From contig NZ_CP136419.1 of assembly GCF_039233145.1 (NCBI RefSeq), positions 966,001 to 1,030,000 on the forward strand: a stretch of 64,000 nucleotides of DNA. Reading direction: 5' to 3'. The translations under genes were made by a program, and so were the position numbers. How positions within the stretch are numbered: position 1 is the stretch's first letter; the number at the start of each line of letters is the position of its first letter. Of the stretch, positions 1-64,000 are shown in pieces. Below the pieces are notes generated by a model. That model was not told the DNA's origin and made no database searches. It saw only the letters and a program-made list of their open reading frames with translations. This DNA comes from Moorella humiferrea. Its GTDB lineage: Bacteria; Bacillota; DSM-521; Neomoorellales; Neomoorellaceae.

Positions 1-133
1 TGACAAGTTTATTTTTTCTTTATGCAACGCTAGTGCCGAAATAGGAATAGTTGAAATTAGGTTGCCTTAACAGGACTAGAAAAAGGAATAAGTAAAGCCT
101 TTTTGGAAGGTGGGGGGATACTCTAGACTTGCC

Positions 134-709
134 ATGAAAAGAAACATATCCGTAGCAATAATTTTTGCCGCCTTAATTACCTTGATATTAGGTAGTACGT
201 ACTGGTATATAGAATGGTTTGGGTGGAATACGGCTCCCAAGCGAGCTGATGTGATTATAGTGTTAGGTGCTGCTGTTTGGGCGAATGGTCCAAGCCCGGC
301 TTTAATGGAACGTATTACACTGGCCGAAACTCTTTATCAACAGGGATATGCGCCGGCGCTAATTACGACAGGCGGCATTGGGAGATTTAATCCTACCCCG
401 GAAGGAAGCGCCGCCCGGCAGGTTCTTATTTCCCATGGTATCCCTGCCAATGTAATTTATGAGGAAGTCACTTCGAGCAACACCAGGGAAAACCTGGTTG
501 GGGCCCTCAACATTATGCGCAAACACGATTGGAAAAGTGCGATTATTGTCACCCATGATTTTCACCTTTTACGGGCCATGACCGAAGCTCGCCGGCTAGG
601 CATAGAGGTTTCCGGCGCCGGTGTCCATGAAACAGCCATGTTTAGGCCGCCGCTGGTACTACGAGAGGTAATCGCTAACCTGGTTAAAGCGATCGGGTAT
701 AACTTGTAA
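134..709 (+). CDS. YdcF-type DUF218 membrane-anchored protein
   Basis: 191 residues from the ATG at 134; a GTG at 110 in the same frame would add eight residues, but the G-rich stretch at 105–118 then serves as its ribosome site. An N-terminal hydrophobic segment (about residues 6–25) is followed by a DUF218 fold: the start motif RADVIIVLGAAV, the central TTGG turn, the SSNTREN motif and VTHDFHLLRA near the end. DUF218 proteins (YdcF, SanA, ElyC) are linked to envelope processes, and the exact reaction is not known. The protein is probably membrane-anchored with the domain outside. It stands alone; the next gene is on the other strand. Confidence 0.85.
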   Translation: MKRNISVAIIFAALITLILGSTYWYIEWFGWNTAPKRADVIIVLGAAVWANGPSPALMERITLAETLYQQGYAPALITTGGIGRFNPTPEGSAARQVLISHGIPANVIYEEVTSSNTRENLVGALNIMRKHDWKSAIIVTHDFHLLRAMTEARRLGIEVSGAGVHETAMFRPPLVLREVIANLVKAIGYNL

Positions 710-804
710 ATGTATCTTTGCTAAGTGCGTAATAAGGTCTTTCATTAAAAGGGGTGTAATCCTAGCCTAAATAAGCGTAATGCTTAAATAGTTATAGACA
801 AAAG

Positions 805-990
805 ATGGTAAATTGGTATCCTAAAATGACGGTCTACCTTTTATTTAGCTTTGTTAACAGTCATTACCACCTTACAGCCTGCGCCCGATCATCTCAATCG
901 CCAAAAGAAATCGAGGAGGCAGTAGCCCTTGTAAATGGTCTGCAATCTTCTCTCTCTTGTAATTCGGCTGGTCACCCAGCAGCCACTTGA
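805..990 (+). pseudogene. Fragment of a SurA_N-like lipoprotein gene (first copy)
   Basis: A short open frame whose middle reads LTAC followed by ARSSQSPKEIEEAVALVNG. The LTAC looks like a lipobox and EEAVALVNG resembles the start of a SurA/PrsA-type N-terminal domain. After VNG the frame runs into unrelated sequence. Bases 880–940 match 61034–61094 at 57 of 61 positions. I read it as a gene remnant rather than a working gene; the N-terminal stretch is a poor signal peptide and there is no clear ribosome site. It could instead be a tiny lipoprotein gene. Confidence 0.4.
880..940 (+). repeat. 61-bp dispersed repeat, copy 1
   Basis: Direct repeat of 61034–61094, with four mismatches in 61 bases and the same orientation. 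Both copies encode the same peptide segment from a Cys through VALVN. The copies lie about 60 kb apart and similarity stops at both ends. See the remnant at 60978–61279. Confidence 0.85.
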
Positions 991-1001
991 TGCGGTAGGC
1001 A

Positions 1002-2258
1002 TTACCTCCTCGGTATTACGGTAGACCGCAACGCATCCCACATCTCACCGGGCACCAGCCCCAAGCGCCAGATGGCGATGCCGTCAAGGCCGTAACGCTT
1101 GGCGATACCGACTTTGGTTAAAATACTTGCCGGAGTTTCGGCGGGGGCGGAAATACCGAGTACCAGCTTTTCCGGCGGAACAAGAGCCCTGGCTATCTCC
1201 ACAGCCTGCTTGACAAGGCTTACCGGCTCCGGCGTGGAACCGTAGTCATAGGCCATGATTATGATCCGGTCGGCAAGCCCTCCCAGGGCCTTATAATCGT
1301 ACCCCTGATAGGCGCTGTTGGGGGCGTGGAGGGTGAGGGTTAAGGCAAGGCCGGCAGCTTTAATTCGCCCCGCAAGGTTTCCCACGAACCTGGTGAAGCT
1401 GTCCCGCACCGCCTGCAACTCCTCGCCTGTGTCTTGATAACCTAAACCCTCAAAGTCCAGGTTAATGCCCTGGTACAATACCGCTTCTGCCATTATGTCG
1501 TTAACCGCCCTATTCATCGCCACCTCATCGGCCAGCAGGGAAGAAAGGGTACCGTCCCCGTCGGTTACGTGGACGACCATTTCGGTTTTTAGGTTATACT
1601 CCCTGGCCGCTTTTAGCACCCTTTCCCAGCCGTCCGGCCGCTGCCAGCCGGTCCTGCTCCTGGTCAGGAGTTTTCCTTCTTTGTCCAGGCTGTACCAGCC
1701 CAGGGCCAGCTCGTCTACAATATCCGTGTTTCCTGCCGCGTATTCCGGGTAGGGCCGGCCAAAGAGGTTGGTCCAGCTGCTGGTTCTCTCGTCGCCCAGG
1801 GCATAAAAACCGATCACCGTCATCGCCGCGGGCGGGGAAGTAATCCGGACTTCCATAAGGGCGCCGTCCCAATCCACCCGGCAGCCGAAGGCTTCGCTGA
1901 AAAACCTTAAGGGTATCAACGTCCGGCCGTTAAGGATCTGCGGGGGCACATCCAGGGGTATGGGGGTGCCGTTATGGTAGGCGGTATTGTTGTCGATCTG
2001 GAGCCGGACGGAGTTTTTCCCATCGGTGGCGCTTACCGTCCGGGTGGTGCCGTCCCAGGCCACCTCCACCTTCAACGCTTCCCCAGTGGCGCGAAAAGGG
2101 ACCAGGACGCGACCGTTCTGGATAATTGGTTGTACATCAAAATCGACCCGTAGTCCGTCTACAAAGACCGGGATTTCCTGCTGCCCCTGGGCTAAGCCCG
2201 GCCGCGACAAACCGGCGGTCAATAAAAGTATAACAAGTACAACCGTCAGCCGTTTCAT
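1002..2258 (-). CDS. Secreted GH18 (YaaH-like) protein with copper-amine-oxidase-type stalk domain
   Basis: 418 residues; start at 2258 chosen because a signal peptide (MKRL followed by a hydrophobic stretch ending SRPGLAQG) follows an AGGAGG site. Residues about 30–140 hold two copies of the VPFRATGEAL / IPLRFFSEAF motif of copper-amine-oxidase N-terminal-like domains, a common surface-anchoring module in Clostridia. Residues about 145–410 form a glycosyl hydrolase 18 barrel with GINLDFEG (D268, E270), which matches the DxxDxDxE catalytic motif in reduced form, as in spore-germination YaaH/SleL proteins. Likely role: binding or cutting N-acetylglucosamine polymers in cell wall or spore cortex. 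No partner gene is adjacent. Confidence 0.85.
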   Translation of the reverse strand: MKRLTVVLVILLLTAGLSRPGLAQGQQEIPVFVDGLRVDFDVQPIIQNGRVLVPFRATGEALKVEVAWDGTTRTVSATDGKNSVRLQIDNNTAYHNGTPIPLDVPPQILNGRTLIPLRFFSEAFGCRVDWDGALMEVRITSPPAAMTVIGFYALGDERTSSWTNLFGRPYPEYAAGNTDIVDELALGWYSLDKEGKLLTRSRTGWQRPDGWERVLKAAREYNLKTEMVVHVTDGDGTLSSLLADEVAMNRAVNDIMAEAVLYQGINLDFEGLGYQDTGEELQAVRDSFTRFVGNLAGRIKAAGLALTLTLHAPNSAYQGYDYKALGGLADRIIIMAYDYGSTPEPVSLVKQAVEIARALVPPEKLVLGISAPAETPASILTKVGIAKRYGLDGIAIWRLGLVPGEMWDALRSTVIPRR

Positions 2259-2412
2259 TTTAAACCTCCTGCCAATGGTAGGGGCGATTATTATCGAAAC
2301 GACAAGAATCAAAGTATTCTTTTCGCCCTCGAGCAGGCAATTCCTCCCGGCTTTGCCAGTACTCACCTGAATTTTTACTCCAATGCAGTGCTTAAGGCGC
2401 AAAAGGATATTA

Positions 2413-2441
2413 TTGACAGATTGCCGTCCGCAGGCTAATAT
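2413..2441 (+). promoter_or_regulatory. SigA-type promoter of the GntR–ABC operon
   Basis: TTGACA at 2413–2418 and TAATAT at 2436–2441 with a 17-base spacer. The predicted start near 2448 lies just upstream of the palindrome at 2455–2477. Confidence 0.65.
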
Positions 2442-2454
2442 AATTATGTATTAA

Positions 2455-2477
2455 CTGTATTAATAAAACTAATACAG
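2455..2477 (+). promoter_or_regulatory. Palindromic operator, probable YtrA-family site
   Basis: Perfect inverted repeat: CTGTATTA (2455–2462), a 7-base spacer, TAATACAG (2470–2477). It lies between the promoter and the start codon of the GntR gene. YtrA-type regulators bind GTATTA/TAATAC palindromes, so autoregulation of the operon is a direct inference. Confidence 0.7.
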
Positions 2478-2491
2478 AAGAGGAGGTGCCT

Positions 2492-2875
2492 ATGTTTCAT
2501 CTTGATTTCCGGGATCGTCGCCCCCTGCACGAGCAGATTAAAGAACAGGTCAAAAAGCTCATTATCACCGGCGTACTGCAGCCGGAAGAGCAGATACCTT
2601 CGGTACGCGATCTAGCCCACATGCTCGCCGTCAACCCCAATACCATTCAGAGGGCGTACAAGGAGCTGGAGGCGGAAGGCTACATTTATTCCATCCGCGC
2701 CAAGGGGAACTTTGTCGCCCGACGTGATCCTGGTGTCCACAATTCCCGGCGGGAGGAACTCTTAAAGGAGCTGGAACATAACGTGGCCGAATTAATGTAT
2801 CTCCGTGAACCTTTGGAGCGGGTACTGGAAACCGTACGCGCCGTCTATAAAAAAGGAGGCCTGAACGATGATTGA
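2492..2875 (+). CDS. GntR-family transcriptional regulator, YtrA subfamily
   Basis: 127 residues. ATG at 2492 is preceded by AGGAGG at 2481–2486; a GTG six bases earlier overlaps the ribosome site. The GntR winged helix covers residues about 8–75 (DRRPLHEQIKEQVKKLI, VRDLAHMLAVNPNTIQRAYKELE, GYIYSIRAKGNFV), followed by a short helical tail typical of YtrA-type repressors, which have no effector domain. Its stop overlaps the next start (ATGATTGA), so it is cotranscribed with the ABC genes. It most likely represses this operon through the palindrome at 2455–2477; YtrA relatives respond to cell-wall-active antibiotics. Confidence 0.9.
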   Translation: MFHLDFRDRRPLHEQIKEQVKKLIITGVLQPEEQIPSVRDLAHMLAVNPNTIQRAYKELEAEGYIYSIRAKGNFVARRDPGVHNSRREELLKELEHNVAELMYLREPLERVLETVRAVYKKGGLNDD

Positions 2876-3767
2876 GGTCAGGGATCTAACCAAGAGGTTC
2901 GGCGGTCATGAGGCACTAAAAGGTGTCAGTATTGAAGTTGCCAGGGGTTCTGTTTACGGCTTACTTGGCCCCAACGGCGCCGGCAAGACCACCCTTATTA
3001 AACACCTGGTGGGCGTTTACCGCCAGGATGCAGGAACCGTGACCGTTGCCGGTAGGCCGGTTTATGAGAACCCGGATGTAAAGGCCATCATCGTCTATAT
3101 TCCCGACGAGCTGTACTTTTTCTCTCCATACAGCGTCGAGGAGGCGGCCCGTTTTTACGCCGACCTCTACCCCGGCTGGAGCTGGAAAAGATATGAGATC
3201 TTAAAGCAGGTGTTTGCCATCGATCCGCGACGGCGGATCACCCGCCTTTCCAGGGGGATGCAGAAACAGGTGGCCTTCTGGCTGGGCATTTCCGCCATGC
3301 CTCAAGTTATGGTCCTGGATGAGCCGGTGGACGGCCTGGATCCCATAATGCGCAAGAAAGTGTGGAGTCTCGTGCTTCAGGATGTGGCTGAACGGGAAAC
3401 TACGGTTCTGGTATCCTCCCACAACCTGCGGGAATTGGAGGACGTGTGCGATCACGTCGGCATCCTGCATAACGGTTCCCTCCTTCTAGAAAGGGAGCTT
3501 GACGATTTGAAAAGCGATATCCACAAATTCCAAATGGCCTTTACCGGGCAAATTCCGGAAAAAATCTTCTCTTCGGGAACCGTCTTGCACCGGCAGCAAA
3601 AGGGAAGCGTTCTCCAGATAGTAGTCAAGGGAGATAAGGAAAAGCTAATGGCCGAGGCCCGACAGGCCGGACCGGTTATTTTGGACGTCCTGCCCCTTAC
3701 CCTGGAGGAAGTTTTCATCTACGAACTGGGAGGTAGAGGCTATGATATTCAAGGGGTCCTTATTTAA
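2868..3767 (+). CDS. ABC transporter ATP-binding protein (YtrB/BcrA-like)
   Basis: 299 residues. Walker A GPNGAGKTT near residue 37, signature LSRGMQKQ near 126, Walker B VMVLDEPVDGLDP near 146, then the H-loop SSHNLRELE. The C-terminal 80 residues are a family-typical extension. It overlaps the regulator by 8 bases and the permease by 26, so the three form one translation-coupled operon. Likely drives the adjacent permease; the substrate cannot be told from sequence, though the operon type suggests an envelope-stress or antimicrobial-peptide export role. Confidence 0.92.
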   Translation: MIEVRDLTKRFGGHEALKGVSIEVARGSVYGLLGPNGAGKTTLIKHLVGVYRQDAGTVTVAGRPVYENPDVKAIIVYIPDELYFFSPYSVEEAARFYADLYPGWSWKRYEILKQVFAIDPRRRITRLSRGMQKQVAFWLGISAMPQVMVLDEPVDGLDPIMRKKVWSLVLQDVAERETTVLVSSHNLRELEDVCDHVGILHNGSLLLERELDDLKSDIHKFQMAFTGQIPEKIFSSGTVLHRQQKGSVLQIVVKGDKEKLMAEARQAGPVILDVLPLTLEEVFIYELGGRGYDIQGVLI

Positions 3768-5730
3768 AAGGGGCCTTATAATAAGCGATCTCAAGCGCTT
3801 CTGGTGGGTGGGAGGGTTATACGGCATCTTTCTCTTTCTGCTCCTTCCCTTCAACCACATGCTCCAGGAACTACCCATGCAGGAAATCTGGGCCCGGGAA
3901 ATCCTTAGGAGGTCCCTGGACCTTTTCGCGGGCCAGAGCGGGTTCCAGATAGTCCTGATCTGCATCGTGCCGGTGGTCCTGGGAGTCCTTGTTTTCGGGT
4001 ATCTTCACAACGGCCGGGCGGCGGCGGTGATGCACAGCCTGCCCTGCAGCCGGCTGAGCCTATTTTTGAGCCACAGCGCAGCGGGGCTTGTCTTGCTCTT
4101 TCTGCCCGTTATCTTTAACGGACTGGTGCTGGCCCTCCTCAATACGACTACACATCTAAAGGAGTATTATACCTTCCTGGACATTGCCCGTTGGGTGGGC
4201 ATGACGGCCCTGTTCGATACCCTGGTATTCGCCCTTACCGTTTTGGTCGGCATGTTTACGGGCAATGCCATGGCCCATGTGGCCTTTACCTATATCCTGC
4301 AGGTGTTGCCCAATGGGCTGCACGTCCTCCTGGTGGAGAACTTAAGCCGGTGGCTCCACGGATACACCCCTTTAAGTTACCCCGGCGAACTCCCTTACAA
4401 CTTTCCCCTCATGATGTTTGCTTCCGGCACGAGGAGCGATGTATTCACCACGGGCGCCGTGGCCGCCTACCTGCTTGCTTCCGTCGCCCTTTTCGCCGCT
4501 GCCTTCCTTGTCTATCGGGTGCGGCATCTGGAGGCGGCCGGCGACGTCGTCGCCTTTCCTTTCCTGCGGCCGGTTTTTAAGTACGGCGTTACGACCTGCG
4601 CTATGCTCCTCGCCGGAACTTATTTCGCCGCCCGGTATAGGAGCGCGCCGGCGGTAATCCTTTGGGGGTACCTCTTCGGCTCTTTGCTAGGCTATTTTGC
4701 GGCCGAGGCCATGCTGCAGAAATCTTTAAAAGTATGGGCCTCTTACCGTGGTTATCTGGTTTACGGGGCGGTTGTCGCCGTCCTGGTGTGGGGGCTTGCC
4801 ACCGACGTTACCGGTTATGTCCGGCGCGTTCCCGCTCCGGAAGAGGTGCAGAAGGTTTACTTCGGTAGCAATTTAGGGGAATGGATACACCTGGAGATGC
4901 TTAAAGATGCCGATGTGGGAGATCCCCGGTACGAAGGCCGGATGTTCTTTGAAGATCGGAACAACATCGAGCACCTTGTCCGCCTGCACCGTGAGCTGGC
5001 GGCCGACCGCTCTAATCAAACCGGGGCAACCCGGTATATCATCTACACCCTGGCCGACGGCAGTTATTTGGCCCGCCGCTACGAAGTAGATGAGAGGAAA
5101 TACGCCGCTTTCTTAAAACCCCTATACGAATCCTTCGAGTATAAAAAGGCCCGGTTTCCCGTGTTGACCCAGGAGCCGGAGGAGATAAAGATGATTGAGA
5201 TCAATGATTATCGAGTTCCCAAGAACCCACTAATCCTGTCCCACCGGGAAGAGATCCGTGAGTTTACAGACCTGTTGAAACAGGATATTATGGAGGCCAC
5301 CTTTGCAGAAATGACGGCCGGAGGGAAGCATCACGTCACTATCAACGTGATGGGAGCGAACGGTAGAAGCGATCAATATGCCCTTCTCAACGGGTACAGG
5401 TCGGTCATCGCATGGTTAAAGAAAAAGGGGTATTATGAAGGCATTGTTTTACAGCCGGAGGAAGTGGAATATGTCGCCCTGGAGAACCCGGCCGATTACG
5501 AAAGGCCCGGCGAGGTCGCGAAGCCCCGCCGGGTGGAAATCAGGGACCGTCAGGTGATCGAGGAACTCCTTAATATCGAGGCCCCGCCCGAGTTCACCGG
5601 GAACATAAGACCGATCGTAGTCATCTTTTACGGCAGGACGACTGCGGGACCCTTCGAGTACCACAGCTATATCAACCCGTATGGTACCCTTTCGGCGGCG
5701 TTAAAGGAATACGTTGAGCAACTGGATTAG
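3742..5730 (+). CDS. ABC transporter permease with large C-terminal soluble domain
   Basis: 662 residues. About eight hydrophobic segments lie within residues 15–350, in the ABC-2-type arrangement. Residues about 365–662 are hydrophilic, without a hydrophobic segment, and contain charged stretches such as YVRRVPAPEEVQKVY and PLILSHREEIREFTDLL, like the C-terminal domain of other YtrC/YtrD-type permeases (DUF6449 as I recall it). The domain probably sits outside the membrane. The start overlaps the ATPase gene. A terminator follows at 5761–5797. Confidence 0.8.
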   Translation: MIFKGSLFKRGLIISDLKRFWWVGGLYGIFLFLLLPFNHMLQELPMQEIWAREILRRSLDLFAGQSGFQIVLICIVPVVLGVLVFGYLHNGRAAAVMHSLPCSRLSLFLSHSAAGLVLLFLPVIFNGLVLALLNTTTHLKEYYTFLDIARWVGMTALFDTLVFALTVLVGMFTGNAMAHVAFTYILQVLPNGLHVLLVENLSRWLHGYTPLSYPGELPYNFPLMMFASGTRSDVFTTGAVAAYLLASVALFAAAFLVYRVRHLEAAGDVVAFPFLRPVFKYGVTTCAMLLAGTYFAARYRSAPAVILWGYLFGSLLGYFAAEAMLQKSLKVWASYRGYLVYGAVVAVLVWGLATDVTGYVRRVPAPEEVQKVYFGSNLGEWIHLEMLKDADVGDPRYEGRMFFEDRNNIEHLVRLHRELAADRSNQTGATRYIIYTLADGSYLARRYEVDERKYAAFLKPLYESFEYKKARFPVLTQEPEEIKMIEINDYRVPKNPLILSHREEIREFTDLLKQDIMEATFAEMTAGGKHHVTINVMGANGRSDQYALLNGYRSVIAWLKKKGYYEGIVLQPEEVEYVALENPADYERPGEVAKPRRVEIRDRQVIEELLNIEAPPEFTGNIRPIVVIFYGRTTAGPFEYHSYINPYGTLSAALKEYVEQLD

Positions 5731-5760
5731 CTCCGGTTGCCAATTAAACCTTGGACAAAA

Positions 5761-5797
5761 GGCCCCGTCTCTGCTAAATTAAGGGATGGGGTCTTTT
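5761..5797 (+). terminator. Rho-independent terminator of the ABC operon
   Basis: GC-rich arm 5761–5771 pairs (with G·U pairs) with 5783–5793, followed by a T run TCTTTT. It shows that an ATG at 5786 in frame with ftsY lies in the terminator stem and is not the ftsY start. Confidence 0.7.
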
Positions 5798-5824
5798 GAT
5801 ACGAATAAGGGAGGGCAACTTACT

Positions 5825-6760
5825 TTGAGCTTATTTAGCAGGTTAAAGGAGAGTTTAAATAAAACGCGGGATAACTTTACCCGGCGGGTGGGGATTTTAC
5901 TTAACGCCAGCAGCCGCCTGGACGACGATTTTTTTGATGAGCTTGAGGAGATCCTGGTAACGGCCGATGTCGGCGCCAATACCAGCATGGAACTGGTGGA
6001 GCGAATAAGACGGGAAGTAAAAAACAGGCGGATAACCGAGCCAACGGCAGTCGGCGAGCTGCTATGTGAAGAAGTTACAAAGATTCTCGGTGAAGAAGTA
6101 CCGCGTCTGGCCTGGTCGCCGGCCCCGCCGACGGTTTACCTGGTGGTGGGGGTCAACGGCGCGGGGAAAACGACTACCATCGGCAAGCTGGCCTATCGCT
6201 TCAAACAGGAAGGCAAAAGGGTCATCCTGGCGGCGGCCGACACCTTCCGCGCCGCGGCCGGGGAGCAGTTGGATGTCTGGGCCGGGAGGGCCGGGGCCGA
6301 ACTCATCCGCCACCAGGCCGGCGCCGATCCGGGAGCCGTGGTTTACGACGCTTTGCAGGCGGCCCGCAACCGCCGTGCCGACGTGGTCCTGGTGGACACT
6401 GCCGGCCGCCTGCAGACCAAGGTAAATCTAATGGACGAGTTGAAGAAGATCCGCCGGGTGATTGAGCGGGAGCTACCGGGAGCGCCCCACGAGGTGCTCC
6501 TGGTCCTTGACGCCACCACCGGCCAGAACGCCCTTTCCCAGGCCAGGCTTTTTAGCGAAGCGGTGGGCGTTACCGGGATCGTCCTGACCAAGCTCGACGG
6601 CACGGCCAAGGGCGGCGTGGTCCTGGCCATTGCCGCTGAAATGGGGATCCCGGTGAAACTGGTAGGCCTTGGCGAAGGCCTGGACGATCTGAAGGAATTT
6701 CAGCCCCGGGAGTTTGCCGCCGCCCTGTTCAGCGGCCTGGCTGGGGTAAAGGAGGAATAA
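5825..6760 (+). CDS. ftsY: Signal recognition particle receptor FtsY
   Basis: 311 residues from the TTG at 5825, with GGGAGGG at 5809–5815 ahead of it. The SRP GTPase NG domain fills the protein: N-domain helices (residues 1–85), G1 [14 protein letters not shown], the [11 protein letters not shown] insertion-box motif, G3 DTAGR and G4 [10 protein letters not shown]. The acidic A domain of enterobacterial FtsY is absent, as is usual in Firmicutes. FtsY docks ribosome–SRP complexes at the membrane. Its partner Ffh is encoded 3 kb downstream, separated by mtaD and an aldo/keto reductase. The deaminase gene begins two bases after its stop. Confidence 0.97.
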
Positions 6761-6762
6761 CG

Positions 6763-8043
6763 GTGGGTAAGATTTTTATTAAAGGCTGCACCATCGTCCC
6801 CATCAGCGGACCGGTAATTGAAGAGGGAGTTATCGCCGTCGACGGCGACCGCCTCTATTACGTAGGCCCGGCAAACGCTCTTCCGGCCGGCTGGCAGGCG
6901 GATACCGTCATCAAGGCCGACGATAAAGTGGCCCTGCCGGGCCTGGTGAACGCCCATACCCATGCCGCCATGGCGCTTTTGAGAAGCTACGCCGACGATC
7001 TCCCCTTGAAAGAATGGCTGGAGAAAAAAATCTGGCCCAGGGAGGCGAGGCTTACCCGGGAAGATATTTACTGGGGAACGAAGCTCGCCCTGCTGGAGAT
7101 GATCCGCTCCGGTACCACCACCTTTGCCGATATGTACTTTAATATGGACGCCGTGGCCGAAGCCGTGTTGGAGGCCGGCCTGCGGGGATGTCTCAGTCAA
7201 GGGCTCATCGGTTTTCAGGACGAAGACGGCGGGCGCCTGGCTTCGGGCGTCAGCCTGGTCAAGGAGTGGCAGGGCGCCGGCGACGGCCGCATTACCACCA
7301 TGCTGGGGCCCCACGCTCCCTATACCTGTCCTCCGGAATACCTGACCAAAGTTGCCGACACAGCAGCGGGACTGGGGGTGGGCCTCCACATCCATCTGGC
7401 GGAAACGAAGGGCGAGGTGGCAGATATCCAGTCCCGTTATGGCGCTACCCCCATAGCCCTGGCAAACAGGCTGGGCCTCTTTGAACTCCCGGTCCTGGCC
7501 GCCCATTGCGTCCACTTAACCGCCGAAGACATCTCCATCCTGGCGGAGAAAAAGGTCGGTGTGGCCCACTGCCCGGAGAGCAACTTGAAGCTGGCCAGCG
7601 GTGTGGCCCCGGTGAAGGCCATGTTGTCTGCCGGCGTTAATGTGGCCATCGGTACCGACGGCGCCGCCAGCAACAACAACCTGGATATGGTGGGTGAAAT
7701 ACGCACCTGCGCCCTGCTGGCGAAGGGAATTTCCGGCGATCCCACGGCTGTTCCCGCCCACCAGGCCCTGGTGATGGCCACCTTGAACGGCGCCCGTGCT
7801 CTGGGACTAGATAAGAAAATAGGCACCCTGGAGGCCGGAAAAAAGGCGGACCTCATCCTAGTAAACAAACGCCTGCCTCATATGATGCCGTCCCATAATG
7901 TAGAAGCCGATATCGTCTATGCCGCCAGCGGCAACGACGTCGATACGGTGATCGTCAACGGTAAAATCCTCATGAGCGGAGGAGAAGTAAAAACCCTGGA
8001 CGTTGAGGAGATTTATGCAGAGGTCAAGAAGCGGGCCGGTTGA
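6763..8043 (+). CDS. mtaD: 5-methylthioadenosine / S-adenosylhomocysteine deaminase
   Basis: 426 residues, GTG start. Amidohydrolase barrel with metal ligands in AHTHAAM (residues about 66–71), HIHLAE, AHCVHLT and the final catalytic Asp in IGTDGAASNNN. The close match to the MtaD/SAHD subgroup supports deamination of methylthioadenosine and S-adenosylhomocysteine to the inosine derivatives. Related deaminases such as 8-oxoguanine or guanine deaminase share the fold, so substrate range is inferred. Its 3' end faces a minus-strand c-di-AMP riboswitch whose transcript would read antisense into this gene. Confidence 0.92.
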   Translation: MGKIFIKGCTIVPISGPVIEEGVIAVDGDRLYYVGPANALPAGWQADTVIKADDKVALPGLVNAHTHAAMALLRSYADDLPLKEWLEKKIWPREARLTREDIYWGTKLALLEMIRSGTTTFADMYFNMDAVAEAVLEAGLRGCLSQGLIGFQDEDGGRLASGVSLVKEWQGAGDGRITTMLGPHAPYTCPPEYLTKVADTAAGLGVGLHIHLAETKGEVADIQSRYGATPIALANRLGLFELPVLAAHCVHLTAEDISILAEKKVGVAHCPESNLKLASGVAPVKAMLSAGVNVAIGTDGAASNNNLDMVGEIRTCALLAKGISGDPTAVPAHQALVMATLNGARALGLDKKIGTLEAGKKADLILVNKRLPHMMPSHNVEADIVYAASGNDVDTVIVNGKILMSGGEVKTLDVEEIYAEVKKRAG

Positions 8044-8047
8044 AGGC

Positions 8048-8200
8048 AAAAAAAATTCCACCTCCTTCCACGCCTACGGGGTTAGCTGACGGGTGCGGAC
8101 CCAGGATGGCCCTACCCGGCATCTAGAACAATGCCGGGATTAACCCCAGAAAAACGGTTCCCCCGTTTTCCCACCGAGGAAATTCGGCGATCTGGTGGAA
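8048..8200 (-). ncRNA. c-di-AMP riboswitch (ydaO/yuaA class), orphan
   Basis: Read on the minus strand, 8200 to 8066 contains the hallmark blocks of the ydaO aptamer in order: GCCGAA, GGGGGAACCG, TGGGGTTAATC, a variable hairpin with arms CCCGGCAT/ATGCCGGG, TAGGG, GTCCGCACCC and CAGCTAACCCCGTAGGC. The outer P1 helix is closed by TTCCAC (8195–8200) with GTGGAA (8066–8071). Next come AGGAGG, GGTGGAA (8056–8062) and eight U residues (8048–8055). The 5' arm TTCCACC can pair with either GTGGAA or GGTGGAA, suggesting a switch in which the second pairing sits directly before a U tract. No conserved gene lies downstream on this strand; transcription would enter mtaD in antisense. Confidence 0.85.
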
Positions 8201-8226
8201 GAAAGGATGGAATTGATGGCATTTTT

Positions 8227-8255
8227 ATTGTAGCATGGGAACCTGTTTTTGTTAA
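8227..8255 (-). promoter_or_regulatory. Minus-strand promoter of the c-di-AMP riboswitch
   Basis: Minus-strand TTAACA (8255–8250), a 17-base spacer and TACAAT (8232–8227). The predicted start near 8220 gives a leader of about 20 nt before the aptamer. This argues that the riboswitch is transcribed rather than a dead relic. Confidence 0.65.
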
Positions 8256-8336
8256 CATAAAACTTAGTGGTAAATCTAGAGAGTTTTTTCCAGGGGACTT
8301 TTCAAAAATTAGAGTTTAATGGAAGGGGTGAAGTCT

Positions 8337-9275
8337 GTGGAATACCGCCGGCTGGGTAAAACGGGTATGACGGTATCCGAGCTTTGTTTCGGGGCCTTAC
8401 CTATGGGGCCGCGTCAGAAAAACCTCGACGTTGATACCTGCACCAGGATTATCAAAAGGGCCCTGGACGGAGGGGTTAATTTCATCGATACGGCGCAGGT
8501 ATATGAAACTTATGAGCCTATCCGGAGGGCCATTCACGCCTATGACGGGGAAGTAATCATTGCCACCAAGTCCAATGCCGCCACCTATGAGGATATGGAG
8601 CGGGCTATCCAGGAGGCCCGGGAGAAGCTCCAGCTGGATTATATCCATATTTTCCACCTGCATGCTGCCCGGGCAACGGAGCGAATTTTTGAGGAAAGGT
8701 CGGGCGCTTTGCACTGCCTCCTTGATGCCCGGGAAAAAGGGTTGATCAAGGCCGCCGGTATATCCACCCACAGCGTGGCGGCGGTGCGGAAGGCGGCCGC
8801 CGAAAAAGAAATAGACGTTATCTTTCCCTTGATAAACATCAGGGGCATGGGTATTATCGACGGCAGCCGGGAAGACATGCTGGCCGCCATTGCCGCAGCC
8901 GTAGCTGCCGGCAAAGGGGTTTACCTGATGAAGGTTCTGGCTGGGGGCAACCTCCTGGACAACTACCGCGAGGCCATGGACTTCGCCCGCCGGATACCGG
9001 GGATTGCTGCCGTCGCCGTAGGGATGGTCAGCGAGGCGGAGGTGGACTACAACCTGCGCTATTTTAACGGCGGAGATCCGGGCAAAATAGAAATCGGTAC
9101 CAAAGAGTTCGCCGTGGTAGAAACCGTATGCAAAGGCGACGGCGCCTGCCTTAAAGCCTGTACCAACGAAGCCATATCTATGGTCAACGGTAAGGCCAGG
9201 ATCGACCGCAGCAAATGCCTTCTCTGCGGCTACTGCACCGAGGTGTGCCCGCAGTTGGCCATCAGGATGATATAA
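8337..9275 (+). CDS. Aldo/keto reductase fused to a C-terminal 2[4Fe-4S] ferredoxin domain
   Basis: 312 residues from the GTG at 8337; GGAAGGGG lies 8 bases upstream, so the in-frame ATG at 8319 is not needed. Residues 1–260 form an aldo/keto reductase barrel: RRLGKTGMTVSELCFGALP, NFIDTAQVYETYE with the catalytic Asp/Tyr region, IATK with the catalytic Lys, and IHIFHLHAA. Residues about 265–312 carry Fe-S motifs: a degenerate C-x5-C-x3-C and a canonical C-x2-C-x2-C-x3-CP. Such fusions are common in anaerobic Clostridia and presumably use ferredoxin or flavin as redox partner; substrate unknown. The first Cys set appears incomplete, so one or two clusters may be bound. Confidence 0.88.
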   Translation: MEYRRLGKTGMTVSELCFGALPMGPRQKNLDVDTCTRIIKRALDGGVNFIDTAQVYETYEPIRRAIHAYDGEVIIATKSNAATYEDMERAIQEAREKLQLDYIHIFHLHAARATERIFEERSGALHCLLDAREKGLIKAAGISTHSVAAVRKAAAEKEIDVIFPLINIRGMGIIDGSREDMLAAIAAAVAAGKGVYLMKVLAGGNLLDNYREAMDFARRIPGIAAVAVGMVSEAEVDYNLRYFNGGDPGKIEIGTKEFAVVETVCKGDGACLKACTNEAISMVNGKARIDRSKCLLCGYCTEVCPQLAIRMI

Positions 9276-9292
9276 GTGTCAAAGCCGCGCCC

Positions 9293-9321
9293 TTGACACG
9301 GGTAATAAGGTGCTTTATAAT
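9293..9321 (+). promoter_or_regulatory. Consensus SigA promoter of ylxM–ffh operon
   Basis: TTGACA (9293–9298), 17-base spacer, TATAAT (9316–9321): both hexamers perfect. The expected transcription start near 9328 is only 4–10 bases before the ylxM start codon. Confidence 0.85.
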
Positions 9322-9337
9322 TGTTCCGGTGGTGCTG

Positions 9338-9706
9338 ATGCTTGACCAGCTGGCCCGGGTGGCGCGCCTGTACGATTTTTACGGTCCCCTCCTCACCCCA
9401 CGACAGAGGAAATGGTTGGAACTTCATTACCACCATGATCTTTCCCTGGGGGAAATAGCTGAAGAAGAGGGGATCAGCCGCCAGGCCGTGTACGACGGTC
9501 TGCAGCGGGCCGTCAAAGCCCTGGAGGATTATGAAGCCCGCCTGGGTTACCTGCAGCGGGAATTAACCTTACGGGAACAGCTGGCGGCAGCCATCAGGCA
9601 TCTGGAAAACTACCGCCGGGGTGGCGGGGAAGGGGAACTGGCCGCAGTTTCCCGGATATTGCAACTTCTTCTAGAACTGCCGGAAGGCAGCATGGGGCAA
9701 AATTAG
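9338..9706 (+). CDS. ylxM: YlxM/UPF0122 helix-turn-helix protein of the SRP operon
   Basis: 122 residues from the ATG at 9338 (a GTG at 9332 is also possible). The sigma-factor-like helix-turn-helix of UPF0122 is clear: LTPRQRKWLELHYHHDLSLGEIAEEEGISRQAVYDGLQRAVKALEDYE, followed by a coiled C-terminal tail. YlxM is encoded next to ffh across Firmicutes; in streptococci it modulates SRP GTPase activity. It lies 48 bases ahead of ffh. The transcript leader is unusually short given the perfect promoter at 9293–9321, so translation may start almost at the 5' end of the mRNA. Confidence 0.92.
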   Translation: MLDQLARVARLYDFYGPLLTPRQRKWLELHYHHDLSLGEIAEEEGISRQAVYDGLQRAVKALEDYEARLGYLQRELTLREQLAAAIRHLENYRRGGGEGELAAVSRILQLLLELPEGSMGQN

Positions 9707-9754
9707 ATACGTAGGGGAATATTGAGCCGGCAGGGCAAACCGGGGGTGAAAAAG

Positions 9755-11098
9755 GTGGCTATCTTCGCTTCGTTGGCCGATAAGCTCCAGGAAACCTTTA
9801 AAAAACTGCGTGGGAAAGGTAAGCTCACCGAGGCGGATGTTACGGCCGCCATGAGGGAGATTCGACTTGCCTTACTGGAAGCCGACGTTAACTTTAAAGT
9901 GGTTAAGGATTTCATCAACCGGGTCAAGGAGCGGGCCGTCGGCCAGGAAGTAATGCAGAGTCTCACCCCCGGGCAGCAGGTAGTTAAGATCGTCCATGAG
10001 GAATTGACGGCCCTCATGGGCGGCAGCGAGAGCAAAATCAACTGGGCCGCCCAGCCGCCGACGATCGTCATGCTGGTAGGCCTGCAGGGCGCCGGCAAGA
10101 CGACCACGGCCGCCAAACTGGCCAGACTTCTGCAAAACCAGGGGCGGCGACCCCTGCTGGTGGCCGCCGACGTCTACCGGCCGGCAGCCATCAAGCAACT
10201 CCAGGTACTGGGAGAACAGTTAAAGGTACCCGTATTCAGCATGGGGGAAGGGATAAGTCCCGTCGACATTGCCCGTGCCGCAGTAGAGCATGCCCGCAAA
10301 TACGGCAACAACCCGGTTATCCTGGATACCGCCGGCAGGCTGCATATTAACGAAACAATGATGGCCGAATTGGTGGCTATTAAGAGAGCGGTCGATCCCC
10401 ACGAAATTCTCCTGGTGGTAGACGCCATGACCGGCCAGGATGCCGTGCAGGTAGCTTCTAATTTTAACCAGCAACTCGGCCTTACGGGTGTAATCCTTAC
10501 TAAGCTTGACGGCGATACCCGCGGCGGCGCAGCCCTTTCGGTACGGGCGGTAACCGGGTGTCCGATAAAATTTATCGGCATGGGCGAGAAAACCGATGCC
10601 CTGGAAACCTTCCATCCGGATCGCCTTGCTTCCCGCATCCTGGGGATGGGGGATGTTTTAAGCCTCATTGAAAAGGCCCAGGCCAATCTTGACGTTGAAA
10701 AGGCCAAAGAACTCCAAAGGAAGATACGTCAGCATGAATTCACCCTCGAAGATTTCCTGGAACAGATGAAACAGATGCGGAAGATGGGTCCTTTGGAGGA
10801 GATTTTAAGCATGTTGCCGGGGGCCGGGAGAATTAAACAGCTTAAGGATCTTCAGATTGATCCTAAGGAATTGGTTCATACCGAGGCCATCATCCAGTCC
10901 ATGACCCCGGAGGAACGCCGCAATCCGAGTATAATAAACGGCAGCCGCAAAAAGCGCATCGCCGCCGGCAGCGGTACCCGGGTGCAGGACGTAAACCGCC
11001 TGCTGCGCCAGTTTGAAGAAGCCAAAAAGCTGATGCACTTTTTGGGAGAAGGCGGTGGTAAAATGAAAAAGAAAGGCCGCCTGCCCTTTCCATTTTAG
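9755..11098 (+). CDS. ffh: Signal recognition particle protein Ffh (SRP54)
   Basis: 447 residues from the GTG at 9755, preceded by GGGGGTGA; this start gives the usual [12 protein letters not shown]-terminus. NG GTPase domain: G1 [41 protein letters not shown]. The methionine-rich M domain (about 300–435) contains the 4.5S RNA-binding [22 protein letters not shown] motif, and the C-terminus is a basic tail. Binds signal sequences at the ribosome and docks to FtsY. Cotranscribed with ylxM and rpsP. Confidence 0.97.
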
Positions 11099-11113
11099 AA
11101 GGAGGTGATGTCA

Positions 11114-11386
11114 GTGGCGACCAAGATACGTTTAAAACGCATGGGGGCCAAAAAAGCGCCTTTTTACCGGGTGGTAGTCGCAGATTCACGTTCGCCCCGC
11201 GACGGCCGGGTGATTGAAGAGATCGGTTACTACAATCCCGTTAAACAACCTGCCGAAATTAAAGTCGACGAAGAAAAAGCCCTGCGTTGGCTGAATACCG
11301 GTGCGCAGCCTTCAGAAACCGTACGCGCTCTCTTGAAAAAAGCTGGTGTGTGGCAGAAATTTATTGCTGCCAGGGAAGCCAAATAG
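11114..11386 (+). CDS. rpsP: 30S ribosomal protein S16
   Basis: 90 residues from the GTG at 11114, eight bases after the AGGAGG at 11100–11105; two earlier in-frame starts (11105, 11108) overlap or crowd that site. Typical S16 sequence: [28 protein letters not shown] and EEIGYYNP. Part of the ffh–rpsP–khpA–rimM–trmD–rplS run common to Firmicutes. Confidence 0.97.
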
Positions 11387-11399
11387 AGGGGGAGTTTAG

Positions 11400-11630
11400 G
11401 TGAAGGAACTGTTGTTAACTTTGGCTCAGGCCTTAGTAGATCATCCCGAGCAGGTCAGCGTCAACATGGTGGAAGGAGAAAAATCGGTTATCCTTGAACT
11501 CAGAGTGGCCCAAGAAGATATGGGCAAAGTAATCGGCAAACAAGGGCGCATCGCCCGGGCCATACGCACTTTAGTCAAGGCCGCGGCAGCCCACCAGGGC
11601 AAACGCGTCGTGGTGGAGATTATCCAGTAA
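11400..11630 (+). CDS. khpA: KH-domain RNA-binding protein KhpA
   Basis: 76 residues, GTG start. A single KH domain with the GxxG loop in VIGKQGRIARAIRTLVKAAA. This small protein sits between rpsP and rimM in most Firmicutes and pairs with KhpB/Jag to bind RNAs involved in cell-wall and division control. The start lies 13 bases after the rpsP stop. Confidence 0.93.
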   Translation: MKELLLTLAQALVDHPEQVSVNMVEGEKSVILELRVAQEDMGKVIGKQGRIARAIRTLVKAAAAHQGKRVVVEIIQ

Positions 11631-11632
11631 CA

Positions 11633-12145
11633 ATGACAGAAGAGAGGATCGGCGTCGGTAAAATCGTGGCCCCCCACGGTGTCCACGGGGAGGTCAAGGT
11701 TGAACCATGGACCGACTTTCCCGAGCGCTTCCGCCCCGGGCTTAAGTTGTTGCTGCAGCTCGGCCTGGAGACCCGGAGGGTGACCGTCGCCGGGGCGCGT
11801 CCCCATGGGCGCCATTTACTTCTCAAACTTGAGGAAGTAAACGACTGTAATAGCGCCGAAGCTTTACGCGGGGCGGTGCTTAAAGTGGAACCCTGGGAGG
11901 TGGAACCCCTTCCGGAAGGACATTATTATATATTCCAGCTCTTGGGGAGCCGGGTCTATTCTACCGACGGCGAATTCCTGGGAACTTTAACCGACGTCTT
12001 GGCCACCGGCGCCAATGACGTTTATGTGGTTAGAGGTAACAACTATAAGGAGATACTTTTGCCTGCCTTAAAAGACGTGGTACTTAAAATCGATGTATCC
12101 CGGAAGGAAATCATCGTCGCCCTGCCGCCGGGTTTGCTTGACTAG
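11633..12145 (+). CDS. rimM: 16S rRNA processing protein RimM
   Basis: 170 residues; ATG two bases after the khpA stop. N-terminal RimM domain (GKIVAPHGVHGEVKVEPWTDFPERF) and a C-terminal PRC-barrel (YYIFQLLGSRVYS, TGANDVYVV, LLPALKDVV). Assists maturation of the 30S head, with S19 as partner. Its stop overlaps the AGGAGG site of trmD, implying coupled translation. Confidence 0.95.
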   Translation: MTEERIGVGKIVAPHGVHGEVKVEPWTDFPERFRPGLKLLLQLGLETRRVTVAGARPHGRHLLLKLEEVNDCNSAEALRGAVLKVEPWEVEPLPEGHYYIFQLLGSRVYSTDGEFLGTLTDVLATGANDVYVVRGNNYKEILLPALKDVVLKIDVSRKEIIVALPPGLLD

Positions 12146-12157
12146 GAGGCGGTTCCC

Positions 12158-12919
12158 GTGCGGGTTGACGTACTTACTATATTCCCTGAGATGTTCTCCA
12201 GTTTTTTAAATACCAGCATCATCAAAAGGGCGCGGGAACAGGGCCGTTTACATGTAAACCTGGTCGATATCCGGGATTACGCTAGAAACAAACACCGTAG
12301 CGTCGATGATTATCCCTTCGGCGGCGGACCGGGGATGGTCATGATGGCCGAACCGATTTTTTTGGCGGTAGAAAGCCTGTTACCGCAAGAAGGGGCGGAG
12401 CGGCCGCCTGTTATCCTCATGTCACCCCAGGGCGAAGTTTTCAACCAGGAGCTGGCCGCCGAACTGTCCCGGGAAAAACATCTCATCCTCATTTGCGGCC
12501 ATTATGAAGGCGTAGATGAACGCGTCAGACAATTTCTGGTCAGCCGGGAAATTTCTATTGGTGATTACGTTTTAACCGGCGGCGAGCTGCCGGCCATGGT
12601 CGTCATTGATGCCGTAACCCGCTTATTGCCGGGCGTACTTGGCGATCCGGTCGGGGCGCTGGAAGATTCTTTTGCCATGGGCCTTCTAGAGTATCCCCAG
12701 TACACCAGGCCGCGATCTTTTCGCGGAATGGAGGTGCCGGAAGTATTATTGTCCGGCAACCATGAAAAAATAAGGCAGTGGCGGCGCCGGCAGGCATTAG
12801 AGCGAACCTGGCGACGGCGACCTGATTTGCTGGCGAAGTTGAGTTTAAGTCCCGAAGATCGGCGCCTTTTAGATGAAATTATTAAAAATAGCCGGGAAAA
12901 CAGCGGAAAAACCTATTAA
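12158..12919 (+). CDS. trmD: tRNA (guanine-N1)-methyltransferase
   Basis: 253 residues, GTG start after AGGAGGCGG. SPOUT-fold trefoil-knot enzyme making m1G37 in tRNA. Motifs: [35 protein letters not shown] and the S-adenosylmethionine loop [15 protein letters not shown]. The C-terminal helical domain is complete ([24 protein letters not shown]). Length is normal. Confidence 0.97.
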
Positions 12920-12921
12920 AG

Positions 12922-12951
12922 TTGTTTCCAGAGATCTAACTATGGTATAAT
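12922..12951 (+). promoter_or_regulatory. Promoter before rplS
   Basis: TTGTTT (12922–12927), 18-base spacer, extended −10 TGGTATAAT ending at 12951. It would give rplS its own transcript in addition to readthrough from trmD. Confidence 0.55.
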
Positions 12952-12986
12952 ATTCGCTGTGTTAGTGCAGGAAAGGAGGGGTTGCG

Positions 12987-13331
12987 GTGAACAACATTAT
13001 CGAAGCCCTGGAGAAAGAACAAATGCGTTCTGACGTACCCGATTTTCGGCCGGGAGACACCGTAAGGGTGCATGTTAAGGTCATCGAGGGTAACCGGGAG
13101 CGCATTCAGGTTTTCGAAGGTACGGTTATCGGCCGCCGGGGAAGGGGCATAAATGAAACCTTCACAGTCCGCCGTGTTTCCTATGGGGTGGCGGTAGAGC
13201 GGATTTTTCCTATACACTCACCACGCATTGAACGCATCGAAATTGTAAGGCGCGGTAAGGTGAGAAGGGCAAAACTTTATTACCTGCGGGGTCTTTCCGG
13301 CAAAGCCGCCCGGATTAAAGAGGAAAGATAA
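12987..13331 (+). CDS. rplS: 50S ribosomal protein L19
   Basis: 114 residues, GTG start behind GAAAGGAGGGG. Diagnostic L19 segments: [69 protein letters not shown] and RRAKLYYLR. Normal length. Followed by a hairpin terminator. Confidence 0.97.
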
Positions 13332-13343
13332 CATAGCCACACA

Positions 13344-13376
13344 ACGGGACTGGTATTTAATCAGTCCCGTGTTTAA
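13344..13376 (+). terminator. Hairpin terminator after rplS
   Basis: Perfect arms ACGGGACTG (13344–13352) and CAGTCCCGT (13362–13370) with a 9-base loop, then GTTTAA. The T tract is short, so termination may be partial and allow readthrough into lepB. Confidence 0.6.
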
Positions 13377-13396
13377 CTAATAGGGGGCGTTAACCG

Positions 13397-13945
13397 TTGG
13401 AAGATACCGAAAAGGCTACGGCGGAAAGCAAAGCTTCGCCCTGGTGGAAAGAAATATTACAGTCCCTGGTGATTGCCGCCGTCTTAGCCCTAATCATTCG
13501 CAGTTTTCTTTTCACACCCTTTTATATCCCTTCCCCGTCCATGGAACCGACCCTTTACCCGGGGGACCGCATCATCGTTAACCGCCTTGCCTATCGCCTT
13601 GGGGACCCACAACGCGGTGATATAGTAGTCTTTCGCTACCCCCTCGATCCGAGCAGGGACTTGATTAAGCGGGTAGTGGCCATAGGAGGCGATACGGTAG
13701 AGGTCCGTAATAATGTTTTATATATAAATGGCAAGCCCCAAAATGAAGCAGACTATCTGCCGCCGGGTGTCGTTTACAGCGACTTCGGTCCTGTTAAGGT
13801 GCCGGCGGGCAGCTATTTCATGATGGGCGATAATCGCAATAACAGTGCCGACAGCCGGGTATGGGGTACCCTGGAAAGGAAATTCATTATCGGCAAGGCC
13901 GTCGTCATCTACTGGCCGTTAGACCGCATCGGATTTATCAGGTAG
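13397..13945 (+). CDS. lepB: Signal peptidase I
   Basis: 182 residues, TTG start 9 bases after TAGGGGG. One N-terminal membrane segment (about 20–40) precedes the catalytic Ser in PSPSMEPTLYPGD and Lys in DLIKRVVAIGGDTVEV; the GDNRNNSADSR box is intact. This is the Ser–Lys protease that removes signal peptides at the outer membrane face. Short, Firmicute-type SipS-like form. The rbgA-like gene starts 8 bases downstream. Confidence 0.96.
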   Translation: MEDTEKATAESKASPWWKEILQSLVIAAVLALIIRSFLFTPFYIPSPSMEPTLYPGDRIIVNRLAYRLGDPQRGDIVVFRYPLDPSRDLIKRVVAIGGDTVEVRNNVLYINGKPQNEADYLPPGVVYSDFGPVKVPAGSYFMMGDNRNNSADSRVWGTLERKFIIGKAVVIYWPLDRIGFIR

Positions 13946-13953
13946 GTGGCATT

Positions 13954-14769
13954 ATGCCGTCGGGCTTCAAATCCTTCCTCCCGTATCTTAAAGTGGTCGA
14001 CGTTGTATTGGAAGTGGCCGACGCCAGGTTACCTGTTTCCAGCCGTTTTTCAGGCCTTAATAAAATTTTGCAAGGTAAAGCGCGGATTTTGGTTTTAACT
14101 AGATGCGATCTCGCCGATCCCGCAGTAACGGCTGAATGGCTGCAGATTTTTAAGAAAGAGGGCATGACGGCGGTAGCTGTTGATGCCCGTAGGGGTGAGG
14201 GGATAGCTACCTTACAACGGCATTTGGCCGCCATGGCCGGGGAAAAAAAGTTAAAGCTTGCTGCCAGGGGCTTAAAAATGCGGCCGCTGCGCCTCATGGT
14301 AGTAGGAATACCCAATGTAGGCAAATCCTCCCTTTTAAACCGCCTCGTAGGACGCGGGGCGGCCCGAACGGGAGATCGCCCCGGGATAACCCGTGGTCCC
14401 CAATGGGTTCGTCTGGGTAACGAATTAGAAATCCTCGATACTCCTGGTGTTATAGGAAAAGGCCGCGAGGAAGGCGGGGGCATCTTGTGGCTGGGGGCAA
14501 TTGGCTGTATCGCAGAAAGTTCTCTCATGGCAACGGATACAGCCAACGTCATCTTACAGTTTTTACTCACAGTAGCCCCGGAACGCCTGCAAGAGAGGTA
14601 CGGCATTACTGAAGAAGAAATGGGAAGCGCCGATTTGCTTGAAATCATCGGTCGGCGCCGGGGCTTTCTCTTGGCCGGAAAAAAAATCGATCAGGAAAGG
14701 ACCGCCATGGCCGTGATTAACGATTTTCGCGAAGGCCAGTTAGGGCGATATACCCTGGAGCGACCTTAA
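13954..14769 (+). CDS. rbgA: RbgA/YlqF-like circularly permuted ribosome-biogenesis GTPase, divergent
   Basis: 271 residues from the ATG at 13954. Motif order is G4–G5–G1–G2–G3, the circular permutation of the YlqF/YawG group: VVDVVLEVADARLPVSSR, LTRCDLADP at the G4 position, G1 GIPNVGKSSLLNRL, G2 PGITRG and G3 DTPGVI. Normal RbgA acts in late 50S assembly. Two oddities: the usual N-terminal WFPGHMAKA signature is missing, and G4 reads TRCD instead of NKxD, which normally specifies guanine. Position next to lepB and rnhB is the usual place for rbgA, so orthology is likely, but nucleotide specificity may differ. Confidence 0.85.
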   Translation: MPSGFKSFLPYLKVVDVVLEVADARLPVSSRFSGLNKILQGKARILVLTRCDLADPAVTAEWLQIFKKEGMTAVAVDARRGEGIATLQRHLAAMAGEKKLKLAARGLKMRPLRLMVVGIPNVGKSSLLNRLVGRGAARTGDRPGITRGPQWVRLGNELEILDTPGVIGKGREEGGGILWLGAIGCIAESSLMATDTANVILQFLLTVAPERLQERYGITEEEMGSADLLEIIGRRRGFLLAGKKIDQERTAMAVINDFREGQLGRYTLERP

Positions 14770-14847
14770 TGCTATAATGTTTTTGAAAAATGATGTGCCA
14801 AAAGTCAAAAAACTTACCCGGTCCATGAAACAGGGAAGGTGAAGATT

Positions 14848-15516
14848 GTGCCGGAGGGAAAAATCGCCGTAGTAATTGCCGATGATCACCCACTGGTACG
14901 GGAAGGTATCCGCAAGATTTTAGAGTTAGACCCAAATATCCATGTAGTAGCCGAGGCCGGCGACGGCCGGGAAGCCGTCGCTTTAGCCCGGCGCTATCGC
15001 CCGGACGTAATTTTAATCGATATAAACATGCCAGGCTTAAACGGCATTGAGATCACTAAAATTATCCGCCGGGAGCTTCCCCGTACCGGCATTCTGGCCC
15101 TGACCATTCATGATGATGAAGAATATATCATTGAATTGCTGAAGTGCGGGGTTACCGGCTATATACTTAAAGACATCGGCGCCGATGAACTAATAAAGGC
15201 CGTATTGCAGGTGGCCCGCGGCTACCAGGTAATTCATCCAGGCATTGCTCCCAAGGTAAGGGATTATCTGCAAAAAAAAGAAGCGTCTTTTAGCCTACAA
15301 TCGGAAGAACTGCCGCTGACACCAAGGGAACGAGAAATCTTAATCCAGGTGAGCCTGGGGAAATCCAATCGGGAGATCGCCAGGGACTTGTATATCAGCG
15401 AAAAAACGGTAAAAAACCATTTAACAAATATATTTCATAAAATTGGCGTGAGCGATCGCACGCAAGCGGCCCTTTACGCCTTGAAACACGGTTTAAGTGA
15501 TGGTAAGCTAATATAG
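14848..15516 (+). CDS. NarL/DegU-type response regulator, orphan
   Basis: 222 residues from the GTG at 14848 (GGAAGGTGA upstream; a GTG nine bases earlier overlaps that site). The receiver domain has the acidic pair D12–D13, the phosphoacceptor D58 (VILIDINMPG) and the conserved Lys in YILKDIGADEL. The LuxR-type helix-turn-helix is at the C-terminus (LTPREREILIQVSLGKSNREIARDLYISEKTVKNHLTNIFHK). No histidine kinase is nearby. It sits between rbgA and rnhB, two housekeeping genes, so its kinase partner and targets are unknown. Confidence 0.92.
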   Translation: MPEGKIAVVIADDHPLVREGIRKILELDPNIHVVAEAGDGREAVALARRYRPDVILIDINMPGLNGIEITKIIRRELPRTGILALTIHDDEEYIIELLKCGVTGYILKDIGADELIKAVLQVARGYQVIHPGIAPKVRDYLQKKEASFSLQSEELPLTPREREILIQVSLGKSNREIARDLYISEKTVKNHLTNIFHKIGVSDRTQAALYALKHGLSDGKLI

Positions 15517-15525
15517 GTGAAAAAA

Positions 15526-16164
15526 GTGGCGGGGGATTTGACGGGAAGACAGTCCCTTTACATTTGGGAACGGCGTCTGTGGTACCAGGGTGTCCGCCTC
15601 ATCGCCGGTGTTGATGAAGCCGGTCGCGGTCCCCTGGCGGGACCGGTTACGGCGGCGGCCGTAATCCTGCCTCCCGATATAAATATTACCGGTCTGGCTG
15701 ATTCCAAAAAGTTGTCCCCGGCAAAGCGGCAGGAGCTCGCGGTAATTATTAAAGAAAAAAGCCTGGCCTGGGCCATCGGGTGGGCCTCGGTGAAAGAAAT
15801 CGACTGTTTGAACATCCTGGTTGCTTCCCGGTGGGCCATGTGGCGGGCTCTAACGTCCCTGCCCTTAAAACCCGAACACGTTTTGGTAGACGGCTTCCCT
15901 TTGCCGGGGCTAAGGGTGCCCCAGACGCCCCTGGTAGGAGGCGACGGATTGAGCGCCTCCATAGCCGCGGCTTCTATCCTGGCCAAGGTGGCCAGGGATG
16001 AATTAATGGCCATCTATGATAATGTTTTTCCCGGTTACGGTCTGGCGGAAAACAAAGGGTATCCTACAAAAGAACACCGTCGCGCCCTTGCCTGCCGGGG
16101 TCCGAGCGCCGTACACCGTTTAAGTTTTAAATTCCGGAGTATTCAAAAGCAGGAATTACCATAA
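15526..16164 (+). CDS. rnhB: Ribonuclease HII
   Basis: 212 residues from the GTG at 15526 (AGGTGA five bases upstream; a GTG at 15517 is the alternative). RNase HII signature IAGVDEAGRGPLAGPVTAAAV with the first two acidic ligands, then the third Asp in VLVDGFPLP and the motif AASILAKVARDELM. Removes ribonucleotides and RNA primers from DNA. The RR gene ends just before it and nuoA follows after a 72-base gap. Confidence 0.96.
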   Translation: MAGDLTGRQSLYIWERRLWYQGVRLIAGVDEAGRGPLAGPVTAAAVILPPDINITGLADSKKLSPAKRQELAVIIKEKSLAWAIGWASVKEIDCLNILVASRWAMWRALTSLPLKPEHVLVDGFPLPGLRVPQTPLVGGDGLSASIAAASILAKVARDELMAIYDNVFPGYGLAENKGYPTKEHRRALACRGPSAVHRLSFKFRSIQKQELP

Positions 16165-16236
16165 ATATGGCGAATATGTTAATGAGTATTGCTTAAGTTC
16201 AAATTCCTGGACCTAAAATGGGAAGGGGGGATCAAG

Positions 16237-16596
16237 GTGCTGCAGCAGTATGGTATAGTAGCTGTTTTTCTGGTGGGAGGAGCCTTAACGGCCGTTGCCG
16301 CCCTGGCAATGAACTGGCTAGTGCGGCCAAAAGAGAAGGCGGTGGGGGATAAGCTTGCCACCTACGAGTGCGGCCTGGAAACCCAGGGACCGACATGGGT
16401 CCAGTTTAAAGTAAGCTATTTTCTTTATGCCCTTGTTTTTTTATTGTTTGATGTAGAAACAGTCTTTTTATACCCCTGGGCGGTACGTTTTCAAATGCTG
16501 GGTCTGTTCGCCTTTGTTGAGATGCTTATTTTTATAGCCATACTGGTAATTGGTTTGTGGTACGCATGGAAGGAGGGTGCCTTGAAGTGGCTGTAG
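16237..16596 (+). CDS. nuoA: Complex I subunit A
   Basis: 119 residues from the GTG at 16237, preceded by GGAAGGGGGG; the longer upstream frame lacks a good site. Three membrane helices with the NuoA signatures [34 protein letters not shown]. The YECG loop lies near the quinone site. First gene of the eleven-gene nuo operon; the end overlaps nuoB by 10 bases. Confidence 0.96.
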
Positions 16597-17087
16597 TCAG
16601 ATTAAGGCCGCCGGAACCCCAGGTTCCCGATAACATCATCCTGTCCACGGTGGATTATATGCTGAATTTCTGCCGGGCCCATTCCTTCTGGCCGCTGACC
16701 TTCGGTTTGGCCTGTTGCGCCATAGAAATGATGGCGGCCGGCGGCGCCCGGTATGATGTAGCCCGTTTCGGCTATGAAGTATTCAGGCCGTCGCCGCGTC
16801 AGGCCGACCTGATGATCGTTGCCGGGACGGTAACTAAAAAAATGGCTCCCCTGGTGCGCCGTCTCTATGAGCAGATGCCGGCGCCAAAATGGGTTATCGC
16901 CATGGGGAGCTGTGCCATTAGCGGCGGGCCCTTTGTCGATTCTTATAACGTCGTACCGGGAGTGGACACCATTGTGCCGGTAGATGTCTACGTGCCCGGA
17001 TGTGCGCCACGACCGGAGGCCCTAATCAACGGCCTGCTGACATTAAAGAAGAAAGTCATCAACCCGAAAGCGGTGCTGGTGAAATAA
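16587..17087 (+). CDS. nuoB: Complex I subunit B (N2 cluster)
   Basis: 166 residues from the GTG at 16587, ten bases after AGGAGG. Contains the tandem-Cys motif [14 protein letters not shown] plus later Cys residues in [10 protein letters not shown] and [11 protein letters not shown], the four ligands of the terminal N2 [4Fe-4S] cluster. Peripheral arm subunit next to quinone. Overlaps nuoA and is followed by nuoC after one base. Confidence 0.96.
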
Positions 17088-17088
17088 A

Positions 17089-17541
17089 ATGAACAAGCTC
17101 ATAGAGGAATTAAAGGGCCTATTTCCCGGAGTGCAAGGGGAAGAAGGCATTGATATGCCGACTCTGGTTGTACCGGCCGACCAGCTGTTGGCGCTTATGG
17201 AAGAGTTGAAGCAGCGTCGCGGTTTTAATTTTTTAAGTGACCTAACGGCAGTCGATTTTAAAGCAGAAGACCGGATAGAAATGGTATACCATTTACTGGC
17301 CGTTCCCGGAGGCGAAGCTTTGAGGGTCAAAGTAAACCTCAGCCGCCACGAGGCAGAAGTGCCCTCCCTGACGTCCCTCTGGCCGGCCGCCGACGTACAG
17401 GAGCGGGAAGCATACGACCTCATGGGCGTTGTATTTAAAGGTCATCCCAATTTAAAACGGATTCTCTGTCCCGATGACTTTGAAGGGCATCCCCTGCGTA
17501 AGGATTTTAAATTGAATAGCGGTAAAGAAGGGGGGGAATAA
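17089..17541 (+). CDS. nuoC: Complex I subunit C
   Basis: 150 residues. NuoC 30-kDa-family sequence with FNFLSDLTAVDF, VKVNLSRHEAEVPSLTSLWPAADVQEREAYDLMGVVFKGHPNLKRILCPDDFEGHPLRKDF. Unlike the fused NuoCD of enterobacteria, C and D are separate genes here. Structural subunit of the connecting arm. Confidence 0.95.
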   Translation: MNKLIEELKGLFPGVQGEEGIDMPTLVVPADQLLALMEELKQRRGFNFLSDLTAVDFKAEDRIEMVYHLLAVPGGEALRVKVNLSRHEAEVPSLTSLWPAADVQEREAYDLMGVVFKGHPNLKRILCPDDFEGHPLRKDFKLNSGKEGGE

Positions 17542-17544
17542 GGG

Positions 17545-18660
17545 ATGGCTGCAGTCGAAAAAGACCTAATGACTCAGGAAATCGAGATCAATATGGGCCC
17601 CCAGCATCCCAGCACCCACGGCGTCTACCGGGCCCTTTTAACCCTGGATGGTGAAAAAGTAGTCAAGGTAGAAAATATCATCGGTTACTTGCACCGGGGA
17701 ATAGAAAAGTTGGCCGAAGACCGCACCTACACCCAGTTTATTCCCTACACCGACCGGCTGGACTACCTGGCAGGAATGCTCAACAATCTGGGGTATGTCC
17801 AGACGGTGGAAAAGCTGATGGGTGTTGAAGTGCCAGAGCGGGCCGAATATCTGCGCATCATCATGGCCGAGCTATCCCGGATAGCCAGCCACCTGATTAT
17901 GATCGCCTCAATGGCCCTGGATTTATCGGGGTGGACGGCATGGTTCCCTCCATTCCGGGAAAGGGAAAGGATCCTCGACCTCTTTGAAATGACCTGCGGC
18001 TCCAGACTCACGGTCAGCTATATGCGTATCGGTGGTGTGGCCGCCGACATACCGCCGGCCTTTTTACCGAATCTGGAAGCCTTTTTAAACGACCTGCCCC
18101 AGATGATCGACGAAGTGAACGGGTTAATCACGGGAAATGAAATTTTTCAGGCGCGGTGCCGGGGGGTAGGAAAAATCGATTTAGAGACGGCCCTCGCCTA
18201 CGGCATAACGGGTCCCAACCTCCGCGCCTGCGGACTGCCCTTTGACCTGCGCAAAGCGCGGCCCTACGGCATATACGACCGTTTTGAATTCGATATCCCT
18301 GTTTTAAACAACGGCGACAGCTACGACCGCTTCGTCATTCGCCTTTTAGAGATCGAGCAGAGCGCCCGCATTATCCGCCAGGCAATGGCAGGGCTTCCCG
18401 ACGGTCCGGTGATGGCCAAGGTACCGCGGGTGATTAAACCGCCCAAGGGCGAAGTGTATCACCAGATCGAAGGAGCCAAAGGGATTTTAGGGTATTATCT
18501 CGTAAGTGACGGCGGCAATAAACCATATCGTTTGCACATTCACAGCCCCTCCTTTGTCAATCTGGGCGCCCTGCCTAAAATAAGCGAAGGCGGTAATATC
18601 CAGGATTTTGTAGTCAACATTGCTTCGATAGATATCGTACTGGGCGAAGTCGACCGGTAA
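17545..18660 (+). CDS. nuoD: Complex I subunit D (49-kDa)
   Basis: 371 residues. Hallmarks: [60 protein letters not shown] and LGEVDR at the end. The His and Tyr of the quinone cavity are in the GPQHPSTHG and YTDRLDY regions. NiFe-hydrogenase CxxC motifs are absent, so this is complex I rather than a hydrogenase such as Ech. A 36-base gap precedes nuoH. Confidence 0.96.
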
Positions 18661-18696
18661 GTAGAGTTTTGCATTAAGGGAGAGGATAGATGGGCT

Positions 18697-19737
18697 ATGG
18701 AAAACATCTTCACCGGCACGGCCGCCTTTATAGAGGGGCTTCTGGCCGGGGCACCGTCATGGGCCCGGACCATAACGATGGGGCTCCTGTATCTAGTGGG
18801 CGTCCTGGCCTTTATATTCCTTAACGCCCTGTATTTAATCTACCTGGAACGCAAAATAAGCGCCTATATGCAGCAGCGCCTGGGGCCCAACCGCTTTGGC
18901 CCCCGCGGCCTGTTTCAGTCCATTGCCGACGCCGTCAAGCTCCTGGGAAAGGAAGATATTATCCCCCAGGGAGCCGACAGGTGGGTTTTTATCCTGGCGC
19001 CGATTATCATCTTTATACCTGCGGTTATGGTCTATGCCATTATACCCTTTGGTAAAGGCATGATCCCCGTAGATTTGAACATCGGCGTCTTCTACTTCCT
19101 GGCGGTGGCTTCTACCACGACCATCGCCATATTAATGGGAGGATGGGGGGCTAACAACAAGTACGCCCTGCTGGGCAGCATGCGCTCCGTGGCCCAGATG
19201 GTCAGTTACGAAATACCGCTGACCTTTTCCATACTGGGGGTAATAATGCTGGCCGGTTCCCTGCAGACCTCAGCAATTGTTGCCGCCCAGGAAAAGGTAT
19301 GGTATATTCTGCTGCAGCCCCTGGCTTTTCTCATCTACTTCATTGCCGCCACGGCGGAAATAAACCGCGCTCCCTTCGATCTGGTAGAAGGAGAGCAGGA
19401 GATTATTGCCGGTCCTTATACGGAATATACCGGTATGCGCTATGCCCTCTTTTTCCTTTCGGAATACTCCAACCTGGTTAGCGTCTCGGCTCTGGCCGTG
19501 ACCCTTTTTCTGGGGGGCTGGCACGGTCCGTGGCTGCCGTCGTGGTTATGGTTTTTGATCAAAGTCTATATAATGATCTTTATCTTTATGTGGGTACGCT
19601 GGACCTTCCCGCGTATTCGTATTGACCACCTGCTGAGCTTTAACTGGAAGGTGCTTTTGCCCCTGTCCCTGGCCAACATCCTGGTGACGGGCGTGGGAAT
19701 CAAGATCTACCAGCTGTTGACCCTGGGGAGGTGGTAG
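18697..19737 (+). CDS. nuoH: Complex I subunit H
   Basis: 346 residues, eight or more membrane helices. Signatures: [80 protein letters not shown] and [15 protein letters not shown]. Forms the quinone chamber and links the arm to the proton pumps. Overall the complex is well conserved, consistent with active pumping. Confidence 0.96.
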
Positions 19738-19738
19738 G

Positions 19739-20143
19739 ATGTTTGGGCAAGGTTTACTAAAAGGTTTGAGTGTCACCTGGCATTTCTTATTTGGTAAAGC
19801 CATCACCGAACAGTATCCGGAACGGCGGCCCAACCTGCCTCCGGCTTCCCATGGGTCGTTGTATCTGGAAAAGGAAAAGTGTATTGCCTGTGGCCTCTGT
19901 GCCAGCGCCTGCCCCAACCATGTCATTACAATTGAAAGCGAGCGCGATGAGCAAAAAAAGCGCCGGCTTACCGGGTACCGGGCAAAACTGGGCCAGTGTC
20001 TTTTCTGCGGCCTGTGCGTGGAAAGCTGTCCCCAGGACGCCTTGCACTGGAAGCCCGACTTTGAACTGGCGTGTTATCGCAATGAAGATACCGAACAGGA
20101 TCTCCTGGCCGGTCCGGCAGCGGAGGTGAAAAAAGGTGCCTGA
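19739..20143 (+). CDS. nuoI: Complex I subunit I (2[4Fe-4S])
   Basis: 134 residues. Two classic motifs CIACGLCASACP and CLFCGLCVESCP bind clusters N6a and N6b. In a complex without NuoEFG this subunit is the most exposed Fe-S carrier and is the likely docking point for reduced ferredoxin or another donor. Start lies one base after nuoH; the 3' end overlaps nuoJ by 8 bases. Confidence 0.96.
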   Translation: MFGQGLLKGLSVTWHFLFGKAITEQYPERRPNLPPASHGSLYLEKEKCIACGLCASACPNHVITIESERDEQKKRRLTGYRAKLGQCLFCGLCVESCPQDALHWKPDFELACYRNEDTEQDLLAGPAAEVKKGA

Positions 20144-20642
20144 GGTAAACACCCTTGTATTCTGGTTGTTGGCGATTATCACCATCGCCTCCGCCCTTGC
20201 CGTCGTATTTTTAAAGAACATCGTTCACAGCGCGTTATATCTGGTGCTGACCTTTGTCGGTACCGCCGGGCTGTATATCCTATTAAACGCCGAGTTTCTG
20301 GCGGCGGTGCAGATTCTCGTATATGCCGGTGCTATAGCCGTACTGTTCGTCTTTGCCGTGATGCTTACCCGTCGCGGCGATATCCGGGCGAGCAATCCCT
20401 TTAACGTCAATTACCTAGCTGCGGGTGTGGTTTCGCTGGCCCTGTTTGTCATAATCGCCCTGGCAACAGGACGCATGACCTGGGTAGGTGTCTCCGGCCA
20501 GCCTCCGAAAAGCAACGTCGGGGCCATAGCCGAGGCTTTTCTGGGCCCCTGGGCCATTCCCTTTGAGATAGCGGCCGTGCTCCTTCTGGTAGGCATGGTC
20601 GGAGCCATCCTCGTGGCGAGGGGAGGGAAGGGGGAAGAATGA
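20136..20642 (+). CDS. nuoJ: Complex I subunit J
   Basis: 168 residues, GTG start, five predicted membrane helices. NuoJ features: [55 protein letters not shown], containing the pi-bulge helix seen in TM3. Overlaps both nuoI and nuoK. Confidence 0.95.
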
Positions 20643-20947
20643 TTACACTGACCCACTACCTTGCCGTAGGCGGTCTTCTCTTTTGCATCGGCCTTTTCGG
20701 TGCCCTGGCTAAAAAGAACGCCATCGCCGTTTTAATGGGTATTGAACTCATGCTCAATGCCGTCAATATCAATCTGGTGGCCTTCAACCATTTTCTCCAA
20801 CCGGCGCAGGTAACGGGACAAATCTTTGCCATCTTTGTAATCGTTGTCGCCGCGGCGGAAGTGGCCGTCGGCCTGGCCCTGGTGATCAACATTTACCGGC
20901 GCCGTCTGGACAGCAGTGTGGACGACCTTGACTGGTTGAAATGGTAA
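20639..20947 (+). CDS. nuoK: Complex I subunit K
   Basis: 102 residues, three membrane helices. The conserved Glu residues are present in [16 protein letters not shown] and [17 protein letters not shown]. Antiporter-like small subunit in the E-channel. Overlaps nuoJ by 4 bases. Confidence 0.96.
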
Positions 20948-20972
20948 TTTGTCATAAGGCAGGTGATACCCC

Positions 20973-22847
20973 GTGATCAAATATGCGTGGTTGATACCAG
21001 TATTTCCCGCCGTCGCATTTCCTGTAATCGTCTTCCTTACCCGTAAAGTGCGTCCTCTAAGTGCCCTGGTGGCCATAGCCGCCATTGCGGCAAGCTTCGT
21101 CATGGCCGTAGGCGTGCTGCGGGAAGTGCTGCTACTAGGCATAACCATGGAGCAGCCAGTAGAGTACGCTTTACCCTGGCTGCACATTCCCGAAATATTA
21201 AAGATCGAAGCTGGGGTACTTATCGATCCCCTAACGGCAGTAATGCTGTTAGTAGTAACCCTGGTGGCCCTGCTGGTCGAGATCTACTCGGTAGGGTACA
21301 TGCACGGCGACCCGGGATTTTCCTCCTTCTTTAGTTATCTGTCCCTGTTCAGCGCTTCCATGTTAGGCCTGGTGCTGGCCAATAACTACTTCATGATCTT
21401 TTTCTTCTGGGAACTGGTAGGACTGTGCTCTTACTTGCTCATCGGTTTCTATTACCATAAACCCGAAGCCGCACGGGCGGGTCTGAAAGCCTTTGTCACC
21501 AACAGGGTGGCCGACTTCGGCTTTATGCTCGGCTTTTTCTTCCTCTTTGCCATGTTCGGGACCTTTAATTTCCGCGAACTGGCCGAGGCCATACCCGGCT
21601 ATCAAAACACCGCCTTTTTAGCCCTGGCGGCGGCCCTGGTTTTTGTCGGCCCCATCGGTAAGTCGGCCCAGTTTCCCCTCCACGTCTGGCTCCCTGATGC
21701 CATGGAAGGCCCTACACCGGTGAGCGCCCTTATCCACGCCGCCACCATGGTGGCCGCCGGCGTTTATTTGCTGGCGCGGGCCTTTGTCCTCTTTGCCAGC
21801 CTGCCGAACGTCATGCTTTTGGTGGCTTATGTCGGCGGCTTTACGGCTCTGTTTTCCGCCACCATTGCCGTGGTCCAGCGGGACATCAAGCGCATACTCG
21901 CCTACTCGACCATGAGTCAGCTGGGCTATATGGTAATGGCCATGGGCGTCGGCAGCATGACGGCCGGCATGTTCCACCTCATGACCCATGCCTTTTTCAA
22001 GGCCCTGCTTTTCCTGGGCGCCGGCAGCGTCATCCATGCCCTGGAGGAGCAGGATATTTTCCGCATGGGCGGCCTGTATAAAGATATGAAGATAACCACG
22101 ACGACCTTTGTCATTGCCGCCCTGGCCCTGGCGGGCATACCGCCCCTGGCAGGTTTCTGGAGTAAAGATGAAATCTTGGCCGCCACCTTTGATCACGGCT
22201 ATACCGGCCTTTATATCCTGGGGACCCTGGTCGCTTTCCTAACGGCCTTCTATATGTTCCGGCTGATTTTTGTGGCCTTCTTCGGCGAGCGCCGTGCCGG
22301 CCTCCACGGCCATGAATCCCCTTTGACCATGACAGTGCCGCTAATTATCCTGGCCGTGCTTTCGGTAGTAGCCGGCTTTGTAGGAACGCCCTTTACTAGC
22401 CACGGCTTCAGCACCTTCGTGTATTTTGGCGAACCGCACCACGTAGAACCCAACTATGCCGTTATGCTCCTTTCCATCGTTGTCGCCCTGGCGGGTATAG
22501 GACTGGCCTGGCTTTTCTACGGTCGTCCCAGCGACATACCGGAAAAGCTGGCAGATCGTTTTCGTACCATCTATACCCTGCTAGTAAAGAAATATTATAT
22601 CGACGAAATTTATACGTGGCTCTTCCGCCGCGTCGTGTTGGGAGTGTCGGAAGCCTTTAATTGGAACGACCGGCACGTAGTCGACGGCATCTTTGACGGC
22701 ATCGGCGATCTCACCCGTCTTTCAGGGCGGCAGCTGCGCCTGATCCAGACGGGGAACCTGCAGACCTACGCCCTGGTTATCTTTACGGCAGTAGTTATCT
22801 TCGCCCTCTGGATGGCGGCGCCGGTGTTAGGAGGTGTAGTCCAGTGA
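20973..22847 (+). CDS. nuoL: Complex I subunit L (proton-pumping antiporter-like)
   Basis: 624 residues, GTG start. About 15 membrane helices plus the lateral C-terminal helix region (after residue 500). Key signatures: FFFWELVGLCSYLLIGFYYHKPEAARAG with the conserved Glu, KSAQFPLHVWLPDAMEGPTPVSALIHAATMVAAGVYLLAR with the TM7 Lys, and KRILAYSTMSQLGYM. Ends four bases into nuoM. Confidence 0.96.
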   Translation: MIKYAWLIPVFPAVAFPVIVFLTRKVRPLSALVAIAAIAASFVMAVGVLREVLLLGITMEQPVEYALPWLHIPEILKIEAGVLIDPLTAVMLLVVTLVALLVEIYSVGYMHGDPGFSSFFSYLSLFSASMLGLVLANNYFMIFFFWELVGLCSYLLIGFYYHKPEAARAGLKAFVTNRVADFGFMLGFFFLFAMFGTFNFRELAEAIPGYQNTAFLALAAALVFVGPIGKSAQFPLHVWLPDAMEGPTPVSALIHAATMVAAGVYLLARAFVLFASLPNVMLLVAYVGGFTALFSATIAVVQRDIKRILAYSTMSQLGYMVMAMGVGSMTAGMFHLMTHAFFKALLFLGAGSVIHALEEQDIFRMGGLYKDMKITTTTFVIAALALAGIPPLAGFWSKDEILAATFDHGYTGLYILGTLVAFLTAFYMFRLIFVAFFGERRAGLHGHESPLTMTVPLIILAVLSVVAGFVGTPFTSHGFSTFVYFGEPHHVEPNYAVMLLSIVVALAGIGLAWLFYGRPSDIPEKLADRFRTIYTLLVKKYYIDEIYTWLFRRVVLGVSEAFNWNDRHVVDGIFDGIGDLTRLSGRQLRLIQTGNLQTYALVIFTAVVIFALWMAAPVLGGVVQ

Positions 22848-24373
22848 ATTTTCCCATTCTGACGGCCATCATGCTGGCGCCGGTGGTAGGCCTCCTTTTC
22901 ATCCTGCTGATTCCGGAAAGGGAAGAGCTGACGATTAAAATCACCGCCGCTGTCGCTACCTTTGTGTCCCTGGCGCTGTCCGTTGTGGTTTACGTTCTCT
23001 ATGACTATGGCAAAGGCGGCCTGCAGTTTCTTCAGGACGTACACTGGGTGCCGACTTTCGGTATCAACTATTCCGTCGGGGTCGACGGAATAAGCGTGCC
23101 TATGGTGCTTTTAACGGCCATCGTCATCTTTACCGGCGTCTTTGCCTCGTGGGACATGACCAAACGGGTGAAGGAATTTTTCATTTTCCTCCTCATGCTT
23201 GTGACGGGCGTATTTGGCGTCTTCATTAGCCGCGACCTCTTTTTCTTCTACCTCTTCTTTGAAGTAGCGGTGATTCCCATGTACCTGTTAATAGGTATCT
23301 GGGGAAGCACCCGGAAAGAATACGCGGCCATGAAGCTGACCCTGTATCTCCTCGTCGGCAGCGCCTTCGCCCTCATCGGCATTATTGCCACTTTCTTGTA
23401 TGCTTCGCAGCAGTTGGGCCATGCCACCTTTGACATTCAAACCTTGGCCACGGTGAAATACGATCTGGGCTTCCAGAAATTTGTCTTCTTCCTCATGTTA
23501 ATCGGCTTCGGCGTGCTGGTACCCATCTGGCCCCTGCACCTCTGGTCACCGGACGGCCATGTGGCCGCGCCGACGGCCGTCAGCATGCTCCACGCTGGCG
23601 TTTTGATGAAGCTGGGTGCCTATGGTCTCATCAGGGTGGGCATTTTCCTCTTCCCGGAAGGGGCCAAATACTGGGCTCCCTTGATAGCCGTTCTCTGTAT
23701 CGTAAACGTTGTCTACGGCGCCATGATCGCCATGGTGCAGAAAGACCTGAAGTTCGTCATCGGCTACAGCAGCGTCAGCCATATGGGCTACGTCCTTTTA
23801 GGTATAGCCTCCCTTAACACTTTAAGCCTCAATGGGGCAGTGGCCCAGATGTTCGCCCACGGCATTATGACGGCCCTTTTCTTTGCCCTGGTCGGTAATG
23901 TGTACCATAAAGCCCATACCAGGGAGATCGCCCGGTTCGGCGGTCTGGCCCACCAGATGCCGCGGGTGGCGGCCGGTTTCCTCATCGGCGGCCTGGCCTC
24001 CCTGGGCCTTCCCGGCCTTAACAACTTTGTGGCCGAGTTCCTGATTTTTATGGGTTCCTTCACCAGGGAGCAGGCCATAATGGGCGGTATCCTGTCCTAC
24101 CGCATCTTGTCGGTCCTGGCCATTTCGGGTATTGTTATCACCGCTACCTATGTTTTGCGGGTTGTGAAGAACACTTTCTTTGGCCCGCGCAAAACCGAGT
24201 GGGATCACCTGGAGGATGCCCATGGCGTGGAAATGGTCCCCATTGTCGTTCTGGTGGCCACCCTCATCCTTTTTGGCCTGCTGCCCTCCCTCCAGGTCGA
24301 TGTGATTAACAGCGGTATAGCCCCGCTCGTGGCAAAAATCGAGGCTGCGAAGGCGATTGGGGGTATCTTTTAA
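22844..24373 (+). CDS. nuoM: Complex I subunit M
   Basis: 509 residues, GTG start overlapping nuoL by 4 bases. Antiporter-like, with FYLFFEVAVIPMYLLIGIWG (conserved Glu), PLHLWSPDGHVAAPTAVSMLHAGVLMKLGAYGLIRVG and KFVIGYSSVSHMGYVLLG. Its stop overlaps the nuoN start by one base. Proton channel in the membrane arm. Confidence 0.96.
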   Translation: MNFPILTAIMLAPVVGLLFILLIPEREELTIKITAAVATFVSLALSVVVYVLYDYGKGGLQFLQDVHWVPTFGINYSVGVDGISVPMVLLTAIVIFTGVFASWDMTKRVKEFFIFLLMLVTGVFGVFISRDLFFFYLFFEVAVIPMYLLIGIWGSTRKEYAAMKLTLYLLVGSAFALIGIIATFLYASQQLGHATFDIQTLATVKYDLGFQKFVFFLMLIGFGVLVPIWPLHLWSPDGHVAAPTAVSMLHAGVLMKLGAYGLIRVGIFLFPEGAKYWAPLIAVLCIVNVVYGAMIAMVQKDLKFVIGYSSVSHMGYVLLGIASLNTLSLNGAVAQMFAHGIMTALFFALVGNVYHKAHTREIARFGGLAHQMPRVAAGFLIGGLASLGLPGLNNFVAEFLIFMGSFTREQAIMGGILSYRILSVLAISGIVITATYVLRVVKNTFFGPRKTEWDHLEDAHGVEMVPIVVLVATLILFGLLPSLQVDVINSGIAPLVAKIEAAKAIGGIF

Positions 24374-25803
24374 TGGCAAACCTGCAGTTGCTAACGGTGG
24401 AAATATTAACGGCGGTTCTCGGGCTGGGGCTTCTGGCATTAGGACTTTTGGTACCCAAAAGCGACCGGAGGGGCATAGGCTATGTAGCCGCCGCCGGTCT
24501 GGCCGCCATTATGGTGGTTGCCTTCAGCATGCGCGAAGCTACGGGTGTAGTCTGGGGCGGTTATATAATCGATCCCTTTGCCACCTATTTCAAGGTGCTG
24601 TTCTTGGCCGCCGCCCTTCTAACTGCAGTATGCTCCTTTGAGTATGTAGAAAAGATGGGTTTAAATCAGGGTGAATATTACGCTCTGCTGGTCATGGCTA
24701 CCCTGGGGATGATGGTCCTGGCTTCCGCCGGGGAGCTCATCAGTCTGTACCTGGGGCTGGAATTGATGACCATTACCTTCTGTATCCTGGCGGCCTACCG
24801 CCTTGACGACGCCAAATCCGCTGAAGCAGGGGTCAAGTACGTCCTTCTGGGAGCCATGTCGTCGGCCATTCTCCTCTATGGTTTAAGCCTTATATATGGT
24901 GCTAGCGGTACCACGGTAATTAAGGAGATAGGGCAGGCGGTGGCGGCCAGCGGCGCCGGTCCGGCCCTCCTGCTGGGTACCATTTTTGTCCTGGCCGGCT
25001 TTGCCTTTAAAGTAACGGCTGTGCCTTTCCACATGTGGTCGCCCGACGTTTACGAAGGGGCACCGACACCGATTACCGGTTTCCTATCGGTGGCTTCCAA
25101 AGCGGCAGGCTTTGCCGCTCTGATCAGGGTTTTCTTCGGTGCCCTCCCGGACCTGCATGAATTCTGGGTGCAGCTTTTCATCGCCATGGCAGTCCTTACT
25201 ATGGTGCTGGGAAACCTGGTGGCCATTCCGCAAACAAATATAAAAAGGCTTTTGGCTTATTCCAGTATATCCCAGGCCGGTTATCTCCTCTTAGGTATAG
25301 TTTCCTTCTCGGTGCTGGGTATCGGGGCCGTAATGTATTATGCCATGCTCTACGTGTTCGGCAATATGGGGGCCTTTATGGCCGCTACGGCCTTTTACAA
25401 CAACGACGGGAGCGATACGATTAAGGATTACGCCGGCCTGGCCCGGCGGTCGCCCCTGGTGGCGGCGGTCATGCTTTTCTCCCTTTTGTCCCTGGCCGGA
25501 ATACCCCCTATGGCCGGTTTCGTCGGCAAGTTGTACTTGTTTATGGCCATCATATCCCGGGGTTATATCTGGCTGGCCATCCTCGGCATCCTCATGAGCA
25601 TGGTGTCCGTCTACTACTACCTGCAGGTGGCCAAGGCCATGTACCTTGGGAGCCCGCCGGAGGGGAGCAGCACGGTACGCGTGGCACCGGGGTTGCAGGT
25701 GGCCATGATCGTCTCCCTGGTGATCCTCTTCCTTCTCGGCATTTACCCGACGCCTTTGACCAATTATGCCATGAACTCGGCGGTAGCCTTCTTTATGCCG
25801 TAA
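24373..25803 (+). CDS. nuoN: Complex I subunit N
   Basis: 476 residues. Last nuo gene. Motifs: SLYLGLELMTITFCILAAY (conserved Glu), AFKVTAVPFHMWSPDVYEGAPTPITGFLSVASKAAGFAALIR and IKRLLAYSSISQAGYLLLG. The operon ends here without nuoE, nuoF or nuoG. Confidence 0.96.
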   Translation: MANLQLLTVEILTAVLGLGLLALGLLVPKSDRRGIGYVAAAGLAAIMVVAFSMREATGVVWGGYIIDPFATYFKVLFLAAALLTAVCSFEYVEKMGLNQGEYYALLVMATLGMMVLASAGELISLYLGLELMTITFCILAAYRLDDAKSAEAGVKYVLLGAMSSAILLYGLSLIYGASGTTVIKEIGQAVAASGAGPALLLGTIFVLAGFAFKVTAVPFHMWSPDVYEGAPTPITGFLSVASKAAGFAALIRVFFGALPDLHEFWVQLFIAMAVLTMVLGNLVAIPQTNIKRLLAYSSISQAGYLLLGIVSFSVLGIGAVMYYAMLYVFGNMGAFMAATAFYNNDGSDTIKDYAGLARRSPLVAAVMLFSLLSLAGIPPMAGFVGKLYLFMAIISRGYIWLAILGILMSMVSVYYYLQVAKAMYLGSPPEGSSTVRVAPGLQVAMIVSLVILFLLGIYPTPLTNYAMNSAVAFFMP

Positions 25804-25824
25804 GGCACGCCGGGGTGAACCGCT

Positions 25825-26187
25825 ATGACCATGACGCGGCGGCGGCGCGGCCTGCAGGGGGAGGCAGCCGCCGCCGCCTTTTTGGAAAATATGGGTTACC
25901 GCATTTTGGAACGCAACTTTCGCTGCCCCCTCGGGGAAGTTGACATCATTGCCGCCGACGGAGATGAGATTGTTTTTGTCGAGGTGCGGACTCGCTCCAA
26001 CAACGCTTTTGGTACTCCCCAGGAGTCCGTCGATAGACGCAAACAAACGCGCCTCCGCCGTTTGGCCGCTTATTACTTGAACGGACGCGGTTTGTCCGGG
26101 CACCCCTGCCGCTTCGATGTGGCTGCCGTGCTGATGGACCGGCAGGAGAGGATTATTGATATCGAAGTCATCAAAGGCGCATTTTAA
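25825..26187 (+). CDS. YraN/UPF0102 nuclease-fold protein
   Basis: 120 residues. UPF0102 hallmarks: RRRGLQGEAAAAAFLENMGYRILERNFRCPLGEVDIIAADGDEIVFVEVRTRS, containing the E…D…ExK pattern of restriction-endonuclease-like folds. Cellular role not established; often encoded next to rnhB in Firmicutes, from which it is separated here by the nuo operon. Insertion of nuo between rnhB and yraN is a plausible reading. Confidence 0.9.
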   Translation: MTMTRRRRGLQGEAAAAAFLENMGYRILERNFRCPLGEVDIIAADGDEIVFVEVRTRSNNAFGTPQESVDRRKQTRLRRLAAYYLNGRGLSGHPCRFDVAAVLMDRQERIIDIEVIKGAF

Positions 26188-26193
26188 GAAAAG

Positions 26194-26224
26194 TAAAGCC
26201 AGGGAACAATTCCCTGGCCTTTTT
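26194..26224. terminator. Bidirectional terminator between yraN and the HDAC-like gene
   Basis: Arms GCCAGGGAA (26198–26206) and TTCCCTGGC (26210–26218), CAA loop, CTTTTTC after and an A-rich stretch before. Serves converging yraN (+) and the deacetylase-like gene (−), whose stop lies at its edge. Confidence 0.75.
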
Positions 26225-27537
26225 CATTTGGTAAACAACCGGTCGGCCACCCGATCCTGAAGAAAGACGCCGTCCCGGTACGTTTGGCGTGAAGAACGTT
26301 CGAAGAGGTTGTGACCTTCCTCACGACAGCGCGGGCAGGCATCGCGGGGGATAAATATGGCCAGAACATGACTGCCCCTATCGGTACGCGAGTCAATCCA
26401 GCTGAGACCGCCGCAGGCATGGCAGACCAGGGTTGTTTCTTCCTGGTTTTCCAGGAGACCTTCGGTATCATAGTAGATTTGGCGCCTGCGGCTGATTTCT
26501 TTTTGATCACGGATAAATTCTTCCCGCAGCTCATCGCGGCGCCGCCAGGCCTGATAGGTTTCTTCGCATAGGCGGGCGATGTAGTCCCTGACCTTAGGGG
26601 ACTGGGCAACGCGGGCGGGGTTGTAGTCAGGTTCCCGGACGTAGGTGTAATCGAGGCCGGCCATGGCCAGGATAATACCAACATTAACATAGGGAAGTGC
26701 TCCTTCAATGGAGTAGCCGCCTTCCAGAACGGCGATATGGGGCTGCAGACGGTCGTTTAAGCGGGCATAGCCCTGGGCGGAAAAACGCATGTTGGTGATG
26801 GGATCGGTATAATGGTTATCCTGGCCGGCTGAATTAATGATGAGATCTGGCTTAAAATCATCCAGAACGGGTAGGATGCAGTGTTCCAGGGCATAAAGAA
26901 AACCTTCTTCGCCCGTCTCTGGGGGCAGGGGCAGATTTAAATTGTAGCCGAAGGCGTTGGGCCCTCCAAACTCGTTTAGAAAGCCAGTGCCCGGGTAGAG
27001 GGTACGCCCGTCCTGGTGGATGGAAATATAGAGGGTATCGGGGTCATGCCAGTAGATGTCTTGGCTGCCGTCACCGTGGTGGCAGTCGGTATCGACGATG
27101 GCAATGCGTTTATTACCGTAATGACGGCGGAGATATTCGATCATTATTGCCTCGATATTTATGGTGCAGAAGCCGCGGGCGCCGTGGACGATGCGCATGG
27201 CGTGATGTCCGGGCGGACGGACTATGGCAAAGGCCCTGTCAACCTCGCCTTTAAGAACAGCCTCGGCGGCCACAATGGCCCCGCCTGCGGCTATCAGGTG
27301 GGATTCGGTGACACGGCTCATGACGTCGGGGACGCAGACGTGAACTCTTTCCACATCGGCCACTGCTGCCAAATGCGGCCGGTACTCGCGAATGCCTTCG
27401 ATATCTAAAATACCTTCTTCCAGGACCTGGTCCTGGGTGTAAAGGAGGCGTTCTTCGCGTTCGGGGTGGGTGGGACTGATGGCCCAGTCAAAGGCCGGAA
27501 AGAATACCAGGCCTATACGGCGGCTGGCTTTATACAT
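26224..27537 (-). CDS. Histone-deacetylase-family amidohydrolase with C-terminal zinc ribbon
   Basis: 437 residues from the ATG at 27537 (GGGAG nine bases upstream; an ATG at 27546 abuts the site). Residues about 15–305 form an arginase/deacetylase fold: RPPGHHAM with the catalytic His pair, DTDCHHGDGSQDIYW with zinc ligands Asp and His, and NSAGQDNHYTDP with the second Asp ligand. After residue 320 a charged helix leads to a C-x2-C … C-x2-C zinc ribbon (CHACGGLSW, CPRCREEG). Bacterial relatives act on acetylated small molecules such as acetoin or polyamines; substrate here unknown. The zinc ribbon tail is unusual. Overlaps the hydantoinase gene by 8 bases. Confidence 0.88.
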   Translation of the reverse strand: MYKASRRIGLVFFPAFDWAISPTHPEREERLLYTQDQVLEEGILDIEGIREYRPHLAAVADVERVHVCVPDVMSRVTESHLIAAGGAIVAAEAVLKGEVDRAFAIVRPPGHHAMRIVHGARGFCTINIEAIMIEYLRRHYGNKRIAIVDTDCHHGDGSQDIYWHDPDTLYISIHQDGRTLYPGTGFLNEFGGPNAFGYNLNLPLPPETGEEGFLYALEHCILPVLDDFKPDLIINSAGQDNHYTDPITNMRFSAQGYARLNDRLQPHIAVLEGGYSIEGALPYVNVGIILAMAGLDYTYVREPDYNPARVAQSPKVRDYIARLCEETYQAWRRRDELREEFIRDQKEISRRRQIYYDTEGLLENQEETTLVCHACGGLSWIDSRTDRGSHVLAIFIPRDACPRCREEGHNLFERSSRQTYRDGVFLQDRVADRLFTK

Positions 27538-29203
27538 GGTCCCCATCTCCCTTCAGGGGTATTACCCGCGGCTTGACTTGAGCCTTGATGCGGATGTTTT
27601 TTCCGGTAGTGTAAAAACCGGATACCATATTAAAGACCTGTTCTTCTATAATTTCCAATTTGTCTTCTTCTACCTCCCGAGTCAGACGTGTGTAACGGCT
27701 GCGCAAAAGCTCCAGGGCACGTTTTTTCGCTTGTTCGAGGTTATAGCTGCCTGGGATCCTTTCCCTTATACCTTCTTCTGGTACGGTAAGCACACCTTCT
27801 TCGGTATCGGCTAACAGGGTCAATTCCGTAGTAGGACGACTTAAAGCCGCACCGACGGCATTGGCCACGCCCGCCAGGTCGGGTACAATTACCGGAAGGG
27901 CGAAGGCCTTTTCCAACTCCGGTGCAAGAAGTGGTGCCGGAGCGCCAATGGCAATGACCTGTGCAGGTTTTATTTGTCTACCTTCAAGTACTTCGCGAAC
28001 GGTGTAGACGGGACGGTCGTTGATCTTATCCAGGAGGGTCCGGCAGCAGCGGGCAATTTCTTCCGCCATCTGACGTAAGACGACGGTGGCCGCACTTTCC
28101 GGTGACAATCCCAGTTCGTCACCCAGTTTGGTGAGGCCCCGGCGCGCTAAGGTTTTATCACCCACATCGAGGCGACCCAGGGTGATAAGGGCGTCGGTAG
28201 GAGTGACGGTCGGTCCGCCCAGGGCCAGGGCCGGTCCTCGGCGTTCGGGGCCGATGGTTAAACGTCCTTCTTTACTATTGACGCAGCTGTCGCCGCCGAG
28301 GCCGAGGGAATGACTGAAGAGGGCACGAACTAGGGTGGGAAAGCCGGTAAGGGTAATACCCTGCGGCTCAAAAAGGGGCACGCCGCCGGCCAGAAAGGCT
28401 ATATCCGTGGTGGTACCGCCAATATCAAGGATGACAGCATCTTGTTCCACCGGCATCAGGGCTAGGGCACCCATGATGCTGGCGGCCGGACCGGAGAGGA
28501 TGGTTTCAACGGGTCTTTCCTGGGAGGCCTCTATGGTCATGGTACCGCCGTCGGCCTTTAGGATATGGGGCGCAATGGTCAGCCCCTTTTGCATGACGAA
28601 ATCCGTTATGGCTGCCGCAAAGGACCTGTAGGTGGCGGCGACGGCGCTGTTAAGATAGGCGGTAAAAACCCGCCGGGGGAAGTTTAACCGTCCCGATAGG
28701 CGGTGACCCAGGGTAATGAAGTCGTACTCGACCGATAAAGCCTCCTTTATGGCCACTTCGTGTTCCGGGTTGCGCGTCGAAAATTTCCCGACAATGGCCA
28801 GGTGGCGGATTCCTGCCCTTTGCAGCTCCCGGTCGGCGTTTTTAATCTCGGCCTCCACTAGGGGGCTTGTGGGGCGGCCCCGGTGGTCGATGGACCCCGA
28901 GAGGATAAAATTTTTTTGCCCGCAGGTGAGTACGGCGGGATTCATGCCCGGCCCCGGTTCCAGGAGGAGACCGACAGGGCTGGTACGCCCGGTAATAACG
29001 GCATTGGTGCAGATAGTTGTACTCAAATTAATGCTTCTGACGGCGTCAAGGTTAATCCCTGCCAGGAGGGCTTCCAGGGCCCGGCGAATGGTACCGACAA
29101 AATCGGCCGCGTCGGTGACTGTTTTGTAGTGGCGCGAAACGCGCCCTTTTTCTATAAGGACGGCGTCGGTATGGGTACCACCCATATCCAATCCTACAAA
29201 CAT
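27530..29203 (-). CDS. Hydantoinase/oxoprolinase family protein (HyuA-like)
   Basis: 557 residues from the ATG at 29203, eight bases after GGAGG. N-terminal acetate/sugar-kinase-like fold with the first phosphate loop LDMGGTHTDAVLIEKG and the second ILDIGGTTTDIAFLAGG; ATP-dependent ring opening of hydantoins, oxoproline or N-methylhydantoin is the family reaction. Only the HyuA half is present, with no HyuB gene beside it. Translationally coupled to the deacetylase-like gene, suggesting that the pair processes an amide- or imide-bearing compound together. Confidence 0.85.
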   Translation of the reverse strand: MFVGLDMGGTHTDAVLIEKGRVSRHYKTVTDAADFVGTIRRALEALLAGINLDAVRSINLSTTICTNAVITGRTSPVGLLLEPGPGMNPAVLTCGQKNFILSGSIDHRGRPTSPLVEAEIKNADRELQRAGIRHLAIVGKFSTRNPEHEVAIKEALSVEYDFITLGHRLSGRLNFPRRVFTAYLNSAVAATYRSFAAAITDFVMQKGLTIAPHILKADGGTMTIEASQERPVETILSGPAASIMGALALMPVEQDAVILDIGGTTTDIAFLAGGVPLFEPQGITLTGFPTLVRALFSHSLGLGGDSCVNSKEGRLTIGPERRGPALALGGPTVTPTDALITLGRLDVGDKTLARRGLTKLGDELGLSPESAATVVLRQMAEEIARCCRTLLDKINDRPVYTVREVLEGRQIKPAQVIAIGAPAPLLAPELEKAFALPVIVPDLAGVANAVGAALSRPTTELTLLADTEEGVLTVPEEGIRERIPGSYNLEQAKKRALELLRSRYTRLTREVEEDKLEIIEEQVFNMVSGFYTTGKNIRIKAQVKPRVIPLKGDGDHV

Positions 29204-29297
29204 TTGCCTCGCCTCCAGGTTTATTTTAGAACTTCGAGCCGGAGGTTGCAAGGATTACGCCAGTGGTAAAGTTTCTTTTTCGCTAACAGAATTTAAC

Positions 29298-29325
29298 TTG
29301 AAAACAAAAATAAAAATAGTATATT
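29298..29325 (+). promoter_or_regulatory. Probable promoter of the amidase–CofE-like operon
   Basis: TTGAAA (29298–29303), 16-base spacer, TATATT (29320–29325), in an A/T-rich region. Predicts a leader of about 100 nt that contains the interlocking inverted repeats at 29367–29417. Confidence 0.5.
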
Positions 29326-29366
29326 TAAGCTTGTAAAATAGACCAGCAAGTCTTTTAGACGATACC

Positions 29367-29417
29367 CCGGCATATCTATTAATAACAGGCGGTCCGTCCA
29401 TGCCGGTGAACCTGTTA
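29367..29417 (+). promoter_or_regulatory. Interlocking inverted repeats: putative H-type pseudoknot leader
   Basis: Stem 1: CCGGCAT (29367–29373) with ATGCCGG (29400–29406). Stem 2: TAACAGG (29383–29389) with CCTGTTA (29411–29417). The order 1–2–1'–2' is that of a pseudoknot with loops of 9, 10 and 4 nt and two perfect 7-bp stems. The structure ends two bases before the ribosome site GAGGTGA of the next gene, so it could control translation. No known riboswitch class was recognised. Confidence 0.55.
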
Positions 29418-29433
29418 GTGAGGTGAAGAGGAT

Positions 29434-30339
29434 TTGCCCACCACCCCCCGGCTAACCAATCTCTATAGCAAGGTTATCCTGGACAAAGAAGAGCAGTTCA
29501 GCACCGTAACCATCGAAGCTACTGCCCCACCTCCCGTAACAATCTCCTATCCCCAACCAGATACCTGCCGAGTTACCTTACGGGCCATCCTGAATATGTA
29601 TCCCGGTTCCCTATATGTCCAGGATGGCATTATCCGGGAAGTAACGGTCGTGGCGGGTGATGATGAGGTTTCCTTTCTCATCGGCCTTGATGCGGCCGTC
29701 CGGGCAGATCTGACAGTGATGGAAGGCATGCCGTGTCGGGTGGTGCTCCGTTTCAGTCGTCGGCCCCTGGTAGATTTTTACCGTGATAAGCTGATAGTCC
29801 TCGACCCGGGCCACGGTGGGAGTGACGGCGGCTGGCGGGGGCCAGTCAACCTTTGGGAACGGGACATGGCCTGGAAGACCGCCCTGGCCCTGGCGAAGAT
29901 TTTGGAGGGCTTCAAAGCCAGGGTGCTCTGGACCCGCGGGGAACAGGAAAATCCGAGTTGGGAGGAACGCCTGCAGAAAGTTACCGCCTCTACATTTTGT
30001 TTTATCAGCGTCCATGAACACGGGGAGGCGGATGCCGGTCTGCGGGGGACGGCCGTCCGTTACAATCCCAATTGTCGGGGCAACGATGAACTGGCGGTCC
30101 GGGTCTTAGAAAGGATCGTCGCGAGGGTAAAGACACCTTCACGGGGTGTTACCGCCGATGAGGAACTGACCCGCCTTGGAGAGGTGCCGGGCCTGAGGCT
30201 GGAACCGGTGGCCATAACCAACTGGGTCGATGAAGGCTTATTGCGCAACCCCTATTTCCATCAAAAGGTAGCCCTGGCTACTGTCGTGGCGATCAAACAA
30301 TATTTCCAGCGGGGGAATAGAACTTATGGCCGGGAATAA
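29434..30339 (+). CDS. N-acetylmuramoyl-L-alanine amidase (Amidase_3), no signal peptide
   Basis: 301 residues, TTG start. Residues 1–115 form a beta-rich AMIN-like region. The catalytic amidase covers 120–300: VLDPGHGGSDGG (zinc His), WERDMAWKTALAL (zinc Glu), FISVHEHGEADAGLRGTAVRY (second zinc His, in place of the usual SIHAN) and VDEGLLRNPYFHQKVA near the end. There is no N-terminal signal or membrane segment, which is odd for a wall hydrolase; export by another route or a cytosolic or forespore role is possible. Overlaps the CofE-like gene by 14 bases. Confidence 0.82.
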   Translation: MPTTPRLTNLYSKVILDKEEQFSTVTIEATAPPPVTISYPQPDTCRVTLRAILNMYPGSLYVQDGIIREVTVVAGDDEVSFLIGLDAAVRADLTVMEGMPCRVVLRFSRRPLVDFYRDKLIVLDPGHGGSDGGWRGPVNLWERDMAWKTALALAKILEGFKARVLWTRGEQENPSWEERLQKVTASTFCFISVHEHGEADAGLRGTAVRYNPNCRGNDELAVRVLERIVARVKTPSRGVTADEELTRLGEVPGLRLEPVAITNWVDEGLLRNPYFHQKVALATVVAIKQYFQRGNRTYGRE

Positions 30340-30991
30340 AGGGAAAATAATCTATGATAAAGTGCCCGTCCGTACTCATATCATCATGGAAAACGAGGAT
30401 ATAGTAGAATTGGCCCGGAAATACAGCGTCGGTATAGCCGAACCTGGCGACGTTATTTGCCTGGCGGAAAGCGTAGTCGCTATTACCCAGGGGCGGGCGG
30501 TTCTGCCGGAGACGGTGCGCCCCGGCAGGCTGGCCCGTTTTTTAAGTCGTTTTCCCGGCAAAGACGGGAGCCTCGCCACGCCGCCGGCCATGCAGCTGGC
30601 CATTGAGGAAGTGGGGACGTTACGCATTTTGGCCGGTTGTGCCGCGGCGGCAGTCGGCCGTCTGCTCAAAAAGAAAGGTTTGTTTTACATAGTGGCCGGG
30701 CGGCAGCTGGCCCTCATCGATGATATAGCCGGAACCATGTATCCATTTGAGCGTCATATAGTGCTGGGACCAAAGGATCCGGAACGGGTGGTGTGGAATA
30801 TAAAGAAGGCAACCCGGGCAGAGGCCGTGATTGCCGATGTTAATGATAAGGGTTGTGTCGATATTCTGGCCATTACGGATAAGAGTTTAAAGGATAAAGT
30901 GATTGAAGCTTTGAAAGACAACCCTTTCGGCAATGAGGACGAACAAACTCCCGTAGTTATATTGAAACGCCGCAAAGCATCGCCCCACTAA
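30326..30991 (+). CDS. F420-0:gamma-glutamyl ligase (CofE)-family protein
   Basis: 221 residues. CofE-fold segments: HIIMENEDIVELARKY, AEPGDVICLAESVVAITQGR, RLARFLS and VADVNDKG near the end with the acidic metal ligands. In methanogens CofE adds glutamate to F420-0 through gamma links. No F420 genes (cofD, fbiC) are recognisable in this window, and many bacteria without F420 carry CofE-like proteins. Tight coupling to a peptidoglycan amidase hints at an amino-acid ligation role in wall metabolism, which is inference. Its stop lies in the loop of the terminator at 30979. Confidence 0.75.
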   Translation: MAGNKGKIIYDKVPVRTHIIMENEDIVELARKYSVGIAEPGDVICLAESVVAITQGRAVLPETVRPGRLARFLSRFPGKDGSLATPPAMQLAIEEVGTLRILAGCAAAAVGRLLKKKGLFYIVAGRQLALIDDIAGTMYPFERHIVLGPKDPERVVWNIKKATRAEAVIADVNDKGCVDILAITDKSLKDKVIEALKDNPFGNEDEQTPVVILKRRKASPH

Positions 30992-31003
30992 GGGCGATTT
31001 TTT
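30979..31003 (+). terminator. Terminator of the amidase–CofE-like operon
   Basis: Arms ATCGCCC (30979–30985) and GGGCGAT (30992–30998), then six T residues. The stop codon of the CofE-like gene is in the loop. Confidence 0.8.
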
Positions 31004-31004
31004 A

Positions 31005-31035
31005 CTTGTCCGCCGGGTGGACAAGAACGTATAAT
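31005..31035 (+). promoter_or_regulatory. Promoter with palindromic operator upstream of the dehydrogenase gene
   Basis: CTTGTCC (31005–31011) and GGACAAG (31019–31025) form a perfect inverted repeat with a 7-base spacer. The left arm includes the −35-like TTGTCC; TATAAT lies at 31030–31035 (18-base spacer). A repressor bound here would block polymerase. Its identity is unknown. Confidence 0.6.
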
Positions 31036-31069
31036 AATGGGGAATGAGATTTTCTGGAGGTGGCTTTGT

Positions 31070-32077
31070 TTGAAGCATGTAGTTACCCTGATACCCGGAG
31101 ACGGTACCGGACCGGAATTGATTGCCGCGGCCCGGCGGGTGCTGGATGCCAGCGGGGCTGAAATCGAGTGGGAAGTAATGGCAGCCGGAGAGGCGGCCCA
31201 GGAAAAGTACGGCAGCGTATTGCCGGAAGAAACCCTTGCTTCCATACGTAAAAACGGTGTAGCCCTTAAAGGCCCCATAACCACGCCGGTAGGTACCGGT
31301 TTTCGCAGTGTTAACGTAGCCCTGCGTAAAGAGCTAGACCTTTATGCCAACATTCGCCCGGCACGTAATTTGCCCAATGTGCCTTCCCGCTACCAAAACG
31401 TCGATCTGGTTATTTTCAGGGAAAATACGGAGGATCTCTATGCCGGCATTGAACATATGGTAGGAGAAGATGCGGCGGAAAGCATAAAAATAATTACCCG
31501 TAGAGGTTCTGAGAGGATCGCCCGGGCGGCCTTTGAATATGCCCGCGCCAACGGCCGCAAAAGGGTGACGGCCGGTCATAAGGCCAATATTATGAAGTTT
31601 ACCGACGGCCTCTTCCTGCGGACCTTCTATGAAGTGGCCAAAGATTACCCTGACCTGACGGCCGACGACCGTATTGTGGACAACCTGAGTATGCAGCTGG
31701 TCCAAAAGCCGGAACAGTACGATGTGCTGGTGCTGCCTAACCTTTATGGCGACATCCTTTCTGATCTGTGCGCCGGACTGGTCGGCGGCCTGGGGGTTGC
31801 CCCTGGGGCGAATATCGGCGATAACGCGGCTGTATTCGAGCCCATTCACGGCAGCGCGCCCAAGTACGCCGGGCAAAACAAAGTAAACCCCTTGGCCACC
31901 ATCCTTTCCGGGGTGATGATGTTGGAGTACCTGGGCGAAAGGGAAGCTGCGGTGCGGATACAGAAGGCGATCGAGGCAGTTCTGGCCGAAGGCAAGTACT
32001 TAACCTATGATCTTGGGGGCACAGCCGGCACCAGCGAAATGGCCGACGCCATCGTCCGGCAGATGGAAAAGGCTTAA
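31070..32077 (+). CDS. Isocitrate/isopropylmalate dehydrogenase family protein, probably NAD-dependent isocitrate dehydrogenase
   Basis: 335 residues from the TTG at 31070, behind GGAGGTGG. Beta-decarboxylating dehydrogenase: [11 protein letters not shown] at the start, substrate-binding [27 protein letters not shown] with the catalytic Lys, [19 protein letters not shown] with the metal-binding Asp residues, and NAD loop [18 protein letters not shown]. The short single-domain form and the ENTEDLYAG motif resemble NAD-type isocitrate and homoisocitrate dehydrogenases more than LeuB. No leu genes are adjacent. It stands behind an operator-bearing promoter. Confidence 0.87.
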
Positions 32078-32106
32078 CCCCTTGGCGGAGGGGTAGGGGG
32101 GTAAGA

Positions 32107-32787
32107 GTGGCTTTATTTGCCATCGCCGATCTGCACCTGGGTCGTGATATGTCCATGTTTGGAAAGGTATGGGAAAATCATCGGGAAAAACTGGCCGCCC
32201 GCTGGGAGCGGGTGGTCGAACCGGAAGATACAGTTTTAATCCTGGGGGACATCAGCTGGGGTATGCGCCTGGTTGACGCCCTCCCCGATCTGCAGTTTCT
32301 AAAATCCCTGCCGGGGTCTAAGAGGCTTTTAAAGGGAAACCATGACTACTGGTGGCAGACGGAACGTAAGATGAAGACAGCCATTCTCGATGGAGAATTT
32401 TCCCTTTTGAAACCGGAGATAATTGACGGCGTTGCCGTATGCGGTACCCGGGGGTGGCTTGTGCCCCAGCACCCCTTGTTTAATGAAGAAACAGACGGTA
32501 AGGTTTACCGGAGGGAAGTCCTGCGCCTGGAGATGGCCTTAAAAGGCATCCGGGATCTTCGCCGGGAAGAACCCCTGGCGGTGATGATGCATTATCCACC
32601 GGCCTTTAACGGCGAAGTAACGGATTTTATTAGACTGATGCAGAGCTACGGCGTCAGCCATTGTTATTACGGTCATTTACACGGCCCCGATCACGAAAAG
32701 GCTCTGACAGATAAGGCGTGGGGTATAAACTTTCACCTGGTGTCTGCCGATTATGTAAACTTTACCCCGGTCCTGGTATCTTGTTAA
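32107..32787 (+). CDS. Calcineurin-like metallophosphoesterase
   Basis: 226 residues, GTG start. Metal ligands in order: DLHLGRD, GDISWG, GNHDYWW, MMHYPP, and GHLHG. Matches small cytosolic phosphoesterases of the YkuE/Rv0805-like group; actual substrate not deducible. It follows the dehydrogenase by 29 bases and is closed by a strong terminator. Confidence 0.88.
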   Translation: MALFAIADLHLGRDMSMFGKVWENHREKLAARWERVVEPEDTVLILGDISWGMRLVDALPDLQFLKSLPGSKRLLKGNHDYWWQTERKMKTAILDGEFSLLKPEIIDGVAVCGTRGWLVPQHPLFNEETDGKVYRREVLRLEMALKGIRDLRREEPLAVMMHYPPAFNGEVTDFIRLMQSYGVSHCYYGHLHGPDHEKALTDKAWGINFHLVSADYVNFTPVLVSC

Positions 32788-32791
32788 AAAG

Positions 32792-32825
32792 GGACCTGTC
32801 CATTAATTGCGGACAGGTCCTTTAT
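32792..32825 (+). terminator. Rho-independent terminator
   Basis: Perfect 10-bp arms GGACCTGTCC (32792–32801) and GGACAGGTCC (32811–32820), followed by TTTATT. Confidence 0.85.
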
Positions 32826-32880
32826 TGTCCGGTAATTATGGGGCTTTCAGAAAGGGAACAGGTTTAAGGTATTATAGCTA

Positions 32881-32909
32881 TTTAAGAAGGAATATGTATG
32901 TGGTATAAT
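32881..32909 (+). promoter_or_regulatory. Extended −10 promoter before the ATP-grasp gene
   Basis: TGTGGTATAAT with TATAAT at 32904–32909; the −35 hexamer TTTAAG at 32881–32886 is weak. Leader of about 45 nt to the start codon. Confidence 0.45.
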
Positions 32910-32962
32910 ATGGTTGTTTTATCAAGAACAGGCTGCCTGTTAACTCGGGGAGGAAGAACTAT

Positions 32963-34054
32963 TTGCTGCGCATATTATTTCTTTTCAATGCCGTCCCCGC
33001 CCAGGAGCGTCGGGGACCCTACAGCGATTGTCTATCCTGGGAAACGGTAATTAACATTTATCGGGCGTTGCTGGAGGGCGGCAGCGATGTTTACCCTGTG
33101 AATGTCCGCAGCCGCCGCCAGCTGGAAAAATCCCTTTCCCGCCTGCCTGCTCCTCACCTGGCCTTTGTCCTGGCCGAAGGTTTTCTCGACGAACCCCATA
33201 CCCTGTACGACGGCAGTGGAGCTGCTCAAGTACGGTTTTTGTTACAGAAGTATGGTATTCCTGCCAGCCATTCTCCCGCGGAAACCATGGAGATATGCCG
33301 TCACAAAAACCTTACCTATCAAGTTTTACAGCGACACGGTTTGCCGGTACCACCATACAAGGTGATTGACCCGGGCCGGGGCTTACTGCGACAACAGATG
33401 GAACGGGCGGTGGCGGAACTAGGTTTTCCTTTATTTGTTAAACCTAATGGCGGCGGTAACAGTATTGGTATCAGCGATGCTTCGGTGGTATTTGATTTTG
33501 CCCGGCTGGAGTGCCAGGTAAAAACGCTCCTGGAGATCCTGGGCAAGTTGCCGGTACTGGTGGAAAGATACCTCCCCGGCCAGGAGTTTACCGTCGGCCT
33601 GATCGGCCGCTCTCCTTGTTATATTCTACCGCCAATAGCTTTTCTGTCCCGGAAAATCAGGACTTCTGCCATCAAGGGAAAACAGGATGTAACAGAACAC
33701 ATTTTTCCAGAGGACATACGCTATCAACTTTTAAGCGACCTGGCCATCAAAGTGCTGGCAGCCACCGGGGCGAGGGACGCCTTGAGGATTGACCTGCGTT
33801 CTGACAGTGAAGGAGGGTTTTATATTATTGATGTAAACGGGACGCCTTCTTTAAGCCCTGCGGCTTCTTTAACGGCTATGGCCATGGCAGCCGGTTTAAG
33901 ATACAGCCAATTTATTAATTTCATCCTCTACCAGTCGTTGCTGGAATATGGCCTGGTTCCCGGGGTTAAACTGCAAGACCTGGTAGCTCCGGCCTTGGGT
34001 TTGCTGCACCCATACCTGAGGGAAACGCAGCCCCTGCAGGAATTCTCGGCTTAG
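32963..34054 (+). CDS. ATP-grasp ligase related to D-alanine–D-alanine ligase
   Basis: 363 residues, TTG start. N-terminal domain 1–110, then a complete ATP-grasp fold: FPLFVKPNGGGNSIGI (ATP-binding Lys and glycine loop), VLVERYLPGQEFTVGLIG, ARDALRIDLRSDSEGGFYIIDVNGTPSLSP (metal-binding residues). The Ddl-specific start motif EHEVS is missing, so it is not a housekeeping Ddl. Related enzymes make dipeptide-like or amino-acid amides. Neighbour genes murJ/murT/gatD on the opposite strand are compatible with a wall precursor role, which is inference only. Converges on gatD. Confidence 0.78.
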   Translation: MLRILFLFNAVPAQERRGPYSDCLSWETVINIYRALLEGGSDVYPVNVRSRRQLEKSLSRLPAPHLAFVLAEGFLDEPHTLYDGSGAAQVRFLLQKYGIPASHSPAETMEICRHKNLTYQVLQRHGLPVPPYKVIDPGRGLLRQQMERAVAELGFPLFVKPNGGGNSIGISDASVVFDFARLECQVKTLLEILGKLPVLVERYLPGQEFTVGLIGRSPCYILPPIAFLSRKIRTSAIKGKQDVTEHIFPEDIRYQLLSDLAIKVLAATGARDALRIDLRSDSEGGFYIIDVNGTPSLSPAASLTAMAMAAGLRYSQFINFILYQSLLEYGLVPGVKLQDLVAPALGLLHPYLRETQPLQEFSA

Positions 34055-34082
34055 ACTACAGACCTCCGCTTAGGGTTGGCCA

Positions 34083-34823
34083 TTACCACTTACCTTTTGT
34101 GGGCAAAAAGCGCCGGTAGACTGCTTCATTAACGGCCAGCTCCAAAGAATCATCGAGGGGTGGCAGTTCGACTTCGCCATAACGACGCTGCAGGGCCAGC
34201 CGGAGGAGGTAATCGGCCAAATGCGGGTTTTTACTCAATAGAGGCCCGTGAAGGTAGGTGCCGATAGCGTTCCGGTAGCGGGCCCCTTCCGTCTGGTCGG
34301 TACCGTTGTTGCCGTCGCCGTAAATTACCCGGCCCAGGGGCCGGGTACCTTGCAGGAAGGTGCGGCCGCCGTGGTTTTCAAAACCAATCACCGGCCAGTC
34401 CGTACCCAACTCCTCCACCTGGATGGCAATATTGCCCTTTAAGCGTTTGTTCCCGGCCTCGGTATAGGCGGCAAAAAGGCCTACGCCCGGTAACGTTTCT
34501 CCGGTGCTGGTGCGGTAATACTCCCCCAGCAGCTGGTAGCCGCCGCAGATGGCCAGGAGGGCCGCGCCTGCTTCCACCGCTTCCTTAAGCCAGGGACCTT
34601 TTGCCAGTAAGTCGGCACTGGCCACCCCCTGTTCCTGGTCGGGACCGCCGCCCAGGAAGAAAAGGTCATAAGCCTTCGGGTCCAGCTTATCACCCAGAGA
34701 GATCCGGGTCACTTCCACCGCGATACCCCGCCACTCAGCCCGGCGGCAGAGGATTAAGACATTACCCCGGTCACCGTAGAGGTTAAGGAGTTCCGGATAG
34801 AGATGGCAGAGGCGTAACTTCAC
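34083..34823 (-). CDS. gatD: Lipid II isoglutaminyl synthase, glutamine amidotransferase subunit
   Basis: 246 residues from the GTG at 34823 (GGGGGG upstream). Class-I glutamine amidotransferase of the CobB/CobQ type: LRLCHLYPELLNLYGDRGN, LGGGPDQEQ, nucleophile Cys in AICGGYQLLG, and His in TYLHGPLL. GatD releases ammonia from glutamine for MurT. The start lies 41 bases inside murT, so the pair is translationally coupled. Product: amidated D-isoglutamine in the stem peptide of lipid II. Confidence 0.93.
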   Translation of the reverse strand: MKLRLCHLYPELLNLYGDRGNVLILCRRAEWRGIAVEVTRISLGDKLDPKAYDLFFLGGGPDQEQGVASADLLAKGPWLKEAVEAGAALLAICGGYQLLGEYYRTSTGETLPGVGLFAAYTEAGNKRLKGNIAIQVEELGTDWPVIGFENHGGRTFLQGTRPLGRVIYGDGNNGTDQTEGARYRNAIGTYLHGPLLSKNPHLADYLLRLALQRRYGEVELPPLDDSLELAVNEAVYRRFLPTKGKW

Positions 34824-36150
34824 TGACAGCCCCCCTTGCTTTAAGGATGCGGCGGTACAGGGCCAGGTTGGTATAGGTACAGAGAATGAGGCCTTCGTCG
34901 ACCGGTTCTTCCAGTAAAAAGTCGACACTTTCTTCCTGGTCGGGGATAACCTTGAGGTTCGCCTCTTTTACCCCCTGGTATTTGAGACAAATGGCCATAT
35001 CGCCGGCCCGCAGGCCGGCACAGATAATCCGGTGGTAAGGAGCCTGGAGCAAGGGACTGAGGTCGGCATCCCAAAGCCAGGAGACGTCGCGGCCGTCGGC
35101 GGCCAGGTCATTGATGGCCAGGAGATAAGTCGCTTTGCCACGGCCGGCAGTCAGGGTTTTCAGGGCAATACTTAAGCCCGTAGGATTTTTTACCAGCATC
35201 AAGGTCAAATGTTTGTTCCCCAGGCTAAAGGTTTCGGCCCGGCCCTGGCCGGGGAGGAAAGACGCCACCACCCGGCCGACGGTTGCCGGGTCAATCTTTA
35301 ATTGCAGGGCGGCACTGGCAGCGGCCAGGACATTATAGACATTATAAATCCCCGGCATGGGGGACCGAAGGGGCAGTTTGCCGCCTGGGTAAACAAGGTC
35401 AAAGCGGGCTCCTCCGGAATTTAGCTCTAAATCCCTGACCTCATACTCCGCAGGTGGCCGGCTGTACGAACACTGGGGGCAGAAATAATCCCCCAGGTGG
35501 CTGTAATGATAGTAATTAAACTCCAGGGGCCGGCGGCAGCGGGGACAGATATGGCCCTCCAGGACTTCGCTGGTTGTTTCCTGGCTCCAGGGCGTCCGCG
35601 CCAGGCCGAAGTAGCGGACCTTCTCCCTTCCCCGGCCCAGGGAAGTGACCAGGGAATCATCGGCGTTAAGGATCAGGGTGGCCGCCGGGATGGCTGCCAG
35701 GGCGCGGCTGATGGCTGCCGCCAGCTGCTCCAGCTCATGGTAGCGGTCTAATTGATCCCGCAGTAAATTCGTAATGAGCACCATATGGGCTTTGACCTGG
35801 CGGGTCACCAGGCCCAGGGTACCTTCATCTACTTCCAGGACGGCAATTTCTCCCCGCCGGGCCAGGAGGGCCGTGGTTACGCCGGCGGGCATATTGGCCC
35901 CTTCGCTGTTATGAACCACCTTCAACCCTGCGGCCCGAAAAATTGAGGCCAGGAGGTTGGTGGTCGTCGTCTTGCCGTTGGTTCCGGTAACGATGATGAT
36001 TTTTTCATACCTGGAGGCTAAACGGCCCATTAAATACGGGTCAATTTTCAGGGCTAAATAGCCCGGCAGGGAGGTACCACCCCGTTGCAAAAGGCGGCAT
36101 ATAAAGGCTGCCAGGCGGCCGGCCCAGAGGGCCAGGAAAGTACGCAGCAA
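34783..36150 (-). CDS. murT: Lipid II isoglutaminyl synthase, Mur-ligase subunit
   Basis: 455 residues, TTG start ten bases after AAGGAGG. Mur ligase central domain with ATP loop VTGTNGKTTTTNLL and AVLEVDEGTLGLV; a MurT-specific zinc ribbon insert CPRCRRPLEF … YFCPQC; C-terminal MurT domain (DUF1727) with YLLAINDLAADGRDVSWLWD. Together with GatD, amidates lipid II glutamate. Sixteen bases downstream of murJ, so the three genes form one wall-synthesis operon. Confidence 0.94.
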   Translation of the reverse strand: MLRTFLALWAGRLAAFICRLLQRGGTSLPGYLALKIDPYLMGRLASRYEKIIIVTGTNGKTTTTNLLASIFRAAGLKVVHNSEGANMPAGVTTALLARRGEIAVLEVDEGTLGLVTRQVKAHMVLITNLLRDQLDRYHELEQLAAAISRALAAIPAATLILNADDSLVTSLGRGREKVRYFGLARTPWSQETTSEVLEGHICPRCRRPLEFNYYHYSHLGDYFCPQCSYSRPPAEYEVRDLELNSGGARFDLVYPGGKLPLRSPMPGIYNVYNVLAAASAALQLKIDPATVGRVVASFLPGQGRAETFSLGNKHLTLMLVKNPTGLSIALKTLTAGRGKATYLLAINDLAADGRDVSWLWDADLSPLLQAPYHRIICAGLRAGDMAICLKYQGVKEANLKVIPDQEESVDFLLEEPVDEGLILCTYTNLALYRRILKARGAVSEVTPLPSLSGTP

Positions 36151-36166
36151 TTTGCAGGAACCTCCT

Positions 36167-37750
36167 TTAACCCACAGCGGCCTGGCTGCGGCGCAGGCGC
36201 CTGCTGAGGACGCTTAAGAACATGGCCAGCTCTTCCATACGCAACAACCAGGCCAGGCCGATGTAACTCAAAACCCCCAGGGTAATCAGCAGGGCCAGCT
36301 CCACTCCCTCCCGCACCAGGCGGGGCCAGGATGCCGGGAGGAAAAGATGGCCGGCCGCCAGGTTCAGGAGAAGGCCCATGACCAGTGCTGCCAGGAGACT
36401 TTTCATAGAAGTCTGCAGTAACCGGCGACCTTCCAGGGGGGCTTGTACCTTGCGCCGCAGGTAATAGAGCAGCAGGGCGACGTTGACACAGCCGGCTAGG
36501 GAGTAGGCCAGGGCCAGGCCGCGGATGCCGAAGGCCGGCCCCAGGGTAAAGTTCATGGCGGTGCCCGCTGCCAGGGTGACCAGACCGATCTTTAGGGGGG
36601 TTACCGTATCCTGGGTGGCATAGAAGGCCCGGCTCAAAATCTCATAGGCACCGTAGGCCGTTATCCCCAGGGAGTAAAAGACCAGGGCTTCGGTAGTAGC
36701 CAGGGTGTCGGCACTGGTAAAGCGGCCGTGCTGGAAGAGCACCCTGACCACCGGTTGCCCCAGGGCAATTAGCCCCACCGTGGCCGGGATGGAGATGAAG
36801 ACCACAGCCCGCAGCGATCCCGACAGGTAACGGGTAAAAGAACGATAATCCCCCTCCATGGCAATACGAGTCAGGGCCGGTAAAAGGGCGATGCCCATTG
36901 ATGAGGCAAAGAGAATTGGTACTAAAACCACCCGGCTGGAGATGGTCAGAGCGTTGATAGAACCGCGCGGCAGGAAAGAGGCAATGAAAGTCTGGTTAAA
37001 GAAAAGATTTAACTGGGCAATGGACAGGCCAATAGTTACAGGGAGCATTAGTTTAAAAATCCTGCGGATGCCTGGGTGCTTAAGGTCCAGGACCGGCCGG
37101 TAGCGGGGCTTAAGGTGCCATACCCCCCACACCTGTACCAGAAAATTCAGGGCCGCGCCAATCAGGGTGGAAATGGCAAAAGCGGCGATGCTGTATTTCC
37201 CGGCCAGGGCGAGGCCGAAAACTATAATGGCAGCGTTGTATACCAGGGGGCCGATGGCCGTTCCTATAAAGGACTGGTAGGCGTACTCTGTCCCCATTAA
37301 GACCCCATTCAGGCAGTGAAAGAGGATGGCTACGAGTACAATCCGGGTCAGGTAGGCGGTATAAGCCACTTGTTCAGCATTAAAGCCCGGGGCTATCAGG
37401 TGTACCAGCCAGGGAGTCCAGATCATTCCCAGGGTTACGGCAATCCCTACCAGGGTCAGGACCAGATTAAAGGCGATGCTTACGGTTTGCCAGACGGCCT
37501 CTTCATTTTCTTCCGCCAGGTAACTGGCCAGCACCGGGATAAAGGCCGAGCTAACCCCGCCGCCCACCAGGATTAAATAGATGGTATCCGGGATAACAAA
37601 GGAGGTATTGAGCATATCGGTTAGCTGGTTCTGGCCAAACAGGGCTGAAATAGCCGTATTGCGTAAAAAACCTAAAATCCTTGACACGCCGGCAGCCAGG
37701 CTCATGATAGCTACCGAGTGGGCCAGCCGCATCGTACCGGATTTTACCAT
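36167..37750 (-). CDS. murJ: MurJ-like lipid II flippase (MviN family)
   Basis: 527 residues, about 14 membrane segments. MOP-superfamily MviN features: SVAIMSLAAGVSRILGFLRNTAISALFG, FVIPDTIYLILVGGGVSSAFIPVLASYL and the RGSINALTISSRVVLVPILFASSMGIALLPALTRIA block. Flips lipid II outward; located at the head of an operon with the lipid II amidation genes murT and gatD, which supports that substrate. ATG at 37750 has a modest AAGGAAG site; an ATG at 37732 is the alternative. Confidence 0.92.
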   Translation of the reverse strand: MVKSGTMRLAHSVAIMSLAAGVSRILGFLRNTAISALFGQNQLTDMLNTSFVIPDTIYLILVGGGVSSAFIPVLASYLAEENEEAVWQTVSIAFNLVLTLVGIAVTLGMIWTPWLVHLIAPGFNAEQVAYTAYLTRIVLVAILFHCLNGVLMGTEYAYQSFIGTAIGPLVYNAAIIVFGLALAGKYSIAAFAISTLIGAALNFLVQVWGVWHLKPRYRPVLDLKHPGIRRIFKLMLPVTIGLSIAQLNLFFNQTFIASFLPRGSINALTISSRVVLVPILFASSMGIALLPALTRIAMEGDYRSFTRYLSGSLRAVVFISIPATVGLIALGQPVVRVLFQHGRFTSADTLATTEALVFYSLGITAYGAYEILSRAFYATQDTVTPLKIGLVTLAAGTAMNFTLGPAFGIRGLALAYSLAGCVNVALLLYYLRRKVQAPLEGRRLLQTSMKSLLAALVMGLLLNLAAGHLFLPASWPRLVREGVELALLITLGVLSYIGLAWLLRMEELAMFLSVLSRRLRRSQAAVG

Positions 37751-37921
37751 TTGACGCTTCCTTTTATTCTAGATTGTTGACACACTATCTGTATTTTAAT
37801 CCTTTGCTATTTAAAAAGGAAGGCCTGATCTCGTTCACAAGAATTTGAGGTCATATATTTTATCCGGCAAAGGGAAATAATAACCTCCGTAACTAATAAC
37901 ATGTAGAGGAGGAGATCGTCT

Positions 37922-38491
37922 ATGACCGCCCACTACGGTGCCCACGAAGTGATGGAACTCCATGAGGTACTAAGCGACACAATTGACGGGATCAATCAGT
38001 TCCAGTTGTACCGTCCCCATGTTAAAGATTCCCAGCTCAAATCCATCCTGGACAAGCAACTGCGCTTTATGACGCAAGAGTATAACAACATGGTTCAGGC
38101 CATCAACCAGCGCGGCATTAGCCAGGCGGTACCCTACCGTCTGCCCCGGACGGCGGCTCCGGTTTACGGCCTGGACAACCCGGAAACCCAGAGGCCCAAT
38201 ACTTCTATGCATGAGATGGATGACCGGGATGTAGCGAGCGGCATGCTGGGGTGCCATAAGGCTTCAGCAGCCTTTAGGATGATGGCTTCCTTAGAATGTG
38301 CTGACCTGGAGCTGCGGCGCATGCTCCAGCAGGGGGCCATTAACTGTGCCGAACAGGCTTATGAAGTATGGCAGTACATGAACCAAAAAGGCTATTACCA
38401 GGTACCGACCATGAAGGATGTAACGACAAGTACCATGATTAATGCTTACAGCCCCGCCGCAACGGGCCAGGTTGGATTTTATCAGCAGTAG
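37922..38491 (+). CDS. Spore coat protein, CotF family
   Basis: 189 residues, ATG after GGAGGAG. Residues about 10–65 (ELHEVLSDTIDGINQFQLY, DKQLRFMTQEYNNMVQAINQRG) and 100–160 (DRDVASGMLGCHKASAAFRMMASLECADLELRRMLQQGAINCAEQAYEVWQYMNQKGYYQVP) are the two helical Coat_F segments. The tail is Tyr/Gln-rich, as is common in coat proteins. Probably made in the mother cell late in sporulation; upstream CATATATT at about 37850 could be a sporulation −10 element but is not convincing. A terminator follows. Confidence 0.85.
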   Translation: MTAHYGAHEVMELHEVLSDTIDGINQFQLYRPHVKDSQLKSILDKQLRFMTQEYNNMVQAINQRGISQAVPYRLPRTAAPVYGLDNPETQRPNTSMHEMDDRDVASGMLGCHKASAAFRMMASLECADLELRRMLQQGAINCAEQAYEVWQYMNQKGYYQVPTMKDVTTSTMINAYSPAATGQVGFYQQ

Positions 38492-38524
38492 TAGATACTG
38501 TTAAATGTTTATTTTCTATATATG

Positions 38525-38562
38525 AGAGCCCTGTTTTTTTTAGAAAAGGCAGGGCTCTTTTA
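38525..38562 (+). terminator. Terminator after the coat gene
   Basis: Arms AGAGCCCTG (38525–38533) and CAGGGCTCT (38550–38558), then TTTT. Confidence 0.75.
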
Positions 38563-38756
38563 TGTGTATAATGAGGTATGATTTAGCGCACAGCCGTATC
38601 AACAATGGCGACGCCAGTACTAAAGGTTCTCTTTCTGGGACAATAATTTTCAAAATGGAAAAATGTATGCTATAAATTCAAAAAAGCATTTCCTTAAAGG
38701 TTTGTTCAAATAAGATTTTATCTCGCTTAATAAGTAACGCTCAAGGCTGTGAATAT

Positions 38757-38772
38757 TGGCACGAATATTGCA
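38757..38772 (+). promoter_or_regulatory. Sigma-54 (−24/−12) promoter of Mo operon 1
   Basis: TGGCACG-AATA-TTGCA, a full match to the RpoN consensus with GG and GC ten bases apart. Lies 91 bases before the zinc ribbon gene. The cognate activator is most likely the sigma-54 activator at 43413–45491. Confidence 0.9.
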
Positions 38773-38862
38773 ATGGGTTTTAAATTGGTGAGGTGATTTG
38801 TTGGTTGATTTGTTGGGATAAAAAAGGAACTAATTAAAAATTAAATTGAGGAGGTAGCTTTA

Positions 38863-39000
38863 ATGTGCTTTAGACCTACCGCCATATCTAGAAAGATTAA
38901 ATGTCCTAGTTGTGGAAAGGAAGTAACAATATTCGAAGGAATAAAGCAAAAAAAATGTCCCCATTGTAAAGCAGATCTAGAAACTGCCGGCCAGAAATAA
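38863..39000 (+). CDS. 45-residue zinc ribbon protein heading Mo operon 1
   Basis: 45 residues, ATG behind GAGGAGGTAGCTTTA, a strong ribosome site. Four Cys in two knuckles, CPSCGKE and CPHCKAD, separated by 14 residues: a rubredoxin/zinc-ribbon pattern. Starts MCFRPTAISRKIK. First gene after the sigma-54 promoter and 152 bases before the Mo enzyme gene, so it is likely coexpressed with it. Possible roles are metal or cofactor handling or regulation; none is proven. Confidence 0.75.
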   Translation: MCFRPTAISRKIKCPSCGKEVTIFEGIKQKKCPHCKADLETAGQK

Positions 39001-39152
39001 ATGTACGGGAAACAGTTAGCTGTCGAAGGATGTTTGTTGAATTAAGGTAACGTAGGAGGTGATAAATATAGCTAAATTAGCGTAAATCTAAACCAATTTT
39101 ATATTTCGTTTATATTATAAGCAAAAATTTTAAAAAAGAGGAGGAGAGAACA

Positions 39153-41396
39153 ATGAGTACCGCAAAGAAACCGTGGACCTGGGAAGAAGACGGTTATACT
39201 GTAACGAGAACCTGTGCCTGGTCACCGCCCGGATGCCACCCTGTAGGATGCGGCCTAAAGCTGTATGTTAAAGATAATAGGCTGGTAAAAGTAGAGGGAG
39301 ATCCTGATCATCCAATCAGCCAGGGCCGGCTCTGCATCAGGTGCTTAAGCCTTCCCGAATATGTACATCACCCCCAGAGAATTATCTATCCTATGAAAAG
39401 GGTTGGTGAGAGAGGAGAAAACAAGTGGCAGCGCATATCCTGGGATGAAGCATGGGACATCATAGTTGATAAAGTCCAGGATATAAAAGCTAAATATGGT
39501 CCGGAATCGATAGTAGTGTACGGTGGAACCGGAAGACAGGCCTGCTTATACTATTATCCGCTCGGCTTCGCTGCCCTAGGCACACCAAATGTATGTTATC
39601 CTCTCAGCGGATGGTCCTGTTATGGCCCCAGGTGCGCCATTACACAATACGTATTTGGTACGGGATACCCAGAAATCGATTTTGCTGGTTACTACCCGGA
39701 CCGCTATGACCACCCGGGCTGGAAGCTACCTGAGTGTATAATTATCTGGGGCAAAGATCCAATAAAATCGAATCCCGATGGCTTGTACGGCCATGCCATT
39801 GTGGACATGATGAAGAGGGGCACCAAGCTCATCGTAGTCGATCCCAGACTGACCTGGCTCGCCTCTCGGGCGGAATACTGGCTGCAACTGAGGCCTGGTA
39901 CGGACGCAGCTTTGGCTCTGGGAATGCTTCATGTAATCATCAATGAAGGGCTTTACGATAAGGATTTCGTAGAGAAGTGGTGCGCCGGATTTGATGATTT
40001 GAAACAGCGTGTTCAGGAATACCCGCCGGAGAAGGTGGCGGAAATAACCTGGGTACCAAAGGAAAAAATTGTGGAGGCCGCAAGGTTTTTTGCCAGGAGC
40101 AAACCTGCCAGCATAACCTGGGGTCTGGCGGTGGATGAAAATCCCAACGGAGTACAGGTAGGTCACGCCGTACTATCTTTGGCGGCGGTAACTGGTAATA
40201 TAGACGTGCCTGGTGGTATCACCATTGGACCGCCGGCAGCGCTGCTCGGAAAATGGCGCGTTGAGACACGGCTAGAGTTAACAGAAGAGCTGTGGAACAA
40301 GAGAATAGGAGCGCAAGAATATCCGGCACTGGCCAATGCATTAGCAACTACTCACCCTGACGTAACACTGGATGTCCTAGAAACTGGAAAACCCTACCCG
40401 ATTAAGATGGCATGGTTCAACAGCACCAATCTCATTTCGCCGACTTGTTCAACTGCTCCCGACAGGTGGTACAGGGCTCTTAAAAATATGGAATTTGCTG
40501 TAGCAACTGATACCTTTATGACGCCTACGGCCATGGCCTTTGCCGATATATTCCTGCCCCTTTCTACCTTCGCCGAACACGACGGCATTGTGCTAACCCA
40601 CTTCGGCCGGAATACCATATTTGTCGGAGCTATTAATAAGGCCCTGCAGGTTGGTGAGTGTAAGTCCGATATCGAGATTTGCCTTGAACTGGGCAAACGC
40701 CTCAACCCAAAGGCTTGGCCGTGGAATGATGTAAAAGAATTCTTCACCTCCCAATTGAAGCCCGAGCTAGGTATAACCTTTGATGAACTGAAGGAGCAGG
40801 TTGTTGTCCATCCGCCGTACGAATACCGGAAGTATGAGACAGGCAAGCTACGGCCCGACGGCGAGCCTGGCTTCATGACACCTTCAGGGAAGATTGAACT
40901 GTACTCGACGCTGTTTGAGATGTGGGGCGACGATCCGCTGCCTTACTTTGAAGAACCTCCTTATAGCCCGTATAGCACTCCGGAACTGGCGAAGGAATAT
41001 CCGCTCATTCTAACAACGGGAGCTAGAATGTGGGGTATGTTCCATTCTGAGCACCGTCAGATCCGGACCATACGTGAAATACATTCAGATCCCCTTGTAG
41101 AGATCCATCCGGATACCGCTGCCCAGCTGGGCATAAATGACGGCGACTGGGTCTACATCGAAAATATGTACGGAAAGTGTAAGCAGAAGGCCAAGCTGAC
41201 GGTGGGCATCCACCCGAAGGTTGTCCATGCCCAGCATGGTTGGTGGTTCCCGGAGAAACAGGCTGACGAGCCGAATCTCTTCGGCGTATGGGATGCCAAT
41301 GTAAATCTGCTAGTACCTCATAAGCATATTGGTAAGCTAGGGTTCGGATCTCCCTTAAAGAGTATGATATGTAAAGTCTACAAGGCTGAGGAGTAA
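39153..41396 (+). CDS. Mo/W-bisPGD oxidoreductase, DMSO-reductase superfamily (catalytic subunit 1)
   Basis: 747 residues, ATG behind GAGGAGGAG, no Tat signal, so cytoplasmic. Fe-S domain Cys residues at 21, 28, 33 and 61 (CAWSPPGCHPVGC and GRLCIRC), a wider spacing than the usual C-x2-C-x3-C. Three Mo domains follow: HPQRIIYPMKRVGERG, W-S-C at residue 156 as probable metal ligand, WGKDPIKS, VVDPRLTWLASRAEYWLQLRPGTDAALALGMLHVI and a C-terminal MopB domain (ILTTGARMWGMFHSEHRQI, PHKHIG). Closest known relatives by pattern are acetylene-hydratase-like enzymes and catechol dehydroxylases. Cofactor could be Mo or W. Substrate unknown. Confidence 0.88.
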   Translation: MSTAKKPWTWEEDGYTVTRTCAWSPPGCHPVGCGLKLYVKDNRLVKVEGDPDHPISQGRLCIRCLSLPEYVHHPQRIIYPMKRVGERGENKWQRISWDEAWDIIVDKVQDIKAKYGPESIVVYGGTGRQACLYYYPLGFAALGTPNVCYPLSGWSCYGPRCAITQYVFGTGYPEIDFAGYYPDRYDHPGWKLPECIIIWGKDPIKSNPDGLYGHAIVDMMKRGTKLIVVDPRLTWLASRAEYWLQLRPGTDAALALGMLHVIINEGLYDKDFVEKWCAGFDDLKQRVQEYPPEKVAEITWVPKEKIVEAARFFARSKPASITWGLAVDENPNGVQVGHAVLSLAAVTGNIDVPGGITIGPPAALLGKWRVETRLELTEELWNKRIGAQEYPALANALATTHPDVTLDVLETGKPYPIKMAWFNSTNLISPTCSTAPDRWYRALKNMEFAVATDTFMTPTAMAFADIFLPLSTFAEHDGIVLTHFGRNTIFVGAINKALQVGECKSDIEICLELGKRLNPKAWPWNDVKEFFTSQLKPELGITFDELKEQVVVHPPYEYRKYETGKLRPDGEPGFMTPSGKIELYSTLFEMWGDDPLPYFEEPPYSPYSTPELAKEYPLILTTGARMWGMFHSEHRQIRTIREIHSDPLVEIHPDTAAQLGINDGDWVYIENMYGKCKQKAKLTVGIHPKVVHAQHGWWFPEKQADEPNLFGVWDANVNLLVPHKHIGKLGFGSPLKSMICKVYKAEE

Positions 41397-41449
41397 AAAT
41401 AGAGGGTGGCGGAAACCCGCACCAATAATAGAGATTGGAGGGGAAAGGG

Positions 41450-41785
41450 ATGTCACGGAATGGTTTACTAATTGATTATGAATATTGTACCGGATGCCAT
41501 AGTTGTGAGGTGGCTTGCAAGAAAGAGCTTAATCTTCCAGTAGGTAAGTGGGGGATTAAGTTGGCAGAAATAGGTCCTATGCAGTTATCACCTGACCGTT
41601 GGCAGATGGATTATGTTCCAATTCCGACGGAGTTTTGTAATCTATGTGAAGAAAGGGTAGCAAAAGGAAAAGATCCGGCGTGCGTTCATCATTGCTTGGG
41701 TAAAGCAATGGAATATGGTCCGGTCGAAGAGTTGGCGGCCAAGATGGTGGCCAAGGGTAAAAAAATGGTGCTATTTGCACCCTGA
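41450..41785 (+). CDS. Half-size DmsB-like [4Fe-4S] electron-transfer subunit
   Basis: 111 residues from the ATG at 41450 behind GGAGGGGAAAGGG. Cys pattern: YCTGCHSCEVACKKE then FCNLCEERVAKGKDPACVHHC, enough for two [4Fe-4S] clusters, against four in a full-length DmsB. Forms a soluble two-subunit complex with the preceding Mo enzyme; no membrane anchor gene is in this operon. Separated from it by 53 bases. Confidence 0.87.
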   Translation: MSRNGLLIDYEYCTGCHSCEVACKKELNLPVGKWGIKLAEIGPMQLSPDRWQMDYVPIPTEFCNLCEERVAKGKDPACVHHCLGKAMEYGPVEELAAKMVAKGKKMVLFAP

Positions 41786-41808
41786 TTAGCTAGCAATGCG
41801 ATAAGTCA

Positions 41809-41855
41809 GGACGGGTCCTGAGGTTGCCCGGGACCCGTCCCGGTTATTTTTACAG
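41809..41855 (+). terminator. Terminator/attenuator after Fe-S subunit
   Basis: Perfect arms GGACGGGTCC (41809–41818) and GGACCCGTCC (41831–41840), then CGGTTATTTTT. Separates the enzyme genes from the transporter gene, which may be expressed at a lower level by readthrough. Confidence 0.75.
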
Positions 41856-41930
41856 TAGGAGTTTTTATTCCATTTTATCTCATAGCAGATAATTTAAAAA
41901 ATCATAAATTATTAGGAGGTGTGTTTGTAA

Positions 41931-43322
41931 ATGAATAATAAAAGAATTATTGGACTCATAATAGGTATAGCTATATTTGTGCTTACCTTTTTACTGCCCC
42001 CGCCTGCCGGCATGAGCGTTGCTGGAAAAAATGCTTTCGGCATATTAATAAGCGGGATTGTTCTTTGGGTGCTGGATGTGTTTCCTATAGCTATAACCGC
42101 TTTTATATTAATGATATTATTACCTTTTTACGGAGTCACACCAAAATTAGCTGATGTGTTTAAGGATTTTATAAGCCCTACCATCTTCTTCCTAATTGCC
42201 ACCTTCGCCTTAACTACTATAATCATGAAAACGCCATTGGCCAACCGTCTTACCGCGGTGCTTTTCAGGATGGCACGTGGTGACTCCAGGAAAATAGTTC
42301 TGGGGTTCATTTTAGCTACTGCACTTTTATCATCGATCATGTCAAACGTTCCGACTACGGCTTTATGTGCAGCGGTTGCCATTACCGCCCTCCAGAAAAG
42401 TATACCCGATATGTATAAGTCAAACCTGGTTAAAGCGGCCATGATTGGCATTCCCTTTGGCGCCGTAGTTGGAGGCATCATGACGCCGGCCGGATCACCA
42501 AATAACATCATGGCTTTATACCTTTTAGAAGATGCTACCAACATCAAGATTACTTTCCTGCAGTGGATGATAATCGGCATTCCCGTTAGCCTGCTTACAG
42601 TATTGGTATGTTGGCTCTGGGTGGTAACTGTTATAAAACCCGAGCCCATAACGAAAGAGACGTTGGCTGCTTTCAATGAGTCTCTGGGTAACCTGGGACC
42701 CATGTCGACCGAGGAAAAGAAAGTTGTGGCTATTATTCTGACAATGTTAGTTTTATGGATAGCCAGCACCTGGTTTCCCGTGTTTGATACTACCCTTGTA
42801 GCCCTGTGCGGACTGATAGTAATGTTTTTACCTGGAGTAGAGTTGCTGACCTGGAAGGAATTCAATCGGGATGCCTCATGGGATATGATCCTTATGATAG
42901 GCGGTATACAAGCAGTAACTTCTGGCATTTTGAAATCCGGTGGTGCGACATGGGTTGTGAACACCGTGCTTGCCGGGGCGCAGCAATGGAATCCTTTTGT
43001 GGTACTCCTGGTAGCTTCCACAATAATGGCGTTTCTCCACGTTTTAGTACCAGCTGGTCCACCGGTTGTGGGCATGGCTTTACCGCCTATGGCTGCCCTG
43101 GCATTGAATATAGGCGTTAATCCGGTCGTTATGGCCATGATAGTTACTGTATGGGCCAATGTGACCTTCTTACTTCCTATTGATATGGTGCCCCTTATCA
43201 CTTACAGTAAAGGGTATTACACAATGACTGAGATGGTTAAAGCCGGCTGGTTACCGACGTTGTTTCTAATTGTCTTCACTGCATTAGCTGTTCCATTTTT
43301 AGTGAGCCTGGCTGGACTTTAA
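41931..43322 (+). CDS. DASS-family anion (dicarboxylate/sulfate-type):Na+ symporter
   Basis: 463 residues, ATG behind TAGGAGGTG, about 11–12 membrane segments. DASS motifs: SNVPTTALCAAVAI (first SNT-like loop), AGSPNNIMALYL, and the second repeat with VPAGPPVVGMALPPMAALAL. Substrates in the family are C4-dicarboxylates, citrate, tartrate, sulfate or aromatic acids. Location in the sigma-54 operon next to the Mo enzyme suggests that it imports the enzyme's substrate as an anion. Ends at a bidirectional terminator. Confidence 0.87.
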   Translation: MNNKRIIGLIIGIAIFVLTFLLPPPAGMSVAGKNAFGILISGIVLWVLDVFPIAITAFILMILLPFYGVTPKLADVFKDFISPTIFFLIATFALTTIIMKTPLANRLTAVLFRMARGDSRKIVLGFILATALLSSIMSNVPTTALCAAVAITALQKSIPDMYKSNLVKAAMIGIPFGAVVGGIMTPAGSPNNIMALYLLEDATNIKITFLQWMIIGIPVSLLTVLVCWLWVVTVIKPEPITKETLAAFNESLGNLGPMSTEEKKVVAIILTMLVLWIASTWFPVFDTTLVALCGLIVMFLPGVELLTWKEFNRDASWDMILMIGGIQAVTSGILKSGGATWVVNTVLAGAQQWNPFVVLLVASTIMAFLHVLVPAGPPVVGMALPPMAALALNIGVNPVVMAMIVTVWANVTFLLPIDMVPLITYSKGYYTMTEMVKAGWLPTLFLIVFTALAVPFLVSLAGL

Positions 43323-43346
43323 TATTTTATACTTTAGAAAATAATA

Positions 43347-43390
43347 AACAGGCCCTTCTGCTTACAGTAAACAGGAAGGGCCTGTTTTTG
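43347..43390. terminator. Bidirectional terminator, DASS gene / sigma-54 activator gene
   Basis: Perfect 12-bp arms AACAGGCCCTTC (43347–43358) and GAAGGGCCTGTT (43375–43386), T5 on the plus side. Confidence 0.9.
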
Positions 43391-43412
43391 TAGTTTAATA
43401 ACCGCATGTATA

Positions 43413-45491
43413 TTAATATGCTTTATCCAGGTTATACTGTTTTAGTTTTCTATATAGAGTAGATTTACCTAAACCAAGGAGTCTTGCAGCTTTAGGGATG
43501 TTATTACCTGTATAAATCATAGCATTTTGAATAACTATCCTTTCAGCTTCTTTCATTGAGGTTACCCCTTCAATGCTACGAATACCAGCATTTTTCTGGG
43601 TTGTCTCTCTTACTATCTCATTAGGGAGGTGGCGTACGTCGATAATCCCATCTTGAGACATGTTGACAGCATAAATCATAGCATTCTCCAACTGTCTAAC
43701 GTTACCTGGCCATTCATAATTCAAAATTACTTTTTTAGCAGCCGGGCTTATAGTTGGCAATACATGTCCTGTCTTTTTACAGTAGTATTCTATAAAATGC
43801 TGGCATAACAGCAAGATATCTTCCTGTCGCTGTCGCAGGGGCGGTATTTCTAGCTTGAGAACCGCCAGCCGGAAGTACAGGTCGAGACGAAACTGATTTT
43901 CTTGCACCATCTGGTAAAGATTTTTGTTAGTTGCAGCTATAACGCGGAAGTCAACAGGAATATACTTCCTGCCTCCCAGCCGCATTACGCGCTTGTCCTC
44001 TAAAACCCTAAGCAACGTGGCCTGGGTTTCAATGGGCATATCGCCTATTTCGTCAAGGAAAAGCGTCCCTTTGTGAGCCAGCTCAATTTTGCCTGGTCTT
44101 CCATTGCGTTCGGCACCCGTAAAGGTTCCGCCTTCATAGCCAAAGAGCTCGCTTTCAATGAGGTTTCTGGGAATCGCAGAACAGTTCAAAGCAACGAAAG
44201 GACCTTCAGGCCGGTATTGATTGTGAATAGCCTGGGCAAATAGCTCCTTTCCGGTGCCGCTCTCTCCTATTAATAAAATATTTTCGCCGGCATCGGCGAA
44301 CTTACGGGCCAAGTCTTTTGCATGGTTTATGCAGGCGCTGTTGCCAATAATATCATCAAAGTGATACTTGGCCACTGCACCAGTTCGCACATTAACAAGG
44401 TTATTGATTTTTTCAGACAGGTTGACACGGATAATGGCTCCTTCGGTGCGTTTTTCTTTCTGGCCTGGTATAAATTGTATGCTAAATACGCAGTGGCGTT
44501 CCTTTTTGCAGTTGCGAATAGTTGCTTCCAGGTAATTAACAGGTTTCTGGCTTGTTAATACCTGCATTACCCTGTCGTCCACAAAGTCCCTAATGTATCT
44601 GCCTTCGACTTTGTCGCCACTGGGAGAAAGCATAAGGGCTGCCTCCCGGTTGGCCTTAATAATCTTATTATCACAATCGAGGGCTATAACTCCAGCGTCG
44701 ATGCAGGAGAGAATTGTTTCCAATGTATTATTCATAACCAGTAACCTGCGGTTTTTTTCTTCTAGTTTCAGACTGTTTTCTATAGCTACTGCCAGGGAAG
44801 CAACCCATCCCAGGGTATGGGATAATAAGTTTTTAAGATTTTTTTCCCAGGGCCGTTCTCCTAATGCCTGTACCAGCGTCAGGGTACCGATAAGGTTACC
44901 TTTTTCGTCCATAATGGGAGCGGCAGAACAGATTGTATTCTCCAGGGTTATGCAATAATGTTCCGGGCCAATTAATTGAACCGGACATTTCAAGATCATA
45001 CTGAGTCCGTGGGCGATAGTTCCTGAAGTTGCTTCGTTCCACACAGCCCCAATGACTGCATTTATTGATTTGAAATAAGAAATTTCATTGTCGTCTCCAT
45101 CGAGGTAGAGAATGGTGCCGTTGGCATTATGGAGACATAACATGTATCCGGAAATTTTAAGAAGATGTTTAAAGGCATCTATCAAGGTTTTAGTAGTTGA
45201 AATTAACATACTGTTTTCTAAAAGGATAGCTTCCAGGTCATCTTTCGATATGTTATGCCCGATTTTTTTAGCAAATGGATCGATTTTAAATTTGTATGAT
45301 CTTAACCAGGAATCGGCGACTACCGGGGTTAAACAAGGGAAATTCCGAGGGTCTTCATTATAATAGATAAATCTTTGCTTACATTGGCGAATCTCTTGCC
45401 AGCGGCGTTGGAATAAATCATTGTCCACAGAATTTAATATAAAATTACTCTGGTTATCGTAACAGGCTATATCAGTCCTGATGATTTCCAT
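43413..45491 (-). CDS. Sigma-54-dependent activator (GAF–PAS–AAA+–Fis)
   Basis: 692 residues from the ATG at 45491 (AGGAGG six bases upstream; the longer frame adds a spurious hydrophobic stretch). Order: AcoR-like N-terminal region and GAF (about 85–235), PAS (about 250–350), AAA+ (about 375–610) with Walker A GESGTGKE, the sigma-54 contact loop as GGTFTGA (variant of GAFTGA) and Walker B GTLFLDEIGDM, then a Fis-type helix-turn-helix (NNIPKAARLLGLGKSTLYRKLKQ). The GAF domain probably senses the inducer. Lies between two operons with sigma-54 promoters and is the only such activator in the window, so it likely controls both. Confidence 0.94.
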   Translation of the reverse strand: MEIIRTDIACYDNQSNFILNSVDNDLFQRRWQEIRQCKQRFIYYNEDPRNFPCLTPVVADSWLRSYKFKIDPFAKKIGHNISKDDLEAILLENSMLISTTKTLIDAFKHLLKISGYMLCLHNANGTILYLDGDDNEISYFKSINAVIGAVWNEATSGTIAHGLSMILKCPVQLIGPEHYCITLENTICSAAPIMDEKGNLIGTLTLVQALGERPWEKNLKNLLSHTLGWVASLAVAIENSLKLEEKNRRLLVMNNTLETILSCIDAGVIALDCDNKIIKANREAALMLSPSGDKVEGRYIRDFVDDRVMQVLTSQKPVNYLEATIRNCKKERHCVFSIQFIPGQKEKRTEGAIIRVNLSEKINNLVNVRTGAVAKYHFDDIIGNSACINHAKDLARKFADAGENILLIGESGTGKELFAQAIHNQYRPEGPFVALNCSAIPRNLIESELFGYEGGTFTGAERNGRPGKIELAHKGTLFLDEIGDMPIETQATLLRVLEDKRVMRLGGRKYIPVDFRVIAATNKNLYQMVQENQFRLDLYFRLAVLKLEIPPLRQRQEDILLLCQHFIEYYCKKTGHVLPTISPAAKKVILNYEWPGNVRQLENAMIYAVNMSQDGIIDVRHLPNEIVRETTQKNAGIRSIEGVTSMKEAERIVIQNAMIYTGNNIPKAARLLGLGKSTLYRKLKQYNLDKAY

Positions 45492-45648
45492 ATCAATCCT
45501 CCTATTACATATAAATATCTGGCAGCAAAGAAATAAAAGGAAATATGTAAATAAGGAACAGAGTTCAGATCCTTTAGAAGACAATCCACCCTATTAATAA
45601 ATCACCCTTTATTGCTAAATCACCCCCGGATAGTAACTCTATTGCATG

Positions 45649-45664
45649 TGTGATACATTTCACA
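45649..45664. promoter_or_regulatory. TGTGA-N6-TCACA palindrome upstream of Mo operon 2
   Basis: Perfect inverted repeat TGTGATACATTTCACA, about 210 bases upstream of the sigma-54 promoter and 158 upstream of the activator start. Identical in pattern to a CRP/FNR-family half-site pair. Could be an enhancer site for the activator or a site for a CRP/FNR-type regulator acting on either gene. Confidence 0.5.
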
Positions 45665-45871
45665 ATTATAATTAGAAGATATCTTTGAGTTTTGATTTTT
45701 GATTAATGCATAAAACGAACAATATTGGTCTTACGTGTAGTCTCTTTTTTGGGAATACATAGTATCAAAAAGGGACAACATTAGGTCGTTAATTTTTAGT
45801 TTAAGTGTCATAGCTAACTTTTATTATTGTGCCTCAGCGCTATCCGGAGGTTTGGATCTTGCCGCTGCTAC

Positions 45872-45887
45872 TGGCATGATTTTTGCA
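45872..45887 (+). promoter_or_regulatory. Sigma-54 (−24/−12) promoter of Mo operon 2
   Basis: TGGCATG-ATTT-TTGCA, with GG and GC ten bases apart. 193 bases before the second Mo enzyme start. Together with the operon 1 promoter it marks an RpoN regulon. Confidence 0.88.
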
Positions 45888-46079
45888 TGAATGATTTAGA
45901 AGATTAAGGTTTAGGAGGGTTAACAACATATAGAATGGAGGTCTTTAGGTGAAAAGATCGATACCATAACTAATCATCGCATATATAAATCAGATTATCA
46001 AGTTCTTTTTAAGTTGGGAAGGAAGACGATTACAAATAATTGTGTTATATTGTTTTCCTGTTCGAGCGGAGGTAAAAAA

Positions 46080-48275
46080 ATGGCTGGTAACATTGAAGTC
46101 AAAAAGGCAGCATGCTATTTCTGCCATATGAACTGCGGCATGCTGGTGCACGTTGAAGACGGTGTCGTAAAAAAAGTAACGGGCGATCCGGAGCATCCCT
46201 TTAACCAGGGGGCACAATGTCCCCGGGGTGCCTCGGCTATCGATCACCTCAATCACATCAACCGGGTAAACTATCCCCTTAAACGTGTCGGCGAACGGGG
46301 ATCTGGTAATTTTAAGCGTGTCAGCTGGGAGGAAGCCCTGGAGGACATTGCCGCCCGGCTAAAAAAATACAAAGCGGAATATGGTGCGGAAAGCATCGCC
46401 ACTGCCGGGGGCACCAACCGTACTGACGATTGGGCCAGGCGCCGCTTTTTTAATCTATTGGGGAGCCCCAATGTGGTCCACACCTCACCCGTTTGCTGGA
46501 TACCCAATTTTTTAATAGAAACGGCCATTTACGGCTGGAGCGCCTTTGACCCGGAGATTATGGGCAGCCGTTGCGTCGTCGTCTGGGGCCATAATCCTGG
46601 TGCTTCGTATTTACCGGAAATGCGGGGGCTTTTAGAGGCCCGGGAAAAGAACGGTACCAAAATCATTGTCATTGACCCACGTTACAGCGAGACGGCAGCC
46701 CGGGCCGACATTTGGTTACCCATCCGCCCGGGGAGTGACTGCGCCCTGGCCCTGGCCTGGCTTAACGTCATTATCAATGAAGAGCTCTATGACGCCGATT
46801 TCGTCGAGAACTGGACGGTGGGCTTTGAGGAACTGCGGGAACGGGTGCAGGAGTATACCCCGGAATGGGCGGAAGCAAAGACCTGGGTGCCCGCCGAAAG
46901 GATAGCAATGGCGGCCAGGACGTACGCCACATCGAGGCCTGCTTGTATCCAGTGGGGGGTAGCCACCGACCAGCTCGGTAGGGCTACCAGTGCCGTTGCC
47001 CAAGCAAGGGCGGTGTTGAGGGCCATTTGCGGTAACCTCGACGTTCCCGGCGGTGATGTCATGCCCGGCCCCCATCCTACATTTATTACTGACGTCGAGA
47101 TGGAGCTCAACGAATTGCTGCCCGAGGAGCAGCGGGCAAAGCAACTGGGCGCGGACAGGTTTAAACTCAGCACCTGGCCGGGTTACAAGCTTCTAAATGA
47201 GCAGCTACAGCGTGTCTGGGGAAAGGGTCTGCCGGCCGAGTGGATGTGCGAGGCCAGTCCACCTGTACTGTGGCGCGCCATCTTAACCGGTAAACCCTAT
47301 CCGGTAAAAGCGCTGATCGTCCTTGCTGATAACCCCCTTAGCTCTTATGCCAACTCCAGGCTGGTATATGAAGCCCTCAACAAGCTGGACCTGCTGGTGG
47401 TCATGGACTACTGGCTTACGCCCACGGCCGCGCTGGCCGACTATGTCTTGCCGGCTGCCTCCTGGCTGGAACGGCCGGTCTTGACGACAACCTATGGGGT
47501 ATCCGACTGGCTCATCGCTTCGGAAAGGGCCATCCAGCCTTTATACGAACGTAAAACCGACTACGATTTCTGGCGCGCCCTGGGTATCAAGATGGGCCAG
47601 GGTGAATACTGGCCGTGGCAGACCAACGAAGAGGTGTTCCAGTACCGCCTGGAATCGCTGGGGTACGGCCTCGAAACCTATGAAGATTTTGTCAGGGGGG
47701 TACGTTTCGACTTTGCCCCGCGCGAGTACTACAAGTACCTGGAAAAAGGTTTTGCCACGCCCTCCGGGAAGGTGGAGCTGAAAAGTTCAATACTGGAAAC
47801 GCTGGGCTATGACCCGTTACCCCATTACGTTGAGCCGCCGTTCAGTCCGGAAGCTACCCCGGAGCTGGCCCGGGATTATCCTCTGATACTCATCGCAGGC
47901 GGAGGCTTTATGCCCTTTTTCCATTCCGAACACCGCCAGATAACGCGCCTGCGTCTGCTGCACCCGGAACCCCGGGTGGCCATTAACCCTGAACTGGCTC
48001 AAAAGCTTGCTATTAAAGAAGGCGATTGGGTGTGGATTGAAACCCCGAAGGGTAAAGTCAAGCAAAGGGCTAAAATCACTACAGCCGTACCGCCCGGGGT
48101 AGTCCAGGCGGAACGGGGATGGTGGTATCCGGAAAAAGGGGTAAAAGACCTGTTTGGCATCTGGGAGTCCAATATCAATGTTTGCCTGGATGACGACCCG
48201 GATACCTGCGATCCAGCCTGCGGCAGCTGGTGCACCAGAACGATTTTATGCCGGATTGCTAAAGTGGAAGGGTGA
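46080..48275 (+). CDS. Mo/W-bisPGD oxidoreductase, DMSO-reductase superfamily (catalytic subunit 2)
   Basis: 731 residues from the ATG at 46080 (GCGGAGG upstream); no Tat signal. N-terminal [4Fe-4S] site canonical: C12, C15, C19, C47 (CYFCHMNCG … AQCPRG). Probable metal ligand C139 in SPVCWIPN, close to the position of the tungsten ligand Cys141 in acetylene hydratase. Further motifs: WGHNPGAS, VIDPRYSETAARADIWLPIRPGSDCALALAWLNVI, DYWLTPTAALADYVLPAASWLER, GGGFMPFFHSEHRQ. Paralogous to the operon 1 enzyme. With the next two genes it makes a three-subunit membrane-bound complex facing the cytoplasm. Substrate unknown. Confidence 0.9.
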   Translation: MAGNIEVKKAACYFCHMNCGMLVHVEDGVVKKVTGDPEHPFNQGAQCPRGASAIDHLNHINRVNYPLKRVGERGSGNFKRVSWEEALEDIAARLKKYKAEYGAESIATAGGTNRTDDWARRRFFNLLGSPNVVHTSPVCWIPNFLIETAIYGWSAFDPEIMGSRCVVVWGHNPGASYLPEMRGLLEAREKNGTKIIVIDPRYSETAARADIWLPIRPGSDCALALAWLNVIINEELYDADFVENWTVGFEELRERVQEYTPEWAEAKTWVPAERIAMAARTYATSRPACIQWGVATDQLGRATSAVAQARAVLRAICGNLDVPGGDVMPGPHPTFITDVEMELNELLPEEQRAKQLGADRFKLSTWPGYKLLNEQLQRVWGKGLPAEWMCEASPPVLWRAILTGKPYPVKALIVLADNPLSSYANSRLVYEALNKLDLLVVMDYWLTPTAALADYVLPAASWLERPVLTTTYGVSDWLIASERAIQPLYERKTDYDFWRALGIKMGQGEYWPWQTNEEVFQYRLESLGYGLETYEDFVRGVRFDFAPREYYKYLEKGFATPSGKVELKSSILETLGYDPLPHYVEPPFSPEATPELARDYPLILIAGGGFMPFFHSEHRQITRLRLLHPEPRVAINPELAQKLAIKEGDWVWIETPKGKVKQRAKITTAVPPGVVQAERGWWYPEKGVKDLFGIWESNINVCLDDDPDTCDPACGSWCTRTILCRIAKVEG

Positions 48276-48280
48276 AAGCA

Positions 48281-48823
48281 ATGCACTGGGGAATGGTTAT
48301 CGACTTGCGCAGGTGCATCGGCTGCCATGCTTGCACCGTTGCCTGCCAGGTTGAGAATAAACTGCCATTAAATGAACGCTGGAATAAAGTGTTTACCGTA
48401 GGGCCTGAAGGGGAATTCCCTCTGGTGACCTCACACTTTTTGCCGCGGCCGTGTATGCACTGCCAGGATGCCCCTTGTGTCGATGGCTGTCCTACCGGGG
48501 CCAGCCAGAGACGGCCCGACGGGATTATCATTGTCCACGGCGAGCGTTGCATTGGCTGCAAGTTCTGCATGCTGGTATGCCCCTACGGGGTGCGCCAGTT
48601 CGCGGCAGAGAAGGGCATCGTGCAGAAGTGCCACCTGTGTTATGAACGGCTGGAGCGGGGAGAAATGCCCCGCTGTGTCGAAACCTGCCAGCTGAAAGCC
48701 CGCCATGCCGGTGATTTAGACGACCCCGGCAGCGAAGTGACGGCACTTATTAAACAGGCTAATGCCCGGCCGTTGTACCCATATCTGGGTACGAAACCCT
48801 CGGTGTATTATATTTTTCCCTAG
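48281..48823 (+). CDS. Four-cluster [4Fe-4S] electron-transfer subunit (DmsB/PsrB type)
   Basis: 180 residues from the ATG at 48281 (GAAGGGTGA upstream; a GTG at 48272 overlaps the previous stop). Four Cys groups: CIGCHACTVACQ, CMHCQDAPCVDGCPTG, CIGCKFCMLVCPYG, CHLCYERLERGEMPRCVETC, the standard set for four [4Fe-4S] clusters. Passes electrons between the catalytic subunit and the membrane subunit that follows after 12 bases. Confidence 0.94.
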   Translation: MHWGMVIDLRRCIGCHACTVACQVENKLPLNERWNKVFTVGPEGEFPLVTSHFLPRPCMHCQDAPCVDGCPTGASQRRPDGIIIVHGERCIGCKFCMLVCPYGVRQFAAEKGIVQKCHLCYERLERGEMPRCVETCQLKARHAGDLDDPGSEVTALIKQANARPLYPYLGTKPSVYYIFP

Positions 48824-48835
48824 GAGGTAGCTGTT

Positions 48836-49795
48836 ATGGAGGATAAACAGGCAATTTGGGGCGGGCTGGCTGCCGGTTACTTCTTTTGCGCCGCCTTCGG
48901 GGCCATGGTTTTTGCCGTCATCGCTTTTCTGGATATTATAACCTCGCCCCTTGCCGGTGAGGTAAGTGGTACCGGTAGTTTCCTGGGCCTGGTAGCTGCC
49001 GGCCTGGGCGGCCTGTTATTACTTGCCGAGCTGGGCAATAAAAAGCGATTTCTTTTAGTTTTCAGCCGTATGCAGTCAATTATGACTAAAGGCGCCCTGT
49101 TTTTAAGCTGCTTCATAGTACTGGCGGCAATATATACCAGCTTTTGGTTTGATATCTTTCCCTGGGCCGGGGAAAATGCCGGGCGGCGGATTATCGGGTT
49201 CCTGGGCATAATTTTTGCCGTGGCCCTGGTAATTTACCCGGGTTTAGAGCTGGGCGAAGCCCGGGGCCGCTCCTTCTGGAACGGCAGCGCCCTGGTGCCC
49301 CTGTGGCTGGCGGCAGCCCTTACTTCCGGTTTGGCCGGCGTAATCCTGGTGGCGGCGGTAACCGGGACGTCGCCAGCACCAACTATTGCTATTCTGGATA
49401 AAGTCCTCCTGGCCTTGATCATCACCCAGATAATCTTAATCGCGACTTATATCCTGGGGATGCGCCAGTCGGCGCCGGAGGAAGCCCGCCGGTCGACGGC
49501 AATGCTCCTCACCGGCAAGTTGAAAAATATTTTCTGGTGGGGGATTGTTATTTGTGGTCACCTCATCCCTTGCCTCCTTTACTTCGGTGGCAGCGGCGCT
49601 GGTATCCTGGCGGTAAAATCATTGTTTGTTCTGGCAGGGGAAGTCTGCCTGCGAGTTGCATTTCTCCAGGCCGGCGTCCGGGTAAGCCTTCCCGGTGAAG
49701 ATAACGAGTGGTACCAGGAAGAGGAAATAGCCGTCCTGGCCGCACGTCTGGAGCAGACATGGCAGGAAAGGGCGGCCTGGCTTAATGGCAAATAA
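48836..49795 (+). CDS. NrfD/PsrC/DmsC-type membrane anchor
   Basis: 319 residues with about eight hydrophobic segments. NrfD-type polytopic quinone-interacting anchor, haem-free. Start after TAGGAGG. Signature stretches YFFCAAFGAMVFAVIAFLDI and IFWWGIVICGHLIPCLLYF. The C-terminal tail is charged and probably cytoplasmic. Completes the A–B–C complex; overlaps the GNAT gene by 11 bases. Confidence 0.85.
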   Translation: MEDKQAIWGGLAAGYFFCAAFGAMVFAVIAFLDIITSPLAGEVSGTGSFLGLVAAGLGGLLLLAELGNKKRFLLVFSRMQSIMTKGALFLSCFIVLAAIYTSFWFDIFPWAGENAGRRIIGFLGIIFAVALVIYPGLELGEARGRSFWNGSALVPLWLAAALTSGLAGVILVAAVTGTSPAPTIAILDKVLLALIITQIILIATYILGMRQSAPEEARRSTAMLLTGKLKNIFWWGIVICGHLIPCLLYFGGSGAGILAVKSLFVLAGEVCLRVAFLQAGVRVSLPGEDNEWYQEEEIAVLAARLEQTWQERAAWLNGK

Positions 49796-50273
49796 TTTGC
49801 GGGCACGGGCGGAAGTGACCCTGGCCAGGCCTGAAGACGGCCCGGAGTTACAGGCATTATTGCAGGACTGGGGGATGGACCTGGCCGGGGAACCGGAAGA
49901 ACACGCTGTGATCAAGGTGGACGGGAGAATTTTTGCGGGAGGTAAAATAACCTGGCTGGGGGAAAATTCTTTTCACCTGGAATTGCTGGCGGTGAAGAGA
50001 GAAGCCAGGGGCCAGGGATTAGGAGGAATGTTGCTTTTGGAGTTAATAAAAAAGCCCTGGGCCTACTGTGGCAGTTTGCTGAACGGGAAGTTTAGTACTT
50101 ATCGCGTTACGAATATTGCCAGGGGGGAAGCGGCAGGGTTTTACCGCCAGTACGGCTTTCGCCACTGTCTTTTTTCCGACCTAGCAAAAGCTTACCAGGA
50201 GCAGTGCGACGGTTGCCCGGAGAGGGAAGCTTGCCGGCCGGTGCCCATGATTTATATACAGGAGGTTAGTTAG
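49785..50273 (+). CDS. GNAT acetyltransferase with Cys-rich tail
   Basis: 162 residues. GNAT fold with HLELLAVKREARGQGLGGMLLLELIKK (acetyl-CoA loop RxxGxG/A), GFYRQYGFRHC; the C-terminal CDGCPEREAC may bind metal. Start lies within the end of the anchor gene, indicating coupling. It may modify a protein of the complex or a small molecule; unknown. Confidence 0.78.
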   Translation: MANNLRARAEVTLARPEDGPELQALLQDWGMDLAGEPEEHAVIKVDGRIFAGGKITWLGENSFHLELLAVKREARGQGLGGMLLLELIKKPWAYCGSLLNGKFSTYRVTNIARGEAAGFYRQYGFRHCLFSDLAKAYQEQCDGCPEREACRPVPMIYIQEVS

Positions 50274-51116
50274 TTGCGCCAAGCATTAATTGTCTTCACT
50301 AAAGTCCCCAGGAAAGGTGATATTAAGACCCGTCTGACAAAGGAAAAAGGCGGGATTTTAACACCCGAAGAAGCGAAAATTCTCTATGAGGCCTGTCTCC
50401 TTGATGTTATCGAAGTTGCCATGGCGGCCTGCGAGGACGAGGGTGCCGAACTCTGGATCTGTCATGATGCCGCCGGCGACGGCGCCTACCTCCAATCCCT
50501 CCTTAAAAGCCTGGCCCATCCGGAAAAGGTAAAGGGTGTCTTTGCCGACAGGGGTGGTTCCTTCGATGACTGCATGCAGTTTGCTGCCGATTATATTCTC
50601 AAACCGCAAGAGGAAACAAGAAAGGCCGATAGTGTTATTATCATCGGCGGGGATTTACCGACGCTGCAGCCGGTTACCCTGAAAAAAGCTTTTACCGCGT
50701 TAGCCAGGTTCAGTCAAAGCGAGGCCGGACGGGAAGCAGTGTGGCAGGCTGGTAGCCATTCCACACCGGACATGGGGGCGGCCCTTGTCGAGGCGCCATG
50801 CCAGGAGGGGGGATTTTCCCTGGTAGGCTATACCAGGACTACACCCTTTGATTTTTACGGCGTATTTTACAACAGCGATGGCATAACGGCCCTCGATATG
50901 CTGGTTAATAAAGCGGTGGCAAAAAAGATACCTTTTGCCGCCCTGGAGATGGTTCCCGATATAGATATCCCCATCGATTTAGCAAGCATCATTCCCGTAC
51001 TGCGTTCCCTGGAACTTGCCGCTGCGACTGATGCTGACGTGATGGTGCCCCGCCGCACCATGGCAGTCCTGAGGGAGCTGGGTCTTGAAGCCACCGCCCT
51101 GCCGCCGGAGCGTTAG
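50274..51116 (+). CDS. DUF2064/TIGR04282-type glycosyltransferase- or nucleotidyltransferase-fold protein
   Basis: 280 residues, TTG start after AGGAGG, directly abutting the GNAT stop. Family hallmarks: LIVFTKVPRKGDIKTRLTK at the N-terminus, IIIGGDLPTLQP with the DxD-like metal site, GGFSLVGYTRTTPFDFYGV, and VPDIDIPIDLASIIPVL near the end. The fold is shared by MobA, CofC and arsenosugar-associated transferases, so it could activate or attach a cofactor or sugar. Its place in a Mo-enzyme operon makes a cofactor role worth testing. Confidence 0.75.
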   Translation: MRQALIVFTKVPRKGDIKTRLTKEKGGILTPEEAKILYEACLLDVIEVAMAACEDEGAELWICHDAAGDGAYLQSLLKSLAHPEKVKGVFADRGGSFDDCMQFAADYILKPQEETRKADSVIIIGGDLPTLQPVTLKKAFTALARFSQSEAGREAVWQAGSHSTPDMGAALVEAPCQEGGFSLVGYTRTTPFDFYGVFYNSDGITALDMLVNKAVAKKIPFAALEMVPDIDIPIDLASIIPVLRSLELAAATDADVMVPRRTMAVLRELGLEATALPPER

Positions 51117-51187
51117 CGGATTGTCTGGTGATTGATCGCATTAATTAAAAAGACAAATTATGACCAAGTTAACAAATCAAGGAAAGG

Positions 51188-52318
51188 ATGGATGACTTGA
51201 ACGTTGCCAGAGAGGTCGCCGGCAGCGGTGATGGGCCGCGCCGGGAAATAGCAGAAAAATGTACTGCCTGTGGTCAATGTATTGCTTCATGCCTGCTATT
51301 GGAGGAGATTGGCGAAGCCCCCCTTGAGATTGCCGGTCGGGGAGCAACAGTAGAGGAAGCTTTTTCCTGCACCCTATGCGAACTATGCACCGCTGTATGC
51401 CCGGCAGGCCTGTCCCCGGCGGGCATGTTTGCCGCTAAACGCACCGAAGCAGTAGCAAACGGAGAATTTCCTATATACGATTATCGCTACCTTTACCCGG
51501 ACCGGGAGCTTAATACTTGCAAACTATACCGCGAAAAGTACAACATTCATTACCAGGAGCTGCCCGTTGATCAAGAAGGCGAGGCAGCCTTTTTCCCGGG
51601 GTGCACTATGTTGACTTATGGATCGGATTTAACCAGGGCTGCCTTTCATCACCTGGCGAGGCTCTGGCCTCGCATGACCCTTTTAACCGACTGCTGTGGT
51701 AAACCCCTTTACCAGATGGGTTTAAAGGAACGCGGGGAAAACTATACTGCCTTCCTTAAAAATAAACTAAAAAAACTGGCTGTAAAGGTATTAATCACCG
51801 CCTGCCCCAACTGTTTTTACGAGCTGCGTAACCAGCTGGCACCAGACGGCATTGAGGTCAGGACCATCTACGAGAACTGGGGATTCGGGGTGGCCGGTAA
51901 AGGATTAATTACCATTCATGATTCCTGTCCTGACCGCCATGAGGGCATCTTTGCCCGGCAGGTACGTGAGGCCTTGAGGAATAGCGGCTACCGCTTGGTT
52001 GAGATGGAATACTACGGGGCGAACACCTTCTGTTGTGGCAGCGGCGGCCAGGTAAGCCACTTTCGTCCTGACCTGGCCATGGCCCTGACCGACCGCCGCC
52101 TGGAAGAGGCAGGTAATACCGGAGCCGGGATCCTGGCTGGATACTGCTTGAGCTGCGTTCTTAATTTCGCTCGCGATGCCAACGGGCTCAAGGTGCGCCA
52201 TGTCCTCGATTTGTTGCTCGGTCAGGAAAAGGATTACAGTGAAATTAAAAAAAGGGCAAAGGCTCTTTATACCGGGCCCGAAGGTGAAGAAAACTGGCGG
52301 CGGGTAATGGCGGAATAA
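51188..52318 (+). CDS. HdrD/GlpC-like Fe-S oxidoreductase
   Basis: 376 residues from the ATG at 51188 (a TTG at 51197 is also possible). Residues about 20–80: two [4Fe-4S] motifs CTACGQCIASC and CTLCELCTAVCPAG. Two CCG-type cysteine domains follow, with CCGKPLYQMG and CCGSGGQVSH, the pattern of heterodisulfide reductase D and GlpC. May pass electrons to or from a thiol/disulfide or quinone. A 71-base gap precedes it, longer than most gaps in the operon; no terminator seen. Confidence 0.87.
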   Translation: MDDLNVAREVAGSGDGPRREIAEKCTACGQCIASCLLLEEIGEAPLEIAGRGATVEEAFSCTLCELCTAVCPAGLSPAGMFAAKRTEAVANGEFPIYDYRYLYPDRELNTCKLYREKYNIHYQELPVDQEGEAAFFPGCTMLTYGSDLTRAAFHHLARLWPRMTLLTDCCGKPLYQMGLKERGENYTAFLKNKLKKLAVKVLITACPNCFYELRNQLAPDGIEVRTIYENWGFGVAGKGLITIHDSCPDRHEGIFARQVREALRNSGYRLVEMEYYGANTFCCGSGGQVSHFRPDLAMALTDRRLEEAGNTGAGILAGYCLSCVLNFARDANGLKVRHVLDLLLGQEKDYSEIKKRAKALYTGPEGEENWRRVMAE

Positions 52319-52344
52319 CTATTGCAGTAAAGGGAGAGAAACCG

Positions 52345-53301
52345 GTGGATAACCAGCAACTCGCTAGCATTTATAAAGACATATTAGCCCTGCGTTGGGA
52401 GCCGGTAGCAGTGCGGTTACTGCGTCCCAGCGAGGCCATACCCGCAGGGGTTACAGAACCCACGGCAACCTTGCGTCACTGCCAGGCCATTATTGCTGCC
52501 AGGCGGGGGTGGAGTTTGTATATGCCACCGCGCCGGCACGCCTGCCCCGACGGGGCGGCCATTATGGGCCTCATACCCATGCCGCCCAAACTGCAGTCGG
52601 GTGAATTATACCTCCTGTTTAAAAAGCTGCCTACCCTGGAATGTGCCCGGAAGATGATCGCCGTCCGGCCTTGTTTTCCGGCCGGCAGCTACGAGGCCAC
52701 CCTGGTAGCACCTTTGAGTAAAGCCAACTTTGAAGCCGACGTGGTAATCTTCACCCTGTGGCCGGAGCAGGCCATGTGGCTTTGCTGCGCCCAATCGTAT
52801 AACAGCGGTGAACGGCAGGGCTTTAACACCTCGGGTTATAACTCCACCTGTGCCGACCTTACCGTCCAGCCCATGCAGACAGGGAAAATGAATATTTCCT
52901 TCGGTTGTTACGGCAGCCGCGCTGCCAGTGACATAAGCGATTTTGAGCTTTATCTCTCTCTCCCGGCTGCCCAGCTGGAGATTGTGGCTCGTTCGCTGCA
53001 AAAACTGGCACAGAAAAGCATACCTGAAGCGCGCCATAAAATCTATATGCCGCCCGTTATGGAAAAAGTAGGCGTCCAAAAGAAGAATACCTTGGATGTC
53101 CCGGCGATTCAGATCAACATCGATGCTGCCAACTGTTTAGGAGAAGGCCTGTGTGCCGACTTTTGCCCCTACGGCGTGTTCGTTATGGAAGAACAAGACG
53201 GCCGCCCGGTACCAATTGTCAAGAACCCGGAGCGTTGTACTGCCTGCTACACCTGCGTAGGCCAGTGTCCGGCAGGGGTTATCCAGGTTTTGCAGCAATA
53301 G
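52345..53301 (+). CDS. DUF169 protein with C-terminal 2[4Fe-4S] ferredoxin domain
   Basis: 318 residues, GTG start. Residues 1–225 match DUF169 (WEPVAVRLL, LRHCQAII, MPPRRHACPDGAAIMGL, RPCFPAGSYEATLVAPL, SFGCYGSRAASDISDFELYLSLP). Residues about 260–318 hold CLGEGLCADFCP and CTACYTCVGQCPAG. DUF169 proteins are widespread in anaerobes, function undefined, often near redox enzymes. Ferredoxin fusion indicates electron transfer to the DUF169 domain, which may bind a metal cofactor through conserved Cys. Confidence 0.85.
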   Translation: MDNQQLASIYKDILALRWEPVAVRLLRPSEAIPAGVTEPTATLRHCQAIIAARRGWSLYMPPRRHACPDGAAIMGLIPMPPKLQSGELYLLFKKLPTLECARKMIAVRPCFPAGSYEATLVAPLSKANFEADVVIFTLWPEQAMWLCCAQSYNSGERQGFNTSGYNSTCADLTVQPMQTGKMNISFGCYGSRAASDISDFELYLSLPAAQLEIVARSLQKLAQKSIPEARHKIYMPPVMEKVGVQKKNTLDVPAIQINIDAANCLGEGLCADFCPYGVFVMEEQDGRPVPIVKNPERCTACYTCVGQCPAGVIQVLQQ

Positions 53302-53372
53302 TATATCCCGGGGGGTACCGGTCCATAGGTAAAAAGAAGACGTTAATTTTATCTACGGAGGGGACAGCAATT

Positions 53373-54386
53373 TTGGAAAAAAGAATTATAATCAGAGATA
53401 TTCTCAACAAATGCCTGGACGGTGGGATACCTACCAGGGAAGAGGCAATAGCCTTAGTGCAGGTTGAGCTGGACAGCGAAGAATTTTATTCCCTTTGCTA
53501 TGTGGCTAATAAACTTAGCCGGGAGCACTTCGGCAATAAAGGCGATGTCGTTGCCCAGATCGGGCTTGATTATGCTCCTTGCTCCCGCAATTGCGGTTTT
53601 TGTTCTTTCGGTCGTGATGCAGGAGTAGTCAAGGAACGCCTGGAATGGGATACGGATACAGTTGTAAAAGCAGCCCTGGCCATGGTAGAAGCAGGGGCTA
53701 ACGGCATCTACCTCATGACGACGGCTGATTACCCATTCAAGAAATTTATCGCCATTGCTGCCGCAGTACGCGAAGCCGTGGAGGACGATATTCCGTTAAT
53801 AGCTAATATAGGTGATTTTAATTATGAGCAGGCGCAAAAATTAAAGGAGGTTGGTTTTTCCGCCGTTTATCATGCCCTCAGGTTAAGGGAAGGGACAGAT
53901 ACCGGTATTCCCAGAACGAAGCGCGAGGAGACAATTGCCAACGCCAGAGCCGTCGGCCTGGCTGTCCAGGTGTGCCTTGAACCCGTAGGACCGGAGCATA
54001 CTCCCGAAGAAATGGTTGAGCAGATGTTCTGGGCCAGAGAGATTGGCGCCACCTTTAACGGTGCCATGAAAAGGACGGCAGTCCCGGGGACACGCCTGGC
54101 AGGCCTCGGGGAGATATCTTTCCGGGAGTTGGCACGCCTGATTGCCGTTACGCGCCTGGTGATGGGCGACCGGGCCACTGCCCACTGCACCCATGAGCCC
54201 AACCTGCCGGCCCTGATGGCGGGTGCCAACCTTATCTGGGCCGAAGCCGGGCCGAATCCCAGGGATGTCCTGCCTGATACCGCTGCCGGGCGGGGCCAGA
54301 GCGTAAGGAAATGTCAGGAAATACTTTTTGAAGCCGGATACGATCTGCGGCAGGGCGCCACCCCTTCTGCCTATCCTGCCGGTTAA
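53373..54386 (+). CDS. Biotin-synthase-like radical SAM enzyme
   Basis: 337 residues from the TTG at 53373, nine bases after GGAGGGG. Radical SAM cluster motif C-x3-C-x2-C in YAPCSRNCGFCSFG. Barrel similar to BioB/HydE/PylB, with GANGIYLMTTADYPF and a C-terminal region resembling BATS (HCTHEPNLPALMAGANLIWAEAGPNPRD). Not BioB itself: the bio genes are absent and the C-terminal [2Fe-2S] Cys set does not match. Reaction unknown. As the eighth gene of the operon it may make or repair a cofactor or substrate. Confidence 0.83.
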   Translation: MEKRIIIRDILNKCLDGGIPTREEAIALVQVELDSEEFYSLCYVANKLSREHFGNKGDVVAQIGLDYAPCSRNCGFCSFGRDAGVVKERLEWDTDTVVKAALAMVEAGANGIYLMTTADYPFKKFIAIAAAVREAVEDDIPLIANIGDFNYEQAQKLKEVGFSAVYHALRLREGTDTGIPRTKREETIANARAVGLAVQVCLEPVGPEHTPEEMVEQMFWAREIGATFNGAMKRTAVPGTRLAGLGEISFRELARLIAVTRLVMGDRATAHCTHEPNLPALMAGANLIWAEAGPNPRDVLPDTAAGRGQSVRKCQEILFEAGYDLRQGATPSAYPAG

Positions 54387-54402
54387 AGGGGAGGGAGAAA
54401 GA

Positions 54403-55188
54403 ATGGCGGCGACCTTTAAACTCCTCGGTACCGGCGCCGGTCCGGGAGTACCGTCCTTTTATTGCAACTGCATTGCCTGTCAGGAGGCCAGGGAAAATCC
54501 ACGCTTTAGCCGGACACGGAGCGGGGCTATCCTGGATTTGGGAGAGAAGAAAATTCTTATCGACGCGTCGCCGGACTTACGTCACCAGCTTTTGCGAGAA
54601 AAGATTGATGAGCTATCATGTATTTTTCTCACTCACTGGCATTACGACCATTTTGGCGGTTTGGGTGAAGTGGAATTCTATGTTCGGCTGGTACGTCATG
54701 AACCTTTAACCCTCTACCTGCCGCCCAGCGCCGTAGAGGAATATCAGGCCGCCTTTCCGCACCTTCAGGATGTCCTGGTACCTGAACCATGGCAGTTTGG
54801 ACGTTGCTATGACTTTGGCAGGGCGACTCTTACCCCCTTACCGGCCAACCACAGTATCGAAACAGCAGGCATACTCGTGGTGGGGAAAAAGAGCCTTGCC
54901 TACTTTACTGACACCTGTGGCCTGCCGGCGGAAACTTTGCAGCGGGTACAGGGTGTAGACATCCTGATCTGTGACGCCACTTTTCATGGTGAAAACTGGT
55001 ATCCCCATAGCCACATGTCGGTAGAACAGGCCATTGCCCTGGGCCGCGCAACAGGGGCGGGGAAAACGATTCTCAGCCACCTTGCCATGCATTACAGCCA
55101 GGCGGTCACCGTGCGTCAACTGGAGCAAGAAATAGCTTCTTATCCCGGGGTTTCCCTGGCTTTTGACGGCCTGGAGCTAGAACTGTAG
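54403..55188 (+). CDS. PhnP-like metallo-beta-lactamase-fold hydrolase
   Basis: 261 residues from the ATG at 54403 behind GGGGAGGGAG. Opening GTGAGPGVPSFYCNCIACQEARENPRFSRTRSG matches the PhnP/PqqB type with a Cys triad that can hold a structural zinc. Metal site: LTHWHYDHFGG, PANHSIETAGI, ICDATFHGENW, LSHLAMHYS. PhnP cleaves phosphoribosyl cyclic phosphate, but no phn genes are near, so a different cyclic phosphate or ester substrate is likely. Last gene of the operon. Its stop overlaps the converging oxidoreductase gene by 12 bases. Confidence 0.83.
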   Translation: MAATFKLLGTGAGPGVPSFYCNCIACQEARENPRFSRTRSGAILDLGEKKILIDASPDLRHQLLREKIDELSCIFLTHWHYDHFGGLGEVEFYVRLVRHEPLTLYLPPSAVEEYQAAFPHLQDVLVPEPWQFGRCYDFGRATLTPLPANHSIETAGILVVGKKSLAYFTDTCGLPAETLQRVQGVDILICDATFHGENWYPHSHMSVEQAIALGRATGAGKTILSHLAMHYSQAVTVRQLEQEIASYPGVSLAFDGLELEL

Positions 55189-56298
55189 TCCATTTAAGGC
55201 CAACCACGCCTTTTGCGCCCAGGCCGGGTTGGCCAGCAGGGCCCGGCCGATGCCAACCAGATCGGCCCGCCCCTGCCGGATAACCATATCGGCAAACTGG
55301 GGCGTTTTAATGCCACCCGTCACTATAACCGGCACCCTGGCTACAGGTTTGATGGCAGCGGCCATATAGAGGAAGAAACCTTCCGGTCCCTGTTTCATAT
55401 AGCCACCCAGTCCCCCAGAAAGGTCAATAACGTCTACCCCAGCATCTTCCAGCAGGGGGATAATCCGGCAACTTTCTTCAAGATTTAGGCCACCTTCCAT
55501 GCGATCGTCGGCACCCAGGCGGTAAAAAACGGGATAGGCGGGACCGACGGCTTCCCGCACGGCATGGACGACCTCCAGGGGGAAACGCAGGCGGTTTTCC
55601 AGGGAACCACCGTAAGCATCACGGCGGCGGTTGGTGAGGGGTGAAAGAAACTGGTTCAAAAGATAGCCATGGGCGCCGTGGATTTCTACCAGGTCAAAGC
55701 CGGCTTTCTTGGCCCTGGCGGCAGCCAGGGCAAATTTTTCTGTTAACTCTTTAATCTCCTTAACTGTTAGTTCATGGGGGCGTTCTTCAAAGGGGATATA
55801 TAATTCTTCAGCTTTTCCAGGCCCATCTTCTTGATTCTGGGACAATTGCCGGGAACGGCGTGGTAGAAATGGGAGAGGTATGCCTGAAGGGGCCACGGCA
55901 TTTTCCAGGACTCTCGCACCCGCATGGTTGATTTGAATACCGGCAATCGCACCTTCGGAGCGGATCTTAGCTGCCAGCTTAGTAAGGCCGGGTAAGAGAC
56001 GGTCATGGTAAATACCTAGTTGTTTGGGATGGGCCTGGCCTTCCTCGCTAATATAAGCATGTTCTACAATGATGAGGCCTACACCGGCGCGGGTGTTCGC
56101 CCCGGCAAACTTTTGTCCAGCGTCATAGGTGCTGCCACCATGATAAGCCCTGGCCCGGAGGGTGTAGTGTTCAAGCATTTCCGGGGTTATCTCGCCCTCG
56201 GAAGCAGCGATGCCGAGGGCCATGGGGGGCATGACTATACGGTTGGGTAAGATAAGGTCTTTGACTTTCACTGGGGAAAATAAATGAATATTAGTCAT
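55177..56298 (-). CDS. NADH:flavin oxidoreductase, Old Yellow Enzyme family
   Basis: 373 residues, ATG behind TTGGAGAGG. FMN barrel: LFSPVKVKDLILPNRIVMPPMA, IQINHAGAR, GFDLVEIHGAHGYLLNQFLSPLTNRRRDAYGGSLENR (active-site HGAH), GGIKTPQFADMVIRQGRADLVGIGRALLANP. Lacks the C-terminal Fe-S/FAD domains of 2,4-dienoyl-CoA reductases, so it is a single-domain ene-reductase; substrate unknown. Convergent with the PhnP-like gene, sharing 12 bases. Confidence 0.9.
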   Translation of the reverse strand: MTNIHLFSPVKVKDLILPNRIVMPPMALGIAASEGEITPEMLEHYTLRARAYHGGSTYDAGQKFAGANTRAGVGLIIVEHAYISEEGQAHPKQLGIYHDRLLPGLTKLAAKIRSEGAIAGIQINHAGARVLENAVAPSGIPLPFLPRRSRQLSQNQEDGPGKAEELYIPFEERPHELTVKEIKELTEKFALAAARAKKAGFDLVEIHGAHGYLLNQFLSPLTNRRRDAYGGSLENRLRFPLEVVHAVREAVGPAYPVFYRLGADDRMEGGLNLEESCRIIPLLEDAGVDVIDLSGGLGGYMKQGPEGFFLYMAAAIKPVARVPVIVTGGIKTPQFADMVIRQGRADLVGIGRALLANPAWAQKAWLALNGLQF

Positions 56299-56434
56299 TG
56301 GTACATCCTCTCCAAGATTAACAAAGGCATTATTGGTTTATCTATAACAAAAAAATCAATATTTTTTCTTCGGTATATAGCCTTATTTTCCTGCCCTGTA
56401 ATCAATTAAGTTTAATCAGCAACCCTAAACTACC

Positions 56435-56455
56435 AAGACCACTTTAAGTGGTCTT
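56435..56455. repeat. Perfect inverted repeat in the oxidoreductase/TauE intergenic region
   Basis: AAGACCACTT (56435–56444), one base, AAGTGGTCTT (56446–56455). It lies between divergent genes, about 135 bases from the minus-strand start and 220 from the plus-strand one, so a regulator site is possible; a hairpin is equally possible. Bases 56461–56655 hold no convincing gene, only small frames (for example 56448–56633) that I do not recognise. Confidence 0.6.
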
Positions 56456-56676
56456 ATTTGATGCAAAAATAATTTTCAAGTGTAATCGCCCCCTATCTGA
56501 ATTCCTTGAAGATCCCTTAAAGCGGGAGGTGCGCGTAAAGACAAGTTACGAAAAGATTAGGGATGCTGGTCGGAGAAGGAGGAAAATGTTATATGGTTGT
56601 AGAACCTATAGTGGCACGGTTAGACAAGGATAAAGTATTGCGGTAGAAAATACTGTTGAAATGTGAAATAAGGGTG

Positions 56677-57447
56677 ATGGTTACGCCGGTGGTAGAAATT
56701 TTAGTGTTCTTTTTTTTATCGGCAGCCGGATTCCTAGCGGGATTTGTCGATTCGGTCGTTGGCGGTGGGGGGTTGATTTCCGTTCCGGCCCTTTTGCTTT
56801 GCGGTGTGTCACCCAGTGTGGTTTTAGGAACGAACAAACTCGCCGGGACCATGGCTACCTTAACCAGTACCATTTCCTTTGCCGCTTCCGATAAGGTAAA
56901 CTTCTCGCTGATTAAATATCTTTTCCCCTTTTCTCTGCTGGGAGCGACCTTGGGCGCCCATATGGTTAAATATATTCCCTCCCAGATTTTAAAACCGCTA
57001 ATAATTGTGCTGCTCATTTGTGTAAGCATTTATACCTTACGCAAGAAAGATTGGGGTTCTATTTCCACCTATGCCGGCAGAAACAAAAAAAATATTTGGC
57101 TGGGTGCTGCTGTGGCGGCTGGGCTAGGTTTTTATGATGGTTTTTTTGGCCCCGGAACCGGGTCATTTTTAATCTTTGCTTTTCTTCAGTTCGGTTTTGA
57201 TTTTGTGGTTGCCGCAGGTAATGCCAAAGTCTTAAATTTTGCCAGCAACATAGCTTCCCTGGCCACTTTTATACTAATGGGCGCTGTAAATTATAGTTAT
57301 GGTATAACCATGGGGATTACCATGGTTATTGGAGCGTTGCTCGGTTCCCGGTTGGCAATCACTAAAGGGACGGCCTTTGTCCGTTTGATGTTTATCGCCA
57401 TAACCTTGCTTTTAGTAGGTAAGCAGGTCTGGGATTTATTGCATTAA
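56677..57447 (+). CDS. TauE/SafE-family sulfite/anion exporter-like permease
   Basis: 256 residues from the ATG at 56677 (weak AAGGG site; the in-frame GTG or TTG upstream add 1–7 residues). About eight membrane segments in two repeats: FLAGFVDSVVGGGGLISVPALLLCGVSP and AAGLGFYDGFFGPGTGSFLIFAFLQFG, the twin motifs of the family. Members export or import sulfite, sulfoacetate, sulfonates or similar anions. Standing divergent to an ene-reductase; substrate not known. Confidence 0.88.
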   Translation: MVTPVVEILVFFFLSAAGFLAGFVDSVVGGGGLISVPALLLCGVSPSVVLGTNKLAGTMATLTSTISFAASDKVNFSLIKYLFPFSLLGATLGAHMVKYIPSQILKPLIIVLLICVSIYTLRKKDWGSISTYAGRNKKNIWLGAAVAAGLGFYDGFFGPGTGSFLIFAFLQFGFDFVVAAGNAKVLNFASNIASLATFILMGAVNYSYGITMGITMVIGALLGSRLAITKGTAFVRLMFIAITLLLVGKQVWDLLH

Positions 57448-57451
57448 TGTA

Positions 57452-57483
57452 AAATGCTCCCGCGGTAATACTGGGGAGCATTT
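57452..57483. terminator. Terminator between TauE-like and CotJC-like genes
   Basis: Perfect arms AAATGCTCCC (57452–57461) and GGGAGCATTT (57474–57483), serving converging genes. Confidence 0.8.
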
Positions 57484-57503
57484 ATTAAAATATAGAAACT
57501 CTT

Positions 57504-58190
57504 TTATTGGTGGGGAATTTGCGGCTGTTCAAAGGACGGCGGCTGCGGGTTGTGGAGGGAGGAACCCACAAAATCGCCGGGTGTGGACAGGTTGAAGGCG
57601 AGGCGGGCATCCTTGTCCACCCCCCAGTCCCGGGTAGAGCCTGTGCCCCTAATTTTTTGGAAACAATCCCGGAACATGGTGTTGTGGGCCTCTTCCCTGT
57701 TTAACAGGAAATCAATCATCTGACGTACATAGCGGTCGGCGATTTGCCGGTGCAGGTATTCATACACAACCTTGGCCCGCTGTTCGGCGGCGATGTTGGA
57801 AAGCAGGTCGGCGGGCAGGTCGCCGGTAGCTTCGATGTATGACGCGGTCCACACTTGGCCGGAGGCGTTGCTGTAAAAAGGGTTTAGTCCCGTCATTACA
57901 TGCGCCTGTACGTTGCCGATGGTGGCGTTCATGGCCTGGGGTTCATGGCCATTCAAGAGGTTGACCGCCGTACAAACCATTTCCAGGTGACTGAGCTCTT
58001 CGGCGGCTATATCGAGGAAAATATCCCTGATAGCCGGGTCGTGAATACGAAAGCTTTGGGCCAGGTATTGCAGCCCTGCCTTCAATTCGCCGTGGGGACC
58101 TCCGATTTGCTCCTGCAAAAGAGCCGCATAGTTCGGATTAGGGCGTTCTACACGTACCATTTCCAGGAGCTTTTTGTCGTGTTTAAACAT
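57504..58190 (-). CDS. Manganese catalase-type spore coat protein CotJC
   Basis: 228 residues, ATG behind AAGAAGGAGGAATACA. Ferritin-like four-helix fold with metal ligands in QIGGPHGELKAGLQYL, IAAEELSHLEMV, SNIAAEQRAKVVYEYL and NREEAHNTMF. N-terminal sequence MFKHDKKLLEMVRVERPNPNYAALLQEQIGG is typical of CotJC. Disproportionates peroxide; in Bacilli and Clostridia it is a spore coat component. No cotJA/cotJB beside it here. The Pro-rich C-terminus is normal for the family. Confidence 0.9.
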   Translation of the reverse strand: MFKHDKKLLEMVRVERPNPNYAALLQEQIGGPHGELKAGLQYLAQSFRIHDPAIRDIFLDIAAEELSHLEMVCTAVNLLNGHEPQAMNATIGNVQAHVMTGLNPFYSNASGQVWTASYIEATGDLPADLLSNIAAEQRAKVVYEYLHRQIADRYVRQMIDFLLNREEAHNTMFRDCFQKIRGTGSTRDWGVDKDARLAFNLSTPGDFVGSSLHNPQPPSFEQPQIPHQ

Positions 58191-58324
58191 TGTATTCCTC
58201 CTTCTTGTTTTTATTATTACTCGAGGAGCTTTAAATTATTATTAACAGATAGGCAGGATAAAAGGGAAAGTAGGCGAATAATGAAAATAAAAGCTTGAAA
58301 AATGTTAAAATTGGAGGAGTACCG

Positions 58325-58972
58325 GTGGGAAAGTTGAAAGCGGGTTTATGGTTGACGATCTTGATAATTTTAGGCATGTTTTTCATTACCGGTGTTGGAG
58401 GAGAAAAAACTGATGCGGGAACCAGGGTGAAAACGAGCCAAAATGACGAAAACATACCTCCTGCACCCCAAGAAAAAGAAGAACAACGGAAAGAAGACAC
58501 CACAAACAATGTACCGCCTGTAGCAACGGTAGGTAATAACAACGCAAGTAATAAAACCAATAATACCAATTCCAAGGTTTTTGTACCGCCAGCGCGCGGC
58601 TACTGGATCGAGGTTAGTACAGATGAGCAAAAAACAAGGATATATTACGATGGAAATTTAATAAAAGAATGGGATGTATCTACCGGAACGGAGGACAAGC
58701 CCACTCCTATCGGCGTTTTTAAAATACAAAACCGCGGTGAGTGGTTTTTTAGCGAAAAGTATCAGCAAGGAGGACGATGGTGGGTATCCTTTAAAGATTG
58801 GGGCGTTTACCTTTTCCACAGCGTGCCCATGGACAGGGAAAAGAGGGTAATTGTTGAGGAAGCGGCCCGCCTGGGAACGCCCGCCTCCCATGGGTGTGTA
58901 AGGCTGGCTACCGAAAATGCCAAATGGATTTATGATAATATCCCGCAAGGAACTCCGGTATATATACATTAA
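58325..58972 (+). CDS. L,D-transpeptidase (YkuD) with N-terminal membrane anchor
   Basis: 215 residues from the GTG at 58325 (TGGAGGAG six bases upstream). One N-terminal membrane segment (residues about 5–25), then a Glu/Asn/Thr-rich linker to about 90, then a YkuD domain ending with the catalytic stretch HSVPM … TPASHGCVRL (Cys nucleophile in SHGCVR). Builds 3-3 cross-links or anchors proteins in peptidoglycan, spore cortex in particular. Confidence 0.92.
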   Translation: MGKLKAGLWLTILIILGMFFITGVGGEKTDAGTRVKTSQNDENIPPAPQEKEEQRKEDTTNNVPPVATVGNNNASNKTNNTNSKVFVPPARGYWIEVSTDEQKTRIYYDGNLIKEWDVSTGTEDKPTPIGVFKIQNRGEWFFSEKYQQGGRWWVSFKDWGVYLFHSVPMDREKRVIVEEAARLGTPASHGCVRLATENAKWIYDNIPQGTPVYIH

Positions 58973-59107
58973 AATCGGTACTGTCCGTTCGGACGGTTAC
59001 TGGCTCGCCTGGAGGGGAGTACATACGCTTTCTTTGACACATCGCCGTAATAGCTGCACGGACAGGGGTTTATGCTGCCGATTAAAAGAAAATTGGAGGT
59101 CTACGTT

Positions 59108-59584
59108 ATGGTCAGGGCTGAGGAAATAATGGTTAAAGACGTGGCGGTCGTGCACCCGGACGATGTGGTGACCGACGTGGTGGGCCTCTTCGTTGAAAGG
59201 AACGTCACCAGCGCGGTGGTAGTCGACGAGAAAAATACCGTCAAAGGCATTATTACCGACGGCGACATTATGGCCGCCGTAAGGCGCCGTCGTCCGTTGG
59301 TGGTAGACTTTTTTAATTTTATATGGGCGGCCGGGGACGAAGTCGATCTGGCCGTCAAAGCGGAGGCCCTGTCGACAATGAAGGTAAAAGACCTCATGAC
59401 CAAACAGGTTATAACGGTAGGAGAGGATACGGAGATACTTGAAATCGCCCGGCTGATGGCCGAACATAAAATCAAACAAATACCTGTAGTACGGGGAAAC
59501 TTTTTAGTAGGACTGGTCCGCCGTTATGACATCGTCAAGGCTGTAGCCTGGCAGGTAAATAGATTACAGAACGATACAGAGTAG
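59108..59584 (+). CDS. CBS-pair domain protein
   Basis: 158 residues from the ATG at 59108 (TTGGAGG upstream). Two CBS motifs: AEEIMVKDVAVVHPDDVVTDVVGLFVERNVTSAVVVDEKNTVKGIITDGDIMAAV and VKDLMTKQVITVGEDTEILEIARLMAEHKIKQIPVVRGNFLVGLVRRYDIVKAV. Stand-alone CBS pairs bind adenine nucleotides as sensors. Partner unknown. The stretch 58973–59107 holds only the leader. Confidence 0.9.
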   Translation: MVRAEEIMVKDVAVVHPDDVVTDVVGLFVERNVTSAVVVDEKNTVKGIITDGDIMAAVRRRRPLVVDFFNFIWAAGDEVDLAVKAEALSTMKVKDLMTKQVITVGEDTEILEIARLMAEHKIKQIPVVRGNFLVGLVRRYDIVKAVAWQVNRLQNDTE

Positions 59585-59708
59585 AGAAGCAGAAATTAAT
59601 TTAGCAGACGGTGGTGTGGCGACCAAAAATTTATTCTTTAGCAGGAGCAATAACTCAACCTGGATTGGAGTGCCCGGCTATAATATTGACAGAGGTAGCC
59701 AATAAATC

Positions 59709-59738
59709 AATCCCGGTTTACGCGGGATTTTCTGTTTT
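59709..59738 (+). terminator. Hairpin terminator downstream of the CBS gene
   Basis: Arms AATCCCG (59709–59715) and CGGGATT (59723–59729), then TTCTGTTTT. Confidence 0.6.
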
Positions 59739-60040
59739 CGTGGCGTAATCATCAAAAAGCGTCATGACTACCATATTAACGAAAATAGTAGATGCTGGTA
59801 AGTTGAAATCATATAACGGTGGAAGTGCCGGACAGGGATTCCTGGGGATGTACCTCCTGGCCGTTACTCCGGCGGAGCCCGATGGTGGAGCATAGTCCGG
59901 CAGCTATCGAGATGTCTGGGGTTGCCGTTATGATAACCGGGGAGCCTGAGGGTGCTTCTGGTGTAAAGATTATACCCGACCGTGATCGAGAACCTTTTAG
60001 CATTACAGAAGCGCCATAAATTAATAAAGGTGGGTCGGCT
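59739..60040. other. 300-base gap without an assignable gene
   Basis: Bases about 59810–60020 are GC-rich, unlike the A/T-rich flanks, and carry open frames on both strands (59819–60019 plus, 66 residues; 59809–60057 minus, 82 residues). Neither has a good ribosome site nor a sequence I recognise. Possibly a decayed gene fragment or a structured leader of the epimerase gene. Confidence 0.4.
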
Positions 60041-60976
60041 TTGAAAATATTAATCACCGGCGGTACAGGCCTTTTAGGACGTTCCCTTTGTACAAAACTC
60101 CTACAGGCAGGTCATGATCCAATCGTTCTTTCACGTGACGCTGCGGCAGCAAGGGGCAGGCTACCCTCCGGGGTTCAGCTTATCCAGTGGCAGCCCGGCG
60201 CTGAAAGGGTACCCTTGGCGGCCCTGGAAGGTGTAGAAGCGGTTATCAACCTGGCCGGGGAGAATATCGGCGTCGGGCGCTGGACTGCTTCGCGAAAACA
60301 GCTTATTATGCAAAGCCGTGTGGGTATAACTCGGGCATTGGTAGAGGGCTTTCAAGGGTTGAGTAAGCCTCCCCGGGTATTCATTAGCGGGTCGGCAATC
60401 GGTTATTACGGCCCTTGCGGTGACGAAGAACTGACCGAAGCATCGTCACCTGGAAACGATTTTTTAGCTAAAGTCTGCCGGGCTTGGGAGCAAGAAGCCA
60501 ACCGGGCCGGGGAATTGGGGGTGAGGGTAGTAACTATACGCACCGGTATTGTCCTGAGCAGGGAAGGAGGAACCCTGCCGCGTATGGTTACCCCTTTTCG
60601 TTTGTTTATTGGCGGCCCGTTAGGTAGCGGCCGGCAGTGGGTTTCCTGGATTCACATTGCTGATGCTATAGGGATCATCAAACTGGCCCTCGAGCATACA
60701 ACCGTGGCTGGACCGCTAAATCTTACCGCACCCCGGCCGGTACGCATGGAGGAATTTGCCTCGGTTCTGGGAAGAGTGCTGAAGCGGCCTTCCAGTTTGC
60801 GAGTACCGGCATGGGTGCTGAAAATGGCATTAGGGGAAATGGCCGCTCTTCTGCTTACCGGCCAGCGGGTGCTCCCTGCCCGGGCTTTACAGGAGGGTTA
60901 CCAGTTTCGCTATCCCGAGTTAGCAGGGGCCCTGGAAGATTTACTCATATCCTCACGCCATGAAAGAAAGGGATAA
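60041..60976 (+). CDS. TIGR01777-family NAD(P)-dependent epimerase/reductase
   Basis: 311 residues, TTG start after AAAGGTGG. Rossmann fold GGTGLLGRSLCTKLL, the family motif VINLAGENIGVGRWTASRKQLI, FISGSAIGYYG (Ser/Tyr site) and GPLGSGRQWVSWIHIADAIGIIKLAL; the DUF1731 C-terminal motif VPAWVLKMALGEMA is present. Members (YfcH, YfhF) are sugar-nucleotide epimerase-like; function undefined. Confidence 0.92.
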   Translation: MKILITGGTGLLGRSLCTKLLQAGHDPIVLSRDAAAARGRLPSGVQLIQWQPGAERVPLAALEGVEAVINLAGENIGVGRWTASRKQLIMQSRVGITRALVEGFQGLSKPPRVFISGSAIGYYGPCGDEELTEASSPGNDFLAKVCRAWEQEANRAGELGVRVVTIRTGIVLSREGGTLPRMVTPFRLFIGGPLGSGRQWVSWIHIADAIGIIKLALEHTTVAGPLNLTAPRPVRMEEFASVLGRVLKRPSSLRVPAWVLKMALGEMAALLLTGQRVLPARALQEGYQFRYPELAGALEDLLISSRHERKG

Positions 60977-60977
60977 G

Positions 60978-61279
60978 GTGAACACCGGCGAAAGAAGGCT
61001 ACTGTTGAGCTAGCAATCCTCGCCTTTAGAGCGTGCGCCCGATCTTCTCAATCGCCAAAAGTAATCGAGGAGGTAGTAGCCCTTGTAAATAGTCAACCAA
61101 TAACTAAGGAAGCCCTGGAAAAAGAAATACTTAGAATGCAATTAACCGCTGAAATGAGGATTCAATCAGGATCTGTTTCTAACATCGAGTTTTTAAAGAA
61201 TTCCGGACGGGAGTGGTCCAAGATGGATAAGAAGCTGCCATCCAGCGAAGTATCTGCTCGACGCTTTGCTACCTCTTAA
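60978..61279 (+). pseudogene. Frameshifted SurA_N-like lipoprotein gene (second copy)
   Basis: A GTG at 60978 begins MNTGERRLLLS, then stops at a TAG (61011–61013). The downstream frame continues ILAFRACARSSQSPKVIEEVVALVNSQPITKEALEKEILRMQLTAEM to a TAA at 61277–61279. Read together: a lipoprotein signal with Cys, then a SurA/PrsA-type N-terminal helical domain, cut off at about 85 residues. A frameshift near 61005 and loss of the 3' part make it a pseudogene. The 61-bp core is shared with 880–940. From 61280 to 61508 I see no gene. Confidence 0.6.
61034..61094 (+). repeat. 61-bp dispersed repeat, copy 2
   Basis: Matches 880–940 at 57 of 61 bases. Differences fall at four single sites and change two of the encoded residues within the shared stretch (E to V and A to V), plus a G to S at its end. 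It lies inside the broken lipoprotein gene. Confidence 0.85.
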
Positions 61280-61508
61280 CGTTCCTATATTCCACATCCC
61301 TGGTTATACTTTCCATGATTTTTAGGGGCAGTCTAAAATTAGAGGGTTAGCCCGATGACTAGATGAAGGTTTTATAAAGAATAGCGGCGAAATAATGCGA
61401 ACCAAGGTGTGTTTTGGTCGTTTAAGTCCAAATTATTGGAGGTTAGTAGCAGCTACCAACAGATTAATAAATAATAACAAAACATAACAAAAAGCTTACC
61501 ATAAAGTT

Positions 61509-62174
61509 ATGGAACTATTAACCATCAGCAAAGCGGCAAAGAAACTGGGCGTCCATCCTAACAGCCTGCGCAACTGGGAAAAGCGGGGCTTAATCAAGCC
61601 TGTCCGTTTGCCTGGAGGCCAGCGCCGGTACTCCATGGATGAACTCAATAAGCTTCTACAGTCCGGCCAATTGACTGGCGAACGCGAGGCAGTCGTGCTG
61701 TACGCCCGGGTGTCCACCAAAAAGCAGGCCGACGCCGGCAACCTGGAGCGGCAGATGGAACGGCTGCGCCAGTATGCTGGAGAACACGGGTTTACCATCA
61801 GGGCGGAATTTGCGGACGTGGCTAGCGGCTTGAACCAGAAGCGCCGTGGCCTGGCCAACGTACTCAAGTTAGCCGAGCAGGGTGAGTATAAGAAACTTAT
61901 TATCGAGTACCCCGACCGACTGGCCCGTTTCGGATATTCGTACATTGAGCGTCATTTAAAATATTGCGGCGTAGAAATAATCGCCATAGCGGAAAAAGAG
62001 CCGGAAGACGCTCAAAGCGAATTGGTGAAAGATTTGCTGGCCATAGTCACGTCATTTTCTGCCCGGTTATACGGGGCCAGGGGCGGCAAAAAAGTGAGGC
62101 AGGGGTTTCGGGAACTAATCGCGGGAGTGGAGCTGGATGAAGAAACAGCGAAAGAACAAAAAGAGAATGAGTGA
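61509..62174 (+). CDS. tnpA: IS607-type serine recombinase TnpA
   Basis: 221 residues. MerR-like DNA-binding domain at residues 1–55 (LTISKAAKKLGVHPNSLRNWEKRGLIKP, GGQRRYSMDELNKLL), then a small serine-recombinase catalytic domain: YARVSTKKQ with the nucleophile Ser, NLERQMERLRQYA, DVASGLNQKRRGL, YPDRLARFGYSYIERHLKYCGVEII. DNA-binding-first order is the IS607 signature. Looks intact. Overlaps the TnpB gene by 38 bases. Confidence 0.93.
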   Translation: MELLTISKAAKKLGVHPNSLRNWEKRGLIKPVRLPGGQRRYSMDELNKLLQSGQLTGEREAVVLYARVSTKKQADAGNLERQMERLRQYAGEHGFTIRAEFADVASGLNQKRRGLANVLKLAEQGEYKKLIIEYPDRLARFGYSYIERHLKYCGVEIIAIAEKEPEDAQSELVKDLLAIVTSFSARLYGARGGKKVRQGFRELIAGVELDEETAKEQKENE

Positions 62175-63846
62175 ACTTAACGGCGGTCTTAAGTATACCA
62201 TCTGCGGCGAGTGGTTTCCGGAAGCTTACCCCGCTTACCGGTCCAAGAAATGGGGCCGGGGGGATGAAGACCCGCTGGATACTGAGATGCGGCTTTTCTG
62301 CGCCTGCGAGCGCTGGGCCTTCAACCGGCTTATGGAAGGCCGTTCCCGGGAAGAACTCAAACAAGAAGGCCAGCGGGTATTCGGCTTAAACTCCCGCTAT
62401 TGTGACGACGCCATACTGAAAGCGAGGGCTATCATAGAATCGCAAAAGGAACTCCTAGCGTTAGAAATCGAGGAAACAGAAACCAAGCTGAGCCGGGCCA
62501 AAAAGAAATTCCACTGGGCTGCAAAGGTCCTGGACAAAGCGATCAAGGCCAAAGACCCGGCAAAAATCGAGAAAACCAAACGTATTCTCCACGGCCGCAA
62601 AGCCCGGGTCAAAAAGCTTGCCGCCAAACTGGCCGAACTCCAGAAGCATGAAGCTGACGGCACTATCCCCAAGGTAGTATTCGGGGGACGGGCCTTATGG
62701 CGGCAGGTCTGCCGGGGCAAGGCCAGCCGGGAAGAATGGCGCCACACCCGGCAAAACCGGTTATACGCCCGGGGCGACGAAACTAAAGGCGGCAACCCCA
62801 ACATGAAGGTGGCTTACCAGGAGGGGAGATTTACCCTGGCAGTCACTATTTCCCATTTATCCGAGCAGAAAGGTACTGACAGCAAAGGAAGGCCCATAAT
62901 GACCAGGGCACCGCGGGTGGAAGGAGAGCTCTGGCTGCCGGAAAAACACCGGCTCAAGGTGTGGGAGTTGCTTCTTTCCGGCGCACCCTATAACGTTGAA
63001 TTGATTAGAGGCCGTGACAACCGGTACAGGGTCCATATCGCCTTCACCGTGACGGCGCCTGAATTGGTGACCGACCCCAACCGCGGCTACCTTGGGATAG
63101 ACACCAACCCAGATGGGGTAGCTCTGGCTAACGTTAATTATTTTGGCCAGCCCGAGCCCTGGCCGGAAGGCTTCACTGTTCCTTATCCCAAAGCCTTGCA
63201 CAAGTTTGCCGGAGAGTTTCAGACGATAGTACACCCGAACGGTTTCCTTTACCTCAAGATACCGGAACTGGCTTACAGCCGCAGTTTTAGACGTACTTAC
63301 CTCATCGGCGTTCTGGCCCAGGTAGTGGTGAACATCGCCAGAGTTTTAGGCAAATCTATCGCTATAGAAGACCTGGGCTTCGGCAAAGACCGGCTGGACA
63401 CCGATAAAAAGTTCAACCGCATGGCGGCCAATTTTCCTTACCGGAAGATAACCGAAGCTATTATCCGTAAAGCCTACAAAGAAGGCGTCGGCGTAAAGCC
63501 GGTCCGGCCAGCTCACACTTCCACCATCGGCTATTGGAAATACATGGAGCGGTATGGGGTAACAATCCACCATGCCGCCGCATTGGCAATCGCCCGCCGG
63601 GCAATAGGTTTTAAAGAACACATCACCAAAGAGTTAAAACAAAAAATCCAAGCCATTAAAGAAAAGCTGAACCAAAAGGCGAATTCCTTGCCTGGGGAAG
63701 GAAAAGGGATGACCCGAAAGGTGAAGCAGCAAATCATGCGGCTGGGCGAAAAGGTTTCCGTTCATAACGGCTTAGACCGCTATAAACAGGAATCCTTTTA
63801 TTCAGTCTGGCATGACTTGAAGCAGCTCGCTTTATCAAGTAGGTGA
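62137..63846 (+). CDS. TnpB-related RuvC-type protein of the IS607 element, divergent
   Basis: 569 residues. Long charged helical N-terminal half; RuvC-I Asp near residue 322 in YLGIDTNPDGVALANV; RuvC-II Glu near 410 in IAIEDLGF; the C-terminal part reads VRPAHTSTIGYWKYMERYGVTIHHAAALAIARRA, where the usual RuvC-III D (as in DVNAA) is not seen and a His–Ala–Ala–Ala stretch stands instead. The C-x2-C zinc ribbon between RuvC-II and -III is absent. Matches the family often annotated as TnpB-related accessory protein. RNA-guided nuclease activity cannot be assumed. Confidence 0.82.
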   Translation: MKKQRKNKKRMSELNGGLKYTICGEWFPEAYPAYRSKKWGRGDEDPLDTEMRLFCACERWAFNRLMEGRSREELKQEGQRVFGLNSRYCDDAILKARAIIESQKELLALEIEETETKLSRAKKKFHWAAKVLDKAIKAKDPAKIEKTKRILHGRKARVKKLAAKLAELQKHEADGTIPKVVFGGRALWRQVCRGKASREEWRHTRQNRLYARGDETKGGNPNMKVAYQEGRFTLAVTISHLSEQKGTDSKGRPIMTRAPRVEGELWLPEKHRLKVWELLLSGAPYNVELIRGRDNRYRVHIAFTVTAPELVTDPNRGYLGIDTNPDGVALANVNYFGQPEPWPEGFTVPYPKALHKFAGEFQTIVHPNGFLYLKIPELAYSRSFRRTYLIGVLAQVVVNIARVLGKSIAIEDLGFGKDRLDTDKKFNRMAANFPYRKITEAIIRKAYKEGVGVKPVRPAHTSTIGYWKYMERYGVTIHHAAALAIARRAIGFKEHITKELKQKIQAIKEKLNQKANSLPGEGKGMTRKVKQQIMRLGEKVSVHNGLDRYKQESFYSVWHDLKQLALSSR

Positions 63847-63949
63847 CCCCGTTAGCCGGTATCGGACAAACCGGTAGGCCGCATCTAACAGATCGCGCGG
63901 AGGCGTCCGGCACCTGAAAGAATAAAGTGCTGGACCACTTGACGGTCAA

Positions 63950-63995
63950 CGCAAGGCGAGAACTTTTATGGTTCTCCTTAAGGCCGCGCCTTGCG
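63950..63995 (+). other. Composite hairpin downstream of tnpB (candidate guide-RNA/element end)
   Basis: Outer arms CGCAAGGCG (63950–63958) and CGCCTTGCG (63987–63995) enclose inner arms GAGAAC (63958–63963) and GTTCTC (63971–63976). A further pair CCGGT/ACCGG lies at 63856–63874. TnpB genes commonly end in a guide-RNA (omega/reRNA) overlapping the element's right end; this structured 3' region fits that position. The window ends five bases later. Confidence 0.5.
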
Positions 63996-64000
63996 CCCGT

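Follow-up and report, generated by a model that had tools for sequence, protein, structure and literature searches.

Results

A c-di-AMP aptamer with promoter- and terminator-like sequences faces mtaD

The 64-kb window, by which we mean the whole stretch of DNA that was analysed, carries on its plus strand, in this order, ftsY, mtaD, an aldo/keto reductase gene, a ylxM-like gene and ffh, with a c-di-AMP (ydaO/yuaA) aptamer on the minus strand between mtaD and the reductase gene (Table 1). RF00379 is the sole Rfam family matched within the window, with an E value of 1.3e-20 over model positions 1-134 of 134 and a score far above the gathering score of 38 bits, a cut-off that the units of relatives also exceed by a good margin. 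A first-pass annotation had read here a minus-strand aptamer of this class, a TTAACA-N17-TACAAT promoter, a second GGTGGAA copy followed by eight U residues, and a next minus-strand sequence that is antisense to mtaD; we recover all of these, the promoter with an extended -10 (TGC). The source genome (G000) holds four RF00379 copies in total and encodes a diadenylate cyclase domain protein. Its other three aptamers (G000:C1 380473, 1443648 and 2261701) precede lysine-2,3-aminomutase-type radical SAM, glycosyltransferase family 20 (OtsA-like) and LysM-NlpC/P60 genes, an osmolyte and wall regulon.

Table 1 Features of the aptamer unit and its neighbours in the window
Feature	Position	Strand	Remark
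mtaD (MTA/SAH deaminase, amidohydrolase)	6763..8043	plus	convergent neighbour, not the inferred target
U8 tract	8048..8055	minus	complement holds the mtaD stop codon TAA in most relatives
Terminator 3' arm GGUGGAA (second copy)	8056..8062	minus	GGUGG present in all units
P1 3' extension, first copy, GUGGAAG	8065..8071	minus	
c-di-AMP (ydaO/yuaA) aptamer with flanks	8056..8199	minus	RF00379, 93.1 bits
Leader arm CUUCCACC, 5' half of terminator helix	8194..8201	minus	pairs with GGUGGAA before the U tract
Predicted RNA 5' end / seed GCCAUCAAUUCC	8209..8220	minus	
Promoter: -35 TTAACA, 17-nt spacer, extended -10 TGC-TACAAT	8227..8255	minus	
AT-rich stretch 5' of -35	8256..8266	minus	TAAGTTTTATG in most relatives
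Aldo/keto reductase with 4Fe-4S domain	8319..9275	plus	

The -35 hexamer and the 17-nt spacing are common to 13 of 14 units, where the promoter takes the form TTAACA-17-TAnnAT with TG, and are weaker in G014; the AT-rich stretch is almost unchanged across the genus genomes, the aptamer-less G003 included. We infer a transcription start near 8220 on the minus strand; a limited literature search found no start-site map for Moorella. At the other end of the unit, leader CCACC and the GGUGG before the U tract are present in 13/13 units, and the predicted minus-strand fold, in which the leader pairs with the sequence directly before the U tract, exceeds shuffled sequences in stability by 4.7 sd. 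By sequence and fold prediction, this P1-fused helix and the U tract are conserved among units; the first copy of the P1 extension is no longer a pairing match in genus g6 (G015 and G016, Thermanaeromonas-type), where the terminator helix still matches.

Cis-acting paralogues that precede CAP-domain genes within the genus share the promoter motif of the orphan unit and its fused layout (CCACC...GGTGGATTTTTTA), behind which comes a ribosome-binding site. This common layout supports the U tract as a working platform and agrees with the terminator role that the first-pass annotation had suggested for the P1 arm. The AGGAGG motif belongs to the terminator 3' arm. An ORF after it was considered and dropped, as no start codon is conserved there in relatives, as was a micro-ORF within the RNA, whose 5'-end ATG varies (ACG in G004, GGC in G014). 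We make no claim of cross-genus covariation for the terminator stem of 6 bp, where part of the signal comes from a shift in the alignment. Within the aptamer itself, the orphan and CAP-gene copies have GGTTAATC with CCGCACC (once CCGTACC), and most other aptamer classes examined here have GGTGAATC, with CGAACC where the segment is readable; these differences possibly reflect coupled variation inside the aptamer core.

The unit is retained in three genera beside different genes

The unit lies directly after mtaD, in the opposite direction, in 10 of the 11 genus genomes. The draft genome G003 has the promoter and 5' leader, with the aptamer deleted before mtaD; this deletion (G003:C105) could be natural or a fault of the draft assembly. 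The unit also follows mtaD in G014 (genus g5), but with a different downstream gene. The g6 genomes have an mtaD without an adjoining unit, and their unit, which shares the 5' leader and the fused terminator, is convergent to the gene of a 231-aa protein without a Pfam match, next to hpt. The RNA is thus conserved and its neighbour is not, because the g6 unit faces an unrelated gene. After mtaD the unit is absent in six family genomes outside the genus and G014, and it was not found in G011, G012, G013 and G017. A pattern scan of a public genome collection for leader plus aptamer gave recognisable matches only in Moorella/Thermanaeromonas-type records, the remaining matches being judged chance by taxon.

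Nowhere among these genomes is the unit placed for use in cis, upstream of and codirectional with a controlled gene: it is antisense to mtaD or, in g6, to the 231-aa gene, and no conserved ORF was found downstream of it on the same strand in relatives. Decay of the reductase gene is seen in three genomes (G008, G006 and G003), two of which, G008 and G006, retain the RNA; the reductase is therefore not needed for keeping the RNA, and we rejected a functional link between the two. In G002 and G001 the mtaD frame continues through the terminator and stops in the aptamer complement, giving a C-terminal extension.

The invariant 5' end is complementary to the start region of a wall hydrolase gene

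The conserved 5' end was not part of the first-pass annotation, nor was the distant site that it matches. The seed is invariant as GCCATYAAYTCC in 13 units from three genera, apart from two C/U changes, and the predicted RNA start falls at or just before it, 6-8 nt after the -10, in 13/13 units. The leader behind the seed varies in length, and the CAP-gene paralogues do not have this segment. As RNA, the seed reads GCCAUYAAYUCC and is complementary to GGAGTTGATGGC, the Shine-Dalgarno-to-start segment of a LysM-SleB-type cell-wall hydrolase gene (G000 52136-52918, minus) whose secreted product of 261 aa has two LysM domains and a Hydrolase_2 (SleB/CwlJ-type cell-wall hydrolase) domain. Both C/U changes lie opposite G, and pairing is retained with either base.

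Within one genome this match is of limited power. The seed complement, GGARTTRATGGC, has five exact sites in G000, of which one is the RNA gene, one is the hydrolase start region and the remainder lie elsewhere, mostly inside reading frames, and it shows no genome-wide enrichment over a reversed control. The seed-hydrolase duplex is predicted at -22.8 kcal/mol, compared with a mean of -9.1 (sd 2.4) and a best value of -17.8 in a sample of 274 G000 start regions. Shuffling the seed gives about 0.1 start regions per genome that attain the strength of the hydrolase duplex, since the site is by itself similar to a Shine-Dalgarno followed by a start. A single genome is therefore not convincing; what carries the case is that the match is conserved over three genera and co-occurs with the RNA, together with the class of the gene.

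In 12/12 genomes that yielded both the RNA and the hydrolase the site is exact; exact sites occur in G000-G005, G007-G010, G014, G015 and G016, among them G003 even though its aptamer is deleted. No hydrolase orthologue was found in G006, which is 58% complete. The site is altered in 4/4 RNA-less genomes, reading GGAGTTGATGGT in G011, which still has 11/12 site bases, GGAGTGATATAT in G012, GGAGTGATGGCC in G013 and GGAGTGGATAGCC in G017. All 12/12 site columns are invariant and neighbouring blocks average 0.49-0.71 majority base, as scored on orthologues anchored at exact matches, which are all those found except the ones of RNA-less genomes. Control start regions (mtaD, ftsY, ykuK-like and yabG-like) diverge among the same genomes, other SleB-type hydrolases with readable starts lack the site, and the duplex extends to 15 base pairs in G016. 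Such conserved complementarity to a distant mRNA start is one of the marks of a trans-acting riboswitch sRNA of the SreA kind.

Three further observations concern the hydrolase genes. G012 and G017 have no in-frame ATG, GTG or TTG at normal spacing before the LysM-hydrolase, and the best start there is apparently an AUU/AUA 8-9 nt after GGAG that is present in others too. A block like CAACTATTTTGCAATGACG, possibly a regulator site or a promoter part, lies about 50-100 nt upstream of the hydrolase in most family members, some of them RNA-less. The G014 hydrolase gene, from a draft genome, has in-frame stops or a frame shift, with the start site intact.

In a tree of mtaD proteins with several poorly supported forks, one side holds G014, G015, G016 and G017, and the opposite side holds the genus together with G011-G013. 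RNA-bearing genomes thus occur on both sides, so that an ancestral RNA with later losses fits, and the simplest history would be an ancestral RNA that was later lost in some lineages, followed by loss of the site.

Predicted accessibility of the seed

Folding predictions for the terminated RNA leave the first six bases of the seed 0.85-0.99 unpaired. The seed's second half is predicted to be free in g6 and partly free in G014, G009, G010 and G004; in the other members of the genus its AAUUCC is predicted to pair with the terminator arm. The read-through RNA also carries the 5' end. In g6 it sequesters the seed (unpaired 0.01 in G016 and 0.38 in G015), which is predicted to pair there with the sequence behind the U tract, so that a free seed would there depend on termination; in the genus the seed is 0.52-0.98 unpaired in the read-through RNA. 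Gating by seed sequestration is therefore predicted only in g6, and not clearly in the genus.

Discussion

Our computations show an aptamer with promoter- and terminator-like sequences, its conservation across genera, a change of neighbour, and a complementarity linked to the presence of the RNA. That the unit encodes a stand-alone sRNA is strongly supported by these comparisons, and the hydrolase is likely its target. Taking both together, we consider it reasonably probable that the unit is a free-standing, c-di-AMP-binding, trans-acting sRNA that blocks translation of the hydrolase. From the sequence we infer transcription, ligand binding, ligand-dependent termination, duplex formation and repression, in the following form. 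A free-standing RNA of about 170-180 nt would be made from its own promoter. High c-di-AMP would stabilise P1 and thereby favour pairing of the leader CCACC with GGUGG, a helix that encloses the entire aptamer and leads directly into the U tract, and a short RNA would be released. The first 12 nt of this RNA, largely single-stranded, would pair in trans with GGAGUUGAUGGC of the hydrolase mRNA, and pairing at the Shine-Dalgarno-to-start segment would block translation, such that high c-di-AMP would turn the wall hydrolase down much as cis ydaO switches do with their own genes. The fuller version, a dedicated second-messenger sRNA that acts in trans, in which P1-fused termination yields a 5' seed that silences the hydrolase and read-through in g6 hides that seed, is held with a similar, modestly favourable degree of confidence.

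Among the three readings offered by the first-pass annotation, we favour a small RNA that terminates at the U tract, and the other two fare less well. A c-di-AMP-controlled cis-antisense RNA on mtaD, with ligand-free read-through lowering mtaD expression as AspocR does for pocR, would suit the convergent orientation with mtaD in 10/11 genus genomes and G014, and AspocR provides a precedent for riboswitch-controlled antisense RNA (PMC8079631). We nevertheless regard it as improbable, as the antisense position is not kept across relatives, the g6 RNA facing an unrelated gene, and as conservation at the four-fold sites of the final 50 codons of mtaD (0.52, 0.41) falls below the gene average and below most other windows along the gene, so that they give no sign of a further function on the opposite strand. 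A terminated RNA, moreover, would barely enter mtaD because in most genomes the U tract overlaps the region of the mtaD stop codon, and an antisense role leaves the invariant 5' end unexplained. The other reading, a leftover of a cis riboswitch after loss of its target gene, can draw on the loss of the aptamer in G003 and on the close CAP-gene paralogues, whose promoter motif and P1-fused terminator are so alike that the unit may derive from such a cis switch. Comparison of the locus in relatives leads us to reject it, since aptamer, promoter and terminator are retained over three genera and even where the reductase gene has decayed; an ordinary bidirectional mtaD terminator is disfavoured by a plus-strand T-rich stretch that is not conserved, and a relic or terminator of either kind seems to us very improbable.

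A harder distinction is between a hydrolase-directed sRNA and a free-standing RNA with some other role, be it a ligand buffer, a protein binder of the EutX/Rli55 type or an sRNA with another target, for which the hydrolase match would be coincidental or secondary. All of the context evidence fits any stand-alone RNA, the chance of an equally strong match somewhere in one genome is about 0.1, and the target comparison drew on sampled start regions. An invariant 5' end, however, would be superfluous in a buffer. In three genera the site accompanies the RNA, and in the four RNA-less genomes it is altered; c-di-AMP riboswitches, moreover, are already known to control genes of the matched class. 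On this evidence some other role is a minor possibility, and we retain the hydrolase-silencing sRNA as the best explanation.

If this is correct, the unit is a c-di-AMP riboswitch that has become independent of any cis gene and acts on a remote mRNA; a second messenger would then be tied to wall turnover through RNA regulation in trans. The hydrolase reading offers a single target and a 12-nt pairing rule, both testable, and suggests that riboswitch matches without a downstream gene merit re-examination. A limited search of the literature outside subscription papers found no trans-acting c-di-AMP riboswitch RNA.

The aptamer is the same as that of the known c-di-AMP (ydaO/yuaA/kimA) riboswitches of RF00379, which act in cis on wall hydrolase/peptidase genes, e.g., C. 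glutamicum nlpC, and on K+ systems (PMC9960051); in the B. thuringiensis kdpFABC case c-di-AMP causes termination before the operon (PMC6488665). LysM/NlpC hydrolase genes are known cis targets (PMC9960051), and G000 has one such copy. Unlike these switches, the unit described here has no codirectional downstream gene, the basal helix of its aptamer runs into a U tract, and its proposed output is the RNA itself, acting in trans.

By function, the nearest relatives of the unit are SreA/SreB, EutX/Rli55 and AspocR. SreA/SreB, the SAM riboswitch RNAs of Listeria, are ligand-terminated RNAs that pair with a distant mRNA and block its translation (PMC8079631), as we propose here; SreA also controls a cis operon (PMC8079631), whereas the present unit has no cis gene, its ligand is a second messenger, and its proposed seed is the RNA 5' end, directed at the Shine-Dalgarno itself. 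The B12-riboswitch sRNAs EutX/Rli55 are stand-alone ncRNAs whose production is set by their own riboswitch, again as proposed here (PMC8079631; DebRoy 2014, cited in PMC7266159), but they sequester the EutV protein and need read-through, while the terminated form of our unit would be the active one, by base-pairing. AspocR, a B12-riboswitch-controlled antisense RNA (PMC8079631), has its riboswitch antisense to a neighbour, like the unit here, whose neighbour however changes between genera and shows no antisense constraint.

Follow-up and report, generated by a model that had tools for sequence, protein, structure and literature searches.

The genes that follow a molybdenum (Mo) enzyme complex in Moorella humiferrea include a core of five, encoding a GNAT acetyltransferase, a long DUF2064 protein, an HdrD-like protein, a DUF169-ferredoxin fusion and a PhnP-like hydrolase of the metallo-beta-lactamase (MBL) fold. 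This core is conserved across genomes and linked to the Mo enzyme. In the window, by which we mean the whole stretch of 64,000 nucleotides analysed, the five genes and a sixth, encoding a BioB-like radical SAM protein, occupy positions 49785-55188, directly after the Mo enzyme complex at 46080-49795. As originally predicted, all six open reading frames lie on the + strand in one direction, with an intergenic spacing of -11 to +71 bp, and no + strand terminator-like site was found between them; the sole one in the stretch lies inside the DUF169 gene. The earlier domain calls also hold for all six proteins in family-profile matches. The operon is composed as follows:

46080..48275, + strand, MoA2, cytoplasmic acetylene-hydratase-like catalytic subunit (start in the ORF list, 46014)
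48272..48823, + strand, FeS2, multi-cluster ferredoxin subunit, TtrB/DsrO-like by domain matches
48836..49795, + strand, NrfD-family membrane subunit by domain match
49785..50273, + strand, GNAT acetyltransferase, core gene, overlapping the NrfD gene by 11 bp
50274..51116, + strand, long DUF2064 protein, by sequence of the CofC/TIGR04282-like nucleotidyl/glycosyltransferase fold, core gene, 0 bp gap
51188..52318, + strand, HdrD-like protein with two 4Fe-4S sites and two CCG domains, core gene, 71 bp gap
52345..53301, + strand, DUF169-ferredoxin fusion, core and most diagnostic gene, 26 bp gap
53373..54386, + strand, BioB/HydE/PylB-like radical SAM protein, optional module, TTG start, 71 bp gap (the frame could open at 53151, but that longer version is mechanical)
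54403..55188, + strand, PhnP-like MBL-fold hydrolase, core gene, ATG start, 16 bp gap

Conservation of the accessory genes

Fifteen genomes, from four families, were found to carry the DUF169-ferredoxin fusion, usually adjoined by other core genes. Among these genomes the HdrD-like and DUF169-ferredoxin genes are adjacent in 13 of 15, while GNAT adjoins DUF2064 in 10 and DUF169-ferredoxin adjoins the MBL gene in 10. In a sample of 299 genomes, the fusion occurred in 9 and the long DUF2064 protein in 10, with both in 9, an overlap with a hypergeometric probability of about 2e-16 when shared ancestry is ignored. Even split clusters have their parts in one region, with sigma-54 promoters of the same type, and a random break-up of the neighbourhoods in relatives was not seen. 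Plasmid searches with DUF169-ferredoxin and DUF2064 gave no matches.

The conserved set tied to the Mo complex was confirmed across genera and families for five genes, but the BioB-like radical SAM gene, which had been counted among its members, has to be removed from it. The tree and locus comparison indicated that this gene joined the locus about three separate times, and its candidacy as a core member was rejected on this repeated recruitment. It is common in other places without the Mo complex, it is absent from a complete genome (G124) that has the five-gene set, and other families have a TrsS-like radical SAM protein in its place. In the window, the radical SAM-MBL pair is a replacement of the sister-species version, exchanged as a unit. 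In two Moorella clusters (G098 and G285) an SsuABC-type transporter lies immediately 3' of the radical SAM gene; elsewhere the gene adjoins TIGR04282/TIGR04283 and C-GCAxxG proteins, or SsuABC transporters.

The Mo enzymes and sigma-54 control

Upstream of the complex, the window contains a second Mo operon and the regulatory elements:

38757..38771, + strand, sigma-54 type -24/-12 element TGGCACGAATATTGC, 5' of the first (soluble-type) Mo operon
39153..41396, + strand, MoA1, acetylene-hydratase-clade Mo/W bis-MGD catalytic subunit (best PDB match 2e7z, 354 bits)
41435..41785, + strand, FeS1, small 4Fe-4S partner of MoA1 (the pair also in loci L074, L084, L093 and L096)
41931..43322, + strand, putative SLC13/DASS type transporter, named by reading the sequence
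43413..45584, - strand, sigma-54-dependent activator (PAS, sigma-54 activation AAA+, Fis HTH), divergent from the MoA2 operon
45872..45886, + strand, sigma-54 type -24/-12 element TGGCATGATTTTTGC, presumed promoter of the entire MoA2-to-MBL operon

The closest solved relative of both MoA1 and MoA2 is acetylene hydratase (2e7z), which matched MoA2 at 491 bits, followed by PsrA at 275 bits. The Cys ligand of the metal aligns to that of 2e7z and is invariant across the MoA2 sequences aligned. The catalytic Asp13 of acetylene hydratase, beside the Fe-S cluster Cys, is His in every one of them, and MoA2 was therefore rejected as a strict acetylene hydratase. No twin-Arg (TAT) signal of the form RRxF/L was found within the first 45 residues of any MoA2 member. 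By the match scores, acetylene hydratase stands nearer to MoA2 than any other bis-MGD enzyme does, as is the case for catechol dehydroxylases; the clade includes these enzymes, which are reported from Desulfitobacterium too. MoA2 would most likely not hydrate acetylene but act on an aromatic substrate of the catechol type, in a redox reaction or a dehydroxylation.

The element 5' of MoA2 is conserved in relatives, and homologues of the activator accompany most clusters. The cluster loci, 425 kb in total, contain 46 exact TGGCAY-N5-TTGC sites where 1.7 would be expected (largest 5), and nearly all of these sites are intergenic. They precede MoA2, MoA1, DUF169-ferredoxin, the radical SAM gene, MobB, MoaA and a molybdopterin-binding protein gene, and also GNAT in four genomes where it stands away from the Mo genes. 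Because exact elements stand before both the Mo genes and the accessory genes, even when these are apart, we suggest that they form one regulon.

Individual accessory proteins

The GNAT protein (domain match 1.6e-9) has an invariant C-terminal QC..C.....C motif. The long DUF2064 protein (2.9e-15) shares, by sequence, the superfamily of the CofC/TIGR04282 transferases with their KTRL and GGDLP motifs, but at 280 aa it is longer than these, is under both cut-offs and scores far below that of every named family. In G305 its gene sits between MobB and a MOSC protein. The HdrD-like protein (two CCG domains and 4Fe-4S, 2.9e-21) aligns with the C-terminal half alone of NF045663, at 151 bits against a cut-off of 530. 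The DUF169 domain (1.4e-60) is joined to two 4Fe-4S sites, and no relatives of it were found in the PDB. AlphaFold models built from two sequences (window and M. stamsii) gave a pLDDT of 54 for DUF2064 and 30 for DUF169-ferredoxin.

The MBL protein (Lactamase_B_2, 1.9e-27) has an HWHYDH metal site and a three-Cys site (Cys21/23/26), both invariant in 13 sequences; we take these cysteines to correspond in position to those of the structural Zn site of PhnP. The HxHxDH site and Cys21/Cys23/Cys26 are common to PhnP (3g1p, E 1.7e-24), but the protein scores 110 bits against the PhnP cut-off of 272, and no phosphonate genes were seen in the cluster, unlike in PhnP operons. Membership in the GPMC system (NF038231) was rejected at 128 bits against a cut-off of 360.

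Possible role of the accessory genes

We tentatively favour, at somewhat under even chances, the view that the accessory genes serve specifically this Mo enzyme, in its maturation, the tailoring of its cofactor and electron transfer. The locus would be a sigma-54-controlled operon, in which the divergent activator may sense the substrate and turn on a membrane-attached cytoplasmic MoA2-FeS2-NrfD oxidoreductase together with its own accessory set. NrfD and FeS2 would connect MoA2 to menaquinone, and HdrD with DUF169-ferredoxin may provide a second electron route, thiol- or ferredoxin-linked. DUF2064, GNAT, the PhnP-like hydrolase and the radical SAM protein (BioB-like here, TrsS-like elsewhere) would mature MoA2 or tailor the cofactor of this enzyme; they might, for instance, transfer a group linked to a nucleotide or sugar, modify it and trim it. 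They would not convert the growth substrate. Counted in favour are the joint occurrence of the genes and their order across the 15 genomes, and the MobB, MoaA and molybdopterin-binding protein genes behind TGGCAY-N5-TTGC sites. So are the place of the long DUF2064 gene between MobB and a MOSC protein in G305, the similar set around an unrelated Mo enzyme (see below) and the match of MoA2 to acetylene hydratase. The original prediction had spoken of a cofactor- or substrate-building module; the five-gene core stands, while the building role is what we infer. The likeness of the Mo enzyme to acetylene hydratase, the sigma-54 control and the TrsS/DVU_155x parallel are additions to that prediction.

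Four observations were counted on the other side: any Mo enzyme made in large amounts would be expected to have Moco genes in its regulon, DUF2064 is far under the named cut-offs, the models of DUF2064 and DUF169-ferredoxin scored low (pLDDT 54 and 30), and several regulon genes of the f5 and f29 genomes suit catabolism better. The last of these belongs to the chief rival of the maturation reading, a real possibility that we hold to be on the doubtful side. In this rival the accessory enzymes, acting either ahead of the Mo enzyme or following it, convert a specific growth substrate, such as an aromatic compound linked to a nucleoside, sugar or phosphate, and the Fe-S proteins merely carry electrons. 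Genes for a nucleoside hydrolase, an APH/thiamine-kinase-like protein, a YnjB-type ABC transporter, an old yellow enzyme (OYE) and a flavin reductase lie in this region of the f5 and f29 clusters and belong to the sigma-54 regulon. Corrinoid O-demethylase-type genes near acetylene-hydratase-like Mo genes in G301 and G098, and the SsuABC-type transporter genes of the Moorella clusters, point the same way. However, the Moorella clusters and G070 keep the five-gene core without transport/nucleoside genes, and the core resembles a set standing around a different Mo enzyme class.

It is improbable that only HdrD and DUF169-ferredoxin serve the Mo complex, with GNAT, DUF2064, MBL and the radical SAM protein in a separate pathway (e.g., arsenosugar-type or thiol/sulfonate) under a shared regulator. 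The distant similarity of DUF2064 to TIGR04282 (71 bits) and the neighbours of the BioB-like gene elsewhere suit such a loose assembly, but the recurrent adjacencies of the core genes argue against it, the core clusters show no ArsS or ArsM gene, and the TIGR04282 cut-off of 134 is missed; arsenosugar synthesis was rejected for the operon on this score. It is hardly credible that the radical SAM protein (Radical_SAM match 1.2e-7) is a LipS1/LipS2-type lipoyl synthase or a true BioB-type sulfur-insertion enzyme, and both were rejected: BioB is its top named family, but at 66 bits against a cut-off of 225; across 29 homologues the three cysteines of CX3CX2C are the only invariant ones, with no auxiliary-cluster cysteines; and there was no significant similarity (E 0.6 or worse) to a LipS-like radical SAM pair that this genome encodes beside lipoate-ligase-like genes.

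What appeared as a single-genome oddity is now a defined sigma-54-controlled set in four bacterial families. It is tied to the acetylene hydratase/catechol dehydroxylase clade, most members of which are without a known substrate, and it gives DUF169 and long DUF2064 proteins a testable functional context. The original prediction knew of no described pathway with this gene set, and none was found in the literature on DUF169 with radical SAM proteins or on DUF2064.

Comparison with known systems

In the available part of the report on catechol dehydroxylases (PMC7028382), the soluble Gordonibacter enzymes have a layout that MoA1, FeS1 and the SLC13/DASS-type transporter resemble, and the Eggerthella enzymes have Fe-S and membrane partners, like FeS2 and NrfD of MoA2. 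The Eggerthella membrane-type enzymes carry a TAT signal, whereas MoA2 has none; MoA2 is accompanied by an accessory set, which that part of the report does not mention.

The second parallel is NCBI's DVU_1551-1557/TrsS system, uncharacterised genes set around an unrelated Mo enzyme, of the xanthine oxidase family and not acetylene-hydratase-like as here. This system was reportedly defined by Haft and Tolstoy in 2025 as NCBIfam families NF045645, NF045646 and NF045663-NF045669. It shares with our set a Mo enzyme, an HdrD-like dicluster protein and a protein of the NTP-transferase fold, as well as the same molybdopterin-binding protein, at 48-54% identity, and with the f5 and f43 clusters a TrsS-type radical SAM protein. 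The TrsS-like proteins of Desulfitobacteriaceae-like clusters reach 332-363 bits against the TrsS cut-off of 490, and a search of the M. humiferrea genome at E 1e-40 detected none. The TrsS/DVU_155x system has a MocA-like NTP transferase and an 'XdhC family aldehyde oxidoreductase maturation factor' family. Unlike in that system, XdhC, AMP-CoA ligase, the DVU_1556 methyltransferase and DVU_1555 were not found in these clusters, and their called genes include no xanthine-oxidase-family aldehyde oxidoreductase with an XdhC-type factor, which the true TrsS loci compared have. The present set adds GNAT, DUF169-ferredoxin and MBL, and its HdrD is without the pyridine-nucleotide half carried by NF045663.

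A more specific proposal, speculative and rather unlikely as a whole, is that GNAT, DUF2064, the PhnP-like hydrolase and the exchangeable radical SAM protein would build an undescribed cofactor or modified molybdopterin for an acetylene-hydratase-clade enzyme, with HdrD and DUF169-ferredoxin supplying electrons and TrsS/DVU_155x as the xanthine-oxidase-family counterpart. The likeness of the two sets around unrelated Mo enzymes suggests a common undescribed accessory chemistry for molybdoenzymes.

Results

The accessory operon and its conservation

The six accessory genes named in the original prediction were confirmed, as all of them lie on the + strand straight after the Mo enzyme operon, and its reading of an absent terminator also held, as the intergenic gaps on this strand carry no intrinsic terminator-like site.

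Features of the window
38757, second sigma-54 element, before MoA1
39153-43322, MoA1-FeS1-transporter unit, upstream of the MoA2 operon
43413-45584, sigma-54 activator, divergent from MoA2
45872-45886, exact TGGCAT-N5-TTGC element, before MoA2
46080-48275, + strand, MoA2
48272-48823, + strand, FeS2
48836-49795, + strand, NrfD
49785-50273, + strand, GNAT
50274-51116, + strand, DUF2064
51188-52318, + strand, HdrD-like
52345-53301, + strand, DUF169-ferredoxin
53373-54386, + strand, radical SAM
54403-55188, + strand, MBL
55177-56298, convergent to the operon, old yellow enzyme, next gene past MBL

A TauE/SafE-type permease, named by reading, is located near the operon (56656-57447); in Desulfovibrio G20, a DUF169 gene adjoins a TauE gene (PMC4001038).

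Among 299 genomes of one phylum, the full DUF169-ferredoxin fusion (at least 55% identity) was found in 9 and the long DUF2064 in 10, with both in 9. Together with family-level searches and Moorella stamsii, the carriers total 15 genomes of four families. By our count, with genes in relatives called by a simple custom ORF caller, HdrD and DUF169-ferredoxin are adjacent in 13 of the 15, GNAT and DUF2064 in 10, and DUF169-ferredoxin and MBL also in 10; in 2 further genomes the radical SAM gene separates this last pair. The whole set lies with the Mo complex inside about 10-20 kb in Moorellaceae, G070 and G223, and is split or rearranged in Desulfitobacteriaceae-like genomes (an inferred family label); the assemblies of G083 and G118 are too fragmented for full judgement.

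The sigma-54 regulon

In 26 cluster loci (425 kb, a few of them overlapping) there are 46 exact sigma-54 sites, almost all intergenic, against 1.7 expected and a maximum of 5 in 15 resamples. Control loci that hold only the radical SAM gene or only true TrsS genes are much poorer in sites, with 11 across 28 loci that total about 500 kb, and the entire 2.67 Mb window genome has 19 sites of a stricter pattern versus 3 for the reversed control. Sites precede MoA2 in Moorella and others, as well as MobB, MoaA, molybdopterin-binding protein, nucleoside hydrolase and flavin reductase genes. Where the accessory operon lies apart from MoA2, a site precedes GNAT (G124, G314, G304 and G305); sites also precede DUF169-ferredoxin in G042 and, in both G070 and G344, the radical SAM gene. 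This retention of one promoter type by detached accessory genes argues that they work with the Mo enzyme and are not merely its neighbours by chance.

The radical SAM gene as a module

The BioB-like radical SAM, counted as a member of the set in the original prediction, is a module and not core. The complete genome G124 carries the core set without any relative of the radical SAM gene, and clusters of families f5 and f43 have a TrsS-like radical SAM protein (332-363 bits) beside the Mo genes instead. Mo-cluster members occupy three places in the tree (the window with M. stamsii; G098, G285 and G187; G070 with G344), where the starred branches require at least two changes. Relatives elsewhere occur with SsuABC-type transporters and PadR regulators, or TIGR04282/TIGR04283 transferases. 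In G223 the copy is spread over two frames that overlap, so that the gene may be broken or the assembly faulty.

The window corresponds to G000:C1:966001-1030000 in a genome whose closest named relative is M. stamsii (L006), and the radical SAM proteins of the two are 96% identical. DNA identity between the window and G098 is 88% in DUF169-ferredoxin, none in the radical SAM, 69.5% in part of MBL and 94% in the following gene. Identity collapses and then resumes, so the lineage that includes the window and M. stamsii has exchanged the MBL-rSAM end for an rSAM-MBL pair of foreign origin (window 53301-55188, set against L037 and L038), and this joint replacement suggests that the two functions act together. 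The M. stamsii GNAT-DUF2064-HdrD block is just 78-80% identical to the window and its flanks 89-95%, so the operon is a recombination mosaic.

Two other loci were noted. L137-L138 (G301:C2:293000-332800) has four BioB-like radical SAM paralogues in a stretch of about 17 kb, together with genes for SsuABC transporters and for G3E-type GTPase-like proteins. L167 (G000:C1:2303000-2322900, 11163-16285) has a second radical-SAM pair, similar to LipS1/LipS2 and accompanied by two lipoate-ligase-like proteins as well as a GcvH-like lipoate-binding protein; it adjoins a further Mo enzyme unit with sigma-54 elements.

Discussion

The top solved relative of MoA2 is acetylene hydratase (2e7z, 491 bits over the full length), followed by polysulfide/thiosulfate reductase (275 bits). 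In acetylene hydratase, a Cys is the ligand of the metal and Asp13, beside the cluster Cys, is the catalytic Asp. MoA2 retains the Cys ligand, but every MoA2 sequence has an invariant His in place of Asp13, and nearly all have Arg in place of Lys48. Since every MoA2 member examined lacks a twin-Arg signal, the enzyme should stay in the cytoplasm.

MoA1 is likewise acetylene-hydratase-like (354 bits). The layout of its unit (TAT-less catalytic subunit, small 4Fe-4S protein, transporter) agrees with the one published for soluble Gordonibacter catechol dehydroxylases (PMC7028382). In the same paper, acetylene hydratase is the closest relative of catechol dehydroxylases, and Desulfitobacterium is reported to have homologues. 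On these grounds, a catechol-type substrate is our most economical guess. Genes for corrinoid proteins and URO-D-type methyltransferases (L093, 16142-18702; L083, 350-973) lie close to Mo genes of the acetylene-hydratase-like kind, a hint that methoxylated aromatics feed catechols. Desulfitobacteriaceae-like clusters (L074-L075, L091-L092, L096-L098, L139) have a second type of catalytic subunit, A', about 40% identical to MoA2; they also encode a trigger-factor-like chaperone, a nucleoside hydrolase, an APH-type kinase and a YnjB-type ABC transporter.

For the accessory set, we tentatively prefer a maturation or cofactor role, mainly because two distinct Mo enzyme classes carry partly homologous helper sets. 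Other carriers have genes for a nucleoside hydrolase, a kinase, a transporter and flavoenzymes, which make a catabolic role only slightly less probable. In favour of a maturation or cofactor role, the long DUF2064 of G305 is flanked by MobB and a MOSC protein.

The known parallel is the TrsS/DVU_155x gene set. In true TrsS loci of the same phylum, the gene order is molybdopterin-binding protein, xanthine-oxidase-family enzyme, NF045663, DVU_1557, DVU_1556, DVU_1555, TrsS, DVU_1553, XdhC-type maturation factor and DVU_1551; for DVU_1551, MocA is the second-best family. One above-cut-off TrsS homologue (L112, G283:C153:12515-13807) has a single in-frame TGA, likely a selenocysteine codon. The window HdrD aligns with the C-terminal half of NF045663. 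Among relatives of the window cluster, some carry a TrsS-like protein, and the same molybdopterin-binding protein is present in two, at 48-54% identity.
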